From NCBI GenBank assembly GCA_902728285.1, contig CACVBU010001154.1, forward strand, positions 1,664,257 to 1,728,256: 64,000 bases of DNA. Direction: 5' to 3'. The notes below the pieces were generated by a model that searched no databases, was not told where the DNA came from, and saw nothing but the letters and a program-made list of their open reading frames with translations. The stretch is from Clytia hemisphaerica (lineage: Eukaryota; Cnidaria; Hydrozoa; Leptothecata; Clytiidae). The first letter of the stretch is position 1, and every line of letters starts with the position of its first letter. Below, one piece after another: positions 1-64,000 of this stretch. The position numbers and the translations under genes are program-made.

Positions 1-1010
1 TATAGCATCCGCCAGATCGTGGTTGTTCTGATCTAAAATAATTGGTAAATGGGTCATTCTGGAATAACCCCCCCCCATATGTTTGAACGGTCGTACTTTT
101 GGTGCAGGAGTGCCCTTACAAAAAAGTGAGGTCTCTAAAATCTAGACAAAAATCGGAGGGTCACCTCTAAAACATAAGGGTGTATCTTAAATATCGGCAA
201 ATTCAAAGTTGACCTTTTGATAATAACCACCTCAATATCAGAGACGATTTTTATTCTGGAATAGCCCAGTTTACGTCGCACCGCGTTAACTTGCATGAAT
301 CGTTCTCCATATTAAACTTGAGCCCCCTGTTTCCTTAAAAGAAATTGAATGGACTTCTTCAATTTTAAGTAAAATGAAACTTCTCTTTCGGGTGCACCGA
401 GTATTTTTATTTGTTGATATTTCTTATTGTATTTTGATATTGTTATTTTAGAAAATATATTTTTAGTATATGGCTTTGTTTGATAAATTTTGGCGAGGAT
501 ATTTTTACTAATAAAAAATGGAATGGACACCTCATCCCTTCAGTTTTAACTGAAATGGGACCTCGCTTGCTCAAAGCATCTCTCTCGTGCCTATCTTTCG
601 GGCACACAATAGGGGTCTTTATTAGGCCCGGTGAACGGTGAATTTCGCCGGTCAAAGGCACGAAAAAGTCACAATTCACAGGACTAGAACTCGGTTCGCC
701 ACCTCAAGTTTACATATTAACACTCATCATTACAGTGGGCTTGCAAAGAATTCACGCACCCAGAATCTAGAATTCGCCTGAGTTAATTTTTCATACGCCA
801 GCCTTTCAAAAATAAAGCGAACCCCTAGGTACATCGAGTATTTTTATTTGTTCATATTTCTTATTTTATTTTAATAGTATTATTTTTATCCAAAAAAGAA
901 AACGTATTTTTAGTAGAGCTATTTTTAATAATTTTTCACGATGATATTTTTATTGTACATTTTTTTAGCAACAAAGGTATTTGATTATTTCTAGATTATA
1001 ATTTTCATGC
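1..1010. other. Non-coding, AT-rich stretch
   Basis: No convincing exon is visible. Short open frames at 312-679 on the minus strand have no recognisable domain and no splice context. The stretch contains two related segments built around 'gtatttttatttgtt' near 400 and 838, which suggests an old repeat family. Confidence 0.5.
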
Positions 1011-1298
1011 AGTAGGCCTGAGCATTGAGTTTCAAGCCCGAAGGGCTAGAGGCGTGAAACCACTTATTTCCCATCCAGAACGACCGCGCGTAGTTTTTAC
1101 ACAAACGCTGTATTGAAACTAAAATCTATCGCTAGATTTCAAAAAATGTAGTCCTCCAAAACAAAGAACCGCTAGATACAATCTGTCGTCATGATTACGG
1201 CGCGTTTTATACGCGTTTTGGATGGGAAATAAATGGCTTCAATTTCTCTTGCCTGAGAAGGGTTAAAGTTTCGCTTCAAACTCAATGGGCCTGAGTAG
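1011..1298. repeat. MITE-like inverted-repeat element
   Basis: The two ends are imperfect reverse complements over about 75 bases: the left end reads CATTGAGTTTCAAGCC and the right end, reverse-complemented, reads CATTGAGTTTGAAGC. Both arms then carry TTTCCCATCCA. AGTAG occurs at both edges (1011-1015 and 1294-1298) and may be the target duplication. A related fragment with AGCCCGAAGGGCTAGAG lies near 31803. No coding capacity. Confidence 0.7.
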
Positions 1299-1390
1299 AC
1301 ATTCATTCAAATGAAATACGTCCTAATGTTGATAATTACGAGCTGTTTTTTGATCCCATTGGTATAAAGGTTCAATTTTTCTTGTTTCAT

Positions 1391-1642
1391 AACACCCCTG
1401 TCTCACAGCCCTGGTGAAACTTTTTCCTACAGCGGGGATAAAAATTTCGATTGAAATCTTAATAGGGATAAAAATTCTATTGTTCCAAGGCTAAAAAAAA
1501 GTGAAATTTCTAAAATCAAATCAAATCAAAGTCAATTTCTCAATAGAGCTGAAATTCTAGGGTATTTTTCCCACCGGGGACGAAATTTTTGCCAAAGTTT
1601 CCAGTGGGGCTGGGGCCCTAGCGGGTCTGTGAGAAAGGGTTT
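1391..1642. repeat. MITE, 'CTCACAG' family, copy 1
   Basis: The left end (ACACCCCTGTCTCACAG) and the right end (CTGTGAGAAAGGG) are inverted. The inside repeats 'gggataaaaattt' and 'ccccactgg'-like phrases. Related copies lie near 27590-27727 and 31205-31580, inside introns of the astacin gene. Non-coding. Confidence 0.65.
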
Positions 1643-1739
1643 TCATACAAGCTTTTTTTCTTCAAGCATACACTGTTTTTTAAAGTTGTTTGATCCACTC
1701 ATTCTTATAGCTTGGCATAAAAAAGGTTCAATTTTTCTT

Positions 1740-2150
1740 TTTTTTTATAAATATGTTTTTTTCTTCTATAAGCATAGCGTTTATAAGCATACCCTCTTTT
1801 TCTTCTCTAAGAATAATGTTATAAGAACAATGAGGCTCAAAACTGTCACAAAATAAGAACAATTTAAGAATAGTGCCTTAGCCTGGAACTATTCGATATC
1901 AAGCAATTTAGGGGTCAATGAAGTAAAAACTGGGTATATAGCTTAAAATGCCTTAATTGCACCCTATATATAAGAACAGGATAAGAACAATTTGAGGCTC
2001 AAAGTGCCAAAAAAAATAAGAACAGCCGAGCCTCGTCAAAAATCTACTGGTCCTTATAAAAAAAAGAGTGTATGCATGTTTAAGAACAATAGAGTGCTAA
2101 GCAAGATGCGAGCTTGATATAGACTTGCTTGCTTATAAAAACATGCATAC
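1740..2150. repeat. MITE-like 'TTATAAGAACA' family
   Basis: The stretch is rich in TATAAGAACA/TGTTCTTATA motifs and ends with CTTATAAAAACATGCATA. Related pieces lie at 4040-4145, 12058-12220, 38020-38085 and 55395-55555. The copy near 55.5 kb shares the phrase GAACAATAGA-CGCTAAGC with 2085-2150. Probably a non-autonomous DNA transposon family. Confidence 0.55.
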
Positions 2151-2249
2151 AATGGAAACAAATTTTCAGTATCTCATCCGTTTCGCAAGTGAACGTAATA
2201 TCCATAAAAATGATCATTAACTTTTATTGACTTTAAAAGTTTTTTTTTG

Positions 2250-2640
2250 GATCTACCACGAAGGTCCTTTAAATTAACTGATGTTCGTTCGTTCGTTCGT
2301 CCTTCGTCCGTCTGTTGCCAGCTTTTCTCGGGATTGGCTCATTAGTTTTTTCTGATTTTTTGCATAGTGATGCAAAATGGTGATTCCCAAAAAGTGACGA
2401 CTTTCCCGACTTTCGAAAAAATAGATTTTTGGGCAAATTTGGGCCAAAAGTGCCTAAAAATGTGTTTTTTTTGTGTGTGAAATTGCTTCAATAGTTTTTT
2501 CTGATCTTTTACATAAAGATAGAGGGCAAGGTTCTCTAAAAAGTGGCTCAAGCAGTTTTTTTCGGAAATTTTTTTTTGGCCGTAATAATGATTTTCTTAT
2601 TTGGGGAAATTCCCTTATTTTTTTGCTTATATCAGCATAA
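2250..2640. repeat. Dispersed repeat with TTCG run, copy 1
   Basis: The order is 'ggatctaccacgaaggtcc', a short TTCG microsatellite, then 'gattggctcattagttttttctgattttttgca' (shown here only as landmarks) and 'gggcaaatttgggccaaaa'. The same order recurs at 17648-18010, so this is an interspersed repeat of about 370-390 bases. Short open frames here are not genes. Confidence 0.7.
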
Positions 2641-3101
2641 TATAACAATAGCAAGATACTGTCCTGATATGAAATATGTTTCTGATATGAAACGGCAAAA
2701 CGTGTAAAAATAATGCCTTTAAACCACGGATATGTGGACATTAAATATTCGTGGACTCTTCCTTATTGCGTTTAAATTAACTCAAGTGTTTTTACAACAC
2801 TGAAAAATAAGCCAGTATGATTTTTCACATTTCGAGTTTATTTTCCAGTTTTCCAGCCGTTCGTAACCTATATTTTCCTTCTTTCTCTAGAGCAACTAAA
2901 ATGGGACGTTTTGAAGTTGCCTAGACTAGTTTTGGAACTTGATACTTTTTCAATTTCTATTTTCTCGCTTTAGAAAAAAAGAAAACAAAAATAAATACAG
3001 GAAAAACAATTTGACAGAAAAATGGATACACAAATCAAATGGAAATGGATGATGGTAAGAAATATGAGGGAATGTGGTCGCTGTTTCGCTCCTTGCTTGG
3101 T

Positions 3102-3335
3102 ATACACGTTGTATTTTTTACAAGAAAATCCAAAATTTTTGAAGCCATAGGGTATTCTTAGCTTTAGTGTCTTATACATAATGTTTTAAACATGTTCTGA
3201 TTTACCCCATTTAGTATTTTTGTCCATTTTCATAAGAAATAGGGTGTCCCCGAAGCCTTCGAATGTTCTTAACTTGTTCTTAAAACAATTTGGCTATCGA
3301 AGCATTATGTTCTTAGTTTGCTTTTATTTTTCAGA
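3102..3335. repeat. MITE family 'ACACGTTTTTTATAAGAACATCC', copy 1
   Basis: A diverged copy with the family landmarks in order: TATACACGTT, ATCCAAAATTTTTGAAGCC, GTATTTTTGTCCATTTTC, then ATCGAAGC-TTATGTTCTTA. Better-preserved copies lie at 7470-7725, 16054-16719 and 44713-44930. Confidence 0.7.
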
Positions 3336-5280
3336 AACGCAAAACATTGTGTAAAAAGATTGGTTTACACTTGGTGGAGACGTTGTTATGTAGGCCATGA
3401 GCGAGCTAAGGTAATACTTTTCGTTTTCTTCAATTTGGTTTACTTAATTACTTTTAGAAAACAAAAACTTTTATAAGGTTTTCGAAAATTCTAGATTTTG
3501 CTTTTCGTGGAACCAACTAGCCCCCTTTAAACAATATCAGATTATGAAGGCTTGTCACTTTGTGCTAGTAAGGAAATTCTGTGCTGGAATATTAGTCAGG
3601 AAGAAAAGACACTTTTTTATTCTGCTACTGGCAGTTTCATGCCACTTTTGGTGACAATCTTCAGGCAACTATAAAAAAAATATATATTTAATAGCTGGAA
3701 TGTTATAATCTTTGGGGATTTTTGAATGCTTAAGATAGCTTCAAATATAATTCTAAATCAATCAGGTGCATATCACAAAATCGTGAAATTTTCTTCCTCG
3801 AATGGTGCGTCATGTCTGAAAAATTTCCCCTAGCTATAAACTTCCTAGTTTCGGCTGCTTAAAAATGTGGTTTTGATAAGCCTAAAATCTTACTAATTAT
3901 ATTTTGTCGTTATTAGTAGTACGGCCTTTTATTATAAGAACCACCAGATTCTATAACACAGAAAACAAGAATCTGGAATCGCTGATTTCAAGCACCTAAA
4001 AAGTCAATAAAGTATAAAGATTAAAATTCCTAAATTTTAAACTAAATATGAGAACAGGATGAGGAAAATTCGAGGCTCAAAGTGCCAAAAAACTATGAGC
4101 AGTCGAGCCTTTACAAAATATACTCTTATAAAAAGAGTGCATAGAAGGCTAATTAGCCTGAATATAATAAGCTTATGTATCTAAGGATCTGCATTCAATC
4201 AATACACATATAATAGATGAAATAATAGATTGCACTTTTTTTATAAGAAGAGGTAATTTTTTGTCGAGGCTTGTATCCAGCTCTTATTATACATTGGTAC
4301 AGAGAAATAATGTTTGTTTGCGACAAATGGGGTTTTTCTTGGCTGGCTAAGGGTTGTTTTGGTTATTCCTTCAGTTTCTTTTCAGATTTTTTGAGCCGCT
4401 TATTACACTCTTGTAAGATAGTTCTAATAAAATGGAGTCCTTTGATCATAAGATTGCCGTGAATGTAAAGATTCCATACTGCAGTATTAATTTTAATTTC
4501 ATGCCATCCAATGAGTAATAGCTTTAGTATGATGTTGTGCTTGATGGTGTAGAGCTATTCGTTTTTTTTCGTAAAGGGCGTTCTTATTTTTTATCATCTG
4601 ATTTAGTACTTCTTGTATGCTCAGTTTTTTATATTATTTATTATTTGGGGACAGTTTTAGTATAACCGCTAAAGCACTGGTAGTTTTCGTTGATTTTCAT
4701 TAAAAAAAGTCAATTTGTCATTGATCTGTTTGACATTGGCTTTGACATCTAGACCGTAAACTATTTCACACGTAGTCTAGATTTTTATGTTTTTGCCCAT
4801 CGTTTTTTATAAATCTGAGAATGCAAATGGTAACTTGTTCATCAAGATTTTTGTGAGTTTTTTGAATACGCCCACCCGCCACATTTAGCGCCCAAATAAT
4901 TTATGGAAATTGCCAAGTTATCGAAACAACCTTTTATGAAGAATGAAAAACACCAAAAATAGCAAAACCGAAATTGCTGACTGTCTTGCGGTTGTTTTTG
5001 TATGACTGGTTTTTTATTCATGTTCTAGGCATTTTTGACAGTCTTTAGAGTTTTTTATTGATGTTAGATATGTTGAGTTGATCATGTGCATATTTTTCTT
5101 GTCTGTCTGGGTGTCCCTTAGTTACCCTCATAATTCTATAATTTGAGAGATAACGACTGTTCAAATTCTTATCTTTGAGAAGAGAATGTGACGAATACCG
5201 TTTGGAACATCAAGAAGCATTCGACGAGCCATTTTTACGAAATATCTGCTGTTCTTTGCTAGGAAACAATTTTTTATGAA
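3336..5280. other. Non-coding stretch, repeat fragments only
   Basis: No ORF with a recognisable domain and no exon-like segment was found. It holds a fragment of the TATAAGAACA repeat family (about 4040-4145) and otherwise unrecognised AT-rich sequence. Confidence 0.5.
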
Positions 5281-5284
5281 AAAG

Positions 5285-5605
5285 TGAACAAGTCAGGGGT
5301 ACAAACCCATGAACAGCAGATCAATTTTTTGAGACAGTGAGACATGGGTATAAACCCAAGAACAGCAGATCAAATTTCTCGAGACAGTGAGACAGGGGTG
5401 CAAACAAAGAAAAGCAAATCAAAATTCTTGATATACACTTAGACAGAGTACAAACAGCAGATCAAATTTTTTAATGGGACAGGGTACAAAACTAGGGTCC
5501 CAGGAATCGAAGAACAGCAGATGTGAATTTTTAGGAGCAGGATTTTTCTAGCATTGAGACCAACAGATCAAAATTTCTAGGTTGAATATACATGAACAGC
5601 AGATG
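5285..5605. repeat. Degenerate minisatellite, 'AACAGCAGATCAA'
   Basis: About seven to eight imperfect direct repeats of a 50-60-base unit built around GAACAGCAGATCAA followed by TTGAGACAGTGAGACAGGG and GTACAAAC. It lies about 260 bases upstream of the nuclease-helicase start codon. Confidence 0.75.
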
Positions 5606-5866
5606 TTCAAAAAAGGTCGTCGCTGGATGCTTGTGAACATCTTAATTTCAATGCACTTTACAAACCCATAAGCCTTGATGTTGAAAATAAGATTCTGGGA
5701 CGATCCTCCTCCGAAAAATCCCCAACGATTGCCCCTGGAATTGGCTCTGCAGTTCTTTTTGTTTCATTGATTAATTAAGATTAAGGGTACAAAAATTATT
5801 CAGAAATTTTTCATGATATCTTATAGATTGAAAAAAAAATTGAGATGAGATCACCTAGAAACAAGA

Positions 5867-8800
5867 ATGGCCACTCTTGAACAGAAGTTGAGAAGTCTTA
5901 CAGCTCGACCAATCGATCCGTCAAAATGCATTCCTTCGACATCTGTATATCAGCAAATCAAAGATTCAGTCGACAACCAAAAGAAAGTGATTAACAACCA
6001 AAATAAACAATTCAACCTTGGGAATGGGCAAACATTCCAAGATCCATTCCTAGCTGCAGAGTATCTATTGGAGAGAGAGTATGGAGAGACCTTTCTTTTC
6101 AAACCAAAGAACCACGAACCAATATTCATACCCTCAGAGTTTCTGTGCAGCCAGTATTTCAGAAAAAGGTCAACTGCAGATCTTGAATCTAACATCGAGG
6201 ATCTAATGAAACAGACACTCCAGAATCTCAAAAGGGATGTTCCAGATGATTGGTTTACCAAAGATTTGGACTCATTTCTTCAAACCCAAACACCAGACTC
6301 TGCCGATATCAATCAAACAGATTACGAAAAGTGGATCTTCAATGTAAAAGTTATGTATCTTGTGACTCAAGAACACAAAACTGACAAGTTGAATTTACCT
6401 TCAACTACATCTGGAAGTTTCATTCAAGAGTGTGCCAAAGAATTGACCAATATTGTACCAAACTCTCGTATTTTGAAAATCATGGGTGCAAACAAAAGGA
6501 AGGCGAAAGTTGATAAACAAATTGAAAATCTACCGCCACAAGACCCAAGACTCAGTTGGTTTTTCAATTTGAAGCTGAACAAGCGTGGGGAGAAAACTGA
6601 GCGGTCTCTCTTCGAGAAAATTCTTTCACTTAGAAATGATAAGGTACTCGAAGATATTGTAGTTTTATCGTCAGTCAATTTTATGACAGATGTCGGTAAT
6701 AAGACGCACCAAGAGTTCGATTTCCTTATCTTTTCATGGACACGCAAGCTTGTTATTGGCATTGAAGTGAAGAGAAGTTTAACAGTAACAAGCACAGCAT
6801 TCAATCAACTTGACAAGTATCATTCGGTGCTTGATCAACAACTCGGTGATCAACTCGGGTCAGGTTGGACTTTTTATCCTGCTATATGTGTGGAAAAAAA
6901 CACCTTTAACTTTTCAAATCACCATTACATCGACCTAAGCACGAATACAAAATCCTGGCTTTCAGACATCTTGAATAAACACCCAATACATCAGCACCAG
7001 ATCTCTTCCCCAGTTCCTTTGGATCAATTCAAGAAAGTCCTTCAAATGATCGTCTTCTCAATTCACATGTCCACTAAAGACCAGCTAAGACCAATCACTA
7101 CATCATACTTATTCGAGTATACTAAAAGTGCAATCGATAGCCTCTCTAATCCACACAACATAGTTTTCTACTCAAAACAGCAACTCCCAGTCATTAAAAG
7201 CGAAGATTCTTGTTTCAAAAAGGTCATATTTATGGCTGGTTTTGGAACAGGCAAAACATTCTTGTTGGAAGAAAAATCCATCATTTTAAGCAAATTGGAC
7301 AAATACAAAGGGCGCATCATGTATGTTATATGTAACAGAGAAAGCTTATTGTACCACGACCGAAGGGCGGAACTCGGAAAAAAAGGAGTCACTGTGATTA
7401 CAGGAAAATCTGCTATTGTAAGTGTTTTTTCTGCTTTATTCGAAATCGAAGAAGTTGTTAAAGGGGCCATACACGTTTCTTTTTAATAAGAACATCCAAA
7501 ATTTTGAAGCCTTCGGATGTTCTTAACTTTTTGGGTTTTAAGCCTAAAATTGTTCTTAACATATTCTTATTTTCTTCATTTTTGTGAATATTTTTGTCCA
7601 TTTTCCTAAAAAATCGGATCTTTTTTAGTCCTCATTGCTTTAAAATGCTCTTAACATGTTCTTAACATTTTGGCCATCGAAGCCTTATGTTCTTATATAG
7701 TTTGTTCTTATAAAAAAACGTGTACTTTTGAGACAGACTTTAGGTTCACACCCTGAAAAATAGTAAATCGATTCTTTATAGCAATTCAAGGCTAGAATTT
7801 CTAAATCTTATCTTTATCTATAATATAAATCAGGTTTACAAACCATTTTCGGGCTTTTGGGCTTCTTTTAAAGCTGAAATTTAAAAAGAATTTAAGAACC
7901 ACATTGGTCATACTTTGCTTTATTTAATTTTTATAAAAAACATTTTATGTTACGAAATTTTGACAGAGGAAAGAAAGTCGATCGATTTGAAAAAGTGTAA
8001 ACTTTATTTTGTGGCAATGTAAAATCGAGCTTTTCTAAAGTTTTTCAGAAAAAATATAATGCAATTTTCCTTTTTTCAGACAGGGAAAAACACCATACAT
8101 TTACGAGATTTTTCGTTCATTTCTTTGAGCATTATCTAGTCTAAAAGTAGAAAAATTAACAGATTAGTCAAATAAATCAAGAAAATCAAAAATAACATAC
8201 TAGAAATTCACTATGCCCTCTTCCACAAAAACATCACTTAAACAAGTACAAAGGTACAGATTTTTCTGTACGTTAATAATGTCAGGTCTTTCCTTTGACT
8301 GTTTGACAAATAAACAAAACATTTGGAAATGAAAGAACTGTAATCCACCATTTTTTGATGACGCGAAAGGGGTGTCAAGCCACTTTTGTAAAAATCAATT
8401 CCCGTAATGTGACCTTTTCTTAATTTGTTTAGCGTAAAAATCAATTCTCACAAAATTTATTTCTGTGAAGACGCTATTAAAAAAGGTATTATGAAGGACG
8501 AAGGTCATTGTGCATTTTAAAACGTGAGCTTTGAAATTATTTTTTTTCGTTTTTCAGGATAGCTTAGAGAATCCATGGATAAGGCAGCACTTCCAAGCCA
8601 TTTTCTTTGATGAATGGAATGAAGAAGTTCAAAAGAAGATTGACGTGAAATTATTGAAGGCTTTCGATGTGTGTTGGATTGCACCGAACTCGTCTTACCG
8701 TGCAAAATCGAAAGAATTCAGTCCGATCAAGAATCATTTTGAGAAATTTGAAGTCATCCAGTTAGCTACTAATCTGAGGAATACAAAAGAAATAGTGAAG

Positions 8801-9709
8801 GCAACGAAAAATAAAGCTGAAACTCAACTGTATCTATATGCACAAGGTCTTGTAGAACCTCCGGCTAATTTTCCTATCGGAAATCGTCCTTTGTTTGTTT
8901 CATCTTTGACAGAGGCTATAATTGATGCACGCAAATTAACAAAAGAAGGAATTCTTGTTATAGCAAACAAAGTTGATTTTGCAGTCCTACCTAACGAACA
9001 AATTAAATTCTACCATTCATTGCGAAACGATTTTGATGATGAGGACAACCCGTGCGACACTCTACGCCAAGGAAAAGTTTTAGTTGTTTCACCAAATTAT
9101 GTATCAGGCTTTGAATGGCCATTGGTCATCCACAAAGGAGATGAAATGGAGGGATCAACAATGGATCTCGAACACAATGGATCAAAAACAATAGATCTCG
9201 AACAGCATGAATGCAACATTGCAATGCGGTGTACAACGCAACTTTATATCGTTGGACTAAACTCCAATTCAACTGAAACTTTCCCGTATGTTGAAATTAC
9301 CAGTATGCTTCAGTCTTTCATTGGAGATAATCCATTATTATGCCAGTTTAAGATTTTAACAAGTAATTATATCATTGAGCATATGGAACATTTTGATCGA
9401 CGGACCATTCTGACAAAAATTTTACATATTCTTAAAGTGACTCTTAAAAATCTTTCACAATGTAACAAACAAACTTTTTCTGTTGAAGCAACTTCAAATA
9501 CCTTGCATCAGTTCTTTAATTTTCTCATCAGTAATTTAACGGAAGAGCAACTATCAAACGATAATAATGAAAACACTTTGATTGGTTCGCTGGTCAAAAA
9601 ATTCACTGAAAGAAACATTTCTTTTTGCAACAGTTATGATCAGTTTCTTGAAATGCTAAAACAAAATCTTAATTTCCAATTTTTGAAAGAAATTTATTCA
9701 AACTGTTAG
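5867..9709 (+). CDS. PD-(D/E)XK nuclease-like / UvrD-type SF1 helicase fusion
   Basis: Two exons: 5867-7417 and 8558-9709. The intron starts GTAAGT and ends TTTTTCAG, and the join is in phase 0, giving about 900 residues to a TAG. Residues ~280-302 read EFDFLIF...GIEVKRS, the D...ExK core of NERD-like PD-(D/E)XK nucleases (Asp285, Glu300, Lys302). Residues 458-466 are a Walker A (GFGTGKTFL, Lys463). Exon 2 supplies a Walker B (AIFFDEW, Asp535-Glu536), an LRNT element, a motif-V-like SPNYVSGFEWPLVI (~692-705) and a motif-VI-like IAMRCTTQLYIV. The order matches UvrD/Rep-type SF1 helicases. Expected role: ATP-driven nucleic-acid remodelling or cleavage; substrate and pathway unknown. The uninterrupted ORF runs on to 7486 only by reading into the intron and its MITE. 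The start was chosen as the first ATG of the long frame. The TAG may be premature (see 9710-10589). Confidence 0.82.
7470..7725. repeat. MITE of the 'ACACGTTT...AAACGTGT' family in the intron
   Basis: Terminal inverted repeats TACACGTTTCTTTTTAATAAGAACA and, at the other end, TGTTCTTATAAAAAAACGTGTA. The interior matches the copies at 3102, 16054 and 44713. It starts about 50 bases past the splice donor of the nuclease-helicase gene, so the last residues of the apparent open frame (HVSF) are MITE sequence. Confidence 0.85.
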
Positions 9710-10589
9710 TTTGGGATGTTAGATGAATTCAGTCGTCTAAAGCAATTATTGCGGTATATTGAAGTCATAAACCTCATCTACTGAAAATCATTTTTCACAA
9801 ATATTTGAGCCATATGTTTTGCAATACATACCTACAGTACATAGATTACCTTCTATATTTCGGTGAATTAAAAACCGATTGGCTGATTGATCTTGCACTT
9901 GTGCTGCAAATGTCAGGTACATTTTGTCAACTTTTCATGAATTCTTTTGGTGAATTTGTCATTCAGGATCTCGTTAAGAGACAGAAACCTGATGATAGTT
10001 GGCTATGTGAACGTTCCGTAAAGCGATCCATCGATGCCTTAATTTGCAGATAAATATATGCAGTATATGCACTATAATGCAGAGACGTTTCACGAACCTT
10101 TTGGAGTTTTGTACGGATTTTGATATTCGCAAGCTATCAAGTATATTAAAGCAGGAATCTCTTGAGTTTGAAACTTACTTTTGGATAAATTTTCGGTGTA
10201 ATCAACTATCGCCAATGCTTTTACCGGAACTCGATAGATTACAGTTCTTAACTATGGACACTGCTTTCGCAAAAATGTTTAAAATGTGCGTAGGAATTTA
10301 TTTCAGAGATCATTGTAACCAATTCTCCAGCACAAACTCCGAATGGCTGGAAAAAGTTCGGGATATTTTGCGAAACAACATTTATATAAATACAGATACC
10401 TCTTCTAATGCTAATATTAAATCGAAACGAGAAACATTTCCGCCGTTAAAAGACTCTCTACACTTCATCATATCAGACATTTTAGAAAGACATGAAAAAA
10501 AGTTAATGACGCCAGAGCTGATTATGAACGATATTGTTAATACTCATGTAATTGATGTTGGCAATAAGCAGTTTCTAGAATTCTGTTGA
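9710..10589 (+). pseudogene. Frame-broken 3' continuation of the nuclease-helicase gene
   Basis: After the TAG at 9707-9709 the same frame stays open for 24 more codons (to about 9784). Coding-like sequence then moves to a second frame (up to about 10053) and a third (about 10044-10589). The pieces look protein-coding: long, leucine- and phenylalanine-rich helical stretches such as LVLQMSGTFCQLF and IRKLSSILKQESLEFETYF. The gaps are too short (under 100 bases) and lack clear GT-AG pairs, so introns do not explain them. Most likely a once continuous C-terminal region with at least one nonsense change and two frameshifts. Alternatives are genuine short exons or sequencing errors. No domain recognised. 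Confidence 0.55.
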
Positions 10590-11010
10590 CTTCTTACTTT
10601 TATTGTATGCGCTAATTATAACGTTTAAAATTAATTGACATCCAAAATCTATTGCACAATACTTTAAACACCGAAGATTTGCTATCATAGTTTGAGCTAA
10701 ACGAACGCCGAGTCCGATCAAAAAGTAGACTGGAGTCGTTTATAATGCATGTAATACTAATAATAAACCCAAATAATGATACGGGATTTAGTTTGTATAA
10801 ACGACTGGAAGAATCCGGTGTTCCAGCCTTATAGATACCGGGGCTAGCTACGCAGAAACTTGCGTAGCGAAAAAACAATTTATCAAGCAACAACAAACTC
10901 TCAAAATAAAATCAACTCAAATGAAACATTTTTAACACACAAATCCACACACATTTTATTTTCAAGAACTTTTTTGGAGCGGGAAAAAATTTTAATTGCG
11001 ATATTGACAC
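10590..11010. other. Non-coding stretch downstream of the helicase gene
   Basis: No exon or domain-bearing ORF was recognised. Short ORFs on either strand here lack any support. Confidence 0.45.
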
Positions 11011-11908
11011 TTTTTTTTTCGGTTTGTGTAATTTACGATGCGCGATCCAACGATTCACGATGCACGATGCACGATCCATGTATATATTATGTTAATTATT
11101 CTAATTATGCATTTACAGGTTTTAGTAATCACATATTTTAATTCCTTCTTTTGTATTCCTGGAAAACCAATGTAAAGTATGCGTGTATATATTTTAACCT
11201 GAACAATCAAATCAAATTAGAACATGAACTTTTTTGCCCATGCTTTGAATTGAATATCTTTTTTACCTTTTTGCTTTCTTTATTTAAAAAAAAACGTTTC
11301 TCCAATTAAACCAACCAAATGCATTGGATTGAGACAGGGTTATAAACAAAAATTTACAATGTTGTGGTAAAGTAGGGAAGACGTTTTTTAATGAAGAGCG
11401 CGTGTCTAAACTCACCTTTTTTGAGAAAGATCAAATGAATTAACTTGATCATCAAACAAAGAAAAATATCAAATAAATAAAAGCACCAGTTATTGCAATT
11501 CAGTTGGTGAAATGCTTTTATAAGAACATGCCAAAAGTAATAATGTAGCCAATGATTCCTTATTTACCTTATTCACTGTTCTTAAAAAATAATGAACGTA
11601 CAAAAATGAGTTTGTGTTTTAATAAATTTTTCGCGCCAAAACTTTTCTATGACGTCAAGGCTTTTTCTTTCAGTTTTTTTCTACACAGAAGATATAAGTT
11701 ATTTTAATCATTCTGATTATGATAAATTATTTCCCCTTCTTTTTTTAATTTTTTTTTCGTTATTGTCATAGGATGTTTGTAGCTAGCATTATGAAAACTT
11801 ATTCGTGCATAATTAGAATAATTAACATAATATATGAATGGATCGTGCATCGCGCATCGTGAATCGTTGGATCGCGCATCGTAAATTACACAAACCGTTT
11901 TTTTTTTG
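11011..11908. repeat. Non-autonomous element with ~85-bp terminal inverted repeats
   Basis: The left arm (11011-11108) begins with T9-CGGTTTGTGTAATTTACGATGCG and continues with CGATTCACGATGCACGATG and TTAATTATTCTAATTATGC. The right arm (11808-11908) is its reverse complement. Between the arms are about 700 AT-rich bases without an ORF. This is the structure of a large MITE or a deleted DNA transposon. Confidence 0.8.
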
Positions 11909-13473
11909 TTTGAAGTTAGTGCACAAAGGTTTCTAGACGACTAAAATTTACTTTTTTGCTTTATTTCTAATATGTCTGAATTAGTCGTCTAGCTTGCTAG
12001 ACTAATCAAAAGAAAAAAAAAAAGTGAATAATTTGATTTTTTTGGTAGCATTGCGCATTTTTTTTATAAGAACCAGTAAATTTCGGCTCAGCCTGGACTG
12101 TTCTATGAAATTTTTGAAATTTTTAGGTTGCTCTTACGATTTTCTGTATTCTTAGGTTTCAACCAATTTTCAGCCTCGTGTCCTTGTAATTATTTTTTCT
12201 TATAAAAAAGTGTATGCCTTTATTGCACCTTGAAATTACAGCGTAAATACTAGTTTTTTATAAAATTTAAGCCTTAAGATTAAGTTTTAGAGTAAGCATT
12301 TTATTTTAAATTGATGGTACGATTAAATTTAATAGTATGATTAATATTATCTTTAAATGTATTTTCAGTATTGTCCCGAGAATCCAGTTTTTTCGTGAAA
12401 AAAAATCGCGAATCGACTTCTTTCATTTTCCTAGGGGTTTTTGCGAGTACCTCGCCAAAAACTGGGGATTTTTCATTCGTTCCGGTTGTTAGAAGATTTT
12501 TCAAATTCGATAGAAGGGGTGACTAGACAGTATAAGCTATAGGGGTTTTTGCCAAAATCCGAACTAATTATTTCTAAATGAAGAAAAGTTGAAAAAAAAT
12601 TTTGAAGCTCATAATTATTCCTTACAAATCCTTTACATTTTGAAAATTTAAGGCTTGTGATTTTTTCCGTGAAGAATTATGATTTAAAAAATCGGATATT
12701 CATTCGTCTACTTTCGTCGTCTGAAAATTTTAAGTCTTCTTGCTTAAAGCATTATTTTCACATGCAAGTTTTACGTCAGCACCTTAAAAGTTTACTTTGT
12801 TCTGTTCCATTTGAACCGTTTTATTCACTTCACATGTACACCCCTGTATCAGTGACCCGATGAGACCCGACCCATTGGATAATGCGATGAAAAAATTTGT
12901 CTAGAATGGCCTTATGTGGGTGGAATAATGAATAAAACCGAAAAAAATTTATTAAAATTCTCTACCCTGTTCAAAACTCGAGAGAATCGAGTTACTCGGG
13001 GTACCTAAGGCACAATAGCCGCACGAGGTTCCGACCCTGAACGTAAAATTTTTAGGTCTTTTCGAAGCGTTTCGATATAGAAAAATGAGATGAGGCATGG
13101 TCAGATGTTTCCACTTGCTCCATAATTAAAAAATTTCGAGAAAACCTCATTATTTTTGCCCCATTTTGATGACGTCATAAAAAGAAAATCTTGAATAACT
13201 TCAGGAAAAAGTTTTCGACTTCTAAAAATATAAATCGATGAAAGGAAGCGATTCAGATACAAAATTGAAAGATTTTTTTTGACGTCAGCAAAATTAGTCT
13301 AATAAAAACCGTTTTTTTTGTGGATCAATTCCTTATTGATATACGCCTTTGGTCAAAAACTTTTTCCTACTGGAAGTTATTCAATTTCTTATTTCTGTGA
13401 CGTCATCGAAATCATGAAAAAAAGTAAGTTAGTAAAAGTGAGTAAAAGTTTTTGTGATCTCAAATTCAAACCC
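11909..13473. other. Non-coding stretch with small hairpins
   Basis: It contains a short inverted repeat around 11935-12000 (CTAGACGACTA ... TAGTCGTCTAG) and a TATAAGAACA-family MITE at about 12058-12220. Open frames at 12301-12863 have no recognisable features. Confidence 0.5.
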
Positions 13474-13482
13474 GATTTTAGC

Positions 13483-14620
13483 GAGTCTGCTAAATTACGT
13501 GGGTTACGTGCGTGTCGTGGGTTAGTGGGTTCGTGGGTCCGTGCCCTCGTGGGTGTTCGTGGGTTAAAATGTCTCGTGGGTTCGTGGGTTCGTGGGTCAA
13601 AATATCTCGTGGGTTCGTGGGTTCGTGGGTCCAAAAAAAATCACGTGGGTTGAAATTGCTCGTGGGTTCGTGGGTTCGTGGGTCCAAAAAAATCACGTGG
13701 GTTCAAAAATTCCAATAATTTTCCAAAAATAAAAAATTAAAATTCATATGGGTCATCGGGTATTTTTTAGAGTAGTCGAAAAAATAGGTCGTAGACCTAT
13801 AGTGAAGCAAAAATTGTAAAAGTTTAAAATTGAAAAACTTCCTCATTGTTCTTCGTTCTTCTCACCCTATAATTAACTCAATAGTTTTTACGAGAAGAAA
13901 GAGCGAAATGGAAAATGTCAAAAGACATTTCCAGCTGATCTGATTTTAATATTAATATTTCTACCGCTGACCTTAAAAAAACGACCAAGATCACCAAGAA
14001 ATTATTCATCCGATTTTTATAAAAGAAAGGGTGGAAATTTGTTATTCCTATATGAAAGAATTCCTTTAGAAATTGTATATAGAGTCAGCTGACCAGCTTA
14101 TCAATTCACAAACAATTAGATTAACACAACAAATTTTACAGAGAGCCATAATTAAATTATACACGCTCCATAACTCGTGAATACTCATAACTCGTATAAG
14201 GGAGGGGAAGTGTAAATGAATTGATACGATATTTCTCTGAATGAGAAGATGATGAATTTAAGAATATGATATGAAACAGCGAAATGTAAACAATCTTTAC
14301 AGCTCTCGGCGCTCTGTTTAAAATATCATATCTTACACGATCTTACAGTATTGGGATTTTTGAAACATTTCGGACCAACGGAAAATTTTGGACCCACGGG
14401 TAAATTTGGACCCACGAGCGATTTTGACCCACGAACCCACGAATCCACGAGCAATTTCAACCCACGTGATTTTTTTTTGGACCCACGAACCCACGGACCC
14501 ACGAGATATTTTGACCCACGAACCCACGAACCCACGAGACATTTTAACTCACGAACACCCACGAGGGCACGAACCCACGAACCCACGACACGCACGTAAC
14601 CCACGTAATTTAGCAGACTC
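13483..14620. mobile_element. Foldback element with GTGGGT-array arms and 9-bp TSD
   Basis: The left arm (13483 to ~13715) begins GAGTCTGCTAAATTACGTGG and then repeats TCGTGGGT many times. The right arm (~14375-14620) is the reverse complement, ending CCACGTAATTTAGCAGACTC. The direct repeat GATTTTAGC flanks it exactly (13474-13482 and 14621-14629). The ~620-base core between the arms has no transposase ORF. The long arms of short tandem subrepeats are the hallmark of Foldback-type elements. A 9-bp duplication is typical of Mutator-like transposition, so a MULE source of transposase is inferred. Open frames inside the arms on both strands are repeat translation, not genes. Confidence 0.88.
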
Positions 14621-14621
14621 G

Positions 14622-14720
14622 ATTTTAGCCAACCTGGTGAAATTTATCTTTTTCATAGCCAACCCGGTGAAATTTTCTTTCTATAGCCAACCCGTTGGAT
14701 TTCAAAACTTCACCGGGTGA
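14622..14720. repeat. Short tandem repeat, 'TAGCCAACCCGGTGAAATTT'
   Basis: About three imperfect copies of a 30-base unit containing TAGCCAACC(C/T)GGTGAAATTT. It starts directly at the right edge of the foldback element, so the element inserted into or next to this array. Confidence 0.65.
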
Positions 14721-14967
14721 CGGAGACAGGAGTATATAGTTGGCCACTAGGAGATGCAATCAACGTTATGATATTTGAAAGAAAAAGTGAGAATTCCCTC
14801 TAAATTTTTAAAAAAGTCAGAATTTTAACATTAACTTAACATTGACTTTGACAACTTTCTTAGGATCACAGAATCAAAAGCTCAAAAATGTTCCACTAAT
14901 GGTGATAATATAACCAGAAAGCCACTTAACCCTTCAAGTTTGAAATGTATCCAAGTAAATAAAGTGT

Positions 14968-15051
14968 GTTGGACGGTGAAAAAGAATGCGGCTATTATAT
15001 TTTGATTTTTCCCGACATGTTTCGGACTCGGTCCGTTCTCAAGGGAATGAT
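14968..15051 (-). repeat. 84-bp insertion with hammerhead-like fold and 16-bp TSD
   Basis: The segment is flanked by exact copies of CAAGTAAATAAAGTGT (14952-14967 and 15052-15067). On the minus strand it can fold as stem I (TTCCC/GGGAA), stem II (CGGAC-CGA-GTCCG), then GAAAC-AT-GTC. This is the layout of the hammerhead ribozymes found at ends of Penelope-like elements. The first core segment reads CTTGAGA instead of CTGANGA, so activity is doubtful. A related copy lies at 37012-37080. Confidence 0.65.
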
Positions 15052-15067
15052 CAAGTAAATAAAGTGT

Positions 15068-16053
15068 AAATGCTTAAACCGCCATTTTCTCGCGAACTTC
15101 AAATTCTTTTTTGTTCTTTGAGATTGTTGTTTTCAAAGATTTACAAGTGGGTGCTGCAAGCGTTTTTACAACAAAAAGGAATTATATCACCTGCGGTTTT
15201 GTAAATTTTTCAGAATTATTTTTCTGGCTCGATTCATTGCGGGACAGCTATTTCGCGTTTTTGCTTCTGTGGCTGCTTCTGTATTAAGTTTTATTTGTTT
15301 GAATGGCTTGGCTAGGTGTCTAGCGAAAAAAATTTGTTCTTGCCCCTCATTTGCTTTGTTCTTACAAGGTAAGATAAATTAATACTAAATTGCACAAGAT
15401 AAATTTAAATAAACATAAATAGCTGTGTGTCTTATCCCTAAAGAACCCGGGGTCCACTTAAAGCTTTTTGATAGACTTGATGGCGCGATTAAGTGGCCCG
15501 GTAGTATATGGTATTATGCTTTTGCTTAGGCGAAAAACAGTCCGCCAGATTTTTGTTGTTTTTGGAAGGTAAAAACAGTATGAAGCGATATTTTTATTTG
15601 AGAATAAGGGATTGCAAATCTATTATTGATGTCTGTTTCTCATTTTTGATTTTATCTTTCAAATCTAAGTAATTTTTTTGTAATTTGGATTTTAAAAATT
15701 CTTTTTCAAAATGGCGACATCGCCAAACGCTCCTAGTCTACTTCACTGGACTCAGCGTCATCAAAAATTATCAAAACGCAAAGTTCAGCCAGAAGTAACT
15801 CTAGTCTAGGATCTCCAAGACACTCACTCCTACCTCGCAGATATCATCTTTCATAAAATACTAGACGTATCTCCACCCCTAGCTGAACCAAAATTATGCA
15901 CCATTTTTGATAGAATGACGTTGCAATTTTGCTTGCATTGAACGCCAGGGTTTCTACTGTGGTCTACTGTGTTCCACTGTGGTATAAATTTCTGGGAAGT
16001 GACAGAATCATCAATCTCACACCGGAGCCACTTGATTTCATTGATGGACGTCT
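15068..16053. other. Non-coding stretch
   Basis: No recognisable exon, ORF or terminal-repeat element was found in this stretch. Confidence 0.45.
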
Positions 16054-16719
16054 TACACGTTTATTTTACAAGAATATCCAAAATTTTTGAAGCCTTCGAA
16101 TATGTTCTTATCTTTTTGAGATTTAACCCTAAAAATGTTCTTAACATGTTCTTATTTTCGCCATTTTTCGAGTATTTTTGTCCCTTTTCTTAAGAAATCT
16201 GGTGTTTTAGAGTCCACCAACACATTATCACACTTATTTCTACCATATGTGTATATATTAGAATCTGTAAATCTACTGTGTAGATATTGTAAATGCTTTA
16301 ACCGGGGCTTTAACATATCGTTTCGTTCTTTGATAGTTAGGGTTGGGGTTAAATTAGCGTTAAATTGTCTGGAAACGTGAGATAGTTAGGGTTTAGGGTT
16401 TGAAATATGTTGTTCTTTGATAGTTAGGGTTAAGGTTTGTCGTTCTTTTTGTCGCCTTTTAATAGTTATTTGTCATTTTTTTTAGATTGTCTGGATAGTA
16501 TTTATACCGTAACTACTAATATGGTAGATTTTTGGATTTTTACATATCTACACATATGGTAGATTTACAATATCTACACATATAGTAGATTTACGGATTC
16601 TAATATCTACACATATGGTAGAGTCCACGAAGCCTTAAAATGTTCTTGACTTGTTCTTGATATTTTGGCCATCGAAGCCTTATGTTCTTATATAGTTTGC
16701 TCTTATAGAAAAACGTGTA
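16054..16719. repeat. MITE 'ACACGTTT' family with a nested second insertion
   Basis: The outer element has family ends (TACACGTTTATTTTACAAGAA and TCTTATAGAAAAACGTGTA). It is interrupted at 16218-16619; AGAGTCCAC stands on both sides (16209-16217 and 16620-16628), a 9-bp duplication. The insert carries an inner inverted repeat: ACCATATGTGTA-ATTAGAATC on the left (from 16241) and GATTCTAATATCTACACATATGGT on the right. Confidence 0.75.
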
Positions 16720-16835
16720 TAGAAACGTGTAGCGCAATCAGAATCATAAAAAGCGAACTAAGGGACTGGGTTCGAGTTTGCGGAATTATTTCAGATTTAT
16801 TATTTACTTTTGCTCGCTTTGTGGTCATAGTCATT

Positions 16836-17083
16836 ATAAAAAACCCTGGCCTGGTAATGTATTGTTTTAGCTTTATTGTCAGCTTTTCCTTTGTTGTAAA
16901 TAAAAGGCAAGCTGCGATTTGCATACTTTTTGATCACGTTACCATATTCAGCTCTTGGGATTGGTTAATATTATAATCACACGATCAAAAACTATGCAAA
17001 ACAAACCAATTTAAGGTACGCAAGCTTTAACAGTTAATAATAGAAAGAAACAAAAGCCTTCCAGACCGGGTTTTTTATAATGA
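16836..17083. repeat. MITE 'TATAAAAAACCCTGG', copy 1
   Basis: Left end TATAAAAAACCCTGGCCTGG, right end CCAGACCGGGTTTTTTATA; the inside has TTTTTGATCACGTTACCA. A second copy follows at 17266-17503. Confidence 0.75.
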
Positions 17084-17265
17084 CGATGCTTTGATTGTCT
17101 TGTCCCATGTCAATTTTATTTGTGATGTCATATTTAATTGATTTTAAAATGTTATTTTTCAACAAGCCGTTATTATTGAACTTGGATTTATAGCTGTGAA
17201 AATCAATCGTGTAAAGGGTGTCAGGTTGGCTTGGATTGACTTTTTAGACAGTTATTGGACAAAAC

Positions 17266-17503
17266 ATAAAAAACCCTGGTCTGGAAGCCTTTTTTTTCTT
17301 TCCATTGTTTCTTAATTGAACTTGCGTTGAGAAATTAGTTTGTTTTGCTCACTTTTTGATCTTGTGATTAAATCTTAAACCAATCCCAAGAGGAATATTT
17401 GGTAACGTGATCAAAAACTGAGCAAATCGATTTTTATATTTTGATATAAACAAAGGGAAAAGCTAACAAAAAGTTAAAACAATAAGCTTCCAGAACAGTG
17501 TTT
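17266..17503. repeat. MITE 'TATAAAAAACCCTGG', copy 2
   Basis: Left end TAAAAAACCCTGGTCTGGAAGC, right end GCTTCCAGAACAGTGTTTTTTATA. The interior resembles copy 1, including GTAACGTGATCAAAAACT. Confidence 0.75.
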
Positions 17504-17647
17504 TTTATACGGACTACGGACTAAAGTTGAATCAATATTCTTGTACTGGTCGAGACTGCGTCCAAGTGAATGTTCTATTATCTGTTCGACACAGATATGA
17601 ATAATTTTCTGGTACAATTCCGAAAAGTTTTAAAAATGAAGAATTTT

Positions 17648-18010
17648 TGGACCTACCCCGGTGGGATGGAGGTCCTATAAATTAACCTTTGTCCGTTCGT
17701 CCGTTCGTTCGTTCGTTCGTTCGTTATTAGCTTTCCTCGTGATTGGCTCATTAGTTTTTTCTGATTTTTTGCACAAAGATGTGTAACTATGAACCCTCGA
17801 ATGTGACGGAGCCCGATTTTCGAAAAAAAAAATTCAATTTTTGGGCAAATTTGGGCCAAAAAACGGCTAAAAAACGGGTTTTTTGGACTTTGTGAAAAAT
17901 TGGATCATTAACTTTTTCTGATTTTTTGCATGAAAGTAGGGTACCATCATAGGTAAAATATGGCTCAAGCAGATTTTTTCAAAAAAATTTTGTTGGCTCA
18001 AAAAACGCAT
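17648..18010. repeat. Dispersed repeat with TTCG run, copy 2
   Basis: Second copy of the repeat at 2250-2640: 'ggacctaccccggtgggatgg', a run of TTCG, then GATTGGCTCATTAG and GGGCAAATTTGGGCC in the same order. Non-coding. Confidence 0.7.
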
Positions 18011-18423
18011 GTTTATCTATAAGAATCACTATTATTAAGCATACATCAATGTTCTTAGCCAAATTACTCAATTTTTTGATGAGATAGATGTTTTTTTTTG
18101 CTCACAAAGTTTTGAATATGAAAGAATATTTCAAGAGCATGAAATTTTGGTTTCTTAACGTTTTTTTTTATAAGAAACAAACGACTAATGTTGATAGATC
18201 GTCACTATTTGTGTTCTGAATGATTGTCTAATGGTCACGCTCACGTAGATATCAATTATATATATGTGTTAAATGCATAACCAGGTAGGTCCATAAAAGT
18301 ATCACTTGTTTTGTTTTTATTTGAATTTCTATTTCAAAACGTTAACATATTTCTGCCAAACCATGAGAGATTTGGTTTGTTTCTTAAATTATTTTGCTCT
18401 TTGTGGAAATTCTTTGAGTTATT

Positions 18424-18690
18424 TAACCCGATTCATACTAGGCTTTTAGGAGTGCTTCAAAACTAGGGGAGGGGGGCTTTTCCTGTACCACCCCTTAACT
18501 TTTAATCTTAGTGGGTCTTTTTGGATGAAATTTAACAGACAAGACCCTTGTCATGTAAGTTAACTTTTGACAAAAAAATCTTTGATGACGTCACTCATCA
18601 TTTCCAAAGTGAGTAAAAACCGAAGATTTCCTTTGTTCTTATAAATGGATATTGTATTATAAGGCTTTAAAAAAAGTTCCCTATATTTAT
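18424..18690. repeat. Left half of the 'AACCC...GGGTT' repeat family
   Basis: Closely resembles 62465-62725 (CTTTTAGG, CTTTTCC, CACCCCTTAACTTTT, GATGACGTCACTCA, TTTGTTCTTATAAAT). Only the left half is present; the right half is missing next to the mariner-type MITE. A right half stands alone at 22102-22233. Confidence 0.75.
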
Positions 18691-18694
18691 TGTA

Positions 18695-18945
18695 CATGGT
18701 GTCCCTAATTAAAGTATCGAGTTTGAACATGCGATTGAGTAGAAAGTTTTATGTGCGTGTTCACAAAATTGTATTTTAAGCTCTCCCTCTTTTTTCTTTG
18801 TCATTACAATTAATTTATACGTTGTAACTACCTTTTGTAATAAGCCTGTGTGATGGAGAACGTTCTTATATTTTAGCGATAACACACACAAACTTTTCTA
18901 CTCAATCGCATGTTCAAACTCGATACTTTAATTAGGGACACCCTG
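18695..18945. mobile_element. Mariner-type MITE, TA target site
   Basis: Near-perfect terminal inverted repeats of about 55 bases start CA(T/G)GGTGTCCCTAATTAAAGT and continue ATCGAGTTTGAACATGCG. Both sides carry TA (18693-18694 and 18946-18947). The GGTGTCCC end and TA target are typical of Tc1/mariner elements. The 251-base element has no transposase. The 60-residue ORF inside is not a gene. Confidence 0.85.
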
Positions 18946-19581
18946 TAATGTAATTGTGTTCATTTGTAGTTAATTAGGTTTATATACTTTATTGTTTGCT
19001 AATAGCTTTGCACATTGTAATTATCTTAGGAATACTAATGTCTCTTGTGTATTCTAAATGTCTTGTAAGTCCCTTGAGACAGTTCATTGTATGTTTCTTG
19101 TTAAATGTTCAGTGAATTTCTACGTTTGTCAGAAGTGTGTTAATAATATTGCTGTCAGTGTATGTTAGTGTACGTGAAAAGTGTTTTTAGTAAGTATATT
19201 TTATATCTCATTTCTCGATATTTCTCGACTTTCTTGTACTTCAACATAGACTTTTGTATATAATTTGTTTAAACTTGTGTTCTATATTTGCTTTATAGCC
19301 GTTATTCATCACAGAATACACGCGTCTGAAAACCCAACAAGGTCACTTCAGCATTTTATGGTCGTCGAACAAGGCGCGCGGCTTAATTATCGCATAAATT
19401 ACATAAATCAAGCCTTCAAAGGCTGTCGCTTTGGGCTCAACAAAAGTTGAAACTTTTCAACTTTTTTCGCTAGGCCGGTTTGGTTCTCCTATCGTTCTTT
19501 TTTGCAATCAGAAGAGACATTTAACTCTCTTGCAAAAAATATCAACAATAGAAAAAAGAAAAAATGTGCAGCAATTCTCCC
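18946..19581. other. Non-coding stretch
   Basis: AT-rich sequence without a recognisable exon. Two overlapping short frames at 19265-19649 run into the foldback arm and are not supported. Confidence 0.45.
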
Positions 19582-19592
19582 CTTTATTTTGG

Positions 19593-22016
19593 GCATACCG
19601 GATAAGTGGGATGGGGGAACCCGGGAACCTAAAGTGGGAACCTAAATGAACACCTGAAAAGTGGGATGGGGGAACCTAAGTGGGAACCTAAATGAACACC
19701 GGAAAAGTGGGATGGGGGAACCTAAGTGGGAACCTAAATGAACACCGGAAAAGTGGGATGGGGGAACCTATGGGAACCTAAATGAACACTGAAAAGTGGG
19801 ATGGGGAACCTAAGTGGGAACCTAAATGAACACCTGAAAAGTGGGATGGGGGAACCTAAGTGGGAACCTAAATGAACACCGGAAAAGTGGGATGGGGGGA
19901 ACCTAAGTGGGAACCTAAATGAACACCTGAAAAGTGGGATGGGGGAACCTAAGTGGGAACCTAAATGAACACCGGAAAAGTGGGATGGGGGAACCTAAAG
20001 TGGGAACCTAAATTTTTATTTTTATTATTTTTTTTTTTATTATTATTATTTTTTTTTATAGCAATATATTTCGCAGGTCTATTGACCTCTATGAAACAGA
20101 ACTTTTGATTTTACATTTTATAAAGTTTTTTCTCCCTTTCTTTTATCAAACGCTCTTTGAAGACTTGTAAGGATGGTGCTTCAACAATATCTTCTTCTAG
20201 ATCATTCCAAGGTTTCACACTTCTGTGAAAAAGAGAGTTGCTTTGGTAGCCTCTCATACCGTCATTAGCAAAGTTCCTTTGAAGCTCGTAATCATGCTGA
20301 CGTCGTGGTCGTCTTCGAGGAGTCAATTTCTCTGATCTTATAGACTAGTCATAAATGTGGAGGTTCTTGAAAACTTCCACCATATCACCAACTTGCCGCC
20401 TGGTCTTTAGGCTAGGTAGATTGATGAGTCGTAGCCGATCTTCGTATGAGTAGTTTCTATAGCAACTAACTAGCCTTGTAGCTCTTCGTTGGACGCCCTC
20501 AATTGCTTTGATATGTTTGATTAGCCTTGGAGACCATACTACATGTGCATATTCCAAATGGGGTCTGACAAATGCAATGAAAAGCGCTCGAAACATATCT
20601 GGTGAGAGAAATTCGAAGCTCCTGCTAATCAAGCCAACGATAGAGTTAGCTTTCTTGATTTTACTGAATATATGGACTTCAAAGGTCAGGTCACTATCGA
20701 TTATCACTCCTAGATCTTTTTCTTGGTCAACATGTTCTAGAACAGATCCTGCTATGGTATAGGGATGGACATATTTGATGTTCCAAAATTTACCCAGTGT
20801 TAAAACATGACACTTGTTCGGATGAAATTCTAAAAGCCAGTCCTTTGACCAAATTTTAAACCCTTAGAGTGACTTATTCTCATTTTGCTCATTTCCACCC
20901 TTACAGTGTACTTTGGGAAGCTTGGAAAAAAGGGCCGCACGTACGGTAGGTCGTTTACCTTGAGTGCCCCCCCCCCGTGGATCTATGCCTATGTGTGTTG
21001 AAACGTGGCAAGCCGTGCAATATGTTCTATTTTACTATCAAACATTTTTAATTAATGAAGTGTATTCACACGCTGTACTGTTTGGTTGGTACAGAAAGAA
21101 AAACGAGCTAGAATCTGTTAAATGCTAAGCGACCCCAGCCCTGACCCGAAAATTGGAGCTGCTAATAAAAAACAATGTGTATTGCATCAAGAGTGAACAA
21201 AACTAGATCGTAAATAATGTTTTACTAGATTCTGTATTCAAGCAAATTAGATCCGTGCAAAAGAAAGAAGAGGCTCTAAGTTATCCATCGAGCTATGAAC
21301 GAACTTCTAATTCCTTCTAGATTTGAAGATATGACGGTTTAAAGTTTAAAGTTTAAAGTCAATTAAGTTAATTTACTAAAAAGAACCTTTCAAAAAGATG
21401 CACTATAAAACTGCTGATAAATAAACATGCTTTTTTGAGCTAATTGAATAAACAAATTCCCTTTGTTTTATTTTCAACATTATTGTTTGCGAACCGTAAT
21501 GTAAAAAGTAAATAACTGGTGTTCTTATTATGATAAAAGGTTTTTTCTTTCATTGCATATAATATCTTTCTTATCTTTATGTATTTTGTTTTTAAACAAA
21601 ATATTTCAATTCTATTAATAATTAAACAACTTAGGTTCCCACTTAGGTTCCCCCATCCCACTTTTCAGGTGTTCATTTAGGTTCCCACTTTAGGTTCCCC
21701 CATCCCACTTTTCCGGTGTTCATTTAGGTTCCCACTTAGGTTTCCCCCATCCCCATTTTTCAGGTGTTTCATTTAGGTTCCCACTTAGGTTTCCCCATCC
21801 CACTTTTCAGGTTGTTCAGGACATTTAGGTTTCCCACTTAGGTTCCCCCATCCCACTTTTCAGGTGTTCATTTAGGTTCCCACTTAGGTTCCCCCATCCC
21901 ACTTTTCAGGTGTTCATTTAGGTTCCCACTTAGGTTCCCCCATCCCACTTTTCAGGTGTTCATTTAGGTTCCCACTTTAGGTTCCCAGGTTCCCCCATCC
22001 CACTTATCCGGTATGC
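19593..22016. mobile_element. Foldback element with ~46-bp minisatellite arms, carrying a LINE 3' end
   Basis: The left arm (19593-20010) starts GCATACCGGATAAGTGGG and repeats GTGGGATGGGGGAACCTAAG / TGGGAACCTAAATGAACACC about nine times. The right arm (~21632-22016) is the same array inverted, ending CCCACTTATCCGGTATGC. CTTTATTTTGG flanks both ends (19582-19592 and 22017-22027). The ~1.6-kb core holds a 5'-truncated LINE in minus orientation plus ~750 bases without ORFs. The architecture is the same as the 13483-14620 element but the sequence is different. Confidence 0.88.
20011..20870 (-). pseudogene. 5'-truncated jockey/CR1-like LINE, RT C-terminal part
   Basis: Reading from ~20868 down, the minus strand shows the typical thumb/C-terminal region of a non-LTR reverse transcriptase: WLLEFHPNKCHVLTLG, then DLGVIIDSDLTF, PHLEYAHVVWSP, GVQRRATRLV, TRRQVGDMVEVFK, then SLFHRSVKPWNDLEE. 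One in-frame TAG (about 20345-20347) interrupts it and coding resumes in the same frame down to ~20111. The T-rich run at 20011-20062 is the A-rich 3' tail seen in antisense. The catalytic FADD region and the endonuclease are absent, so this is a dead copy. It begins right at the end of the foldback arm. Confidence 0.88.
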
Positions 22017-22101
22017 CTTTATTTTGGATCAGTGGAATGAGAAAAGCGTCCAGCGACCAAAGCGCTCACCGACCATAAAATACTGAGTGGGCCTTTACTG
22101 T

Positions 22102-22233
22102 TATAAGTTAGGAACTTACAGAAAGTTTCATGCCAAAACCTCTTTTTAGGAGCTATTAACAATAGTTTCACCCCGAACAGAAACTGCCCAACTGCCACCC
22201 CAACCCCCCCCCCCCCAGTACAAATAGGGTTAA
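22102..22233. repeat. Right half of the 'AACCC...GGGTT' repeat family
   Basis: Matches the right end of the complete copy at 62465-63025: AAGTTAGGAA-TTACAGAAA, GAGCTATTA-CAATAGTTT, CCGAACAGAAA and AATAGGGTTAAG. A run of C residues interrupts it. Confidence 0.65.
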
Positions 22234-22760
22234 GATCTGGAAATGGAAAATTTAGTAGTACGATCAGGTAATCAGTGGTTTGTCATATTTTTAACGGGGT
22301 TTGAAGCTGTTCCACTTTTCAGCAGGATTTTTAAGTTAAGCTCGGATGATTTTGACCGGGTCACTGGTATCACACACATATTTTATAATGTTATAAAATT
22401 ACTATCTAAAAATTAATTTTGTTTCATGGGTCACGACTTTAACATACACAATGCTATCAAAACCAAGCATCGCACAAATCTATGAAAAAGCTTAAACCTC
22501 TGATTTAACCACGCATGCATTTATATAAGTTTCATGATCTATACTGCAACTCCTATTCAAATTCTAACCCGCACATTTTTTTCTTGATCTATTTATTATC
22601 TACATTTGAATGATAATGCACACGACACGAAAGATGGAAAAAAAGAATAAAAACTCCAGTATATTGTATGTATTTAGATCAAAAAATCTTTTTAATTTTG
22701 GCGAACCAGGAATTTTTTTAATTTTGGCGAGAGCTTGATTTGGCGAACGACCTAAAGTTC

Positions 22761-22977
22761 CCTTAAAGGGACATAACAGTACTTGCGAAATTTGTCAGCG
22801 GATACAAAATTAAAACAAATGTCACATGTCAAAATAAAACATCAAACCAAATATGGCTAATTTTGATTGTTCAATTGTTTTACAAGTTTGTTTTGGACAC
22901 GTGATTTTAATTGTTCTCTTTAATGACACGTGGTTCGCGCAATATTTACATTTTACTACTTTTATGTCCCTTTAAGG
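22761..22977. repeat. MITE 'CCTTAAAGGGACATAA'
   Basis: Left end CCTTAAAGGGACATAACAGTA, right end TTTTATGTCCCTTTAAGG. The 217-base interior has no ORF. Confidence 0.75.
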
Positions 22978-23166
22978 TAGTTTGATCTTATAGAAAAAAA
23001 CGTGTATCAATCAGCAGCTTTCCCAGGTTTGCGCAGTGCTAGCGGGTGGTAACCAAGTATAAATCTATGGTCATCGGTGCCAATTATATATATCTAATTT
23101 TTATCAATTATTAGGCGGCTGTAAGCCCATCATATCGAATTCATCATCATCATCATCCTTCGACCG

Positions 23167-24258
23167 TTAGGTCGGAAATACCGAGTATCTCTCTCTCCAC
23201 AGCTCACGGTCTGACATAACTGTTTTCAGTTCTTCTAACTCGAGCCCTGTTTCCCGCCTCAAATTGTCGAGGAAAGTTCGCTTCCTTGAGCGTCTAGGAC
23301 CAGCAGGGCACCACAATAAGATATCTGAAACGACCTCAGATTTCGCTCTGAAACAATGGCCGGAGAAAGTTAGCCTCCTGGAAAAAAGAACAGAAGAGAT
23401 TCTAGGGAGACCTTGGTAGATTTGGGCGAGGTTGGGATGATTTCTCCAATCAAGATTTTGAACCCTTTTTAGGAGATTGGTATAACACCCATCAAGACTT
23501 TTCTCCATAGATTTTGTCATGGTCCAGGTTTCAGAACCATAAAGAAGAATGGGCTCCACAAGACACTTGAAAATTTTAAGCTTGAGGTTATTGTCTAGAT
23601 CACATTGCCAGATTTTGTTGAGCTTATTACAAGCTTTCCACGCAAGTGCTTTCCTGGTTTTAAAGTCGCTATCAGAACTGTTGATAAGAGAGCCTAAGTA
23701 GTTGAAATCGATCACTTTTTTAATGTCAACACCTTTCAAAGAAAATAAAGGGAGAAAGTTTTCAGAGGAGCAAAGATATTCTGTTTTTTTCTCGTTACAG
23801 TAAAGACCGACCTGACTTGCTGCAGTTTCTAAAGAATGGAGTAGAATTTCGAGATTTTGAATACTTTCTGCAACAAGTGCGAGGTCATCAGCAAAATCAA
23901 GATCAGTCACAAACAAGCCAGGGTCACGTGTGCCCTGGGGAGTTTTAATTTGAATTCCCTTTTTGTTAAAAGTATCAACAGAAATTCTTAAAACATAATC
24001 CAAAACAACTATAAAAAGAAAAGGAGCAATAGTGTCTCCTTGAAGAACTCCTGCTTGAATATTAAAAATATCTGTATCCCCATCAGGTGATACAACCTTT
24101 GCTTTGGAAGAAGTATACAATGCTTGAATAGCATTTATAATTTTCTCAGGGATACCATAGAGACCTAGAATTTGAAACATTTTTTCTCGACTGATCGAGT
24201 CGAAGGCCTTTTTGAAATCAACAAAACATATAAAAGCATCTTTATTGAGTTTCCTCAT
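23167..24258 (-). CDS. Retrotransposon RT palm and C-terminus (continuation)
   Basis: 363 residues from the first Met; the coding frame actually opens about 60 bases earlier with the KGRST segment expected after NQNGF. RT motifs: FVDFKKAFDSI, AGVLQGDTIAPFLF and the catalytic FADD (122-125), then GLYCNEKKTEYL and FNYLGSLI. The C-terminal part has WRNHPNLAQIYQGLP, RRLTFSGHCFR and DRELWRERY, as in RTE-type elements. It overlaps the upstream ORF by four bases; this is a frameshift junction rather than a second gene. All key RT residues seen are kept, so the copy is young. Confidence 0.9.
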   Translation of the reverse strand: MRKLNKDAFICFVDFKKAFDSISREKMFQILGLYGIPEKIINAIQALYTSSKAKVVSPDGDTDIFNIQAGVLQGDTIAPFLFIVVLDYVLRISVDTFNKKGIQIKTPQGTRDPGLFVTDLDFADDLALVAESIQNLEILLHSLETAASQVGLYCNEKKTEYLCSSENFLPLFSLKGVDIKKVIDFNYLGSLINSSDSDFKTRKALAWKACNKLNKIWQCDLDNNLKLKIFKCLVEPILLYGSETWTMTKSMEKSLDGCYTNLLKRVQNLDWRNHPNLAQIYQGLPRISSVLFSRRLTFSGHCFRAKSEVVSDILLWCPAGPRRSRKRTFLDNLRRETGLELEELKTVMSDRELWRERYSVFPT

Positions 24259-26213
24259 TTCTTCAAGAATTCGTCTGATAGATAAAATTTGAGAGAGTGT
24301 GCTCCTGCCCTTCCGGAAAAACCGTTTTGGTTTCTCCTAAGGAGGGGGTCAAGAATAGGAACAATACGGTTAAATAAAAGTTTGTTATAAATTTTTGCGG
24401 CAATTGGCATCAAGGTGATACCTCTATAGTTTGAGGCTAAGGTCAGATCACCTTTTTTGGGAACTGGAATGATACCCCCTGTTAACCATGCAGAAGGTGG
24501 CACAAAATCGTTAAATGTATGGTTACAAAACTCTAGAAGGAGGTCAAGAAAAATAGGGTCTTTCCATAAAACTGTGGGTATATTGTCTAGACCGGAAGAT
24601 TTATTGATAGAAAATGATTTTAAAGCTATTTTAAGTTCATCTTTAGTAAAAGACTCTGTTGAAATGTGTAAGAGATCAAAAACTTGGTTCAGAGGAAGTT
24701 GGTCAGGTCCGAGAAGTGGGGGATTTCCAAGCAGTGTCTTGAAATGAGCAAGCCAATTCTCTTTTCTTTTCTCTGGAGATCCTCCTTTGAGCTGGATCGA
24801 TGGATGATCCTTGCGCCCTGACAGTTCATTGATTGTCTTCCAAGCAGCTGAGTGTTGATTGGAAAAATGAAGATGTGAAATAGAGTCAATTTTACCTTGA
24901 ATAAAAGATGCTTCAGCTGTTAAATAAGCTTCATCTAAATATTTTTGGGCGTCAGCAAGGCGTTTTGAGGTTCTTCTGGTTGCGCGAGATAGGTGCCTTG
25001 CTTTGACTTTATCGTATTCATTGCGTGCTGCGATGACAAGATCATTTTCAGACAGATGTGTTCTTTTGGTTTTAACTTTTTTGGGCAAAAGAGAGAGACA
25101 GACATGTTCATTTGCGTCTACCAAAGTTTGGTATTTCTCTTCAATATTGTGATCGGGACGAGAGAGGAGGTCAAATCTATTTTTCACTTCAACCGCATAA
25201 ATAGAGCGAAGATTAGAACTTGTATAAACTTGTTGCCAATCAATAGATTTCAGAGGGTTGGGTTTGCACTTTTTAGAAGATCTCAAACTTAGACAAATGT
25301 GTGCAGAAACGACTCTGTGGTCTGAGCCAACAGAAGAAAAAGAAAAATATGATTGAGCATTTCTGACACTATTTTTCCATTTATTCCGGACAAGGACATA
25401 GTCTATTTGGGATTTAGTTCCAGAGGGATGTTGGAAAGTCCAGAGCTTATTAGTATTTTTCATAAAAAGTGTATTAGTAGCAACAAGCTGATGTTGTAAC
25501 ATAAAATCAAAGAGTTTATTACCATTTCTATTTGTCGATTTATGGTATGAAAATTTTACATTATCATTCCCTAACTGGGCATTAAAGTCGCCAGCTAATA
25601 TAAGAAAGTTATGCGCAGGAATAGAAAGGATAGTTTGAGAAAGAATGGAATAGAAACTATCGACATCAACCTGTTCAGAGACATTAGTTGGACTGTAACA
25701 AGCTACAAAGGTTGTTTTAGGGTTGCTATTAAATTCGGCAACAATAATTCGATTTGAAATTTTACGGAGAGATAAAAGATTTTCTGCTGCTCTAGAAGAG
25801 AGAAGCATACCAATACCCCCGATTGTTGTTCCCTGGGAATTTTTCCATGCTGAGGCGGTTACAAGCTTGTTTTTACCAAGATTTGAGTGGAGGAATTCAA
25901 TGTCTTTGTGTAGAAATCTATGCTCCTGAATACTGAGCACATCGATTTGGAATTTAGAAAAACACGAAAGAAGCTCTTGTTTTCTACTAACAAGAGATAG
26001 AGAGCGCACGTTGAAAGTGCTAAAAATGGCTGGATGTTTGCAAACTAGTAGTCTTTGTGTTTTAGGTTTTGTTACAGACTCAATCCTATCACCGTCAACT
26101 CTCTCTGGTGAGTTTGGAGAAGACGGTTCATTGGTTTCGCGGGAAACAAGGTTTAAGTTTGAAACTGAGAAAGCAGGGGCTTTAACCCTGGTGCTGTTTA
26201 AAGAGTTATTCAT
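24255..26213 (-). CDS. Retrotransposon endonuclease and N-terminal RT (frameshifted)
   Basis: 652 residues. An apurinic-type (EEP) endonuclease is visible: FNVRSL (67-72), IQEHR (95-99), GDFNAQLG (208-215), SQIDYV (268-273) and GSDHRVV (296-302), carrying the family's catalytic Asp, Asn and His. From about residue 515 the RT fingers follow: SSGLDNIP, GGIIPVPKKGD, NYRGITLMP and NQNGF. After NQNGF the frame is lost: the run of five T (five A on the plus strand) shifts it and the last ~20 residues are out of frame. RT motifs 3-7 continue in the next frame down to 23167. It would nick target DNA and start reverse transcription, but this copy cannot make an intact enzyme from one frame. Confidence 0.9.
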   Translation of the reverse strand: MNNSLNSTRVKAPAFSVSNLNLVSRETNEPSSPNSPERVDGDRIESVTKPKTQRLLVCKHPAIFSTFNVRSLSLVSRKQELLSCFSKFQIDVLSIQEHRFLHKDIEFLHSNLGKNKLVTASAWKNSQGTTIGGIGMLLSSRAAENLLSLRKISNRIIVAEFNSNPKTTFVACYSPTNVSEQVDVDSFYSILSQTILSIPAHNFLILAGDFNAQLGNDNVKFSYHKSTNRNGNKLFDFMLQHQLVATNTLFMKNTNKLWTFQHPSGTKSQIDYVLVRNKWKNSVRNAQSYFSFSSVGSDHRVVSAHICLSLRSSKKCKPNPLKSIDWQQVYTSSNLRSIYAVEVKNRFDLLSRPDHNIEEKYQTLVDANEHVCLSLLPKKVKTKRTHLSENDLVIAARNEYDKVKARHLSRATRRTSKRLADAQKYLDEAYLTAEASFIQGKIDSISHLHFSNQHSAAWKTINELSGRKDHPSIQLKGGSPEKRKENWLAHFKTLLGNPPLLGPDQLPLNQVFDLLHISTESFTKDELKIALKSFSINKSSGLDNIPTVLWKDPIFLDLLLEFCNHTFNDFVPPSAWLTGGIIPVPKKGDLTLASNYRGITLMPIAAKIYNKLLFNRIVPILDPLLRRNQNGFSGRAGAHSLKFYLSDEFLKK

Positions 26214-26850
26214 GGTATTTCTTTCGATAGCTAAATGTTTCTAATGCTCCGCGCCACTGGATACATCATAGGGAGAATGACAGTAAATACTGTCTAAAGA
26301 GGTCAACCACCCCATGAGGCAAAAATAAAACACTGCAAGAAGCCAACCTATGCAGAGTGTGCAGTACCCAACTAACTTGGGCAAAATCCCTTTAGCCTGG
26401 AGGCCAAACGGACAGATAGGAGAACCATACTAACGGTTTCTTGTTAAATGCTTCTACCACTATTCACTTTACCTGCAACAAAGTGAGATTTATTGGTTTT
26501 CTCCAGGTTTTACAGTAATCCTTCTGTTTTGTGGAACGAAATTTAATGTTAAAACTTGATAAAATACAGTATTTGCGTGATAAAAAGTGAATTCGCAGTT
26601 ATATAGTTAAAAAATAAGTTTGTATGTACAGGTTGAAAAATACGGTTACTATTCACAGTCAAAAGTCTTAGTCAAATGAATCTGACTGAACTTTTGAAGA
26701 TTGGCTCTGCAGGGCAAGGGCGCCAGACTTCCAGAAGGAAGTCATCCTTGGGGAAGACTTAAGTAGTCTACCCGCATACCCATAAATATATCGAATTGAG
26801 AAACTGAAGAAAAACAAGCAAGGAACTAGAAGATAAATCAAGACACGAAA

Positions 26851-29800
26851 ATGGTGTCATTTGATAGAGGGTGCTTCATTTTCTGTTTGATATCCTTGGT
26901 CATCTCATCTGTTTATTTGTATGCAATTGATGAAATACTCCTGGAGGAAGGTAAGTCGTGGTTTAACTTCCTAAGATGACAATCAAACAAGATGAAAAAT
27001 CATTACTTTTGTAAACTATTGTGAGCTGCAATAGACTCTCTATAACTGGAATGTCTCCTTAACTCGAAGTTTTATAGCCCCTTCAGTTATAACAATACCT
27101 TGTACAAAAGGGGGCTCAAAACAACTTTCGATCTTTCACTTGTTTGCAGGATATTGTTGCGTAAAAAAAGTAGCTTTGATTTATCTGACTCAGCATGAAG
27201 ACACTGCTTAAAATAAGTTTCTTTTATTCCCGTAGAAAACCTTTTAACTTTGAGGTACTCTTAGCTATACATTTTAAAACTTTACATTCAGTTTTGCCTT
27301 TCCAAAATTTATTTGAGCTTGGTAATGTAACGTAAACTTGGTCCTTTTTCTGGTAATTCCACGAGGGAGATTATTTCTTTTTCTATCTTTTATTTAAAGC
27401 CGCTGAGCTGTTTGAAGAATCAGATTCATCGCGTGAAGATGACGACTCTGCTTTCGATATCATCGCAAAAACCAACCAAGGTATAATATAGATTAACAAA
27501 CTAGTCTGTTAATAGGCCTTATCGAAGTTTTTGATTATTCTAAAACAGCGATGCATTTTGGGATTGTTTTGGGTGTATTACAATAGAATTCCCTCGAGGC
27601 ATTCCTAAACTATTTGATTATTTTCAGCGGGAACAAAAATTAGAGGATAATTTTCCACTGGGGACGATATTTTGGCCAATTTTTCAGTGGGAAGGGTTCC
27701 CAGTGGGTCTGTGAGAAGGGGTGTGATAAAGGTTAATAACAAGATTTCTCCTGTCTTCAATTTCATTTTATTTATGATGATATCTTAACTTTCTTTTTAG
27801 CTGTTATGAATGGGAAAAATGCATTGTTTGAAGGTGATATCCGTCTTGCTGACGGTCCTGAGGGTGATCCAGCCAATCAGAATGCAATCCGGTCAGAAAC
27901 GTTGAAGCGTGCGTTGCGAAGAGATCAAGAGTATCTATGGATCGATCGAGTAGTTCCGTATGATTATTCTGATATGAAGGGTATGGATTTGTGATAACAG
28001 TAATCTTAAGGCCTGTCGTTTTTGTGAGGTCATTGGTCGGTTGAAAAATGAAGCAATTCCATTGGTAGAAATTGACGTAAGGGATGAAAAAAGTAGAACT
28101 TACTTCAACTTTTTTTTTTGTTCGCGCGAAACTTTTTTATGACGTAATCTTTTCTTCAGGCAAAACAGGTTAAGAAAAAAACTTTCGCGCATTTCGCGCG
28201 AAAGTGGAGTCCGGCCTTTACGGAGCCATGGCTTGTAGAGTGAATGCGTGCATTGACGCCTTATGTGCTTAATTTACGGAAGCCAATGAAAGAGAAGCCT
28301 CAAGGGTTAGTGGGGGTAACTCAAGGGAAACATAACAGATCATCTATTTTGCACACACCACGTTATGCTCTTAACGGATATGACGAATATGACGACCTGG
28401 CCTTTTGCTTGAAAACGACAGCGACAGCGACCGGGTTCTAATGTTTATGATTAGCGCTAGATTTAGATTTTGGTACGATTGTTTTGCTTTAGCCAATCAC
28501 CGCGCTCTAAAGCTCATTTGATATTCATTCCAAATCTGGATGAAAAGATAAAAGCGGTGCGCAAAGTATCAGAATCTGCTTGGAAATTATACTTGTCCTT
28601 ACATTTTGATCCTTCTATTTATTTTTGCTTATTTTATACTATGTCCGAAATAGTTGTCTAGCATGTTAAACACCAGCTATTTCAATCAAAAACTTACCAT
28701 TTCTTTTTGTATAGAGTATGAGCGGGAAGATATTGACAAAGCGATGGCCGAAATCTCCAGTGTATCCTGCATTAAATTTGTTAAACATACAAATGAAAGA
28801 AATTGGGTCCGCTTCGTAAAAGAGAATGGGTAAGTGCACTGAACCATTATAGAGCAATCTGTCAAAAACTAGGCTTCTGCTCATCCTCTAGCAAAAAAAG
28901 TTTCTTATAGAAATATAGGAAGTATATTATAGTCAAAAACGAACTGTTCTCAAACTTTTCGTAACGACCTAATCAAATCTAAAACAAAAGCGTTTTCAAT
29001 AGAAACGATCAGAACACTTTGGGTAATCAGAGAAGCTGGTTTTCTTTTCTATCCCATCTCTCTGTTGAAAAAAGAGTTCCCCTAATGGCTGGCTGGTGCT
29101 ACTTGAATATGACAGAAAATACATTTGATATACCCACATCCCGCAGGTACTACTTTGCTCAAAACCAAAGAGAGTGTTTTTAACTTCCAGGGTCTTGATA
29201 TGATAGGTCAATAGGTAAGTGTGGCCTGTACCAGACAGACAAGACTTTTTCCAACATCTTTCTGTCTACGCTTAACAAATATTTTCACTCCTCGCTTCTA
29301 ATAGCAAGTTTATGTATTTGCGCTTTTGACGGTGACTGACGCGATTTGGAATAACCCGCAGTTTTGACTCACAAAATCGGGGACGATAAGTGATTTACCG
29401 TCGTCCTCAGTCAGTCAGGATGTAGAAAAATTAGAACCTTACCGTCTCCGACGCAGAAAAACACCGGTAATTTTGAAGCTGTTATACAGTACAGTTTGAA
29501 GGAATTGTCATTACTTTAATGTTTTGTGAAACACTTTAAAAGTAATAGACAACAACTAAGCTGGCTAATAGAACTATGATTTACTTATGACTGGTAGTGT
29601 ATATGCACTTTTGAGGACGGCGGAGTGGCTGAAGCAATTTGGAAAAGCCCGCACTTCTGACCTGCAAAATCGAGGACGGTAAAAGTGCTGATTTACCGTC
29701 GTCCTCAGTTGGTCATGATCTAGTCAAATTAGAACCTTACCGTCTCCGTCGCTGAAAAGCACACATACATAAACTCGGTAATCGAAGTGCAAAGGCAGAG

Positions 29801-32800
29801 CATTTGGCTATGGTGCGCGAGGTCATGGATTTAATCCCTGTACCGAAGTGGTACTTGGAGGAGCATCAAGATTGAAATTCCCTGTTCAGTCAATACATAT
29901 TCAATATCCAAGATGATCGAATAGGTTTCGAGATTGAAATACCAAGTACAAAATTTCCCGCCAAAATTTAATTTTTCCATCATCCGTCAAATTAAATTCC
30001 TTGCCGATCCGCCAAATTAAATTCCTTCTGAAAAAACTTTTTCGGCCATCCGGCAAATTAAATTCTCGCTAAAATTTCTTCCTTTAATTTACACAAATTG
30101 TAAATTTTCGCATAAATTATGAGAAATTCACTTTACATAAAAATTTGCCTGCTTTTTCCGGGACACAATGTAGAGTCAAAGTAATAACATTTTAATTAGT
30201 TTCTCTTATTTCTTTTTCTCAGATGCTGGTCCTCTGTTGGACGATTGTTTTGGGGGTCTTTCGGACAAAAAATTAGTCTTGGCTCAGGATGTTTCAAGCA
30301 TGGGATAATTATTCATGAAATTCTTCATGCATTGGGTTTCTGGCATGAGCAAAGTCGTCCTGATCGCAATCAATATGTTCAAATTATGTGGGAAAATATT
30401 GCTGATGGTCAGTTTGTTCCTTTGATACAACTTTTTATTTGGACTTTTTTCTGATTGACGTTCTCGAATTCGATTTTTAGGGTAATTTGATTTTCACTGA
30501 ATAAAGGAGCGTATCGAAAAGTAAAGCATCGAATTAGAGAGCGCCAACAGTAGTTTGTTTAAAGAAAACATTTATCAGAGTCTTCATGCTGACTTGCCTG
30601 TACCAGACGACCACGGCTTTTTCCTCGACACCGTTCCGTCTGTTACTTGCTTTTTACAATTATTCCCCCAGAGATCTTTGGGGGGATAAAAATCCTCGGC
30701 TTTAAGCCAAAGAACCGTAGCTTTCGACTGTAAAAAAAAACTAACCAAAAGAATCTGTCAACGTAAAGGAGAGTTTCAGTAAACAAAGCACAGACTGATA
30801 AAAAATCGCGTTTTGGGATAGAGATAGGCCTGCTGACAAAGTTTTTTATTTTTATTTTTTAGGTCAAGCACACAATTTCGAAAAATATAGTAACGAAAGA
30901 GTTGACGATTTGGGATCAATATATGATTATTCTTCTATTATGCATTATGGTAAAAAGGGATTTTCCAAGAATGATAAACCCACCATTTTGGTAATTGGTG
31001 ATCCAAATCAACAGCTTGGCCAACGTGATAAACTATCAACAGAAGATATCATTCAGTTGAATGCCTTATACAGATGCGAGGGTATTTTTTCTTTCTCTTT
31101 AACATTTTAACTAGCTTAAGGACAAACTCAAGCCCAGTCCTTTTGTCACTTTTTTTATAATTCTGATAGGACTCATGATTCAGTAAAATAGAAAAAAAGA
31201 CATGGACTCGCTGGGATCCCAGCATCACTGGAAAATTCAGCCAAAATCTCGTACCTAGTGGGAAGAATACCCTACAATTTCATCCCCACTAGCGAATTAA
31301 CTTTGATTTCATCCCCATTCAAAATTCAATGCTTAAAAATTACACTCCAAGACTAAAGCTAAGGCTACACTGATAGTTTTTTCAGGCGGCTGCAATGCAA
31401 TTAGCGTTGCGTTGCAAGCACGCGAGAAATTGCAAAATGTAGCACGTCAATTTTTTCTGCAAGACCCACTGGATTTTTTAACCTCGGAACAATATAATTT
31501 TTATCCCCATTAGGTTTTCAGTAGAAAATTTTATCCCCACTGTTGGAAAAAGTTTCTCTGGGGCTGTGAGATAGGGGTGTAAAAAGTGAGGCAATTGGCT
31601 CTGGTTATGAGATTTGGCTTAAGGGAACTAATTTAGGCGTTGATCATTTTTGGCTGATTTATAGAATTCACCCAATAAAGACTTTTTTCGTCTTTTTTCG
31701 TGATTTTTGTCTAAACAAACGTTTGAGCAAAATTACTTTTCAGCATTAGTCAAAAAATACAGTATTGCTTCTGCGGCAAAAATAAGGTCCTCACCTAATT
31801 AAAGCCCGAAGGGCTAGAGTAGAATCTCTAACCTTTCTCAGGCAAGAAAAAGTGAAGCCTTAAAAAATGCGCAGTATTTTTTACGACAGATTGAATCTAG
31901 CAATTCCTTTGTTTACGATTGATATTTTTTTCGAAATTTAGCGGTAAATTTTAGTTTCAATCTGTCATTTGTGTAAAAACCAGGCGAGCCGCTAAAGGCC
32001 GCGCAACTTTGGTAGGATTTGTTGGCTTCAAATCCTACCAAATAGATTGACTTCTTTTCCCACAACGCCACTGCTTACGATATCAAAAGGAAGTTACTCT
32101 TAGGTTCCAAATAAACGGGCCCGCCCCCGCTTATTATTTTTTCAAAAAATTTCCAACTCCTATGGACCTTTAGGATCCCCCCCCCCCGTTTATTAATTTT
32201 TAAGAATATTTTCAGCTGTCAAAGAGAAGGCCCCTTATTTTTCTCTTGTAGATAGCCTGATTTTAGCCTATGTTTACCTTATTTTTGGGTTTTCAGAAGT
32301 ACAATCTCCAACCCCCGGCTATTAGGTCCCCCGTTTATTACAATCTCGAACATTTTCCGACCCCCCCCCCCCCCCTCGTTTATTTGGAACCTAAGACAGG
32401 GTGTCTACGGGACCTTGAAAACCTTGAAAACCTTGAAAATGAACCACCCAACCTTGAAAACCTTGAAAATGAACCACCCAACCTTGAAAACTTTGAAAAC
32501 TATCAATTTTCTGGGAAAAACCTTGAAAACCTTGAAAAATCGTTAAAAACCTTGAAAAGCACTATCCAGTCATTCGAAAAGTAAGAATAAGTAAAAAACC
32601 GCCTGCGGCGCTAAACCTTTATAACATTTAGAGAATTCCATATTTCCCTGTTTCTAGTCACAACGAATGCAACATATATTCTTTTATCGTTAGCTGAGTT
32701 TTTGTCACTAATTTTCCGTTTGCATGAGCCCTAAGAAATCGACTGCTCCCCAATTTTCAAATCACTTCATGGCGTCTTGGAATAATGGCTGTTCATCAAT

Positions 32801-35800
32801 AAAATTTCGAGGATTCCTTAAAACAACTCTTTTGGAAATTGATTTTTGTAAAAAAAAATCAAAAACAAGGCGTTGTTTAGCCATTTGAAAGAGTCAAATC
32901 AAAATTTTCTTTCGTCGGCGCAAACCATGGTTGTGCCTCCTCGGTCACTGTAAACAATTGGTTTTGCTTCTAATTCTTTATTTCTACAGTTGGAAGACTA
33001 GGGAGCTGGAGTATTTCTTTTTGTGGTATTGTTCTCGAGAGGGAGATAGGAATTTAACTGTGGAAGTAATTCCCCGGGCACCAAAAGCGAATAAATTTTA
33101 TTTGCTGTCCTCTATTTTTCTTTCACCTACCACTCTGAAAAAGAAAAAAAATTCTTGTAAAGAGCCATGTCAACTGAGTATCAAAAAACTTTGAAAACTG
33201 CCAAAGTTTTTGCCAAAAAACCTTGAAAAACCACTTAAAAATGACCAAAAAAAACTTGAAAACCTTGAAAATCCCGAAAAAAAATCCGTAGAGTAATAAC
33301 TTTCACCATTTTCCAATAAGTTCGAAATGAACTCTGGGATATTGCAACTCGTACAAATTTGAGGTAAAATAATTATGACGTATGCGACGCGAAGCGCTAT
33401 TCAAGAAAATGAAATTCAATTTTTGACAAAATTCAAGAAATGTTTTTAATATTATATTAGTAGACGTCCTTAGTGAAGAAATTTTCGCGGAATTTAATTT
33501 CGCGGCTTTTTGACAAATCTTATCATAATTAATTAAATCATTAATACAAATGAACAAAAAATGATGCCTTTGCTTTTAAGATTTTTTTCACAGTTTAAAG
33601 ATTGGACATTTGATCTTTTAGAGCCACAAGATGGTCACTGGGGACGATGGTCTTCCTGGGGTGAATGTTCACACCAATGTGGAGAGGGAAAAGAAAAGCG
33701 AACACGAAAATGTGATGATCCTGAAACAAAGAATGGAGGAAAGAATTGTCCGGGTGAATCTGTTCAATCAAAAGATTGTTACATTAAACCATGCGCATTG
33801 GGTATGATATATTCGATGATACTGTCAGGTTTTTTTATGATATCGTAGATTTTTTGTGCATTAGCTCTAGTTTAGACGGTCGACTTTCTGCCCTGTATAT
33901 TCAATCGTTGAAGTGTGCTAAAGATACGCTGCGACTTGACAGACGCAAGCTTCCAAGCCCTGGCGTATAACATGACACCTGAACGACACTGGGAGAGCGA
34001 TGTTCACGTGAGGCCAAACCTAATGAGTGCCATGGCACGTCATTATGCCAGCCACACTCTTGGGCAAAAAGCGGGCAAAAAGTTGGCAGTTATTTGCTTG
34101 AAAAAGATTGAAAGAAGACATTGCACATTGACGTCAAAAGATGGAAATGCATGTACTTTAAACAGCCAATATTCTGCCCGCTTTCATTCACAATTAGAAT
34201 AGGGAGGACGAAAAGTGGGCCGTTTATACTGGAACTTAGAACTTCAACCAGCTTAAAAGTCAAGCACAGTGGAAAAGTCACTTTAACGACGAGAGTTTCC
34301 TCTAGAAAAACAACCTTTTTAAAAGGATATTAGAACCATCCCCAAGATTTGTTCAAATATGTCTAACACCATTTCAAAAACCATGTGATAAAACCATATG
34401 ATACGGTGGAGTCTCTTGAACTAGAATCTCTATAACTCGAACAAGTTTTATGGTCTCTTCAGTTAACAATGGGCTTTTCCAGAAAAAAATTGAATATGGG
34501 GGGGGGGTGGAGGATGGAGGATAACAATTTTCAGTAATTTACCCCCCAGACAAAGTGACTTTTGACCCCCCGGACAACGGGTTTTACCCCCTGGACAAGC
34601 ATCAGTTGACCCCCGGACAACCCAAAATTACCCCTGGACAGAGCAAATTTACCCCCCGGACAATATATCCTCCACCCCCATGTACGGACATTTTCTGGAA
34701 GAGCCCAATGCCTTTTAAAAACGTTACTCCATAATTCGAAATTCCTTTAATTCGAACAAATTTGCGTTCCCCTGTCCGTGTTATTGAGATTTTGATAAAT
34801 TTTGGAGGTCATCTTCGCTATAACTCGTAACTGGCCACTTAGCTTGTTGGATTCATTCATTTATTAACGAAGATGTCGACAATATTTGAAATTTTTAGAA
34901 CCGGATGATTGTTTATTCGACGGGCAAGGAATGTGTTTTTGGCAAGACAAATCATATGATAAATCATACATGTGGAAAAGAGTTACCGGTGGAACACCGA
35001 CTCCTTCCACTGGCCCTGATTCTGATCATACAACACAGAACACTACTAAAAACGGTAAGAAGATTATATTTCAACTGATATATTCACTTTTTTTTGAACG
35101 ATACTTCGATGATTGCATGAGAACGTGAGATTCCTGAGATGTGACGAAAACTTGAAAACTGATTCAGAACAATCTTAACCTTTTGTTTTGGAAACATTTC
35201 AATGTAGATAAGATCTTTTAGCCCCTATATCATCTCATGCTCAAGGGTTTCAAGAATATAATTATTCAAATCTGTAAATTTCGGAAAAAAATGAGAACCG
35301 CTGAGCTCCAGTCAAAATTTACTGTTTAATATATAGTTGACGCTCTCTAATTCGACGTTCTACTATTCGATAGGCTCCCTTATTCGATGAGAATCCAATT
35401 CCCCTTGAAGATCGAATTAGAGAGTGCCAACTGTGTGTTCCAAATGATTCTTTCAGGTCACTACATGCTTGCTGAATCATCATCACCCGCCAGACTTGGA
35501 ATGAAAGCTTCTCTGGTCAGTAAAGTGTTCAAATCAACAACATCGGTCAAATGTTTAACATTCTTCTATAGCATGCATGGAATGGGGATTGGAGTTCTCC
35601 GTGTTTTTGTCAAGTTTCCGTATTCAGGTACTGTTGAAATTTAGCTACACTGAAACGCCAGTCGGGCTAGACCGATATCACGCGGGAAAAGTGAACGTAG
35701 GAGTTAGGTGTGCGTAGGAAGAAATTTTGTCGGCGGGGCAGATTCTAGCCACATACTAAATTTGTAGGTCTTCGGCCACTGGAAAACCGTAAGTTAAAGT

Positions 35801-38800
35801 TTTGAAGGTCTTCGGCCGCTAGCGTAGGTCTTCGTCCGTTGACGGAAAAAAATCTGCGTCGGCGGGAAGGAGTGAAAGTTAATTAGCACCCTCTCACCAA
35901 CTTCCGCTCGTTCTCCTACGCAGCTTCTATTTCAACAATCACCCAGCCGCACGCGCTCGTGTTTTTGCTCTCTGAATGAATAATTAACAGACTAGTTTAC
36001 TATTTTGGCCATAACTCACGGATGGGGTTAGTACTCTTGATGACAGATGAGGATAACCCCTAGATTTGAAATAAATAAGCTCAGCCAGATATCAATTTAT
36101 ATTTTCGAAAAAATTAGACCCTACTAGAAAAAAAGAACCTGAAAGATAATATTGGTATGTGATAAATTTAGTAGATTTTGATTAAATTTTGCGACAAACT
36201 CAGACACTGAAAAGAGGGATCCTAACAAAAGGGGCATATCCCATACCCATCTTCGCCTTAGTGAATCCACAACTCGGCCAAATCCTCAGAACTAAATTAT
36301 TATTAATGGGATTTTCCAGAAAGAAATTGAATATGGGGGTGGAGGATATAACCCTTATTGGAGATTTACCCACGGATATTGTGACTTTTGACCCCCGGAC
36401 AGCAGGTCTAGCCCCCTGGACAAGCATCAGTTGACCCCATGAACATTCAAAAGTTTCCCTCAAATTGAGCAAAATTAGCCCCAAACAGAGCAAGTTTACC
36501 CCCCCCCCCCGGACAAGGCAAATTTTGTAGATTTTTCACTACCCCCGGCCCCCGGGCACTATATCCTCCACCTCCCCCCCCCATGAACGGACATTTTCTG
36601 GAAGAACCCAATGACATATTTTAAAATTAAGAAATGGGATTCTTCAATGGTCTATCATATTGGAGTCTTGACATCAATTTTTTCAACATCCATTCGTTTT
36701 AGGAAAAGAAAATAAAGTTTGGGAAATGATAGGTCCACAAGGTCCAGGATGGAAAGTAGCTGAAGTAGACATCCCTGAAAAACCTGATAATTACAATGAA
36801 AGGAATTCTTATATCTTTCTTGACTACAAGGTATATTCTTTTAAGGTCTTTATCTAATTTTATGTCCTTTATGTCCTATTTTCGCGATTTTTTTAATTTT
36901 GATTGCGTACAAAAGTCGCTGAGCACAAAGCAGACAGAGATTAAGTACACAAACATTTTTGCGTTCTTGGTAAGACCCGACCAATTGAACCGCCGACCTT
37001 TTAAATCATATGTTGAACGGTGAAAAAGAATGCTGCTATTATATACATGTTTCGGACTCGGTCCGCTCTCAAGGGAATGAAGATAGATATCCTATAGATT
37101 ACAGTCACTATAATTACCTTCCATTAGTTCCATTTATACTTAGACGGAAAAATCGTCTGAGACGAGAAGTTTATAAAATGTGATCTGTGGAGGATATCCT
37201 ATTTATTGAAACAAGTACACTCCTCCATAATGCTCATTTTCTAAATTGCTCGTCTCAGACAAATTAATCGTTTCAGTATAAATAGAACCATTCTCTTTAA
37301 AGATACGTTTCGAAGCAGAGCGTGGACACAGTTTTCAAGGAGACATTGCATTGGATGATATTTTTATTGTTAACTCGCTATGTTCCAAGAAAAAAACACT
37401 TGTTCCGATACTGAGCACCACCCCAACGACCACCACTACTACAACAACGACCACCACTACTACAGCAACGACCACCCCAACTACAGCAACGACCACCCCA
37501 ACTACAACAACGACCACTCCAACTACAACAACGACCACTCCAACGACTACAACGACCACCCCAACAACTACCACGTCCACCCCAACCACTACTACCGGTA
37601 TGTCTGATACTCTTTAGAAGGCTAATACTTAAGAAATGAAATCTAATCTAATCTAAAAGGGAAGGCTAATCGCCAGAAGTGGATGAAATTTCGCTATAAT
37701 GTTGTTGAGAGAATAATCGAGTCTCTTTGCCAAAGGTTTCCGGCTTAGACAAGCACTTCAGGACTCAGGGAAAATGTTGTCTCGGAAAAACTTGTCTCCT
37801 TTTCACAGTTATATCACTCTATTCCGATCTCTGATAACATACCAATGTTACTTATTATCGGAGAACAATGTGGTTACTAAGCAAAGGTTCCAGCTTAGAA
37901 TTATGTACTCAGGAAGAATTCCGCCTCGGAAAAACTTGTCATCTTTTCAAAGTCACTTTCTTCCTTCCGACATCCGATAAGATATAAAGCATATAATAAG
38001 TATAAGCTATGCCTGGATGCTTTGAGAACTTAAGCATACACGAGCCTATGACCAAGGGGCATACACTTGCTTATAGAAAAACATGTAAGATACTAATGTT
38101 ACGTATGTTTTTCTCTTTAATTCCACATACAGATCCCTTGTTCGCCGAGTGTGGTATTCGCATTAAAGCCATTGGGTGTTTTACCGACTCTCCAGCCAAC
38201 CCGGCACTGTCAAAGATGATTGAAAGTTTTCGACCAAATAGTGTTCATAATCACAATAAGAATACAATCGATTGGAAGAATTATGAGACAACACTTAACA
38301 CGTGAGTAAACATGAATGTCAATCTAGTGCCCAGAGCCAGTCGAACCAGTTTTTGTTTGATGTGATACATAGAGATGATACAACCGCTATCAGAATCATG
38401 AAAGTCAAATCTTTTTTGCAACCTGCGTATCATCAGCTTTTTTAATGCTTACATTTTATTTCTTGTGCTTACTCTGGCGAAACGTGGTAAATAAAGCCTG
38501 AAATACACGGGGACGAGGTTGACCTCTTTGATGATTCTGACATCGCTCACGAAAAGATTCATTGCATGAAGTCCATCATCAGAATCTTAAAGTGCTGCAA
38601 CTATCGCTGGGAACAAGGTTGTGAAATAGTTTTTATTTGTTCACCCCACATGTTTGTTTAGGCGAAATAAAGGCAACAATAGCTTAGGTACTAACAAAAA
38701 AACCGTTAGTTTTTAACACAGTTTTTGATATGAAATTATGTTTTATTCTTTAGCCTGCTATGTTCCTGTTTAAAACGTACAAAAATTCAAGGAATGAAAT

Positions 38801-38973
38801 TCATCGGTCTTCAATTTTACGGCGAATGTTGGAGCTCCGCTAAATCTAGTTATGGTTACTATGGCAACAGTGACCAATGCATTAATGGAAAATTCAAGGA
38901 ATGCATTGGAAGTAAAGAAGACCAGATTTGCATGGGAAAAGCTAACACCAATTATGTTTATCAAATTTTGTAA
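26851..38973 (+). CDS. Secreted astacin metalloprotease with TSP1, MAM, Thr-rich and C-terminal Cys domains
   Basis: Thirteen exons, all joining in phase, 732 residues: 26851-26950, 27400-27480, 27801-27980, 28715-28829, 30223-30407, 30863-31081, 33622-33801, 34899-35054, 35457-35627, 36703-36830, 37303-37597, 38133-38301, 38754-38973. Signal peptide 1-~25; propeptide with FEGDI (Asp73, the zinc-blocking residue of pro-astacins); catalytic domain ~100-292 with [18 protein letters not shown] (zinc His190, His194, His200; Glu191) and Met-turn SIMHY (245-249, Tyr249). TSP1 ~300-351 ([15 protein letters not shown]). MAM ~357-532 ([20 protein letters not shown]). Thr-rich linker ~543-603. C-terminal Cys domain 604-732 with [12 protein letters not shown]. 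It cleaves extracellular proteins after propeptide removal; matrix remodelling or development is the family role. Most exons begin and end in phase 1, which favours module shuffling. The ATG is the only one that opens a signal peptide. Confidence 0.92.
29310..29770. repeat. Two diverged direct repeats in astacin intron 4
   Basis: Two ~150-base segments (about 29310-29465 and 29602-29765) share GATTTACCGTCGTCCTCAGT, ATTAGAACCTTACCGTCTCC and a preceding GGACGGT/GGACGAT block. They are degenerate copies of one short element. Not coding. Confidence 0.65.
31205..31590. repeat. MITE 'CTCACAG' family in astacin intron 6
   Basis: Several TTTTATCCCCA / CCCCACTGG phrases and the right end GGGGCTGTGAGATAGGGGTGT match the inverted end of the 1391-1642 copy. 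Another partial copy lies at 27590-27727 in intron 2. Confidence 0.6.
32098..32395. repeat. MITE 'CTTAGGTTCCAAATAAACG' in astacin intron 6
   Basis: Left end CTTAGGTTCCAAATAAACGG and right end CGTTTATTTGGAACCTAAG are reverse complements. C-rich runs occur inside. A tiny relative (GGTACCTAATAGCCGGGG palindrome) lies at 59119-59216. Confidence 0.75.
32396..33295. repeat. ACCTTGAAA satellite-like element in astacin intron 6
   Basis: Starts CAGGGTGTCTACGGGACCTT and carries arrays of ACCTTGAAA at 32411-32560, with more copies at 33210-33275; ends near TCCGTAGAG, inverted to TCTACGG at the start. The ORF at 32270-32584 rich in ENLENLE is translation of this array. Confidence 0.65.
34468..34709. repeat. 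MITE with CCCCGGACAA phrases, astacin intron 7
   Basis: Left end CAATGGGCTTTTCCAGAAAA and right end TTTTCTGGAAGAGCCCAATG are inverted, with GGGGGTGGAGGAT / ATATCCTCCACCCCC just inside. The middle repeats TTGACCCCCGGACAA-like units. A second copy lies at 36305-36612. Confidence 0.8.
36305..36612. repeat. MITE with CCCCGGACAA phrases, astacin intron 9
   Basis: Ends AATGGGATTTTCCAGAAAG and CTGGAAGAACCCAAT. It shares ACAAGCATCAGTTGACCCC with the intron 7 copy (34468-34709). Confidence 0.8.
37012..37080 (-). repeat. Hammerhead-like repeat, copy 2, astacin intron 10
   Basis: Shares GAACGGTGAAAAAGAATGC and TGTTTCGGACTCGGTCCG with 14968-15051 and keeps the CGGAC/GTCCG hairpin and the CTTGAGA core variant. 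The GTC cleavage site and the GGGAA arm of stem I are missing because of a short deletion. Confidence 0.6.
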
Positions 38974-39130
38974 ACATTATCAAGATTTGCAGAGTTTGGG
39001 AAGTGCGCTATCGCACTGCGCAACCAAAGCATGTTGAAACTAAGATAATACCGTCGCTTGGCATAAAATTCGACTTTCCAGACTAAGATATAACGGTATA
39101 TATTAATAGTGTGTATTTAACTAACCCATT

Positions 39131-39495
39131 ATACTTTAGACATACAAACTTTCGCGATTTCGGCCTTTTTCGCGAAAGTAAATGTCTCTGAAAATTCTTA
39201 ACAGAGCAATTCGCGAAAGTTTATGCTCGAAAAAATTCTCCAAAAAAAATTGGAAATCTATAAAACCTCGAAATCGTAATAAATATCAAATTCTCGGCAT
39301 ATTTTTTTTTCCTTAATGCCTTTTTAAAGTCGAAGAGCAACCGTCTTTATCAGATTTAAGGAATATTTTTCACTTTTCAGGCAATTTTCATTCGAAAATT
39401 CACATTTTTATCCAAGGATTTGCGAAAGTTTATACTCGTGAAAAACATTTTTTCCTCAAATTCGCGAAAGTGAAAAGTTTGTACGTCTAAAGTAT
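39131..39495. repeat. MITE 'TACTTTAGAC', TA target type
   Basis: Left end TACTTTAGACATACAAACTTT and right end AAAGTTTGTACGTCTAAAGTA are inverted. The interior repeats TTCGCGAAAGT. Terminal TA on both sides is compatible with mariner-type insertion. It lies just after the astacin stop codon. Confidence 0.75.
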
Positions 39496-39835
39496 CCTAC
39501 CAGTGAAACCTAAACCTCAGATGATTTTTCTGAAATAATCTTGTTATTTATATTTTATCAGAACAAAAAATAATCGTATTTTGTATGTTAGGAATTTCAA
39601 AATTATTTTTGTAGTATTTTTGATAACGTAATATAAAGTTTTTCTAATAAAAAAGGATTTATTTATCTTTGATTTGCTTTTATTACCTTTTATTTTGAAT
39701 GGACGTAATTCTATGTGTTGGTCGCTTGAAAGGTATCATGGGATGCCAAGCGATGTGAAAGTCTACACTGTACCTCACTGGAGAGATTATAGAACAATCA
39801 AAGTGCTATGTGATGGTCTATATACTCTCCAACTC

Positions 39836-39925
39836 GCACTTCGCTTTTTTAAACATACTTCGCTTTTTTAAACATACTTCGCTTTTTAAACATACTTCGC
39901 TTTTTTAAACATACTTCGCTTTTTA
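39836..39925. repeat. Tandem repeat, ~20-bp unit
   Basis: About five copies of AAACATACTTCGCTTTTT in a row. Confidence 0.8.
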
Positions 39926-40254
39926 AGGACTCTAATAACACTCACGAAACATGTTTTAAATTTTCCTGCCATCCGCCGAATTTATAGATTGAATTTCGAA
40001 ACAGTGCAAAAAGACGGTCAAGGGGTTCGAAATCTACTTTAACAGTCCCCCGGCTTTGAAGGCTGAAGTGAGGGGGCGAAATATTAGGGTAAATTGATGC
40101 TGCACATCATGGTTGGGTAACAGGGAAAAATTTTGGATCTTGGGGTGTTAAAAGTGCTATTTTAGAACCCATTTTGAGTCAATTTTAAAAGAATTTATAG
40201 AAAAATAACTGAAAGTTTTCTAAATCGCCTTTCTCGGCAAAAAGGCGAGGGAGT

Positions 40255-40750
40255 CACCATTCGCGAAAGTTTATGCTCGCAAAACAATTCTTGACAAAAT
40301 AACAAATCTGTAAAACTTCTAAATTAAATAAATTGTAATAAGATTCATGGCACTTTTTAGCCTGTTAAAGCCTCACAAGTCAAAGGACAAAAGTCTCGAT
40401 CCAAAAGACGATATCGGCTTAACGAATTCTCCCCGAATGATTACCCATGATGCATTGCGCAAAAAAATTCACGGACTATATTGACTTACTGAATTTTTTT
40501 GCGCAAGGCATCATGGGTAATCATTCGGGGAGAATTTCGTTAAGCCGATATCGTCTATTCAAGACTATTTTTCTCTGTAAGCCATTTTTTCATGTGAAAA
40601 ATCTTAATTTTCATGTCTTTATTCGCGAAAAGTTTATGCTCGCAAAAAATAACTTTTTGTCAAATTCGCGAAAGTAAATGTCGTAAATTTTGTGATTTTT
40701 CGACCTTGCAAAAGCTTCTACTCGCGAAAGTTTGTACGCCTAAAGTATTG
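40255..40750. repeat. Second TACTTTAGG element with a nested perfect palindrome
   Basis: The right end TTTGTACGCCTAAAGTA matches the 39131 family and TTCGCGAAAGTTTATGCTCG repeats inside. Nested at 40407-40555 is a ~149-base snapback whose arms (about 60 bases, GACGATATCGGCTTAACGAA ...) are nearly perfect reverse complements. Confidence 0.75.
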
Positions 40751-40884
40751 ACTAATTGTTCTTTTACAAAATATTAAATCATCATATAAAAGTTTAAAAT
40801 CTCTACTTTCCGTTTTTTTTTACTTCAATCTATTTCAAATCTGTTTTTCATGTTAATTTCCCATTCCCATTCTAAAATATACAG

Positions 40885-41395
40885 GCCGGGCGGAACAATC
40901 GTAAAAGTGGGGAGGCTGAAAGAACAAAATTGGATAAAATTCGCTAAAAGAATTTGCTCTAAATTGATCTACCTTAAGTGGAAAATTATTGGCGGGGATT
41001 AAATTTGGCGAATTTGGCGAATTTGGCCAAAATTCGCCAAATTAAATCCTTGCCAAAATTTCCAAATTCGGCAATTCGCCAAATTAAATCCCCGCCAAAT
41101 TTAACAAAAAGAGAATTATGTGAAAAATCACAACTTTTTAGTATATTTTTGAGTAATTTTCACCCATTTCAATGTGACAAAATTTCCAATTTACCAAATT
41201 AAATCCCCATCAAATTTTACGAAATTGATCTATCGCCAAATTAAATCCCCGCCAAAAATTGTATTTTGGCCATAATCGCCAAATTAAGTCCACGCCAAAA
41301 TTTATCCACTTAAGGTAATTTGATCTAATTTGCTCAAAATTGGGGAAGCTGAGGGGAGACTTCAGTCTCCCCGCTTCCGCCGGGCCGCAAACTCG
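40885..41395. repeat. MITE rich in CGCCAAATTAAATCCC
   Basis: Inverted ends around GGCCGGGCGG / CCGCCGGGCC and, further in, ACCTTAAGTGG / CCACTTAAGGT. The interior alternates TTTGGCGAATT and CGCCAAATTAAATCCCCGCC. Related sequence at 29945-30090 and 51225-51500. Confidence 0.65.
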
Positions 41396-41513
41396 CCGAG
41401 AGTGTCCTTAGTCTACGTACTTTCATGTTTTGTTATAAAATTGTATATATTTTAAATTAAAATTCATATTTGATAAAATGTGTAAAATATCTTACTCTTT
41501 AATGAAAAAAAAG

Positions 41514-41876
41514 TTATTTTTTAAAGAACGATAATTTAGAAATTTGTTTTTTGTAAAAGCTTTTCAACTCATTGTTGCGGATAGTAAACAAGAAAGCGTT
41601 AACACCAGTATTTGCTAGAACTAGAAAATAAAGCATTCCTGAAAGCCGGATAACGGAACCTCCGATCGGGGGATCGTAATTAGCTTCTTTGAAAATAACA
41701 TTGTGAATGACGGTTAGGATAGTTAAATGGATATTACTGATCATATATGCGACGGTGATGTATATTAAAGTTTTCACGGCACGTTTTTTATTTTCCTGGC
41801 TCTTATCCGTTGCCTTGTTTTTTGAAATGTCTTTGTTATTTTCATTGCTAGTTCTTTTTGCGAAGCGAATGTACAT
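41514..41876 (-). pseudogene. Rhodopsin-like receptor fragment, TM6-TM7 only
   Basis: 120 residues. After a basic loop (KSQENKKRAVKTLIYIT) come TM6 (TLIYITVAYMISNIHLTIL) and TM7 (LYFLVLANTGVNAFLFTIRN, where NTGVNAFLF replaces the usual NPxxY), ending KSFYKK. The KSQEN-RAVKTLIYIT and FY-LAN-GVNA blocks match the intact receptor at 53178-54080. TM1-TM5 are missing. The open frame stops making receptor sense near 41862, exactly where the 333-bp tandem duplication starts. It could be the second half of the TM1-TM5 locus at 49318-50209 (same strand, right order) or a separate broken paralogue. Confidence 0.75.
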
Positions 41877-42527
41877 GAGCGAAGCAGTTTTGCTATCGTG
41901 TGTGCGTACCTTTAACTATCCATTCCTTTCAACTCTCTATAGGCAGGAGATGGGAAAAACGTTTCGAATCTCCGAGTTGCGCGATACCAAAATATAAAGG
42001 AGATAAAATACAAAGGATATTCAGGGAAATGGTAACTCAAATTACCTCCGTCATATCAAATTTGACGTATACGTCAGAATGATACGAAGAACGAGTAAAC
42101 CCTCCGTAACCCGTGACGCCAATATTTAGGAGGTAACAAACACGAAGAACATCCCGGGAAATGATAAAACAAATTACCTCCGTTATAGTAATTTGAAGCG
42201 AATGTACATGAGCGAAGCAGTTTTGCTATCGTGTGTGCGTACCTTTAACTATCCATTCCTTTCAACTCTCTATAGGCAGGAGATGGGAAAAACGTTTCGA
42301 ATCTCCGAGTTGCGCGATACCAAAATATAAAGGAGATAAAATACAAAGGATATTCAGGGAAATGGTAACTCAAATTACCTCCGTCATATCAAATTTGACG
42401 TATACGTCAGAATGATACGAAGAACGAGTAAACCCTCCGTAACCCGTGACGCCAATATTTAGGAGGTAACAAACACGAAGAACATCCCGGGAAATGATAA
42501 AACAAATTACCTCCGTTATAGTAATTT
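41862..42527. repeat. Exact tandem duplication, 2 x 333 bp
   Basis: Copies 41862-42194 and 42195-42527, both starting GAAGCGAATGTACATGAGCG and ending GTTATAGTAATTT. The identical 60-residue open frames at 41900 and 42233 show that the copies did not diverge over that stretch. No domain recognised. A palindromic TTTGACGTATACGTCA is inside each unit. Either a very recent duplication or an assembly artefact. Confidence 0.9.
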
Positions 42528-42781
42528 GATATTATTTGAATTTATTGCAAAGCGAAAGTGATGCCATTATGCTTTTTCAAAAATCAAAACATACATGGAA
42601 GGTTGTTGCTATTCTCTTTTACCAATAATTTTCCTTGGAAAATACAAAAAATATCTACCTTATACCCATCATTTTCTAAGGAAAATATTTTCTAACTAAC
42701 TTATCCTGCTCATTTTCCTCTGAAAATACAGAGATCTCTCAATCCTCATCCTGATCAGTCGAGAATTTGAAATAAACTTAC

Positions 42782-45700
42782 TTCTTTAATTTGAAGCCAG
42801 TAATTTTCAATATATTCACGCAAATTGTTATATTTGTCTTCTTCCCAAAATTCACTACTTCTCAATGATATTAAGGCTTCATTCATTTCCTCTATTGTTT
42901 TCGATCTAGCAATTCTTCGTAATCGGGGTAGGATGTCGTCCTTTCTCCCGCTGCATCCATTTTTTGTTGCCTTAAGCCATCGTCCCCAAGCCTGTTCGCG
43001 ATGAAAGTCACAAATCAGCACCTCGCAACCTAAAAATACAAGAATGAATTTAAAGACACGTTTTTTAAGTGCAGAAGGAGTAGGTGAATGAGATAAAGAA
43101 TGATAGTACGAGTTTTTCACAATCTAACGAAATTTTATTTATTACTTTTCTATTTTATTTACAGATCTTTTTAAAAAAGAGAAAGAAATTTACCTGGAAA
43201 CACACATTCTAAAGAATTGATCTCCTCCTTGCAATAATCAGTCATTGCGAACAGCGGTTTCAAGGACGGATTCCATGATTTAACTACCTTTAAAGCTTCT
43301 AAAATGGATTCGAAGGATTCATTTTCAGTCACAAATGTTGCAACAATTTGATAATCAAGATTCGTTGGAACAACCAGAAAGAATAACGGTATTGCATATC
43401 TTGTCGTTTTATGTGTAGCATCAAGAAGGAGAATTTCATCCCCATATCGTTGCAGCAGATCTCTTTGCCACTTTTCCTGGTGCACAAACAAAAATGACTG
43501 GCATTTACCATCACCTGTGTCCTCCTTTGGTCGATAAAACGTGTTTAAAGACGGATTAGCCTTCTTCCACTCGTCAATCTTCTGTTGTAAGCACTCTTGA
43601 TCGATCATGGAATACCTTAAAAGTGAGAAAAATGCAAGTGGATAGAATGTGTTTATATTTTCAATGATAAATTTCAATGAAAAATTTGAATGGTTAGAGG
43701 TTAATACAAATATTGGAATGCTAAACCTTTTTTTAAGAATATTTAAAAAATGTTACCGCAAATAACTCTCGGAAATATATCAAACCATACCAGATGCAGG
43801 CTTATTTTCTAATTTATTAATACAAGTATATTTTGAATAATTAGAATTAGTTTTTGTAAACTATTATCTCGTACTTAAGATATCTTATTCATTCACCTTA
43901 ACTTTTGTTTTGATTTATCCATTTTTGAACGTATGATAGGGATGGAAGGATAAAAACGTCTGCTGTTTGATGGTGGCAAGTTTTCTTTCCCAAACATATC
44001 AGCCACAACTAGTTTGATCAGCCTTTTCATTTCCCGCACACTTGTTATACCCTCTTTTACGAACATGTCGATTTTGGATGAAATTTCTGGGTCCATACTT
44101 TGAGATATGTTTTGTGTCTATAATGAAAAATTGAATTACAACAGTGTAGTTCATTTCTTTTTCAATGTTCTTTTAGAGATTTCAGAAGTCTAAGTCTCAA
44201 GTTGATTAAATATATACCTTTCCCATCGGATGATACTTATGACAACCAACGTCATCAATAGACAATAAAATCCTTCGTTCGTAATTCGCAAGACTCTTAT
44301 CTGCCAGCTTCTCCTTAAGAGTCTTGGAAGAATTTCGTTTGAATGTTTCTAATTTAATCGATGGTGGTGATTTTGCCTAAGAATAGTTTAATTTTTAAAA
44401 CAAGTTAAGAGCGCTCCTTTGAATAACTACTAAACTACTCGGACGATTTGACAAAAAGACCCTGAAAACTGAGTTTTCTAAGTTAAAAATTTCGCTTCTG
44501 TAGAGGCAAGGGTATCATCCAGATTTAACAGAGTAATTAAACCAAATTTTTTACCTTGTTGTACTCTGGAAATTGAACAATTTCTTGCATTGTAACCTTT
44601 GCTGGGCAATCGAACTTCTTTGTATCTTGTACAATTAGATAACTTTTCCCTTTGTAATGATCTGAATTCTGTAAAAAGAAATTAAACTTAAAAAAAATGA
44701 ACCAGCAGCACCTACACGTTTTTTTATAAGAACATCCAAAATTTTTGAAGCCTTGGGATTTTCTTAACATGTTCTCCTTTTCGCCATTTTTTGAGTATTT
44801 TTGTCAATTTTCCTGTGAAATTCGGTGTTCTAGAGTCCTCAAAGCCTTAAAACGTTCTTAACTTGTTCTTAACATTTTGACCATCGAAGCCTTATGTTCT
44901 TATATTGTCTGTTTTTATAAAAAACATGTACCCAGGGAACACAACCTTGTTGTGTTATACATAAATTATTGAACGTTAAGGGCAATTAAAATTCTCACTG
45001 TTGACAAACGCTCTTTCTTTTTTTCTTTGTATGTTTGTTTGTGTTTGACGTTTCTATCTGGTCCGTGGTGGCAATCCATGCTCTTAGACGACAAGATTAC
45101 GAATGGTTTTCCATTGTTTGAAATCCCTTCAGCCTCCCAGTACACTTTGTGATTCTTAGCAAAGAGATCTATTACATGACAAAAGAATTTTTTTAATGAA
45201 ATTTTACAACTTAAAAAAAGTTGTAGATAAAATGCTGAAAATACACACTTTTTTCATAAAAAAAAAATTATAAGAAAAATGAGCGAATCTCGCTCAAATG
45301 TTTAGAAAATTCTTGAGGCTTCAATCAACTCAAAATTATTTTTCCAATAACAATTTTTCCCTTCAAAAAAAAAGAAATGTTTTTAATTTTAAAGGAAATT
45401 TTTATTTGGTTTTTATTTGAGTTCGTATCCATAAAAAATCAGGGACCTGTCAATCATAAAGAAAATCTGTCAATCATAAAGAGAATCTGTCAATCATAAA
45501 GAAAATCTGTCAATCAAATTCAAACTATTATTTCAATACTTATAAAGCTACCTGTATTGCCGAAGTTTTTAGTTGACTTGAATGATGAAAAGCGTGTGAT
45601 TGTGCGTAATTCATATTCTCTCAATCGCGTCAATGCTTCTTGGACATCTTTGCACAAATAATGTATCTTGTTGTTCACTAAATTTGGAATAAGTTTATTA

Positions 45701-46267
45701 ATAAAATTTCATTGAGTACTAATGGAAGTCAGTATAATAGTTAAGTCGACTGTCTGCCAATTGAGCGACCCAGGTTCGCGACTCCCTAGTAACATTTTAA
45801 CCCCCCCCTAAAAAAAATCATTCTCATTTTTAAAACATTCGAAAACAGTATATCTTCTGATTTTTCGGATTTTAAAACATTTTAATTTATCACGATTAAA
45901 ACATCTACCTAATTTCACAAAAATAGTCAAAAAATAGTCATTGTTTAATATCAAGCCAGCCCCCCAAGCAAACATAACAAACAATCAAAGGAGAGAGTAT
46001 CTACATAATTTAAGATGAAATACCTGCATTATATGCACTGTCTTCAAGAGAATCACGACCATTATTTTCGGCTTCTTCTTGGTCTTTTTTGACTTTGATT
46101 TCCTCTTGCCTAACATCATCAGTACCCTCGACTGCATCATTTGGATCACGTTTTTCCTCATCATCACTACTAGAGGACACACTTTCTTCTGATTCGGAAA
46201 AAAGAATAATCATCTCCAAAGTAATAATCATCATCTTTACCAAGTAGTCCTTCACTTTCACTTTCAT
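42782..46267 (-). CDS. MULE-transposase-domain protein, 3' end not found
   Basis: Eight minus-strand exons in phase: 46024-46267, 45552-45677, 44999-45168, 44555-44668, 44218-44376, 43897-44117, 43194-43615, 42782-43029 (568 codons, open at the end). The N-terminus is acidic (SESEESVSSSSDDEE). Then DLFAKNHKVYWEAEGIS with a DCHHG motif, DTKKFDCPAKV and KEGITSVREMKRLIK. The large exon 43194-43615 is a MULE transposase core: EILLLDATHKTTRYAIPLFF (first Asp), FVTENESFESILEAL and FAMTDYCKEE (second Asp). Exon 42782-43029 gives CDFHREQAWGRWL, the C/H zinc-like motif. The third acidic residue and a SWIM finger would lie further on and were not seen; TATTTTCAG followed by RKMSRIS-stop near 42710-42733 is a weak end candidate. 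Another ATG at 46271 is in a different frame. It could be a domesticated host gene or a truncated transposon. Confidence 0.82.
44713..44930. repeat. MITE 'ACACGTTT' family in a MULE-gene intron
   Basis: Ends TACACGTTTTTTTATAAGAAC and TTTTTATAAAAAACATGTA; the 218-base interior matches the 7470 copy. It lies between exons 44999-45168 and 44555-44668 and does not disturb the splice sites. Confidence 0.85.
45446..45520. repeat. Tandem repeat, 20-bp unit
   Basis: Almost four copies of CTGTCAATCATAAAGAAAAT in an intron of the MULE gene. Confidence 0.85.
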
Positions 46268-46274
46268 CCATGTT

Positions 46275-47405
46275 GCTTGCCCCTGGCCAAGTTTTATTTT
46301 TATTTCTTCCCGCGCAATTATTTACCCGCCAAAAAATATATTTTCTAGACTTACGGCGCCGACTAAAGGGGGCTATGACGTCACGAAACACCATTCCCGC
46401 AACTTGCATCCTGGTGGATGATATCGTTTGCCAACCTTGTTGTCTTTGGTGTTCATGTTATTAATGAGTTGAATTGGATCAAGATTTTTGTATGATTGTC
46501 ACAAGAAATGGCTTATGTTGTAGTGTACTTATCATTCTTTCCTGAATCGAATGTCTTGTTTCCATTTTGACAGTTAGAATGAGAGATGCCAATTTCTTGC
46601 AAAAAAAGGACAATTTTGTAATTTTCACTGACTTAGGTTAGTTTTCACTCAACCTTAGACCAAAATCTTCTTCTTCTGCAATTTTGACTTAACTGAATTA
46701 GAAAAAGGTGAACCAGGAGAACCAAGAAGAACGGAGGTGAACTCATCTGGTAAACCCGCTGAATCGAGGTGAACCCACCGACCAGAACCCAGATTCTGCA
46801 CAACTTCTTACAGTACTTTGAAATTTTTTTTGTGCATTTTGAACGTGGAAAACCTTTGTTGTCAACACACTTTTGACAAGCCTTGAAAACATGGAAAATT
46901 TTTTGTTGTCAACTATAAAAAATTTCCTCCACATTTATCTGTTTTAATGTGAAAAACTTTTGTTGCTTATTAGTCTGGAGACCATACTCTGTACAAAAAT
47001 ATTTCTATCCTGTTAAAATCCCAACAACTTCACTGAAATACAGAGTATGGAATTATTGACTCGATTCAAATCACTTCAAATCACAAAAGAAAAAACCGTT
47101 ATTTTTTCAAAACAATTCAAAAGCTCGCGCCACTTCTCGAAACAATAGAGCTGTTTGACGTCATACTTTTGTTTATCAAATCATAACAATAAGATATTAG
47201 CCAATCAAATTCTGCGATTAATTCTTGCATCTTGTATAATTCCCGGCTACTACTGTCTATACTTTGATATTTTTTTGAAACCACATAGACAGAGAAGTTC
47301 GGGTCTCCCAGCTAGTTGCTTATATGAGAGTTAATTCATTTAATCTTTACAGCTCACCCTAATAGAGACTTATACGCATACATAGTTTTGCGTTCTTTTA
47401 AACCA
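46275..47405. other. Non-coding stretch upstream of the MULE gene
   Basis: Contains GGCTATGACGTCACG about 100 bases upstream of the presumed start, a CRE-like motif that could sit in a promoter. The rest shows no exon. A short GAACC-AGAA-rich patch lies at 46710-46800. Confidence 0.4.
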
Positions 47406-47406
47406 C

Positions 47407-47648
47407 ATGTACCGTGAGATTGGGTAACTTGCATCAGTGGAGGCTAACATAACATGCATAGCCCTCAAATGAATGCTCTGAACTGGTCTTTAAAATACAA
47501 CTACGCAGCTCCGCTCGCGCATCTTTACTCTACAATTTTTGTTTTGATTTAACTTTGTATTTTAATGACCAGCCAGGTCTTTCATTTGAGGGCTATGCAT
47601 GTTATCCTCCACTGATGGCAAGCAAGTTACCCAATCTAACGGTAGTTA
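47407..47648. repeat. MITE 'GATTGGGTAACTTGC'
   Basis: Left arm GATTGGGTAACTTGCATCAGTGG and CATGCATAGCCCTCAAATGA; the right arm is its reverse complement (TCATTTGAGGGCTATGCATG ... GCAAGTTACCCAATC). A fragment of the same family lies at 61617-61675. Confidence 0.85.
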
Positions 47649-47744
47649 ATTCCCGTGATAAACAATGATGAATAATGAATCTGTGTGGTACAGTCACTTT
47701 CTGTCGGGGTTGTGGATGGCGATGTGTGATATGTCGTTCTTTGA

Positions 47745-47985
47745 TACAGTAAGTTGCGGTCTAATGTCGAAATCCGTCTTCTAATTTCGAGACCCTTCTT
47801 TAGAGATAGGAACAATAGAAACTGAGGAAGGTCGGAATCGCTGATTGACTTTGATTAGCGCGATGAGAGGAAAAATCTTTAGTCTATCAGTGATTTCGAC
47901 CTTCTTATTATATATTCCTATCCATAAAGAAGGATGTCAAAATTAGAAGACGGATGTCGACATTAGACCAACTTACGGTACAGTA
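47745..47985. repeat. MITE 'TAAGTTG-GGTCTAATGTCGA'
   Basis: Left arm GTAAGTTGCGGTCTAATGTCG with CCGTCTTCTAATTTCGA; right arm TTAGAAGACGGATGTCGACA and TTAGACCAACTTACGGTAC inverted. A second copy, split by another insertion, is at 57119-58618. Confidence 0.85.
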
Positions 47986-48794
47986 GTTAGGGTTTGTCGT
48001 TCTTCATTTTGTTGCTTTTTAATAGTTATTTTTCTTTCTTTTTTAGATGGTCTGGAAACATTAGATTAAAAAGTCTCTTTTCTCATTTTTGTTGGCATTC
48101 TTTTTCAAATGTGGAAACTTCTGTCTTGAACTTGGTATTTGTGTTTTAAATGTGGAAAGCTTTTTTTGTCAATTTGGAAATTTTCTTCCACGTTTGACGT
48201 CTAATACAGTATGGAAAACTTTCGTTGGCAACTTGAAGTTTTCTTCAACTTTGGGCATTATTTTAGATTACAAAAATGTTTCCCATAAGATATTTTTCCC
48301 TCCTTGCAATCTGTTGGAGATTATGAATTTGGAATTGCTTTGTCCTGTTTTGTTTCTTTTTTTTAACATTATTAGTTATATTACTGTATGATAATGCAAA
48401 ATGACTTTTTTGAAATTATGAAATTTTCCTTGGTTCATTTTATGATATCCTCCTTTTTGTAAAGGTGAAGCGTGATGATGCTACAGATCAAATCTGTGTT
48501 TTGACTGGACTCACCAACCTTTATAATTATAAGGGTACAGTTTTGTTTTTATTTTCTAAGTTCAAAATGCCCTGAGTGTGTTTAGTGTTTTCATCTTCTT
48601 ATATTGTTGTTTCTTTATTCTAGAAAATGAAAAATAGAACGGTTGATGCTTCATTTTTCTCAATGAGAGATAATCTACAGATGTCATTTTTACAGAGAGG
48701 GACTATGAAAAATTTGCAAATGATAGGATATTCGGAAAGACTGCAGCAAATGTAGAGGAAAACTGCACAAATGCCGCGTCGTTGAATATACAGT

Positions 48795-49317
48795 CAGTCG
48801 GAACCACTACATAGAAATGGCAACTATTGCTTTAACGGGGTATCCCGAATGGGAAGGTGAAAATAACCCAAAAAGGAAACTGTTTCCAGATTGAAAATTT
48901 CATCACTTTTCTGTTTCCCATTTTGATAAAAAACTTTTCATTGTTCCCGAACGGGAAGTTGAATTTTTGTAAACAAAGCAGATTTTTGTTTCCCGATCGA
49001 GAAGAAGTTTCCAAATCCAACACATTATCACACATAATTCTTTAGGAATGGGGAAAGTAGAATTAAGAATTGATTACCCGGTGTATTTCTTAACTACTTG
49101 GTGAAAGGTATTTATTTACCCTCTTTTACAATAGGCATCAGTTATTTACCTTCCACGACCATTTCCGGAGTGCGCAGAGGTCACATTCCCGATCGGTATA
49201 CTGGTCAACTTCCTGATTCGGAAACTCTATCCATTTCGGGAAGTTTCTCACCTTCCCGTTCGGGATATATTTCCCGTTAAGGCAATAGTTGCCATTTCTA
49301 TGTAGTGGTTCCGACTG
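48795..49317. mobile_element. MITE inserted in the receptor locus, 5-bp TSD
   Basis: 523 bases with terminal repeats CAGTCGGAACCACTACATAG (left) and CTATGTAGTGGTTCCGACTG (right), continuing CCATTTCTATG / GCAACTATTGC. ACAGT flanks both sides (48790-48794 and 49318-49322). The interior repeats CCCGA-CGGGAA motifs. The end of the receptor frame at 49298 lies inside this element, so its last residues (SVGTTT) are transposon sequence. Confidence 0.85.
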
Positions 49318-50209
49318 ACAGTGTTTGTATGTCATTAAAATGTTTTGCTTGCAACTTGCGAATCGAGGAGGCTCTGGAACGCTTCGCAACTTTTATACAT
49401 ATACGGCTTGTTATGATCTTATTTCCGCAGGTAACACGGTCCCTTGCACTGTCATTGTATTTTTTATCTTTCATATCTAAGATCATGTGTTTGTTGTATT
49501 TCGCATCTTGCATTTTGATGTCAACATCAACTTTGCTAATCCTATTTTGTTCAACCGTCGTATTACTTCTGCACTCCTTATTATTATTCTTTTCGGTAAA
49601 ATTGTCCTTTGTTGTCTGCGTTCGATTTTCTTTTTCAACAAATCGGTTTGTTTTATCAACAATCTGTCGTGCTTTTAACGTTCGATACGATACAAGATTT
49701 ACAGTTATCAACAAGACAATCGAACAAGAATAAAGGGGTATCCAAAAACAAAGGCTTGCATATTTACGTAACCAAAGTACATCAAAAAAGAAGAAATTGA
49801 AACAAAAATTCATGATTCCAAAACATGAGCCGACTGCTAAAGTGATGTAGATAGGGTATGTTGGTATCCTCTTAAATGGATAGCGAACTGAGACGAATCT
49901 GAGGGCTGATATAAGCGCAAATGTTATGAAACCAAGCATATGTAATCCATGTGATAAACCAAATGTTAGCACGACTGCAAGACTTCTTTCATTCATACCA
50001 AAAAAGAACATAAGTAAAGATGATACGGCTGCAAAGAGTGTGGTTAAAATATCAATACACGACAGAAATATGAATAGTTTTTTAGATGTTGTCATCTTAT
50101 GTCCTTTGTTTGTTTCTTTAATGCCGAAAATGAGCAGTAGATTTGAAACCAAAACAAATAGCAATATTACCAGGTGGATGATGTAGGTAAGATTAAAAAG
50201 TTCAGCCAT
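49318..50209 (-). pseudogene. Rhodopsin-like receptor, TM1-TM5 and long third loop, cut off
   Basis: About 297 receptor residues from ATG 50209. TM1 (IIHLVILLFVLVSNLLLIFG), TM2 (KKLFIFLSCIDILTTLF), TM3 ending LRFVSVRYPFKR (in place of DRY), TM4 (GIMNFCFNFFFF) and TM5 (LLITVNLVSYRTLKARQ) match the intact paralogue at 53178-54080 throughout. A long polar intracellular loop rich in Asn, Lys and Arg follows. TM6 and TM7 are absent: the frame runs into the MITE at 48795-49317 and stops at 49298. With no TM6-TM7 nearby, the only candidate second half on this strand is 41514-41876, 7.4 kb away. No strong splice donor was seen before the MITE, so a broken gene is more likely than an intron. The ligand is unknown. 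Confidence 0.78.
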
Positions 50210-51224
50210 CTTTTAATTATTGTGTAACTTTGGCAACAAAAATAAGAACAAAGTTTTTATGGATTTCACCACAAAATTTATATTAAGTCCCTTCAATAAC
50301 TCTCAAATGCAAAAAAATAATTGAACTGTTATAGTATATTTTATCTCCGGATTATTTTTTCTGAAAACCTGAAATTTAAAAAGCTCCTTGCAGTGATAAT
50401 GGCAGGTGATTTCAAATTCAAAATATGTATGCTAATATTTGCCAGTCTCATTTCAACTGCGATCATAAAAAACGAGTTTTAATTGCTGTTTTATTTTGAA
50501 AATTTTTATTGTAGAAAGAACTGTTAATGATTTTTTACCTTGTTCATAATTTTTTGAACATGCAAATAGTTTACCTTGGCTCTGTACAGTACCAAGTAAC
50601 GGGAAACAATATCTACGATACACGTATTTCCTTTTAGCAGATCCATATAAAAAAGTCACGAAAAAATGTCGAGTAAAGCTCTGATTGGCTGACACATTCA
50701 AAGATTACCTCATACTCTGGGCATTTGAAAAAAAAATTCTTAAGAAATTTAATAGACCCGCCAAAATTTCTTCCCGTCAAAAAAAATTTGTAAGAAAAAT
50801 CGGACAATTGATCCATTCGTCAAGATTTCTTCTCTAAGGTACTAATGGTCTTTCGGTCAATTATTTGGAAGATAGAAGTTTTGTTGAAAGACTCCGTCGT
50901 CTTTAGTTTTTAATTTCTTATTTTAGCCAATAAATATATACAAAATACCTAAAACATATTTTCAAATGATAATAAAAATCTTCGCATTCTGACAAAAATA
51001 ACGTGCCAGAAAAAACACTGAGGAGCAAAAAGTAACCTGAAGCTGAATCTCAATGCTCTGGGCGACTATACAGTTTAGAAACCTTCAAATTGAAGATATC
51101 TGTGAAATCTCGTAAGGATTAGACTAGAAAAAAGTAGATGACCTTTTCAATTACTGACCTTTTTATAAGCATCCTCTTAAAATCTGAATGGGGAGTGAAT
51201 CCGTTGATCAAAGAGAATACCTTA

Positions 51225-51500
51225 AGGGAACTTATTTTGGCGGGAACTAATTTTGGCGAATTTAGACGAAATTCGCCAAATTTAGTTCCCGCCAAAATTA
51301 AATATTTTGCTCACTCGCCAAAATAAGTTCCCGCCAAAATTAAATTTTTTGTTTCCTTGCCTAAATAACCCCTGAAATTCATCAAAATTGCTCAAAATAA
51401 GGCAAAATAGAACAGATTTACGCTGTCATTCGCCAAAATTAGTTCCCGCCAAAATTAAATTTTTTTAAGATTTTCGCTGCTCGCCAAAATTAGTTTCGAA
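51225..51500. repeat. MITE-like CGCCAAAATTAGTTCCCGCC repeats
   Basis: CTTATTTTGGCGGGAACTAA and CGCCAAAATAAGTTCCCGCC are inverted over about 100 bases (51231-51336), followed by further single copies to 51500. Related to 29945-30090 and 40967-41320. Confidence 0.7.
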
Positions 51501-52158
51501 CCACTATAAATCGAATGTGATACCTCGAAAGTCTTTTGTCCCTTCAGTTAACAATTCCTCATAAACCTTACTCCATAACTCGAACATCTCTTTAACTCGA
51601 ACAAATTTGTGTTCCACGTGCGTGTTCGAGCTATGGAAGATCAAGGTGCATAAAACCTAATGACACCGTGAGTTTTTTTGCAGAATCAATGAATCAATGA
51701 ATCACGCATATAGCTTAGTGATCTTAAACAACATCGAAAAATGTCTGTTTTACAATCTCATCATTTTTTATCCATTTTCATTCGCTTTGCTGATGGCTGA
51801 TCATCATCCTGAAGGGGAGAAGAAATACAGTATTGATTGTTTTATGTCATTGATCTTTGTAGGGGAATATAATTGTTTTATGTATCGATTTAAGGCTGTT
51901 TCTTCCGCCCTTGACCCGGACCGTTACCTGGGTTTTAAGGTTTCTTTTTGCTTGCAAAGCAAAGTGGAGTATTCTAGGGAGATTGAATGGCGCCCTTTCC
52001 TACATTCGGGTAGATAGCTATCAAAAGAGAAGCCTTAAAGACTTAAATTGCTTGCAAGCAAAAGTTGAAGATTATAGGCATTCGGGATTGTACGACATTA
52101 ACCAGACCACGCTAAGAGGGGTTTGACAGCCAGCAATGGTGTCGAGAGAATGTATTAC

Positions 52159-55100
52159 CTTGCTATTTTCATCGTTGAATGTTGTGGATGAAGAAGAAAC
52201 AGAGCCTTTAGTGATTGTTCCTCCCGTCGCTTTCATCAATTCCTGTAAAAGTGAACAAAGGTGAAATGGTTAATTTTTTTCATACCCTGAACGATTCAAA
52301 CACTTTTTGACATTTTGGTCAGGTTTAGTCAAGATAAAATTTAATAAGCAGTTATAATTTCAACAAAAAATCTAAATAATGTACATCAGAACTAGGAAAC
52401 ACCCAAACATATCCATGCTTAAACAAATTAGGATTGAAATAAAAAATTTAGCGAGAAGCCGTTTAATTATAACAAACTTATATACCATTTACAATACGAT
52501 ATCGATTTTTCCATAATGTTAAGTCACCGTCAAAAAGGCACTCTTCTTTTCAAAACGGTCACTTATTCGATGAAAATCCAATTTCCTTTGACAATCGAAT
52601 AAGAGAAGGTCAACTCTACAAAAGAATTTATCAAAAGATAACAAACATTCAAGAGTACACACCTTGGTAAATCCCATGCTAGTGGAATCTCTTGAGTCAC
52701 CAGCTGTGAAACTTTCACCAGGTAGATTACTACTACTGTCTTCGTTGATGGCGAAACCTTGCTGCGAATATTCGCTACTGTAGAAAAAGAGCAAGACAAA
52801 ATTTGTTTGACGAGAATCGAAAATCACCTTACTTCAATAAGTTAAGACTACGTTCAGACGTTAGATTTTCGTATCGCTCCGGTATACCTTATCGGTAGAA
52901 ATTTGGTCCGTAAGAAAATGACGAAAAAATCGTTTATTAGTGACGAAATTTTTTACCGACGGAATAAAACCCACGAAACTAAAATTTCAAAATAATTTTG
53001 TAAACTGTACCAAGATTTCACAACAAAAAGACTTAAATTTAAAGGAAAAGATATGTCTATTATATTTTGACCGAATTTCAAAGAATTTTGAATATATTTT
53101 AGAAAGCTGTAATTTAAACCAAAGATTTAAAATTTCCACATGAAAAAAACGAGTCTTGATTACAGTGTAACATCTTCTCAACTCAACAATGAGGAGACTT
53201 TTTTCTTATAAAATGTTTTCAGTTCTTTAGTTCGGAATGTGTACAATATTGCATTGATTCCACTATTAGCCAACGCCGTAAAATAAAAGACTCCTGACAG
53301 ACGGACCATAGATCCATAGTTGGCAAAATGATGTTCATCCTCCACATTGATTAAGTGAACAATGGATAAGATTGACATTCCAATATTACACAGTATATAT
53401 GCTAAGGTAATGTATATGAGAGTTTTAACGGCGCGGGTTTTATTTTCTTGACTCTTACCATCTTTTATAGTGATAGTTACACTGTTTTGGTTATGGTGAA
53501 ATTCCTGGGCTTGGGTTTTGCTTTTGTTTTGGTCTCTGCACTGTCGCGCTCTGAGAGTCATATAAGATACCAAGTTTATTATAATCAGCAAGATCATTAC
53601 ACCGATATATAGGGGTACCCAGAGAAAAAGTGTAACGTATTTCTTGATCCAATTATATTTGAAGAAAAAGAAATTCAACCAAAAATTCATAATCGCTATT
53701 ACCAAGCCAACTGCCAGACTACAGAGTATGTTACAAGTCGAGATACGTTTGAAAGGGTATCTGACAACCAAAAAACGTAGACTGCAAATCAATAGAAATA
53801 CCATGAATCCAAAAATATGAAATGCTTGTGCAAATCCATACAATATTCTCTCCAAAGTAGATCGTTCTTTAACATTGAAAACCAAAATGCTGAACGACGT
53901 TGCAAATCCAAACAAACCCGTACAAATATCAACACATGACAGAAATATGAAAAGTTTTTTTGAAGTTGACATTATTCTTTGTCCTTTGTTCGTCTTCCTT
54001 ATACCGAAGATGAGTAGGATATTGGAAATGAAAATGAAGAGTAGAACGAACAAGTGAATGATATACGTGTTGTCTGCCATCTTTAAAAATTTTACTTGAT
54101 TACAAAAAAAAGACAGTATAAGATTTTCTATGTTTCAACTCCGAAAAAAATCTTTTAATGTTTGAAATCGTGAAAAAAGGATTATTGGTATTAAAAAGGG
54201 TATCGCTAATAAGAGAAATATTTTTTTTCCGTCGTGAAAAGTAAACTTTCGTTATTTTCAATCGATAAAACAGGTAGTTTGTTGGTCTAAGTAATTTTAA
54301 CGTACCAGTTTCCAGCCTTAATTAGAAAATAAACCTGAAATAAAGGGGCTTTTTTTTGAGTTATAACAATATGTTTGCCTAAAATGTCCTATAAAAATAA
54401 TATTCAAATCATGGCAATTTCTTTTTTCAGGCGTGCTTAACATTGTAAAAAGGGCCATTTCGCAATTTTTTTCGAAAAACTAAATGATCAAGATCACGGC
54501 ATTTTATGATCATGGTTCATTTTATAAAAATTTCCTAAAATAAAGTGCCAAAACCTTTAAATTTTCCTAGTAGTGGGGTCGTTTAGCATAATTTACGGGA
54601 AAAGAATAAGATCTAGCTGAAACTTTCTCCAGACCTTCTCTATAGGATGCTTATACCTCAGGAAAAATTCCCCTAAAATCCCACTGGTGGAACATCCATT
54701 TTTCTCAAGATAATACACGCAGAAGATGCTATTTATGGTCAATTTAGACCAAAATGTGGCGAAAAGTGGAACTTGCGCATGAAATATCTCGAGTTAGGTA
54801 AGGAAATCGGCTATAACCGTTTAAAAGTCTTCTATATAGTTTTTCGAGAGCTTTCGAATGGTATACTTGATGTCTGAAAATGAGTTTGAAATTTTCAAAA
54901 AATTTCGCCCTTAGGGTTTTGCCTGGGAAAAAAAGAAATGTCCCAAAAAATGGATGTTCCACCAGTGGGATTTTAGGGGAATTTTTCCTGAGGTATAAGC
55001 ATCCTATAGAGAAGGTCTGTAGAAAGTTTCAGCTAGATCTTATTTTTTTCCTACAAACAGCCTGTATTTTTGTAACACGACCACACTATAGGGGTTTTTT

Positions 55101-58100
55101 GGGGGGAGAACCTAAAACAACCTAAATTAAATTTAAGACATCTGTTGACAAAGCAATAAGATGAATGGAGAATTTCTAACTTGTTATATGTGAGGTTGCT
55201 ATCTTCTCCTTCCATGTTGGTGACGCTGGATTGTGAATCGTCTAAACACGCATCCAAACGAGGATTTAACACTGCAAGAAAAAAAGGGTTTTTAAATTCC
55301 TAGGCCATCTCCATCAAACGGAATCGGTGGTCGAACTAATCAAAACAAAGAATTGATATAATCGATCTGAAATAAAATTTTGAGTCTTGTCACCCAATAC
55401 ATGTCTTTTCTTTTATAACCATAGCGTTTATAACCATATGCAGGCTCAGTTTTCGGTACCCAAACAATGGCTCTATTGTTTGAGAACAATAGAACGCTAA
55501 GCATAATGCGAGACTGGTATGGGGACAGACACTTGCTTATAAAAAAAAGCATAATGGCAACAATTTTTACTTAAGTGTTTTTTAAGCAACTGATTAATAA
55601 CAAAAGTCAAGATTTGGAAAGTTAGTGCGTCTATGGAAAAGAGTGCGGATAAAATAAATCATACAGTAAGAAGGATTAAATAACTCCAGGGAAGAAATTT
55701 TCGCGGAATTTAACTTCTCGGTTGAGAGATTTATTTGTACACAATTTTAGAGGTGAGATTTTTGAATTCTTGAGAATAATCGTGTTTCGCAGATTTATCA
55801 AAAGACTGTGCAATTAAATTCCGCAGAAACTGTGCAATTAAATTCCGCAGAAATGTGTTCCGTGAAAATTTGTTCCCTTAAGTTAAGGCAATACGAATGT
55901 TTCACATCTCAGTAAAACACAGACGTCGCTATTAAAGATGTGAAAAGATCTCATTATACAAAATCATCTCAACTTACGTGATCCGCTAGCTGTTCTTTTT
56001 CTTTCTTTACTTTTCTCAGGGAATGACTGCAAGGAATCTCCATCTGCACCTTGGGAATCATCAGAAGGAGGTGCAGGCGACGGGAAACTGGCGTTGGAAT
56101 CCTCATTAACCACTGTGAACTCACTAACTGAAAAAAAGATAAAAGAGAAAATCCGTCAAAATAATAATAAACAATATTCTTGTTGTTAGAAAACTATTGG
56201 AGGTCGTTCCTTATACATTGGACACACCCTTGTCTGTACACAAACCCAATATCTACGGCTAATTTCAAAATTCATTGCCGTAGAGGGTCTGTTGTCATTG
56301 TCTTTTCTGGTTTGAGATTTTTCAAACCAACCGCTACGATGGAGTGCTGTTGGAGTTTGGCGAGAAATCGGAGGCGATAAGTCAAAATGGCCGTCAGAGT
56401 TGTCAGAAAGTATAGAAGACCATAGAAGTTTGTCGAAAAAAATTGTTTTCATAACAAAACTCGAAAACTGACTTCTTTATTTTTTAATAATTTGAATAAA
56501 AGAGATCTCTAAATGAAGACATTCTATTGCAAAATAACTCTTTTTGCACAAATCGAATGTTTTTTGTTTACATTTTGGATCTTTGAGTTCACGAACATGA
56601 GAGAGAATTTGTTTGATTGGAATCTTGTTTTTAAAGTGGTTTTAACTTCAGTTCTTTGCAAAAGAATATACTCAGAGTATCTCTGCATGTTTTTATGTTC
56701 AAATTCAGTATTACTTTTACGGCATTTCGATCTATGTAGAGTGGCTATAGTTTGTTTTGTTGCCATAACTTTTGTAATTAAAATGTAGATTTTATTCTCT
56801 GAACAGTATTACGCATGAATGTAGAGCTATCATAGGGATCAAATTTCTAATAACCCTGATCAAAAGAAGCAATTCTATTTGGCAGTTGAGCTAGTTGATT
56901 TAAAATTAAGTTAGTTGAGTTTAAAAAATTGTAAATCTTAAATAATATATCGTCAATACCTTGTGTCTTCTTTTTGCTCTTATCTGGAGATATGGCTTGA
57001 CCCTTGTTTTTGTCACCTTCTCTTTGCTCAACTATAACATAAGCGAAAGTAACATTTTCTGATTTTTTTTTATAGAGAAATCTTTTTTACAAGAGTTGAG
57101 AAGTTATATGTATTTGCTAGTAAGTTGGTCTAGCATGGTTTCATCCATGATTTTGAGTCCCCCCTTAAAACACAAATCACCCCTTATCAATTTATCCCCC
57201 CTTAAAGCTTAAAGATGGTTTTGAGGTGCCCCTTAAGTCTTACTCCACCCATAAATTTGCAAGACTCTTATGTATACATGCCCTTAATTTTTGGGGTGTA
57301 GAGACAAGCGAGAAATTAGTCCTTAAGCTCTTCTACTGATATTTCTTTCTTTCTTTTGTGAAAAAGTTTTTTATCATTATATACTTTTCTAAACCAGCAA
57401 ATTTAAAATATTAGTAGAGAATGATAAACTGTAATAAACAAAATACCTGATATAAAAATCCCTACAATACACTTTTCTAGAATCGTTTTCTCCTCAAACT
57501 GATAGCATTTGAGCGAAACTATTCCATATAGAAGCAGAACAGAAAAATATTCCAAATTGAATGTCTTTAAAAAATGTAAATATTCGAATCACGGGCCATT
57601 CCATTACTGAAATGTGATTGGAGCATTAGATGTAGTGTAGGATGATGGCACACCAAGGAAACAAAAATATTTTAGAATGTAACATTCGAATGGAAATAGA
57701 AAATTCCATAGCTGAAATGTGATTGGAGCCTTAGATGCTTTGCAAGCAGTGGCGTGGTGGGAAAATCTTTCTGGAGGGGCCAAAGTCAATTTTCCAAAGT
57801 GGTGTCCCCACCCACCATTTTCTAAACTTTTACTAATTCATTTGCCTAGGCATAATGAGGAAGGAAATATTTAGTGGAGAAGAGTAGATTTATCTTTGAT
57901 GAATGGAAAAGGGTACAACAGGCCCCACCATGGTTGGGGCCGACTAGAAATTTTTTTTAAATCGACTGCCAAGCTACCCTAAATCACTAAATACAAATAG
58001 ACAAATTAGAGACTTTCTAGAGTGAAAAGAAACTTAAAGAAAGAAAGTGTAATGCGAGCGAAGCGTGCGAAGAAATTGATGTTTTATGATTTCAATATTG

Positions 58101-59369
58101 TTGTCAGCATATTGGTCTTGGGGCGCAGTTAGATTTTCATTTAATAATGCTATATTGTACACAAAAAACTTGTAAATTAGCTAGATTGCAAAGAAGTTAC
58201 CAATGAACTGTATTGCGAGCGAAGCGAGCGAAAAAAATTGCAAGAAAGGAACAAGAATACTCCCCCCTCAAGTAGCAAGGGCTTCCATTTGACCCTTGAG
58301 ACCAAGTCCCCCCTTATTTCTCACTTTTTAACATTTTTGCCCCTTGTGTTTTTCTCTAAATTTTAAATCACCCCTTATTTTAAGGGGGGGGGCTGAAACC
58401 ATGTCATCTAATTTCGACACCTTTCTTTGGGTTGAGAATAATAAGAAGGTCGGATAATCAATAGACAAAAACAGATTTTTTCCTCACTGACCACTAAGCA
58501 AAGGAATATATTTTTCATCAGCAATTCAAACTTTTATATTATTTCCAGCTCAAAAAAAGGGTGTCGAAATTAGACAAGGGATGTCAATATTAGACCAACT
58601 TAGGGTACTTCATGTATACCAAGTTAAAAAGAACTCCAATCTGCTCTGTTCAGAGATAGCAGATTTAGTTTAGTCCAGAGTTTTATTTAAGGTCAGTGAC
58701 ACAACTGCATATTAAATGACATACCAGGCATCCACTTGAAAACTTTCATTGTACAAGTTGGTGGGCCTACGTGAACCCATTTTTTCTCCCTATAAAAAAG
58801 ATAGATGGATCAAATATTTAAGCTGAGAAATTGGAAAGGGAAAAAGGTATATATAAAACCAACATCTAAAAGAGATAATTTTGTTTTTTCAATTTCAAAA
58901 AAGTGCCATCTTTACAGATCTTTAAGATGTAACAAATACAGTAGAAAAAACTGAAAAGAAGCCAGAAATCACATGAAATTGAATTTAAACCGACAATAAG
59001 TCTAATTTGCAAGGAAATAAAAATTTAAGAAGTTTAAGAAGTTCAGGGAATCCTTACAGAAGATGATCATCAAATAAAAAACAAATTTAGATTGATTGGT
59101 TCAATTTTATGTGCTAACTTTCTACTCTCGGGTACCTAATAGCCGGGGGGGGGACATTTTTATTCCAACCCCCCGCTTATTCCAAACCCCCCGGCTATTA
59201 GGTACCCGAGAGTATATTATCAAATTGTTGACCTAATTTTACAAGACTGGATCTAATTAACATACCATTTGCGAACTTTTTCTATAGTCATCATAACACG
59301 TTTGATTTCATCTTTGGCACGACTTCTGGTTTCTAATCGAAACGATGAGCGTGAAGATTTGGCTGACAT
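52159..59369 (-). CDS. BCL7-like protein, SWI/SNF (BAF) complex subunit (3' end not found)
   Basis: Seven minus-strand exons with matching phases: 59266-59369, 58725-58789, 56960-57031, 55978-56127, 55181-55271, 52663-52777, 52159-52242. Exon 5 has a weaker donor (GTTAGA). The N-terminus ETRSRAKDEIKRVM, IEKVRKWEKKWV and KVFKWMPV is the diagnostic conserved block of BCL7 proteins, spanning exons 1-3. The rest (~180 residues) is low complexity and rich in Ser, Asp and Glu, as in vertebrate BCL7A/B/C, e.g. KNKGQAISPDKSKKK and FPSPAPPSDDSQG. The product should be a nuclear chromatin-remodelling subunit. About 230 residues are recovered, near full family length, but no stop is reached after DENSK; the last exon must lie left of 52159 and was not recognised. 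An intact receptor gene lies in intron 5 and several MITEs lie in other introns. Confidence 0.87.
53178..54080 (-). CDS. Intact rhodopsin-like seven-helix receptor, single exon
   Basis: 300 residues without introns. TM1 (HLFVLLFIFISNILLIFG with the class-A Asn), TM2 (FLSCVDICTGLF with the conserved Asp), TM3 ending SLRFLVVRYPFKR (variant of DRY), TM4 (AIMNFWLNFFFF), TM5 (VMILLIIINLVSYMTLRAR), TM6 (RAVKTLIYITLAYILCNIG), TM7 (FYFTALANSGINAILYTFR, a variant NPxxY) and a short basic tail KTFYKKK. The very short outside N-terminus fits class A. It should signal through G proteins from the plasma membrane; the ligand cannot be told. Its neighbours at 49318 and 41514 are broken paralogues. It lies within intron 5 of the BCL7-like gene on the same strand. 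The start is the first Met, right before TM1. Confidence 0.86.
   Translation of the reverse strand: MADNTYIIHLFVLLFIFISNILLIFGIRKTNKGQRIMSTSKKLFIFLSCVDICTGLFGFATSFSILVFNVKERSTLERILYGFAQAFHIFGFMVFLLICSLRFLVVRYPFKRISTCNILCSLAVGLVIAIMNFWLNFFFFKYNWIKKYVTLFLWVPLYIGVMILLIIINLVSYMTLRARQCRDQNKSKTQAQEFHHNQNSVTITIKDGKSQENKTRAVKTLIYITLAYILCNIGMSILSIVHLINVEDEHHFANYGSMVRLSGVFYFTALANSGINAILYTFRTKELKTFYKKKVSSLLS
54598..55052. repeat. Snapback element with ~105-bp arms in BCL7-like intron 5
   Basis: The left arm contains AGATCTAGCTGAAACTTTCT, CTATAGGATGCTTATACCTC and CCCACTGGTGGAACATCCAT; the right arm is an almost perfect reverse complement. Between the arms are about 220 bases without an ORF. Confidence 0.85.
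57119..58618. repeat. MITE split by a second, 1.26-kb inverted-repeat element (BCL7-like intron 2)
   Basis: The outer MITE (family of 47745) has its left end at 57119 (GTAAGTTGGTCTAG) and its remainder at 58403-58618 (TCTAATTTCGACACC ... ATTAGACCAACTTAGGGTAC). The insert 57137-58400 begins GGTTTCATCC and ends GGCTGAAACC; next to both ends are AATCACCCCTTA(T) phrases, inverted. Inside the insert are two copies of TGAAATGTGATTGGAGC (57610 and 57714) and two of GCGAGCGAAGCG. No coding capacity. Confidence 0.75.
59119..59216. repeat. Short palindrome, C/G-rich (BCL7-like intron 1)
   Basis: ACTCTCGGGTACCTAATAGC with a G run is followed by the exact inverse GCTATTAGGTACCCGAGAGT. About 27 paired bases per arm. 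A miniature element or hairpin. Confidence 0.8.
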
Positions 59370-60328
59370 TTTAATTTTTTTTTTCACTTTTTTTAATTGG
59401 AAAAATAGAGTGTTTTTAAAAATCTAGTGATGGATTTGACTTCACTAACTCTTGAATTTAGAAATTCTAACTAAACAGAATACATCACTAGAACCTGCTA
59501 GAACTAGAACTATCCATTTCCAAAACATGATCAATTAATGAGTGTATCTTTTGTATTCTGACGCTATAGGCTGGGTGGGTTACATCGAGTGACGCTAAGA
59601 AAATCTACCAGAGATAAATATTTTCATAGCCCAAGAAATGTTCAAATTTTGTATATAAAAGCTCAAATACTGATACTTGACTTTGTACTGCATATATGGT
59701 GATGCACCCGCTCACTCCAATCAAACCCATGTAACTCTAAAAATATCAAACCAAGTTTAATAAAAGGCTTCATTCTCACAAGAAAAACAAGGCATCATTT
59801 AATTTCTAAATATTCTAGTTTTTAGGCAATTAATTTATTATTTTCCGGAGGATGGAAAAAAAAATGAAAATAAAATTGATGTTTTAATTTTTTCAAATTT
59901 TCTTTTTTAAAATCTGAAATCAGAGGAAATAATAAAATGAAATCTTTTGGAATTTAAAGACAAAAGAATATTAAGTGCGAGCTTACAGGTATATGTTTGT
60001 AGGTATATGTTGTAGAGTCAATGGATAAAAAACACTAAAATAAAGCGAAGCATAAAATGTACACATAAAGACTGACATTTTGTATTATGTAAGACTGACA
60101 TAGGTTCCCACTTAGGGCTCAGGATGTAAAAGCTCAATTGCTCCATTAAGGCTTGGAATAAAGCCTAGAAACCATCAAACCCCTCCAAAATAGAAGTATT
60201 CAATGAAAGAAAGTGGAAGTGCTAAAAAAGTAATTCTCATCGGAACTTTAAATTCTGAAAAATGTTAATAAATACACTAAAATCTCAATGTTTCAACCAC
60301 GATTGTCTGAGAAACTCAATTATGCTCA
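59370..60328. other. Upstream region of the BCL7-like gene, no further gene seen
   Basis: Should hold the promoter and 5' UTR of the BCL7-like gene, but no motif can be assigned with confidence. AT-rich, no ORF of note. Confidence 0.4.
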
Positions 60329-60713
60329 ATACACCGTTTAACAGTGTCGACTGCGCACGCGTATGAACAATTTTCCATTGTTTTGATTTTGGCAACCACT
60401 GGAAACTTCACTCTCCCCCGTAGAAAATGGTAGGTAAACATCCAGTTCTCTTAAGAAAACCCAGCAGAGAAATGGTAGGTAAAGAACTCCTTTTAATCAT
60501 AACTTCTTTTCCTCTAGATGAATTTTTGTGAAATTTTCAGGAGAGATACATAAAATTGTTATTAATATCATGTTGAAATATCTAAAACATTTTCTTTAAA
60601 GAAAAGAAAAAAATGGCAATGTTTACATTTCTCTAACCTTCCACAGTACTAAAGTGAGCATTTTTACCTACCGCCTCTACGGTGGAGATGGCTAGACTGT
60701 TAAACGGTGTATT
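60329..60713. repeat. MITE 'AATACACCGTTTAACAGT'
   Basis: Left end AATACACCGTTTAACAGT, right end ACTGTTAAACGGTGTATT; CCGTAGA-GGTAGGTAAA motifs inverted further in. 385 bases, non-coding. Confidence 0.85.
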
Positions 60714-61215
60714 CTGCTCTGCGGGAAGTCTAAATTTAGCTTTGAAGAGAATTTTCTAGTCCAAATCCCCTTTTCATGAATTTTAGAGCCCAAAACTTGA
60801 AAAAAAGCAATTAGTTTTTGCATTTACATACGTAACTAAATTAGAACTTCAAAAAGTGCAGAAAAGTGAAATATTCAAAAAAAATGATTTTGACCAAGTG
60901 AAAATGCTTCTAATAAATGGTCCAAATTTCATTGAAATGTACATTTAAAGGGTTTTCTTGTAATTTTAGACAACCCGCTGAGCAAAAATTGGGATTCTTC
61001 AATCTTTCAGACAATCATCATGGACAAAACATTTGAGGCAAAGGGGATTTCCCTGTAAAATATTAAACACCACAAATGATTTTAAACGCATTAAAAACTA
61101 CAGTTGGAAAGTAGAGTTCTAACTCTGAGTTTTAACATGAGACTTTTTAAGGGTTAGAACCTTTAGGATTTAAAAGTTCAAATTTGCTCCAATGGGCTAT
61201 TCCAAAAAATAATTG
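60714..61215. other. Non-coding stretch
   Basis: Nothing recognised on either strand. Confidence 0.45.
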
Positions 61216-61695
61216 TACATGCAGTCAGGAGTAACCCCTAGATAAGAATACACTTTTGAATTTCAAAAATACTCCTATCTAAGATATAAGTACTTATCTA
61301 GGTATGAAATTTGTTCCTAGGCTAGAACAGATTTTTTAAAGTCAAACTGCCAACCATTGCAGCCTTGTCGCATCTTCTAGCTATGACCATAAAACCAAGA
61401 AAATCAAAATTGATGTATAAAGAAATTTGGACAACTTCATGGGCGGGTGGTTAAGATATGATAAGAAATGTTCCGCCCTGAAAATACTCCTAGATAAGAA
61501 TAAAAAATTTGCGAATTAGGCTGTGCAACCTTCTGAAATTTTATTATTTTTACTACTACAGTAAATCGTGATAACTTTATTTGTTCTAACCTAAGAACAA
61601 ATTTTACTGTCAGTTATTTGATGGCTATGCAAGTTTCCCTCCACTAATGCAAGTTACCCGACTTCAGGGTAGGCGATTACTCCTGACTGACAGGG
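61216..61695. repeat. Element with CAGTCAGGAGTAA ends
   Basis: Left CAGTCAGGAGTAACCCC (61220) and right GATTACTCCTGACTGACAGG (61674-61693) are inverted. The right part includes a fragment of the 47407 MITE family (61617-61675). The interior repeats CCTAGATAAGAATA motifs. Confidence 0.65.
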
Positions 61696-62464
61696 GTACT
61701 GACAAACTTTTTTCACTAACCCCCCTGGAAATTTTGGATAACAAAATACCGTCAACTGCTCTAACTTGGGACGATTGGTCCAAACATGGGACTGTTGATA
61801 TCTGGCCTGTATTTTCACTTTTTTTATTCACTAAATCTCTTTGACAAATTTGTTTGGATAACTCCATCAAGTTTATCAATCATACTTTCTGTCATAACAT
61901 TGTCACGGTAACTTTCACTGATAGCGCGCCCTTTTAAACTTTTTTGTTTTCATTCAAAATGACCGGACAGATGTCAGACAGACATTTTGTCTCGATAACC
62001 TCATACCTACGGAACTTATCCTTAGAGGCAATCAAGCTAGAACAATAGAAAAAATATTTATTTGGCTCTGTAGAAAAATAGCAAAATAGAAACTCGCTTA
62101 TATTCACAAAACTGATTCTTTACCCCAAAACGAAACTTTTCTATTTTGTAAATCTTTCTTCCATTTTCCCGTACGTAAAATATAGAGTACTTTCGTTTTT
62201 CCCCCAAAATTGCAAGGGAAAAATGTTAAGACCGCCTGTTGTCCCTCGCGGATTTTCCTAGCGTAATTTATTTGTGTGATTTCATAATGTTATTGTTCTC
62301 TTCTCAGATTATTACTGACGGCACTTCAATCGCTTACGGGATTGGACAATGGTTGACAATAGTGACGTGACGTATACAACAATTAGATATGACGTGACAA
62401 ATGAAAGTGGCTTGATAACACTCTTGATTTCTTTATTTTTCTAATATATTTTGTTTTTTCGTTT
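61696..62464. other. Non-coding stretch
   Basis: No exon or repeat recognised. A short open frame at 61647-61844 overlaps the repeat end and is not supported. Confidence 0.4.
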
Positions 62465-63025
62465 AACCCTATTCAACCTAGGCTTTTAGGGGCAGTTCAG
62501 AACTAGGGGGGGAGGCTTTTCCTTTTACCACCCCTTAACTTTTGATCTAGTGGGTCTTTTTTAATGAAATTTGGCACACAAGATCCTTGTCACGTAAGGT
62601 AACTTTTCAAAAAAATTTTCTGATGACGTCACTCACCATGCCCAAAGTGAGCAAAAACCGAAAATTTCCTTTGTTCTTATAAATAGCTATTGTATTCTAA
62701 CAAAAGTTTTAGGAAAAAGTTGCCTGATTTTAAAATGCTTATTTTATCCTAAATATTCAATAAATTACGGTTTAAACGATATATTTGACATTAAAAATCA
62801 ATTTGTATTGGAAAAGTGTCAATTTTTGTGACACCTTACTGTCAGAAATGTCATCATACTTAAGGTGTGAAAATTTTTAGGTGTCAAATCTTTTTTTATT
62901 TTGACGCTAAATAAAAGTTAGGAATTTACAGAAAATTTCACGGCGAAAGCTCTATTATTTCAGAGCTATTACCAATAGTTTGACCTCCGAACAGAAAGAG
63001 CCCCCCCTAGGCCAAATAAGGGTTA
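62465..63025. repeat. Complete copy of the 'AACCCTATT...AATAAGGGTT' element
   Basis: Starts AACCCTATTCAACCTAGGC and ends GGCCAAATAAGGGTT, imperfect inverted ends. The left half equals 18424-18690 and the right half equals 22102-22233. About 560 bases, no ORF. Confidence 0.78.
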
Positions 63026-63675
63026 AGAAGAATGATTATGGTAAAAAATAAGGTTTTATACTATTATTTTAAAATTTGATATTTTATATGCCTATTTCAA
63101 AGAAAAATTTGTATTGGGCGGAAAGAATAAAAGCGCCTTTGCTTTGATCACCCGACCGCCAAAATACTTGTAATCATTTGGAATCTCTCTACTCACTAAG
63201 CCTTATATACCTTTTAAGATGTTTTTATATTTATTTTTAGTAAATAAATCTTGTTTTTATATGCAATTTTTAATTTTAAGTTTATTTTTAAGACAGATAC
63301 ATATATTTTTTATCACTATTTATTTACCTTATTCTTTTCTAGATAATATTTTGCAAGAATAGGTTTTGTAATTAACCTCCTGTAAATTATCGAATAGTAA
63401 TAGAAATGCCGGGATTCTCGGACTTCTTTTAAGACGGGGGTTAGACATAAAAACAAAGGACTAAGTAGATTTGACTTTTTCAAACTTAAAATACAATGTA
63501 AAATATTTTTGTGATCAAAATTATATCTAACAAATATATTGAAAAGTAATAATTTGTTATAAGCAAAGATAACTTGTGCGGAAAAGAAAGTCTTCATTCA
63601 TTGACCCCCGGATTTTTCATTGCATAGTTTCTACAGGAAATCGAAACTACTGTCAACTGCTCCAACTAGGACCCT

Positions 63676-64000
63676 GCCGACGCACCGGACTTAACGAACA
63701 CCGGACATGCGAAAATCCGGTGTAAAAGAGAATTTTTTTTACCACCGGACAATTTCTACACCGGACTTAAGGAAGTCGGATGTCCGGTGTCGGAGAAGGA
63801 AATTTTTTTCTCCACCGGACAATCAAAACACCGGACATGACCAGTCCGGTGCGTCCGGTGTTTCTTAATTTTTTGTTTCATAAATGTCCGGCGTCCAAAA
63901 TTCCCTGTATGCAACACCGGACTGACACTGGACTTATTACGTCCGGTGTAGCGAAAGGATACTTTTTGCCACCGGACAAATACACCGGACAGTCCGGTGC
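63676..64000. repeat. CACCGGAC/GTCCGGTG inverted-array repeat, cut by window end
   Basis: More than a dozen CACCGGA or TCCGGTG motifs in alternating orientation, spaced 15-40 bases, from 63679 to the last base. The array can form many nested hairpins. It looks like one arm of another foldback-type element whose remainder lies outside the window. Confidence 0.75.

Follow-up and report, generated by a model that had tools for sequence, protein, structure and literature searches.

A large gene family of the hydrozoan Clytia hemisphaerica that probably joins a NERD-like nuclease to a compact SF1 helicase-type motor in one chain

The window analyzed here, a stretch of 64,000 nucleotides from Clytia hemisphaerica, carries a two-exon gene on its forward strand at 5867-9709. 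Exon 1 (5867-7417, +) is an open frame of 517 codons that ends at a GTAAGT donor at 7418; the intron (7418-8557, +) is phase-0 and GT-AG, is placed near the same codon as in the modeled relatives, and has a pyrimidine-rich acceptor ending TTTTTCAG at 8557; exon 2 (8558-9709, +) closes with a TAG stop at 9707-9709. The two exons are in phase and give a protein of 900 residues. Forty random windows with matched dinucleotide content had stop-free runs of at most 203 codons, against the 517 of exon 1, and codon-position composition is biased. The exons proposed in the first-pass annotation, and its residues D285, E300 and K302, are thus borne out in coordinates, phase, intron borders and protein length. 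A dispersed repeat (D6) lies within the intron, at 7580-7717.

Exon 1 encodes, in codons 1-517, an N-terminal domain, a nuclease core, a Q-motif-like stretch, the Walker A motif and motif Ia; exon 2 encodes motifs II to VI of an SF1 motor followed by a partial C-terminal repeat. The N-terminal domain (residues 1-225; 5867-6541, +) is conserved in the relatives, and Pfam gives scattered weak matches only for it. The window protein has no match in NCBIfam.

Family members. The genome from which the window comes (417 Mb in 951 contigs) was searched with each exon. With the best 83 of 189 candidates scored, exon 1 gave at least 91 matches, of which 86 have no internal stop; with the best 107 of 140 scored, exon 2 gave at least 110, 92 of them free of stops. 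When merged these make at least 83 exon-1 loci and at least 29 loci with exon 2 only, that is at least 112 loci on 77 contigs; as scoring covered only the best candidates, these figures are minima and favor good copies. In 77 of the 83 exon-1 loci the same strand carries an exon-2 match no more than 8 kb downstream, and 25 of the 83 sit less than 100 kb from another exon-1 locus. We modeled 21 copies, namely the window copy and 20 paralogues on 19 of 20 loci fetched from the 83; copy C41:1642039 on locus L027 was left unmodeled, having no phase-0 donor in the searched range. Each modeled paralogue has an ATG within seven codons of the match start, and all 20 allow a phase-0 intron at about the same codon, although the donors chosen automatically in L020, L023, L025 and the two L026 copies depart from the consensus and could be some codons off. 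In a tree of the 21 exon-1 proteins the window copy groups with L014, L015 and L016 (support 100/100). For exon 2 an alignment was made from 15 of the 21 models, leaving out L014, L023, the minus-strand copy of L026, L028, L030 and L033 as disrupted, short or uncertain. We take the window gene to belong to a large family of host genes that has expanded in this lineage.

Nuclease-like domain. The first-pass annotation had proposed a D...ExK nuclease-like core, and this is sustained by the family. Across the modeled copies, whose exon 1 is 43-69% identical to that of the window copy, residues E245, D285, E300, K302 and Q314 are invariant (21/21) and Y318 nearly so; together they form the PD-(D/E)xK active-site set, D...(E)xK with an upstream Glu and a QxxxY (E245, D285, E300-x-K302 and Q314-x3-Y318 at 6587-6820, +). 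The comparison to NERD and PD-(D/E)XK families that had been suggested came out in part: paralogue L017 matches NERD (PF08378) over nearly the full profile (residues 241-340, positions 2-109 of 111, E 4.7e-4), at 21.1 bits, under the cut-off of 22.1. It is the sole NERD match, about 1 bit short, so that the Pfam cut-off is reached by none of the 21 members, and NERD is not among the Pfam matches of the window copy. HSDR_N_2 is matched weakly in 11 of the 21 members (E up to 0.5; best E 0.0037, 17.8 bits, not reaching the cut-off of 25; E 0.017 in the window protein), and those matches with listed positions fall on residues 272-336. Other sub-threshold Pfam matches cover the same part: YhcG_C residues 246-347 of L031, PDDEXK_4 residues 225-328 of L020, and AHJR-like residues 284-348 of L017. 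The PADLOC profile PDC-S01 matches residues 279-337 of the window protein (E 3e-4), and a comparison with Mrr, HsdR and RecB, for which the profiles were thin, was negative. Single-sequence structure models were poor (mean pLDDT 34 and 45), and structural comparison with them was headed by other folds. In these low-confidence models residues 242-342 are predicted to run through a helix, three strands (D285 on the second and E300 on the third), a long helix and a last strand, an order of the type found in PD-(D/E)xK cores. Residues of about 240-345 are therefore likely to be a PD-(D/E)xK nuclease domain, to judge by residue conservation and profile matches, and the evidence favors a NERD-like one.

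Motor. In the window copy the helicase motifs follow in order: I at residues 458-464 (Walker A, GFGTGKT; 7238-7258, +), II at D535-E536, IV at 589-592, V at 701-704 and VI at R741. Residues G462, K463, D535, E536, R591, N592, G701 and F702 are invariant in the 21 modeled copies, and R741 is kept in 19, the exceptions (L014 and L028) having disrupted sequence there. Motif III is of the type WIAPNS, without the usual Gln, and only its W557 is invariant (21/21). The full set of UvrD-type motifs over two exons that had been read from the window alone therefore stands for I, II, IV, V and VI, and not for motif III in its usual form. A helicase profile built on 19 of the 21 copies, without L014 and L028, was compared to a profile of 71 UvrD-like sequences (a length filter kept 74 of 80 UvrD loci, 69 of these being distinct, and uvrD and rep were added). 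The local match had a probability of 95.9% (E 6e-9 for that single comparison) over 106 columns around motifs II-IV, and a forced global alignment spanned 320 columns at 96.8%; 30 column-shuffled controls in local mode gave at most 0.4%. Motifs V and VI were assigned by inspection and conservation. In a profile search of PDB sequences, PcrA chains ranked 1, 2 and 4 of 5, with weak E values (0.052, 0.29 and 0.79). Pfam yields AAA_19 in the window protein (E 0.041), UvrD-helicase in 6 of the 21 members (best E 0.005, 17.0 bits, not reaching the cut-off of 23) and Bac_DnaA on the P-loop in 8 of the 21 (best E 6.2e-4); we read the Bac_DnaA and UvrD-helicase matches on the P-loop as generic P-loop similarity. 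The Pfam matches of exon 2 include no UvrD model.

The likeness to the SF1A helicases UvrD, PcrA and Rep thus consists of motifs I, Ia, II, IV, V and VI, recognized by eye, and of the profile match; the family differs from them in motif III and in its compactness. Motifs I and II are 75 residues apart in the window copy and 188 in Escherichia coli UvrD, so domain 1B is absent, and set against the general layout of UvrD domain 2B would be absent as well. The evidence favors a compact UvrD-like SF1 motor with no room for the usual 1B and 2B insertions.

C-terminal repeats. Using an iterated HMM of 146 positions seeded from L024, we find a C-terminal repeat of about 146 residues, present one to five times, in 16 of the 21 exon-2 models. 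L024 has five repeats, L029 four clear ones, and L017, L018 and L022 three each; in L014 and L028 the repeats lie downstream in another frame. None was found in L030, L032 or L033, and L030 and L033 stop directly after motif VI; a short form therefore exists. In L024 the second and third repeats have 94.7% DNA identity, a sign that array length has changed in recent times. In the window copy the first repeat (9347-9688, +; profile positions 1-108, 77.8 bits) is cut by the stop. Beyond the stop, in a different frame from exon 2, the end of a further repeat (10080-10274, +; positions 89-146, 47.4 bits) and the start of another (10278-10556, +; positions 1-83, 64.4 bits) share an open stretch at 10011-10586, and the tails of L015 and L017 align to the second of these pieces. 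The stop at 9709 is probably not the ancestral end, as relatives read on into the repeat array. Judged on this arrangement, the window copy is a truncated member of the long type, which in function may be a short form or may be decaying.

Constraint and divergence. We computed dN/dS of exon 1 for all pairs and read it for the 14 closest: it is 0.18-0.30 in the four closest pairs and 0.13-0.18 in the next ten, where dS is near or above 1. In the core of exon 2 the close pairs give 0.18, 0.51 (a pair with the broken L014) and 0.38, the fourth being not computable, and the next ten pairs give 0.11-0.27. Exon 1 is under purifying selection across the compared pairs. Compared with L015, the window copy has a dN/dS of 0.16 for exon 1 and of 0.19 for the core of exon 2; no loosening of constraint is seen in its nuclease or its motor. 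Among 13 long copies the mean pairwise identity is 59.4% for the linker and first motor part, 56.5% for the nuclease, 50.7% for the N-terminal domain and 43.6% for the second motor part. Repeat 1, at 28.5% (9 copies), is the fastest-changing part.

Other proteins combine a nuclease with an SF1 motor. Among animal proteins, Schlafen group III (SLFN11) is a single chain of nuclease and compact SF1 motor with a short distance from motif I to II, although its nuclease fold differs from the PD-(D/E)xK-type core proposed here. DNA2 is a eukaryotic single chain with a RecB-type nuclease followed by an SF1 helicase; it is an SF1B repair enzyme with an Fe-S cluster. Neither a Schlafen core nor a Dna2 model turns up when the window protein is matched to Pfam at E up to 10. 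With DNA2, and in bacteria Nhi, a single-gene nuclease-helicase tied to detection of phage SSB (passages of PMC12904381), the fusion as such is already known. Nhi-like systems carry a NERD nuclease (passages of PMC10952713); the family, with its NERD-like match in one paralogue, is like them a single-chain nuclease and SF1 helicase, judged by sequence. It differs from Nhi as an animal gene with an intron, more than 100 loci, a C-terminal repeat array and its own N-terminal domain. Pattern-based search of the prokaryotic collections gave no sequence relative of the family, and no Nhi model is among the matches to PADLOC 2.0.0, a library that may or may not contain one. Gabija (GajA-GajB) is alike in that a nuclease works with a UvrD-like helicase, which binds DNA termini and promotes the nuclease, but it consists of two proteins and its nuclease is of the TOPRIM/OLD type (passages of PMC10952713). 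In Hachiman a sensor helicase is coupled to an effector nuclease (PMC12278908). The passages available from two comparative-genomics papers on conflict systems (PMC3710099 and PMC7159879) do not describe the family. Keyword searches of the open literature did not find it either; this is weak evidence of absence, and it fits the earlier description of the enzyme as under-described.

How did the family come to be in this genome? The wnt genes, which are animal-specific, gave 39 matches in the genome of the window and none in 14 control genomes, supporting its animal origin; together with residue invariance, the UvrD profile and the NERD match this upholds the earlier reading of a nuclease core and a UvrD-type motor in a single animal chain. 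Bacterial contamination, or recent gene transfer from bacteria or viruses, would account for a layout like that of bacterial Nhi-like enzymes, but relatives on many contigs share an intron near one codon, and no relative was found in bacterial and archaeal contigs or viral contigs (pattern-based searches), in phages (tblastn with exon 1) or in plasmids (tblastn with exon 2); we regard this origin as very improbable. The spread of loci over 77 contigs and the presence of mobile elements in the window might instead mean that the gene is the cargo or enzyme of a transposable element, its copy number reflecting transposition. Of six pairs compared, however, two old ones align only in the exons and in short dispersed fragments, and young pairs end differently (L014/L015 align over approximately the whole 10 kb fetched, L022/L024 from 147 bases upstream), which argues against a transposon origin. 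No common element ends were seen in the six sampled pairs, and the window copy is not flanked by long inverted repeats. Old copies are still open and constrained and, as noted above, 25 of the 83 exon-1 loci have another less than 100 kb away, so that transposition is an improbable source of the family.

Our explanation is that these are expanded single-chain nuclease-ATPases, triggered by nucleic acid and probably defensive. Each would consist of an N-terminal domain, a NERD-like nuclease and a compact SF1 motor, to which the long subfamily adds a variable repeat array. The repeats, together with the motor, would recognize a nucleic acid that is foreign or out of place, or a nucleoprotein; the motor, by binding ATP and translocating, would relieve or aim the nuclease; and the nuclease would cut the nucleic acid that is bound or close by. 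We infer the cutting, its substrate, sensing by the repeats and the antiviral or anti-transposon purpose, and gating of the nuclease by motor and repeats is suggested by analogy. We place more confidence in the anatomy than in the explanation as a whole, which we consider evenly poised; granted the anatomy, a defense role could equally go either way. Such a role is more plausible than from the motifs alone because of the size of the family, its fast-changing repeats and the varying length of the arrays. A conserved enzymatic core that carries a fast-evolving module of variable length, spread over more than 100 loci, is typical of host-parasite recognition proteins. The family could also be housekeeping nucleic-acid enzymes (for repair, recombination, RNA turnover or programmed DNA elimination) that expanded for reasons other than defense, with repeats that bind partner proteins. 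DNA2 puts a nuclease and an SF1 motor to the service of repair. RecB does likewise (passages of PMC12904381). The purifying selection on exon 1 would suit such enzymes too. For them it would be unusual to have over 100 loci whose C-termini diverge and whose repeat number varies, and we think this reading rather unlikely, though to be taken seriously. Since the displayed Pfam nuclease scores are all sub-threshold, the protein might alternatively be a helicase-type sensor whose nuclease-like domain binds nucleic acid and has lost cleavage; binding alone would hardly require that the catalytic set stay unchanged in all 21 copies, whose exon 1 is 43-69% identical to that of the window copy, and we give this little credence.

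Bacteria have many nuclease-helicase defense enzymes, and animals are thought to rely largely on signaling sensors. A large nuclease-motor family in an animal, constrained and diversified in its repeats, would form a direct-acting equivalent of the bacterial enzymes. We tentatively raise the possibility that these are animal immune enzymes encoded in the germline and of a class not described before, with more than 100 single-chain nuclease-motor receptors whose repeat arrays choose the trigger; if true, this would be a receptor repertoire with direct destruction of nucleic acid, not signaling, as its output. For testing, the family offers defined catalytic residues and natural variants in repeat length.

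The inverted pair on L026 is near-identical in exon 1 (dN 0.066) and strongly diverged in the exon-2 core (dN 0.51), which points to gene conversion in exon 1 or to a replaced exon 2.

At one genomic locus (L026) two copies of the nuclease-helicase family lie in inverted orientation, near-identical in exon 1 and strongly diverged in exon 2, a pattern that suggests gene conversion or exon exchange. At another (L024), exon 2 encodes five C-terminal repeats, two of which share 94.7% DNA identity, and additional pieces of the repeat lie past the exon 2 stop.

Mobile-element-like sequence in the window includes LINE-type frames at 20345-26240 (-), with Pfam matches to endonuclease and reverse transcriptase at 23167-26240 (-); the third frame, 20345-20863 (-), had no Pfam match. 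A tandem repeat of ~46 bases forms two inverted arrays (19592-19770 and 21839-22017), which are opposed, 98% complementary and separated by 2 kb. Pfam also matched an open frame at 43171-43752 (-) to the ZSWIM1-3 RNaseH-like / MULE transposase domain.

Three open frames of similar appearance resemble seven-helix receptors (41514-41915, 49298-50212 and 53178-54134, all on the minus strand), and only one of the three, 41514-41915, gave a Pfam GPCR match, a weak one. One of these receptor-like frames has at its edge a direct duplication of 300 bases, 100% identical between its copies (41862-42161 and 42195-42494). There is also a short tandem repeat array at 37396-37605, whose translation, if it occurs, would be threonine-rich and possibly mucin-like.
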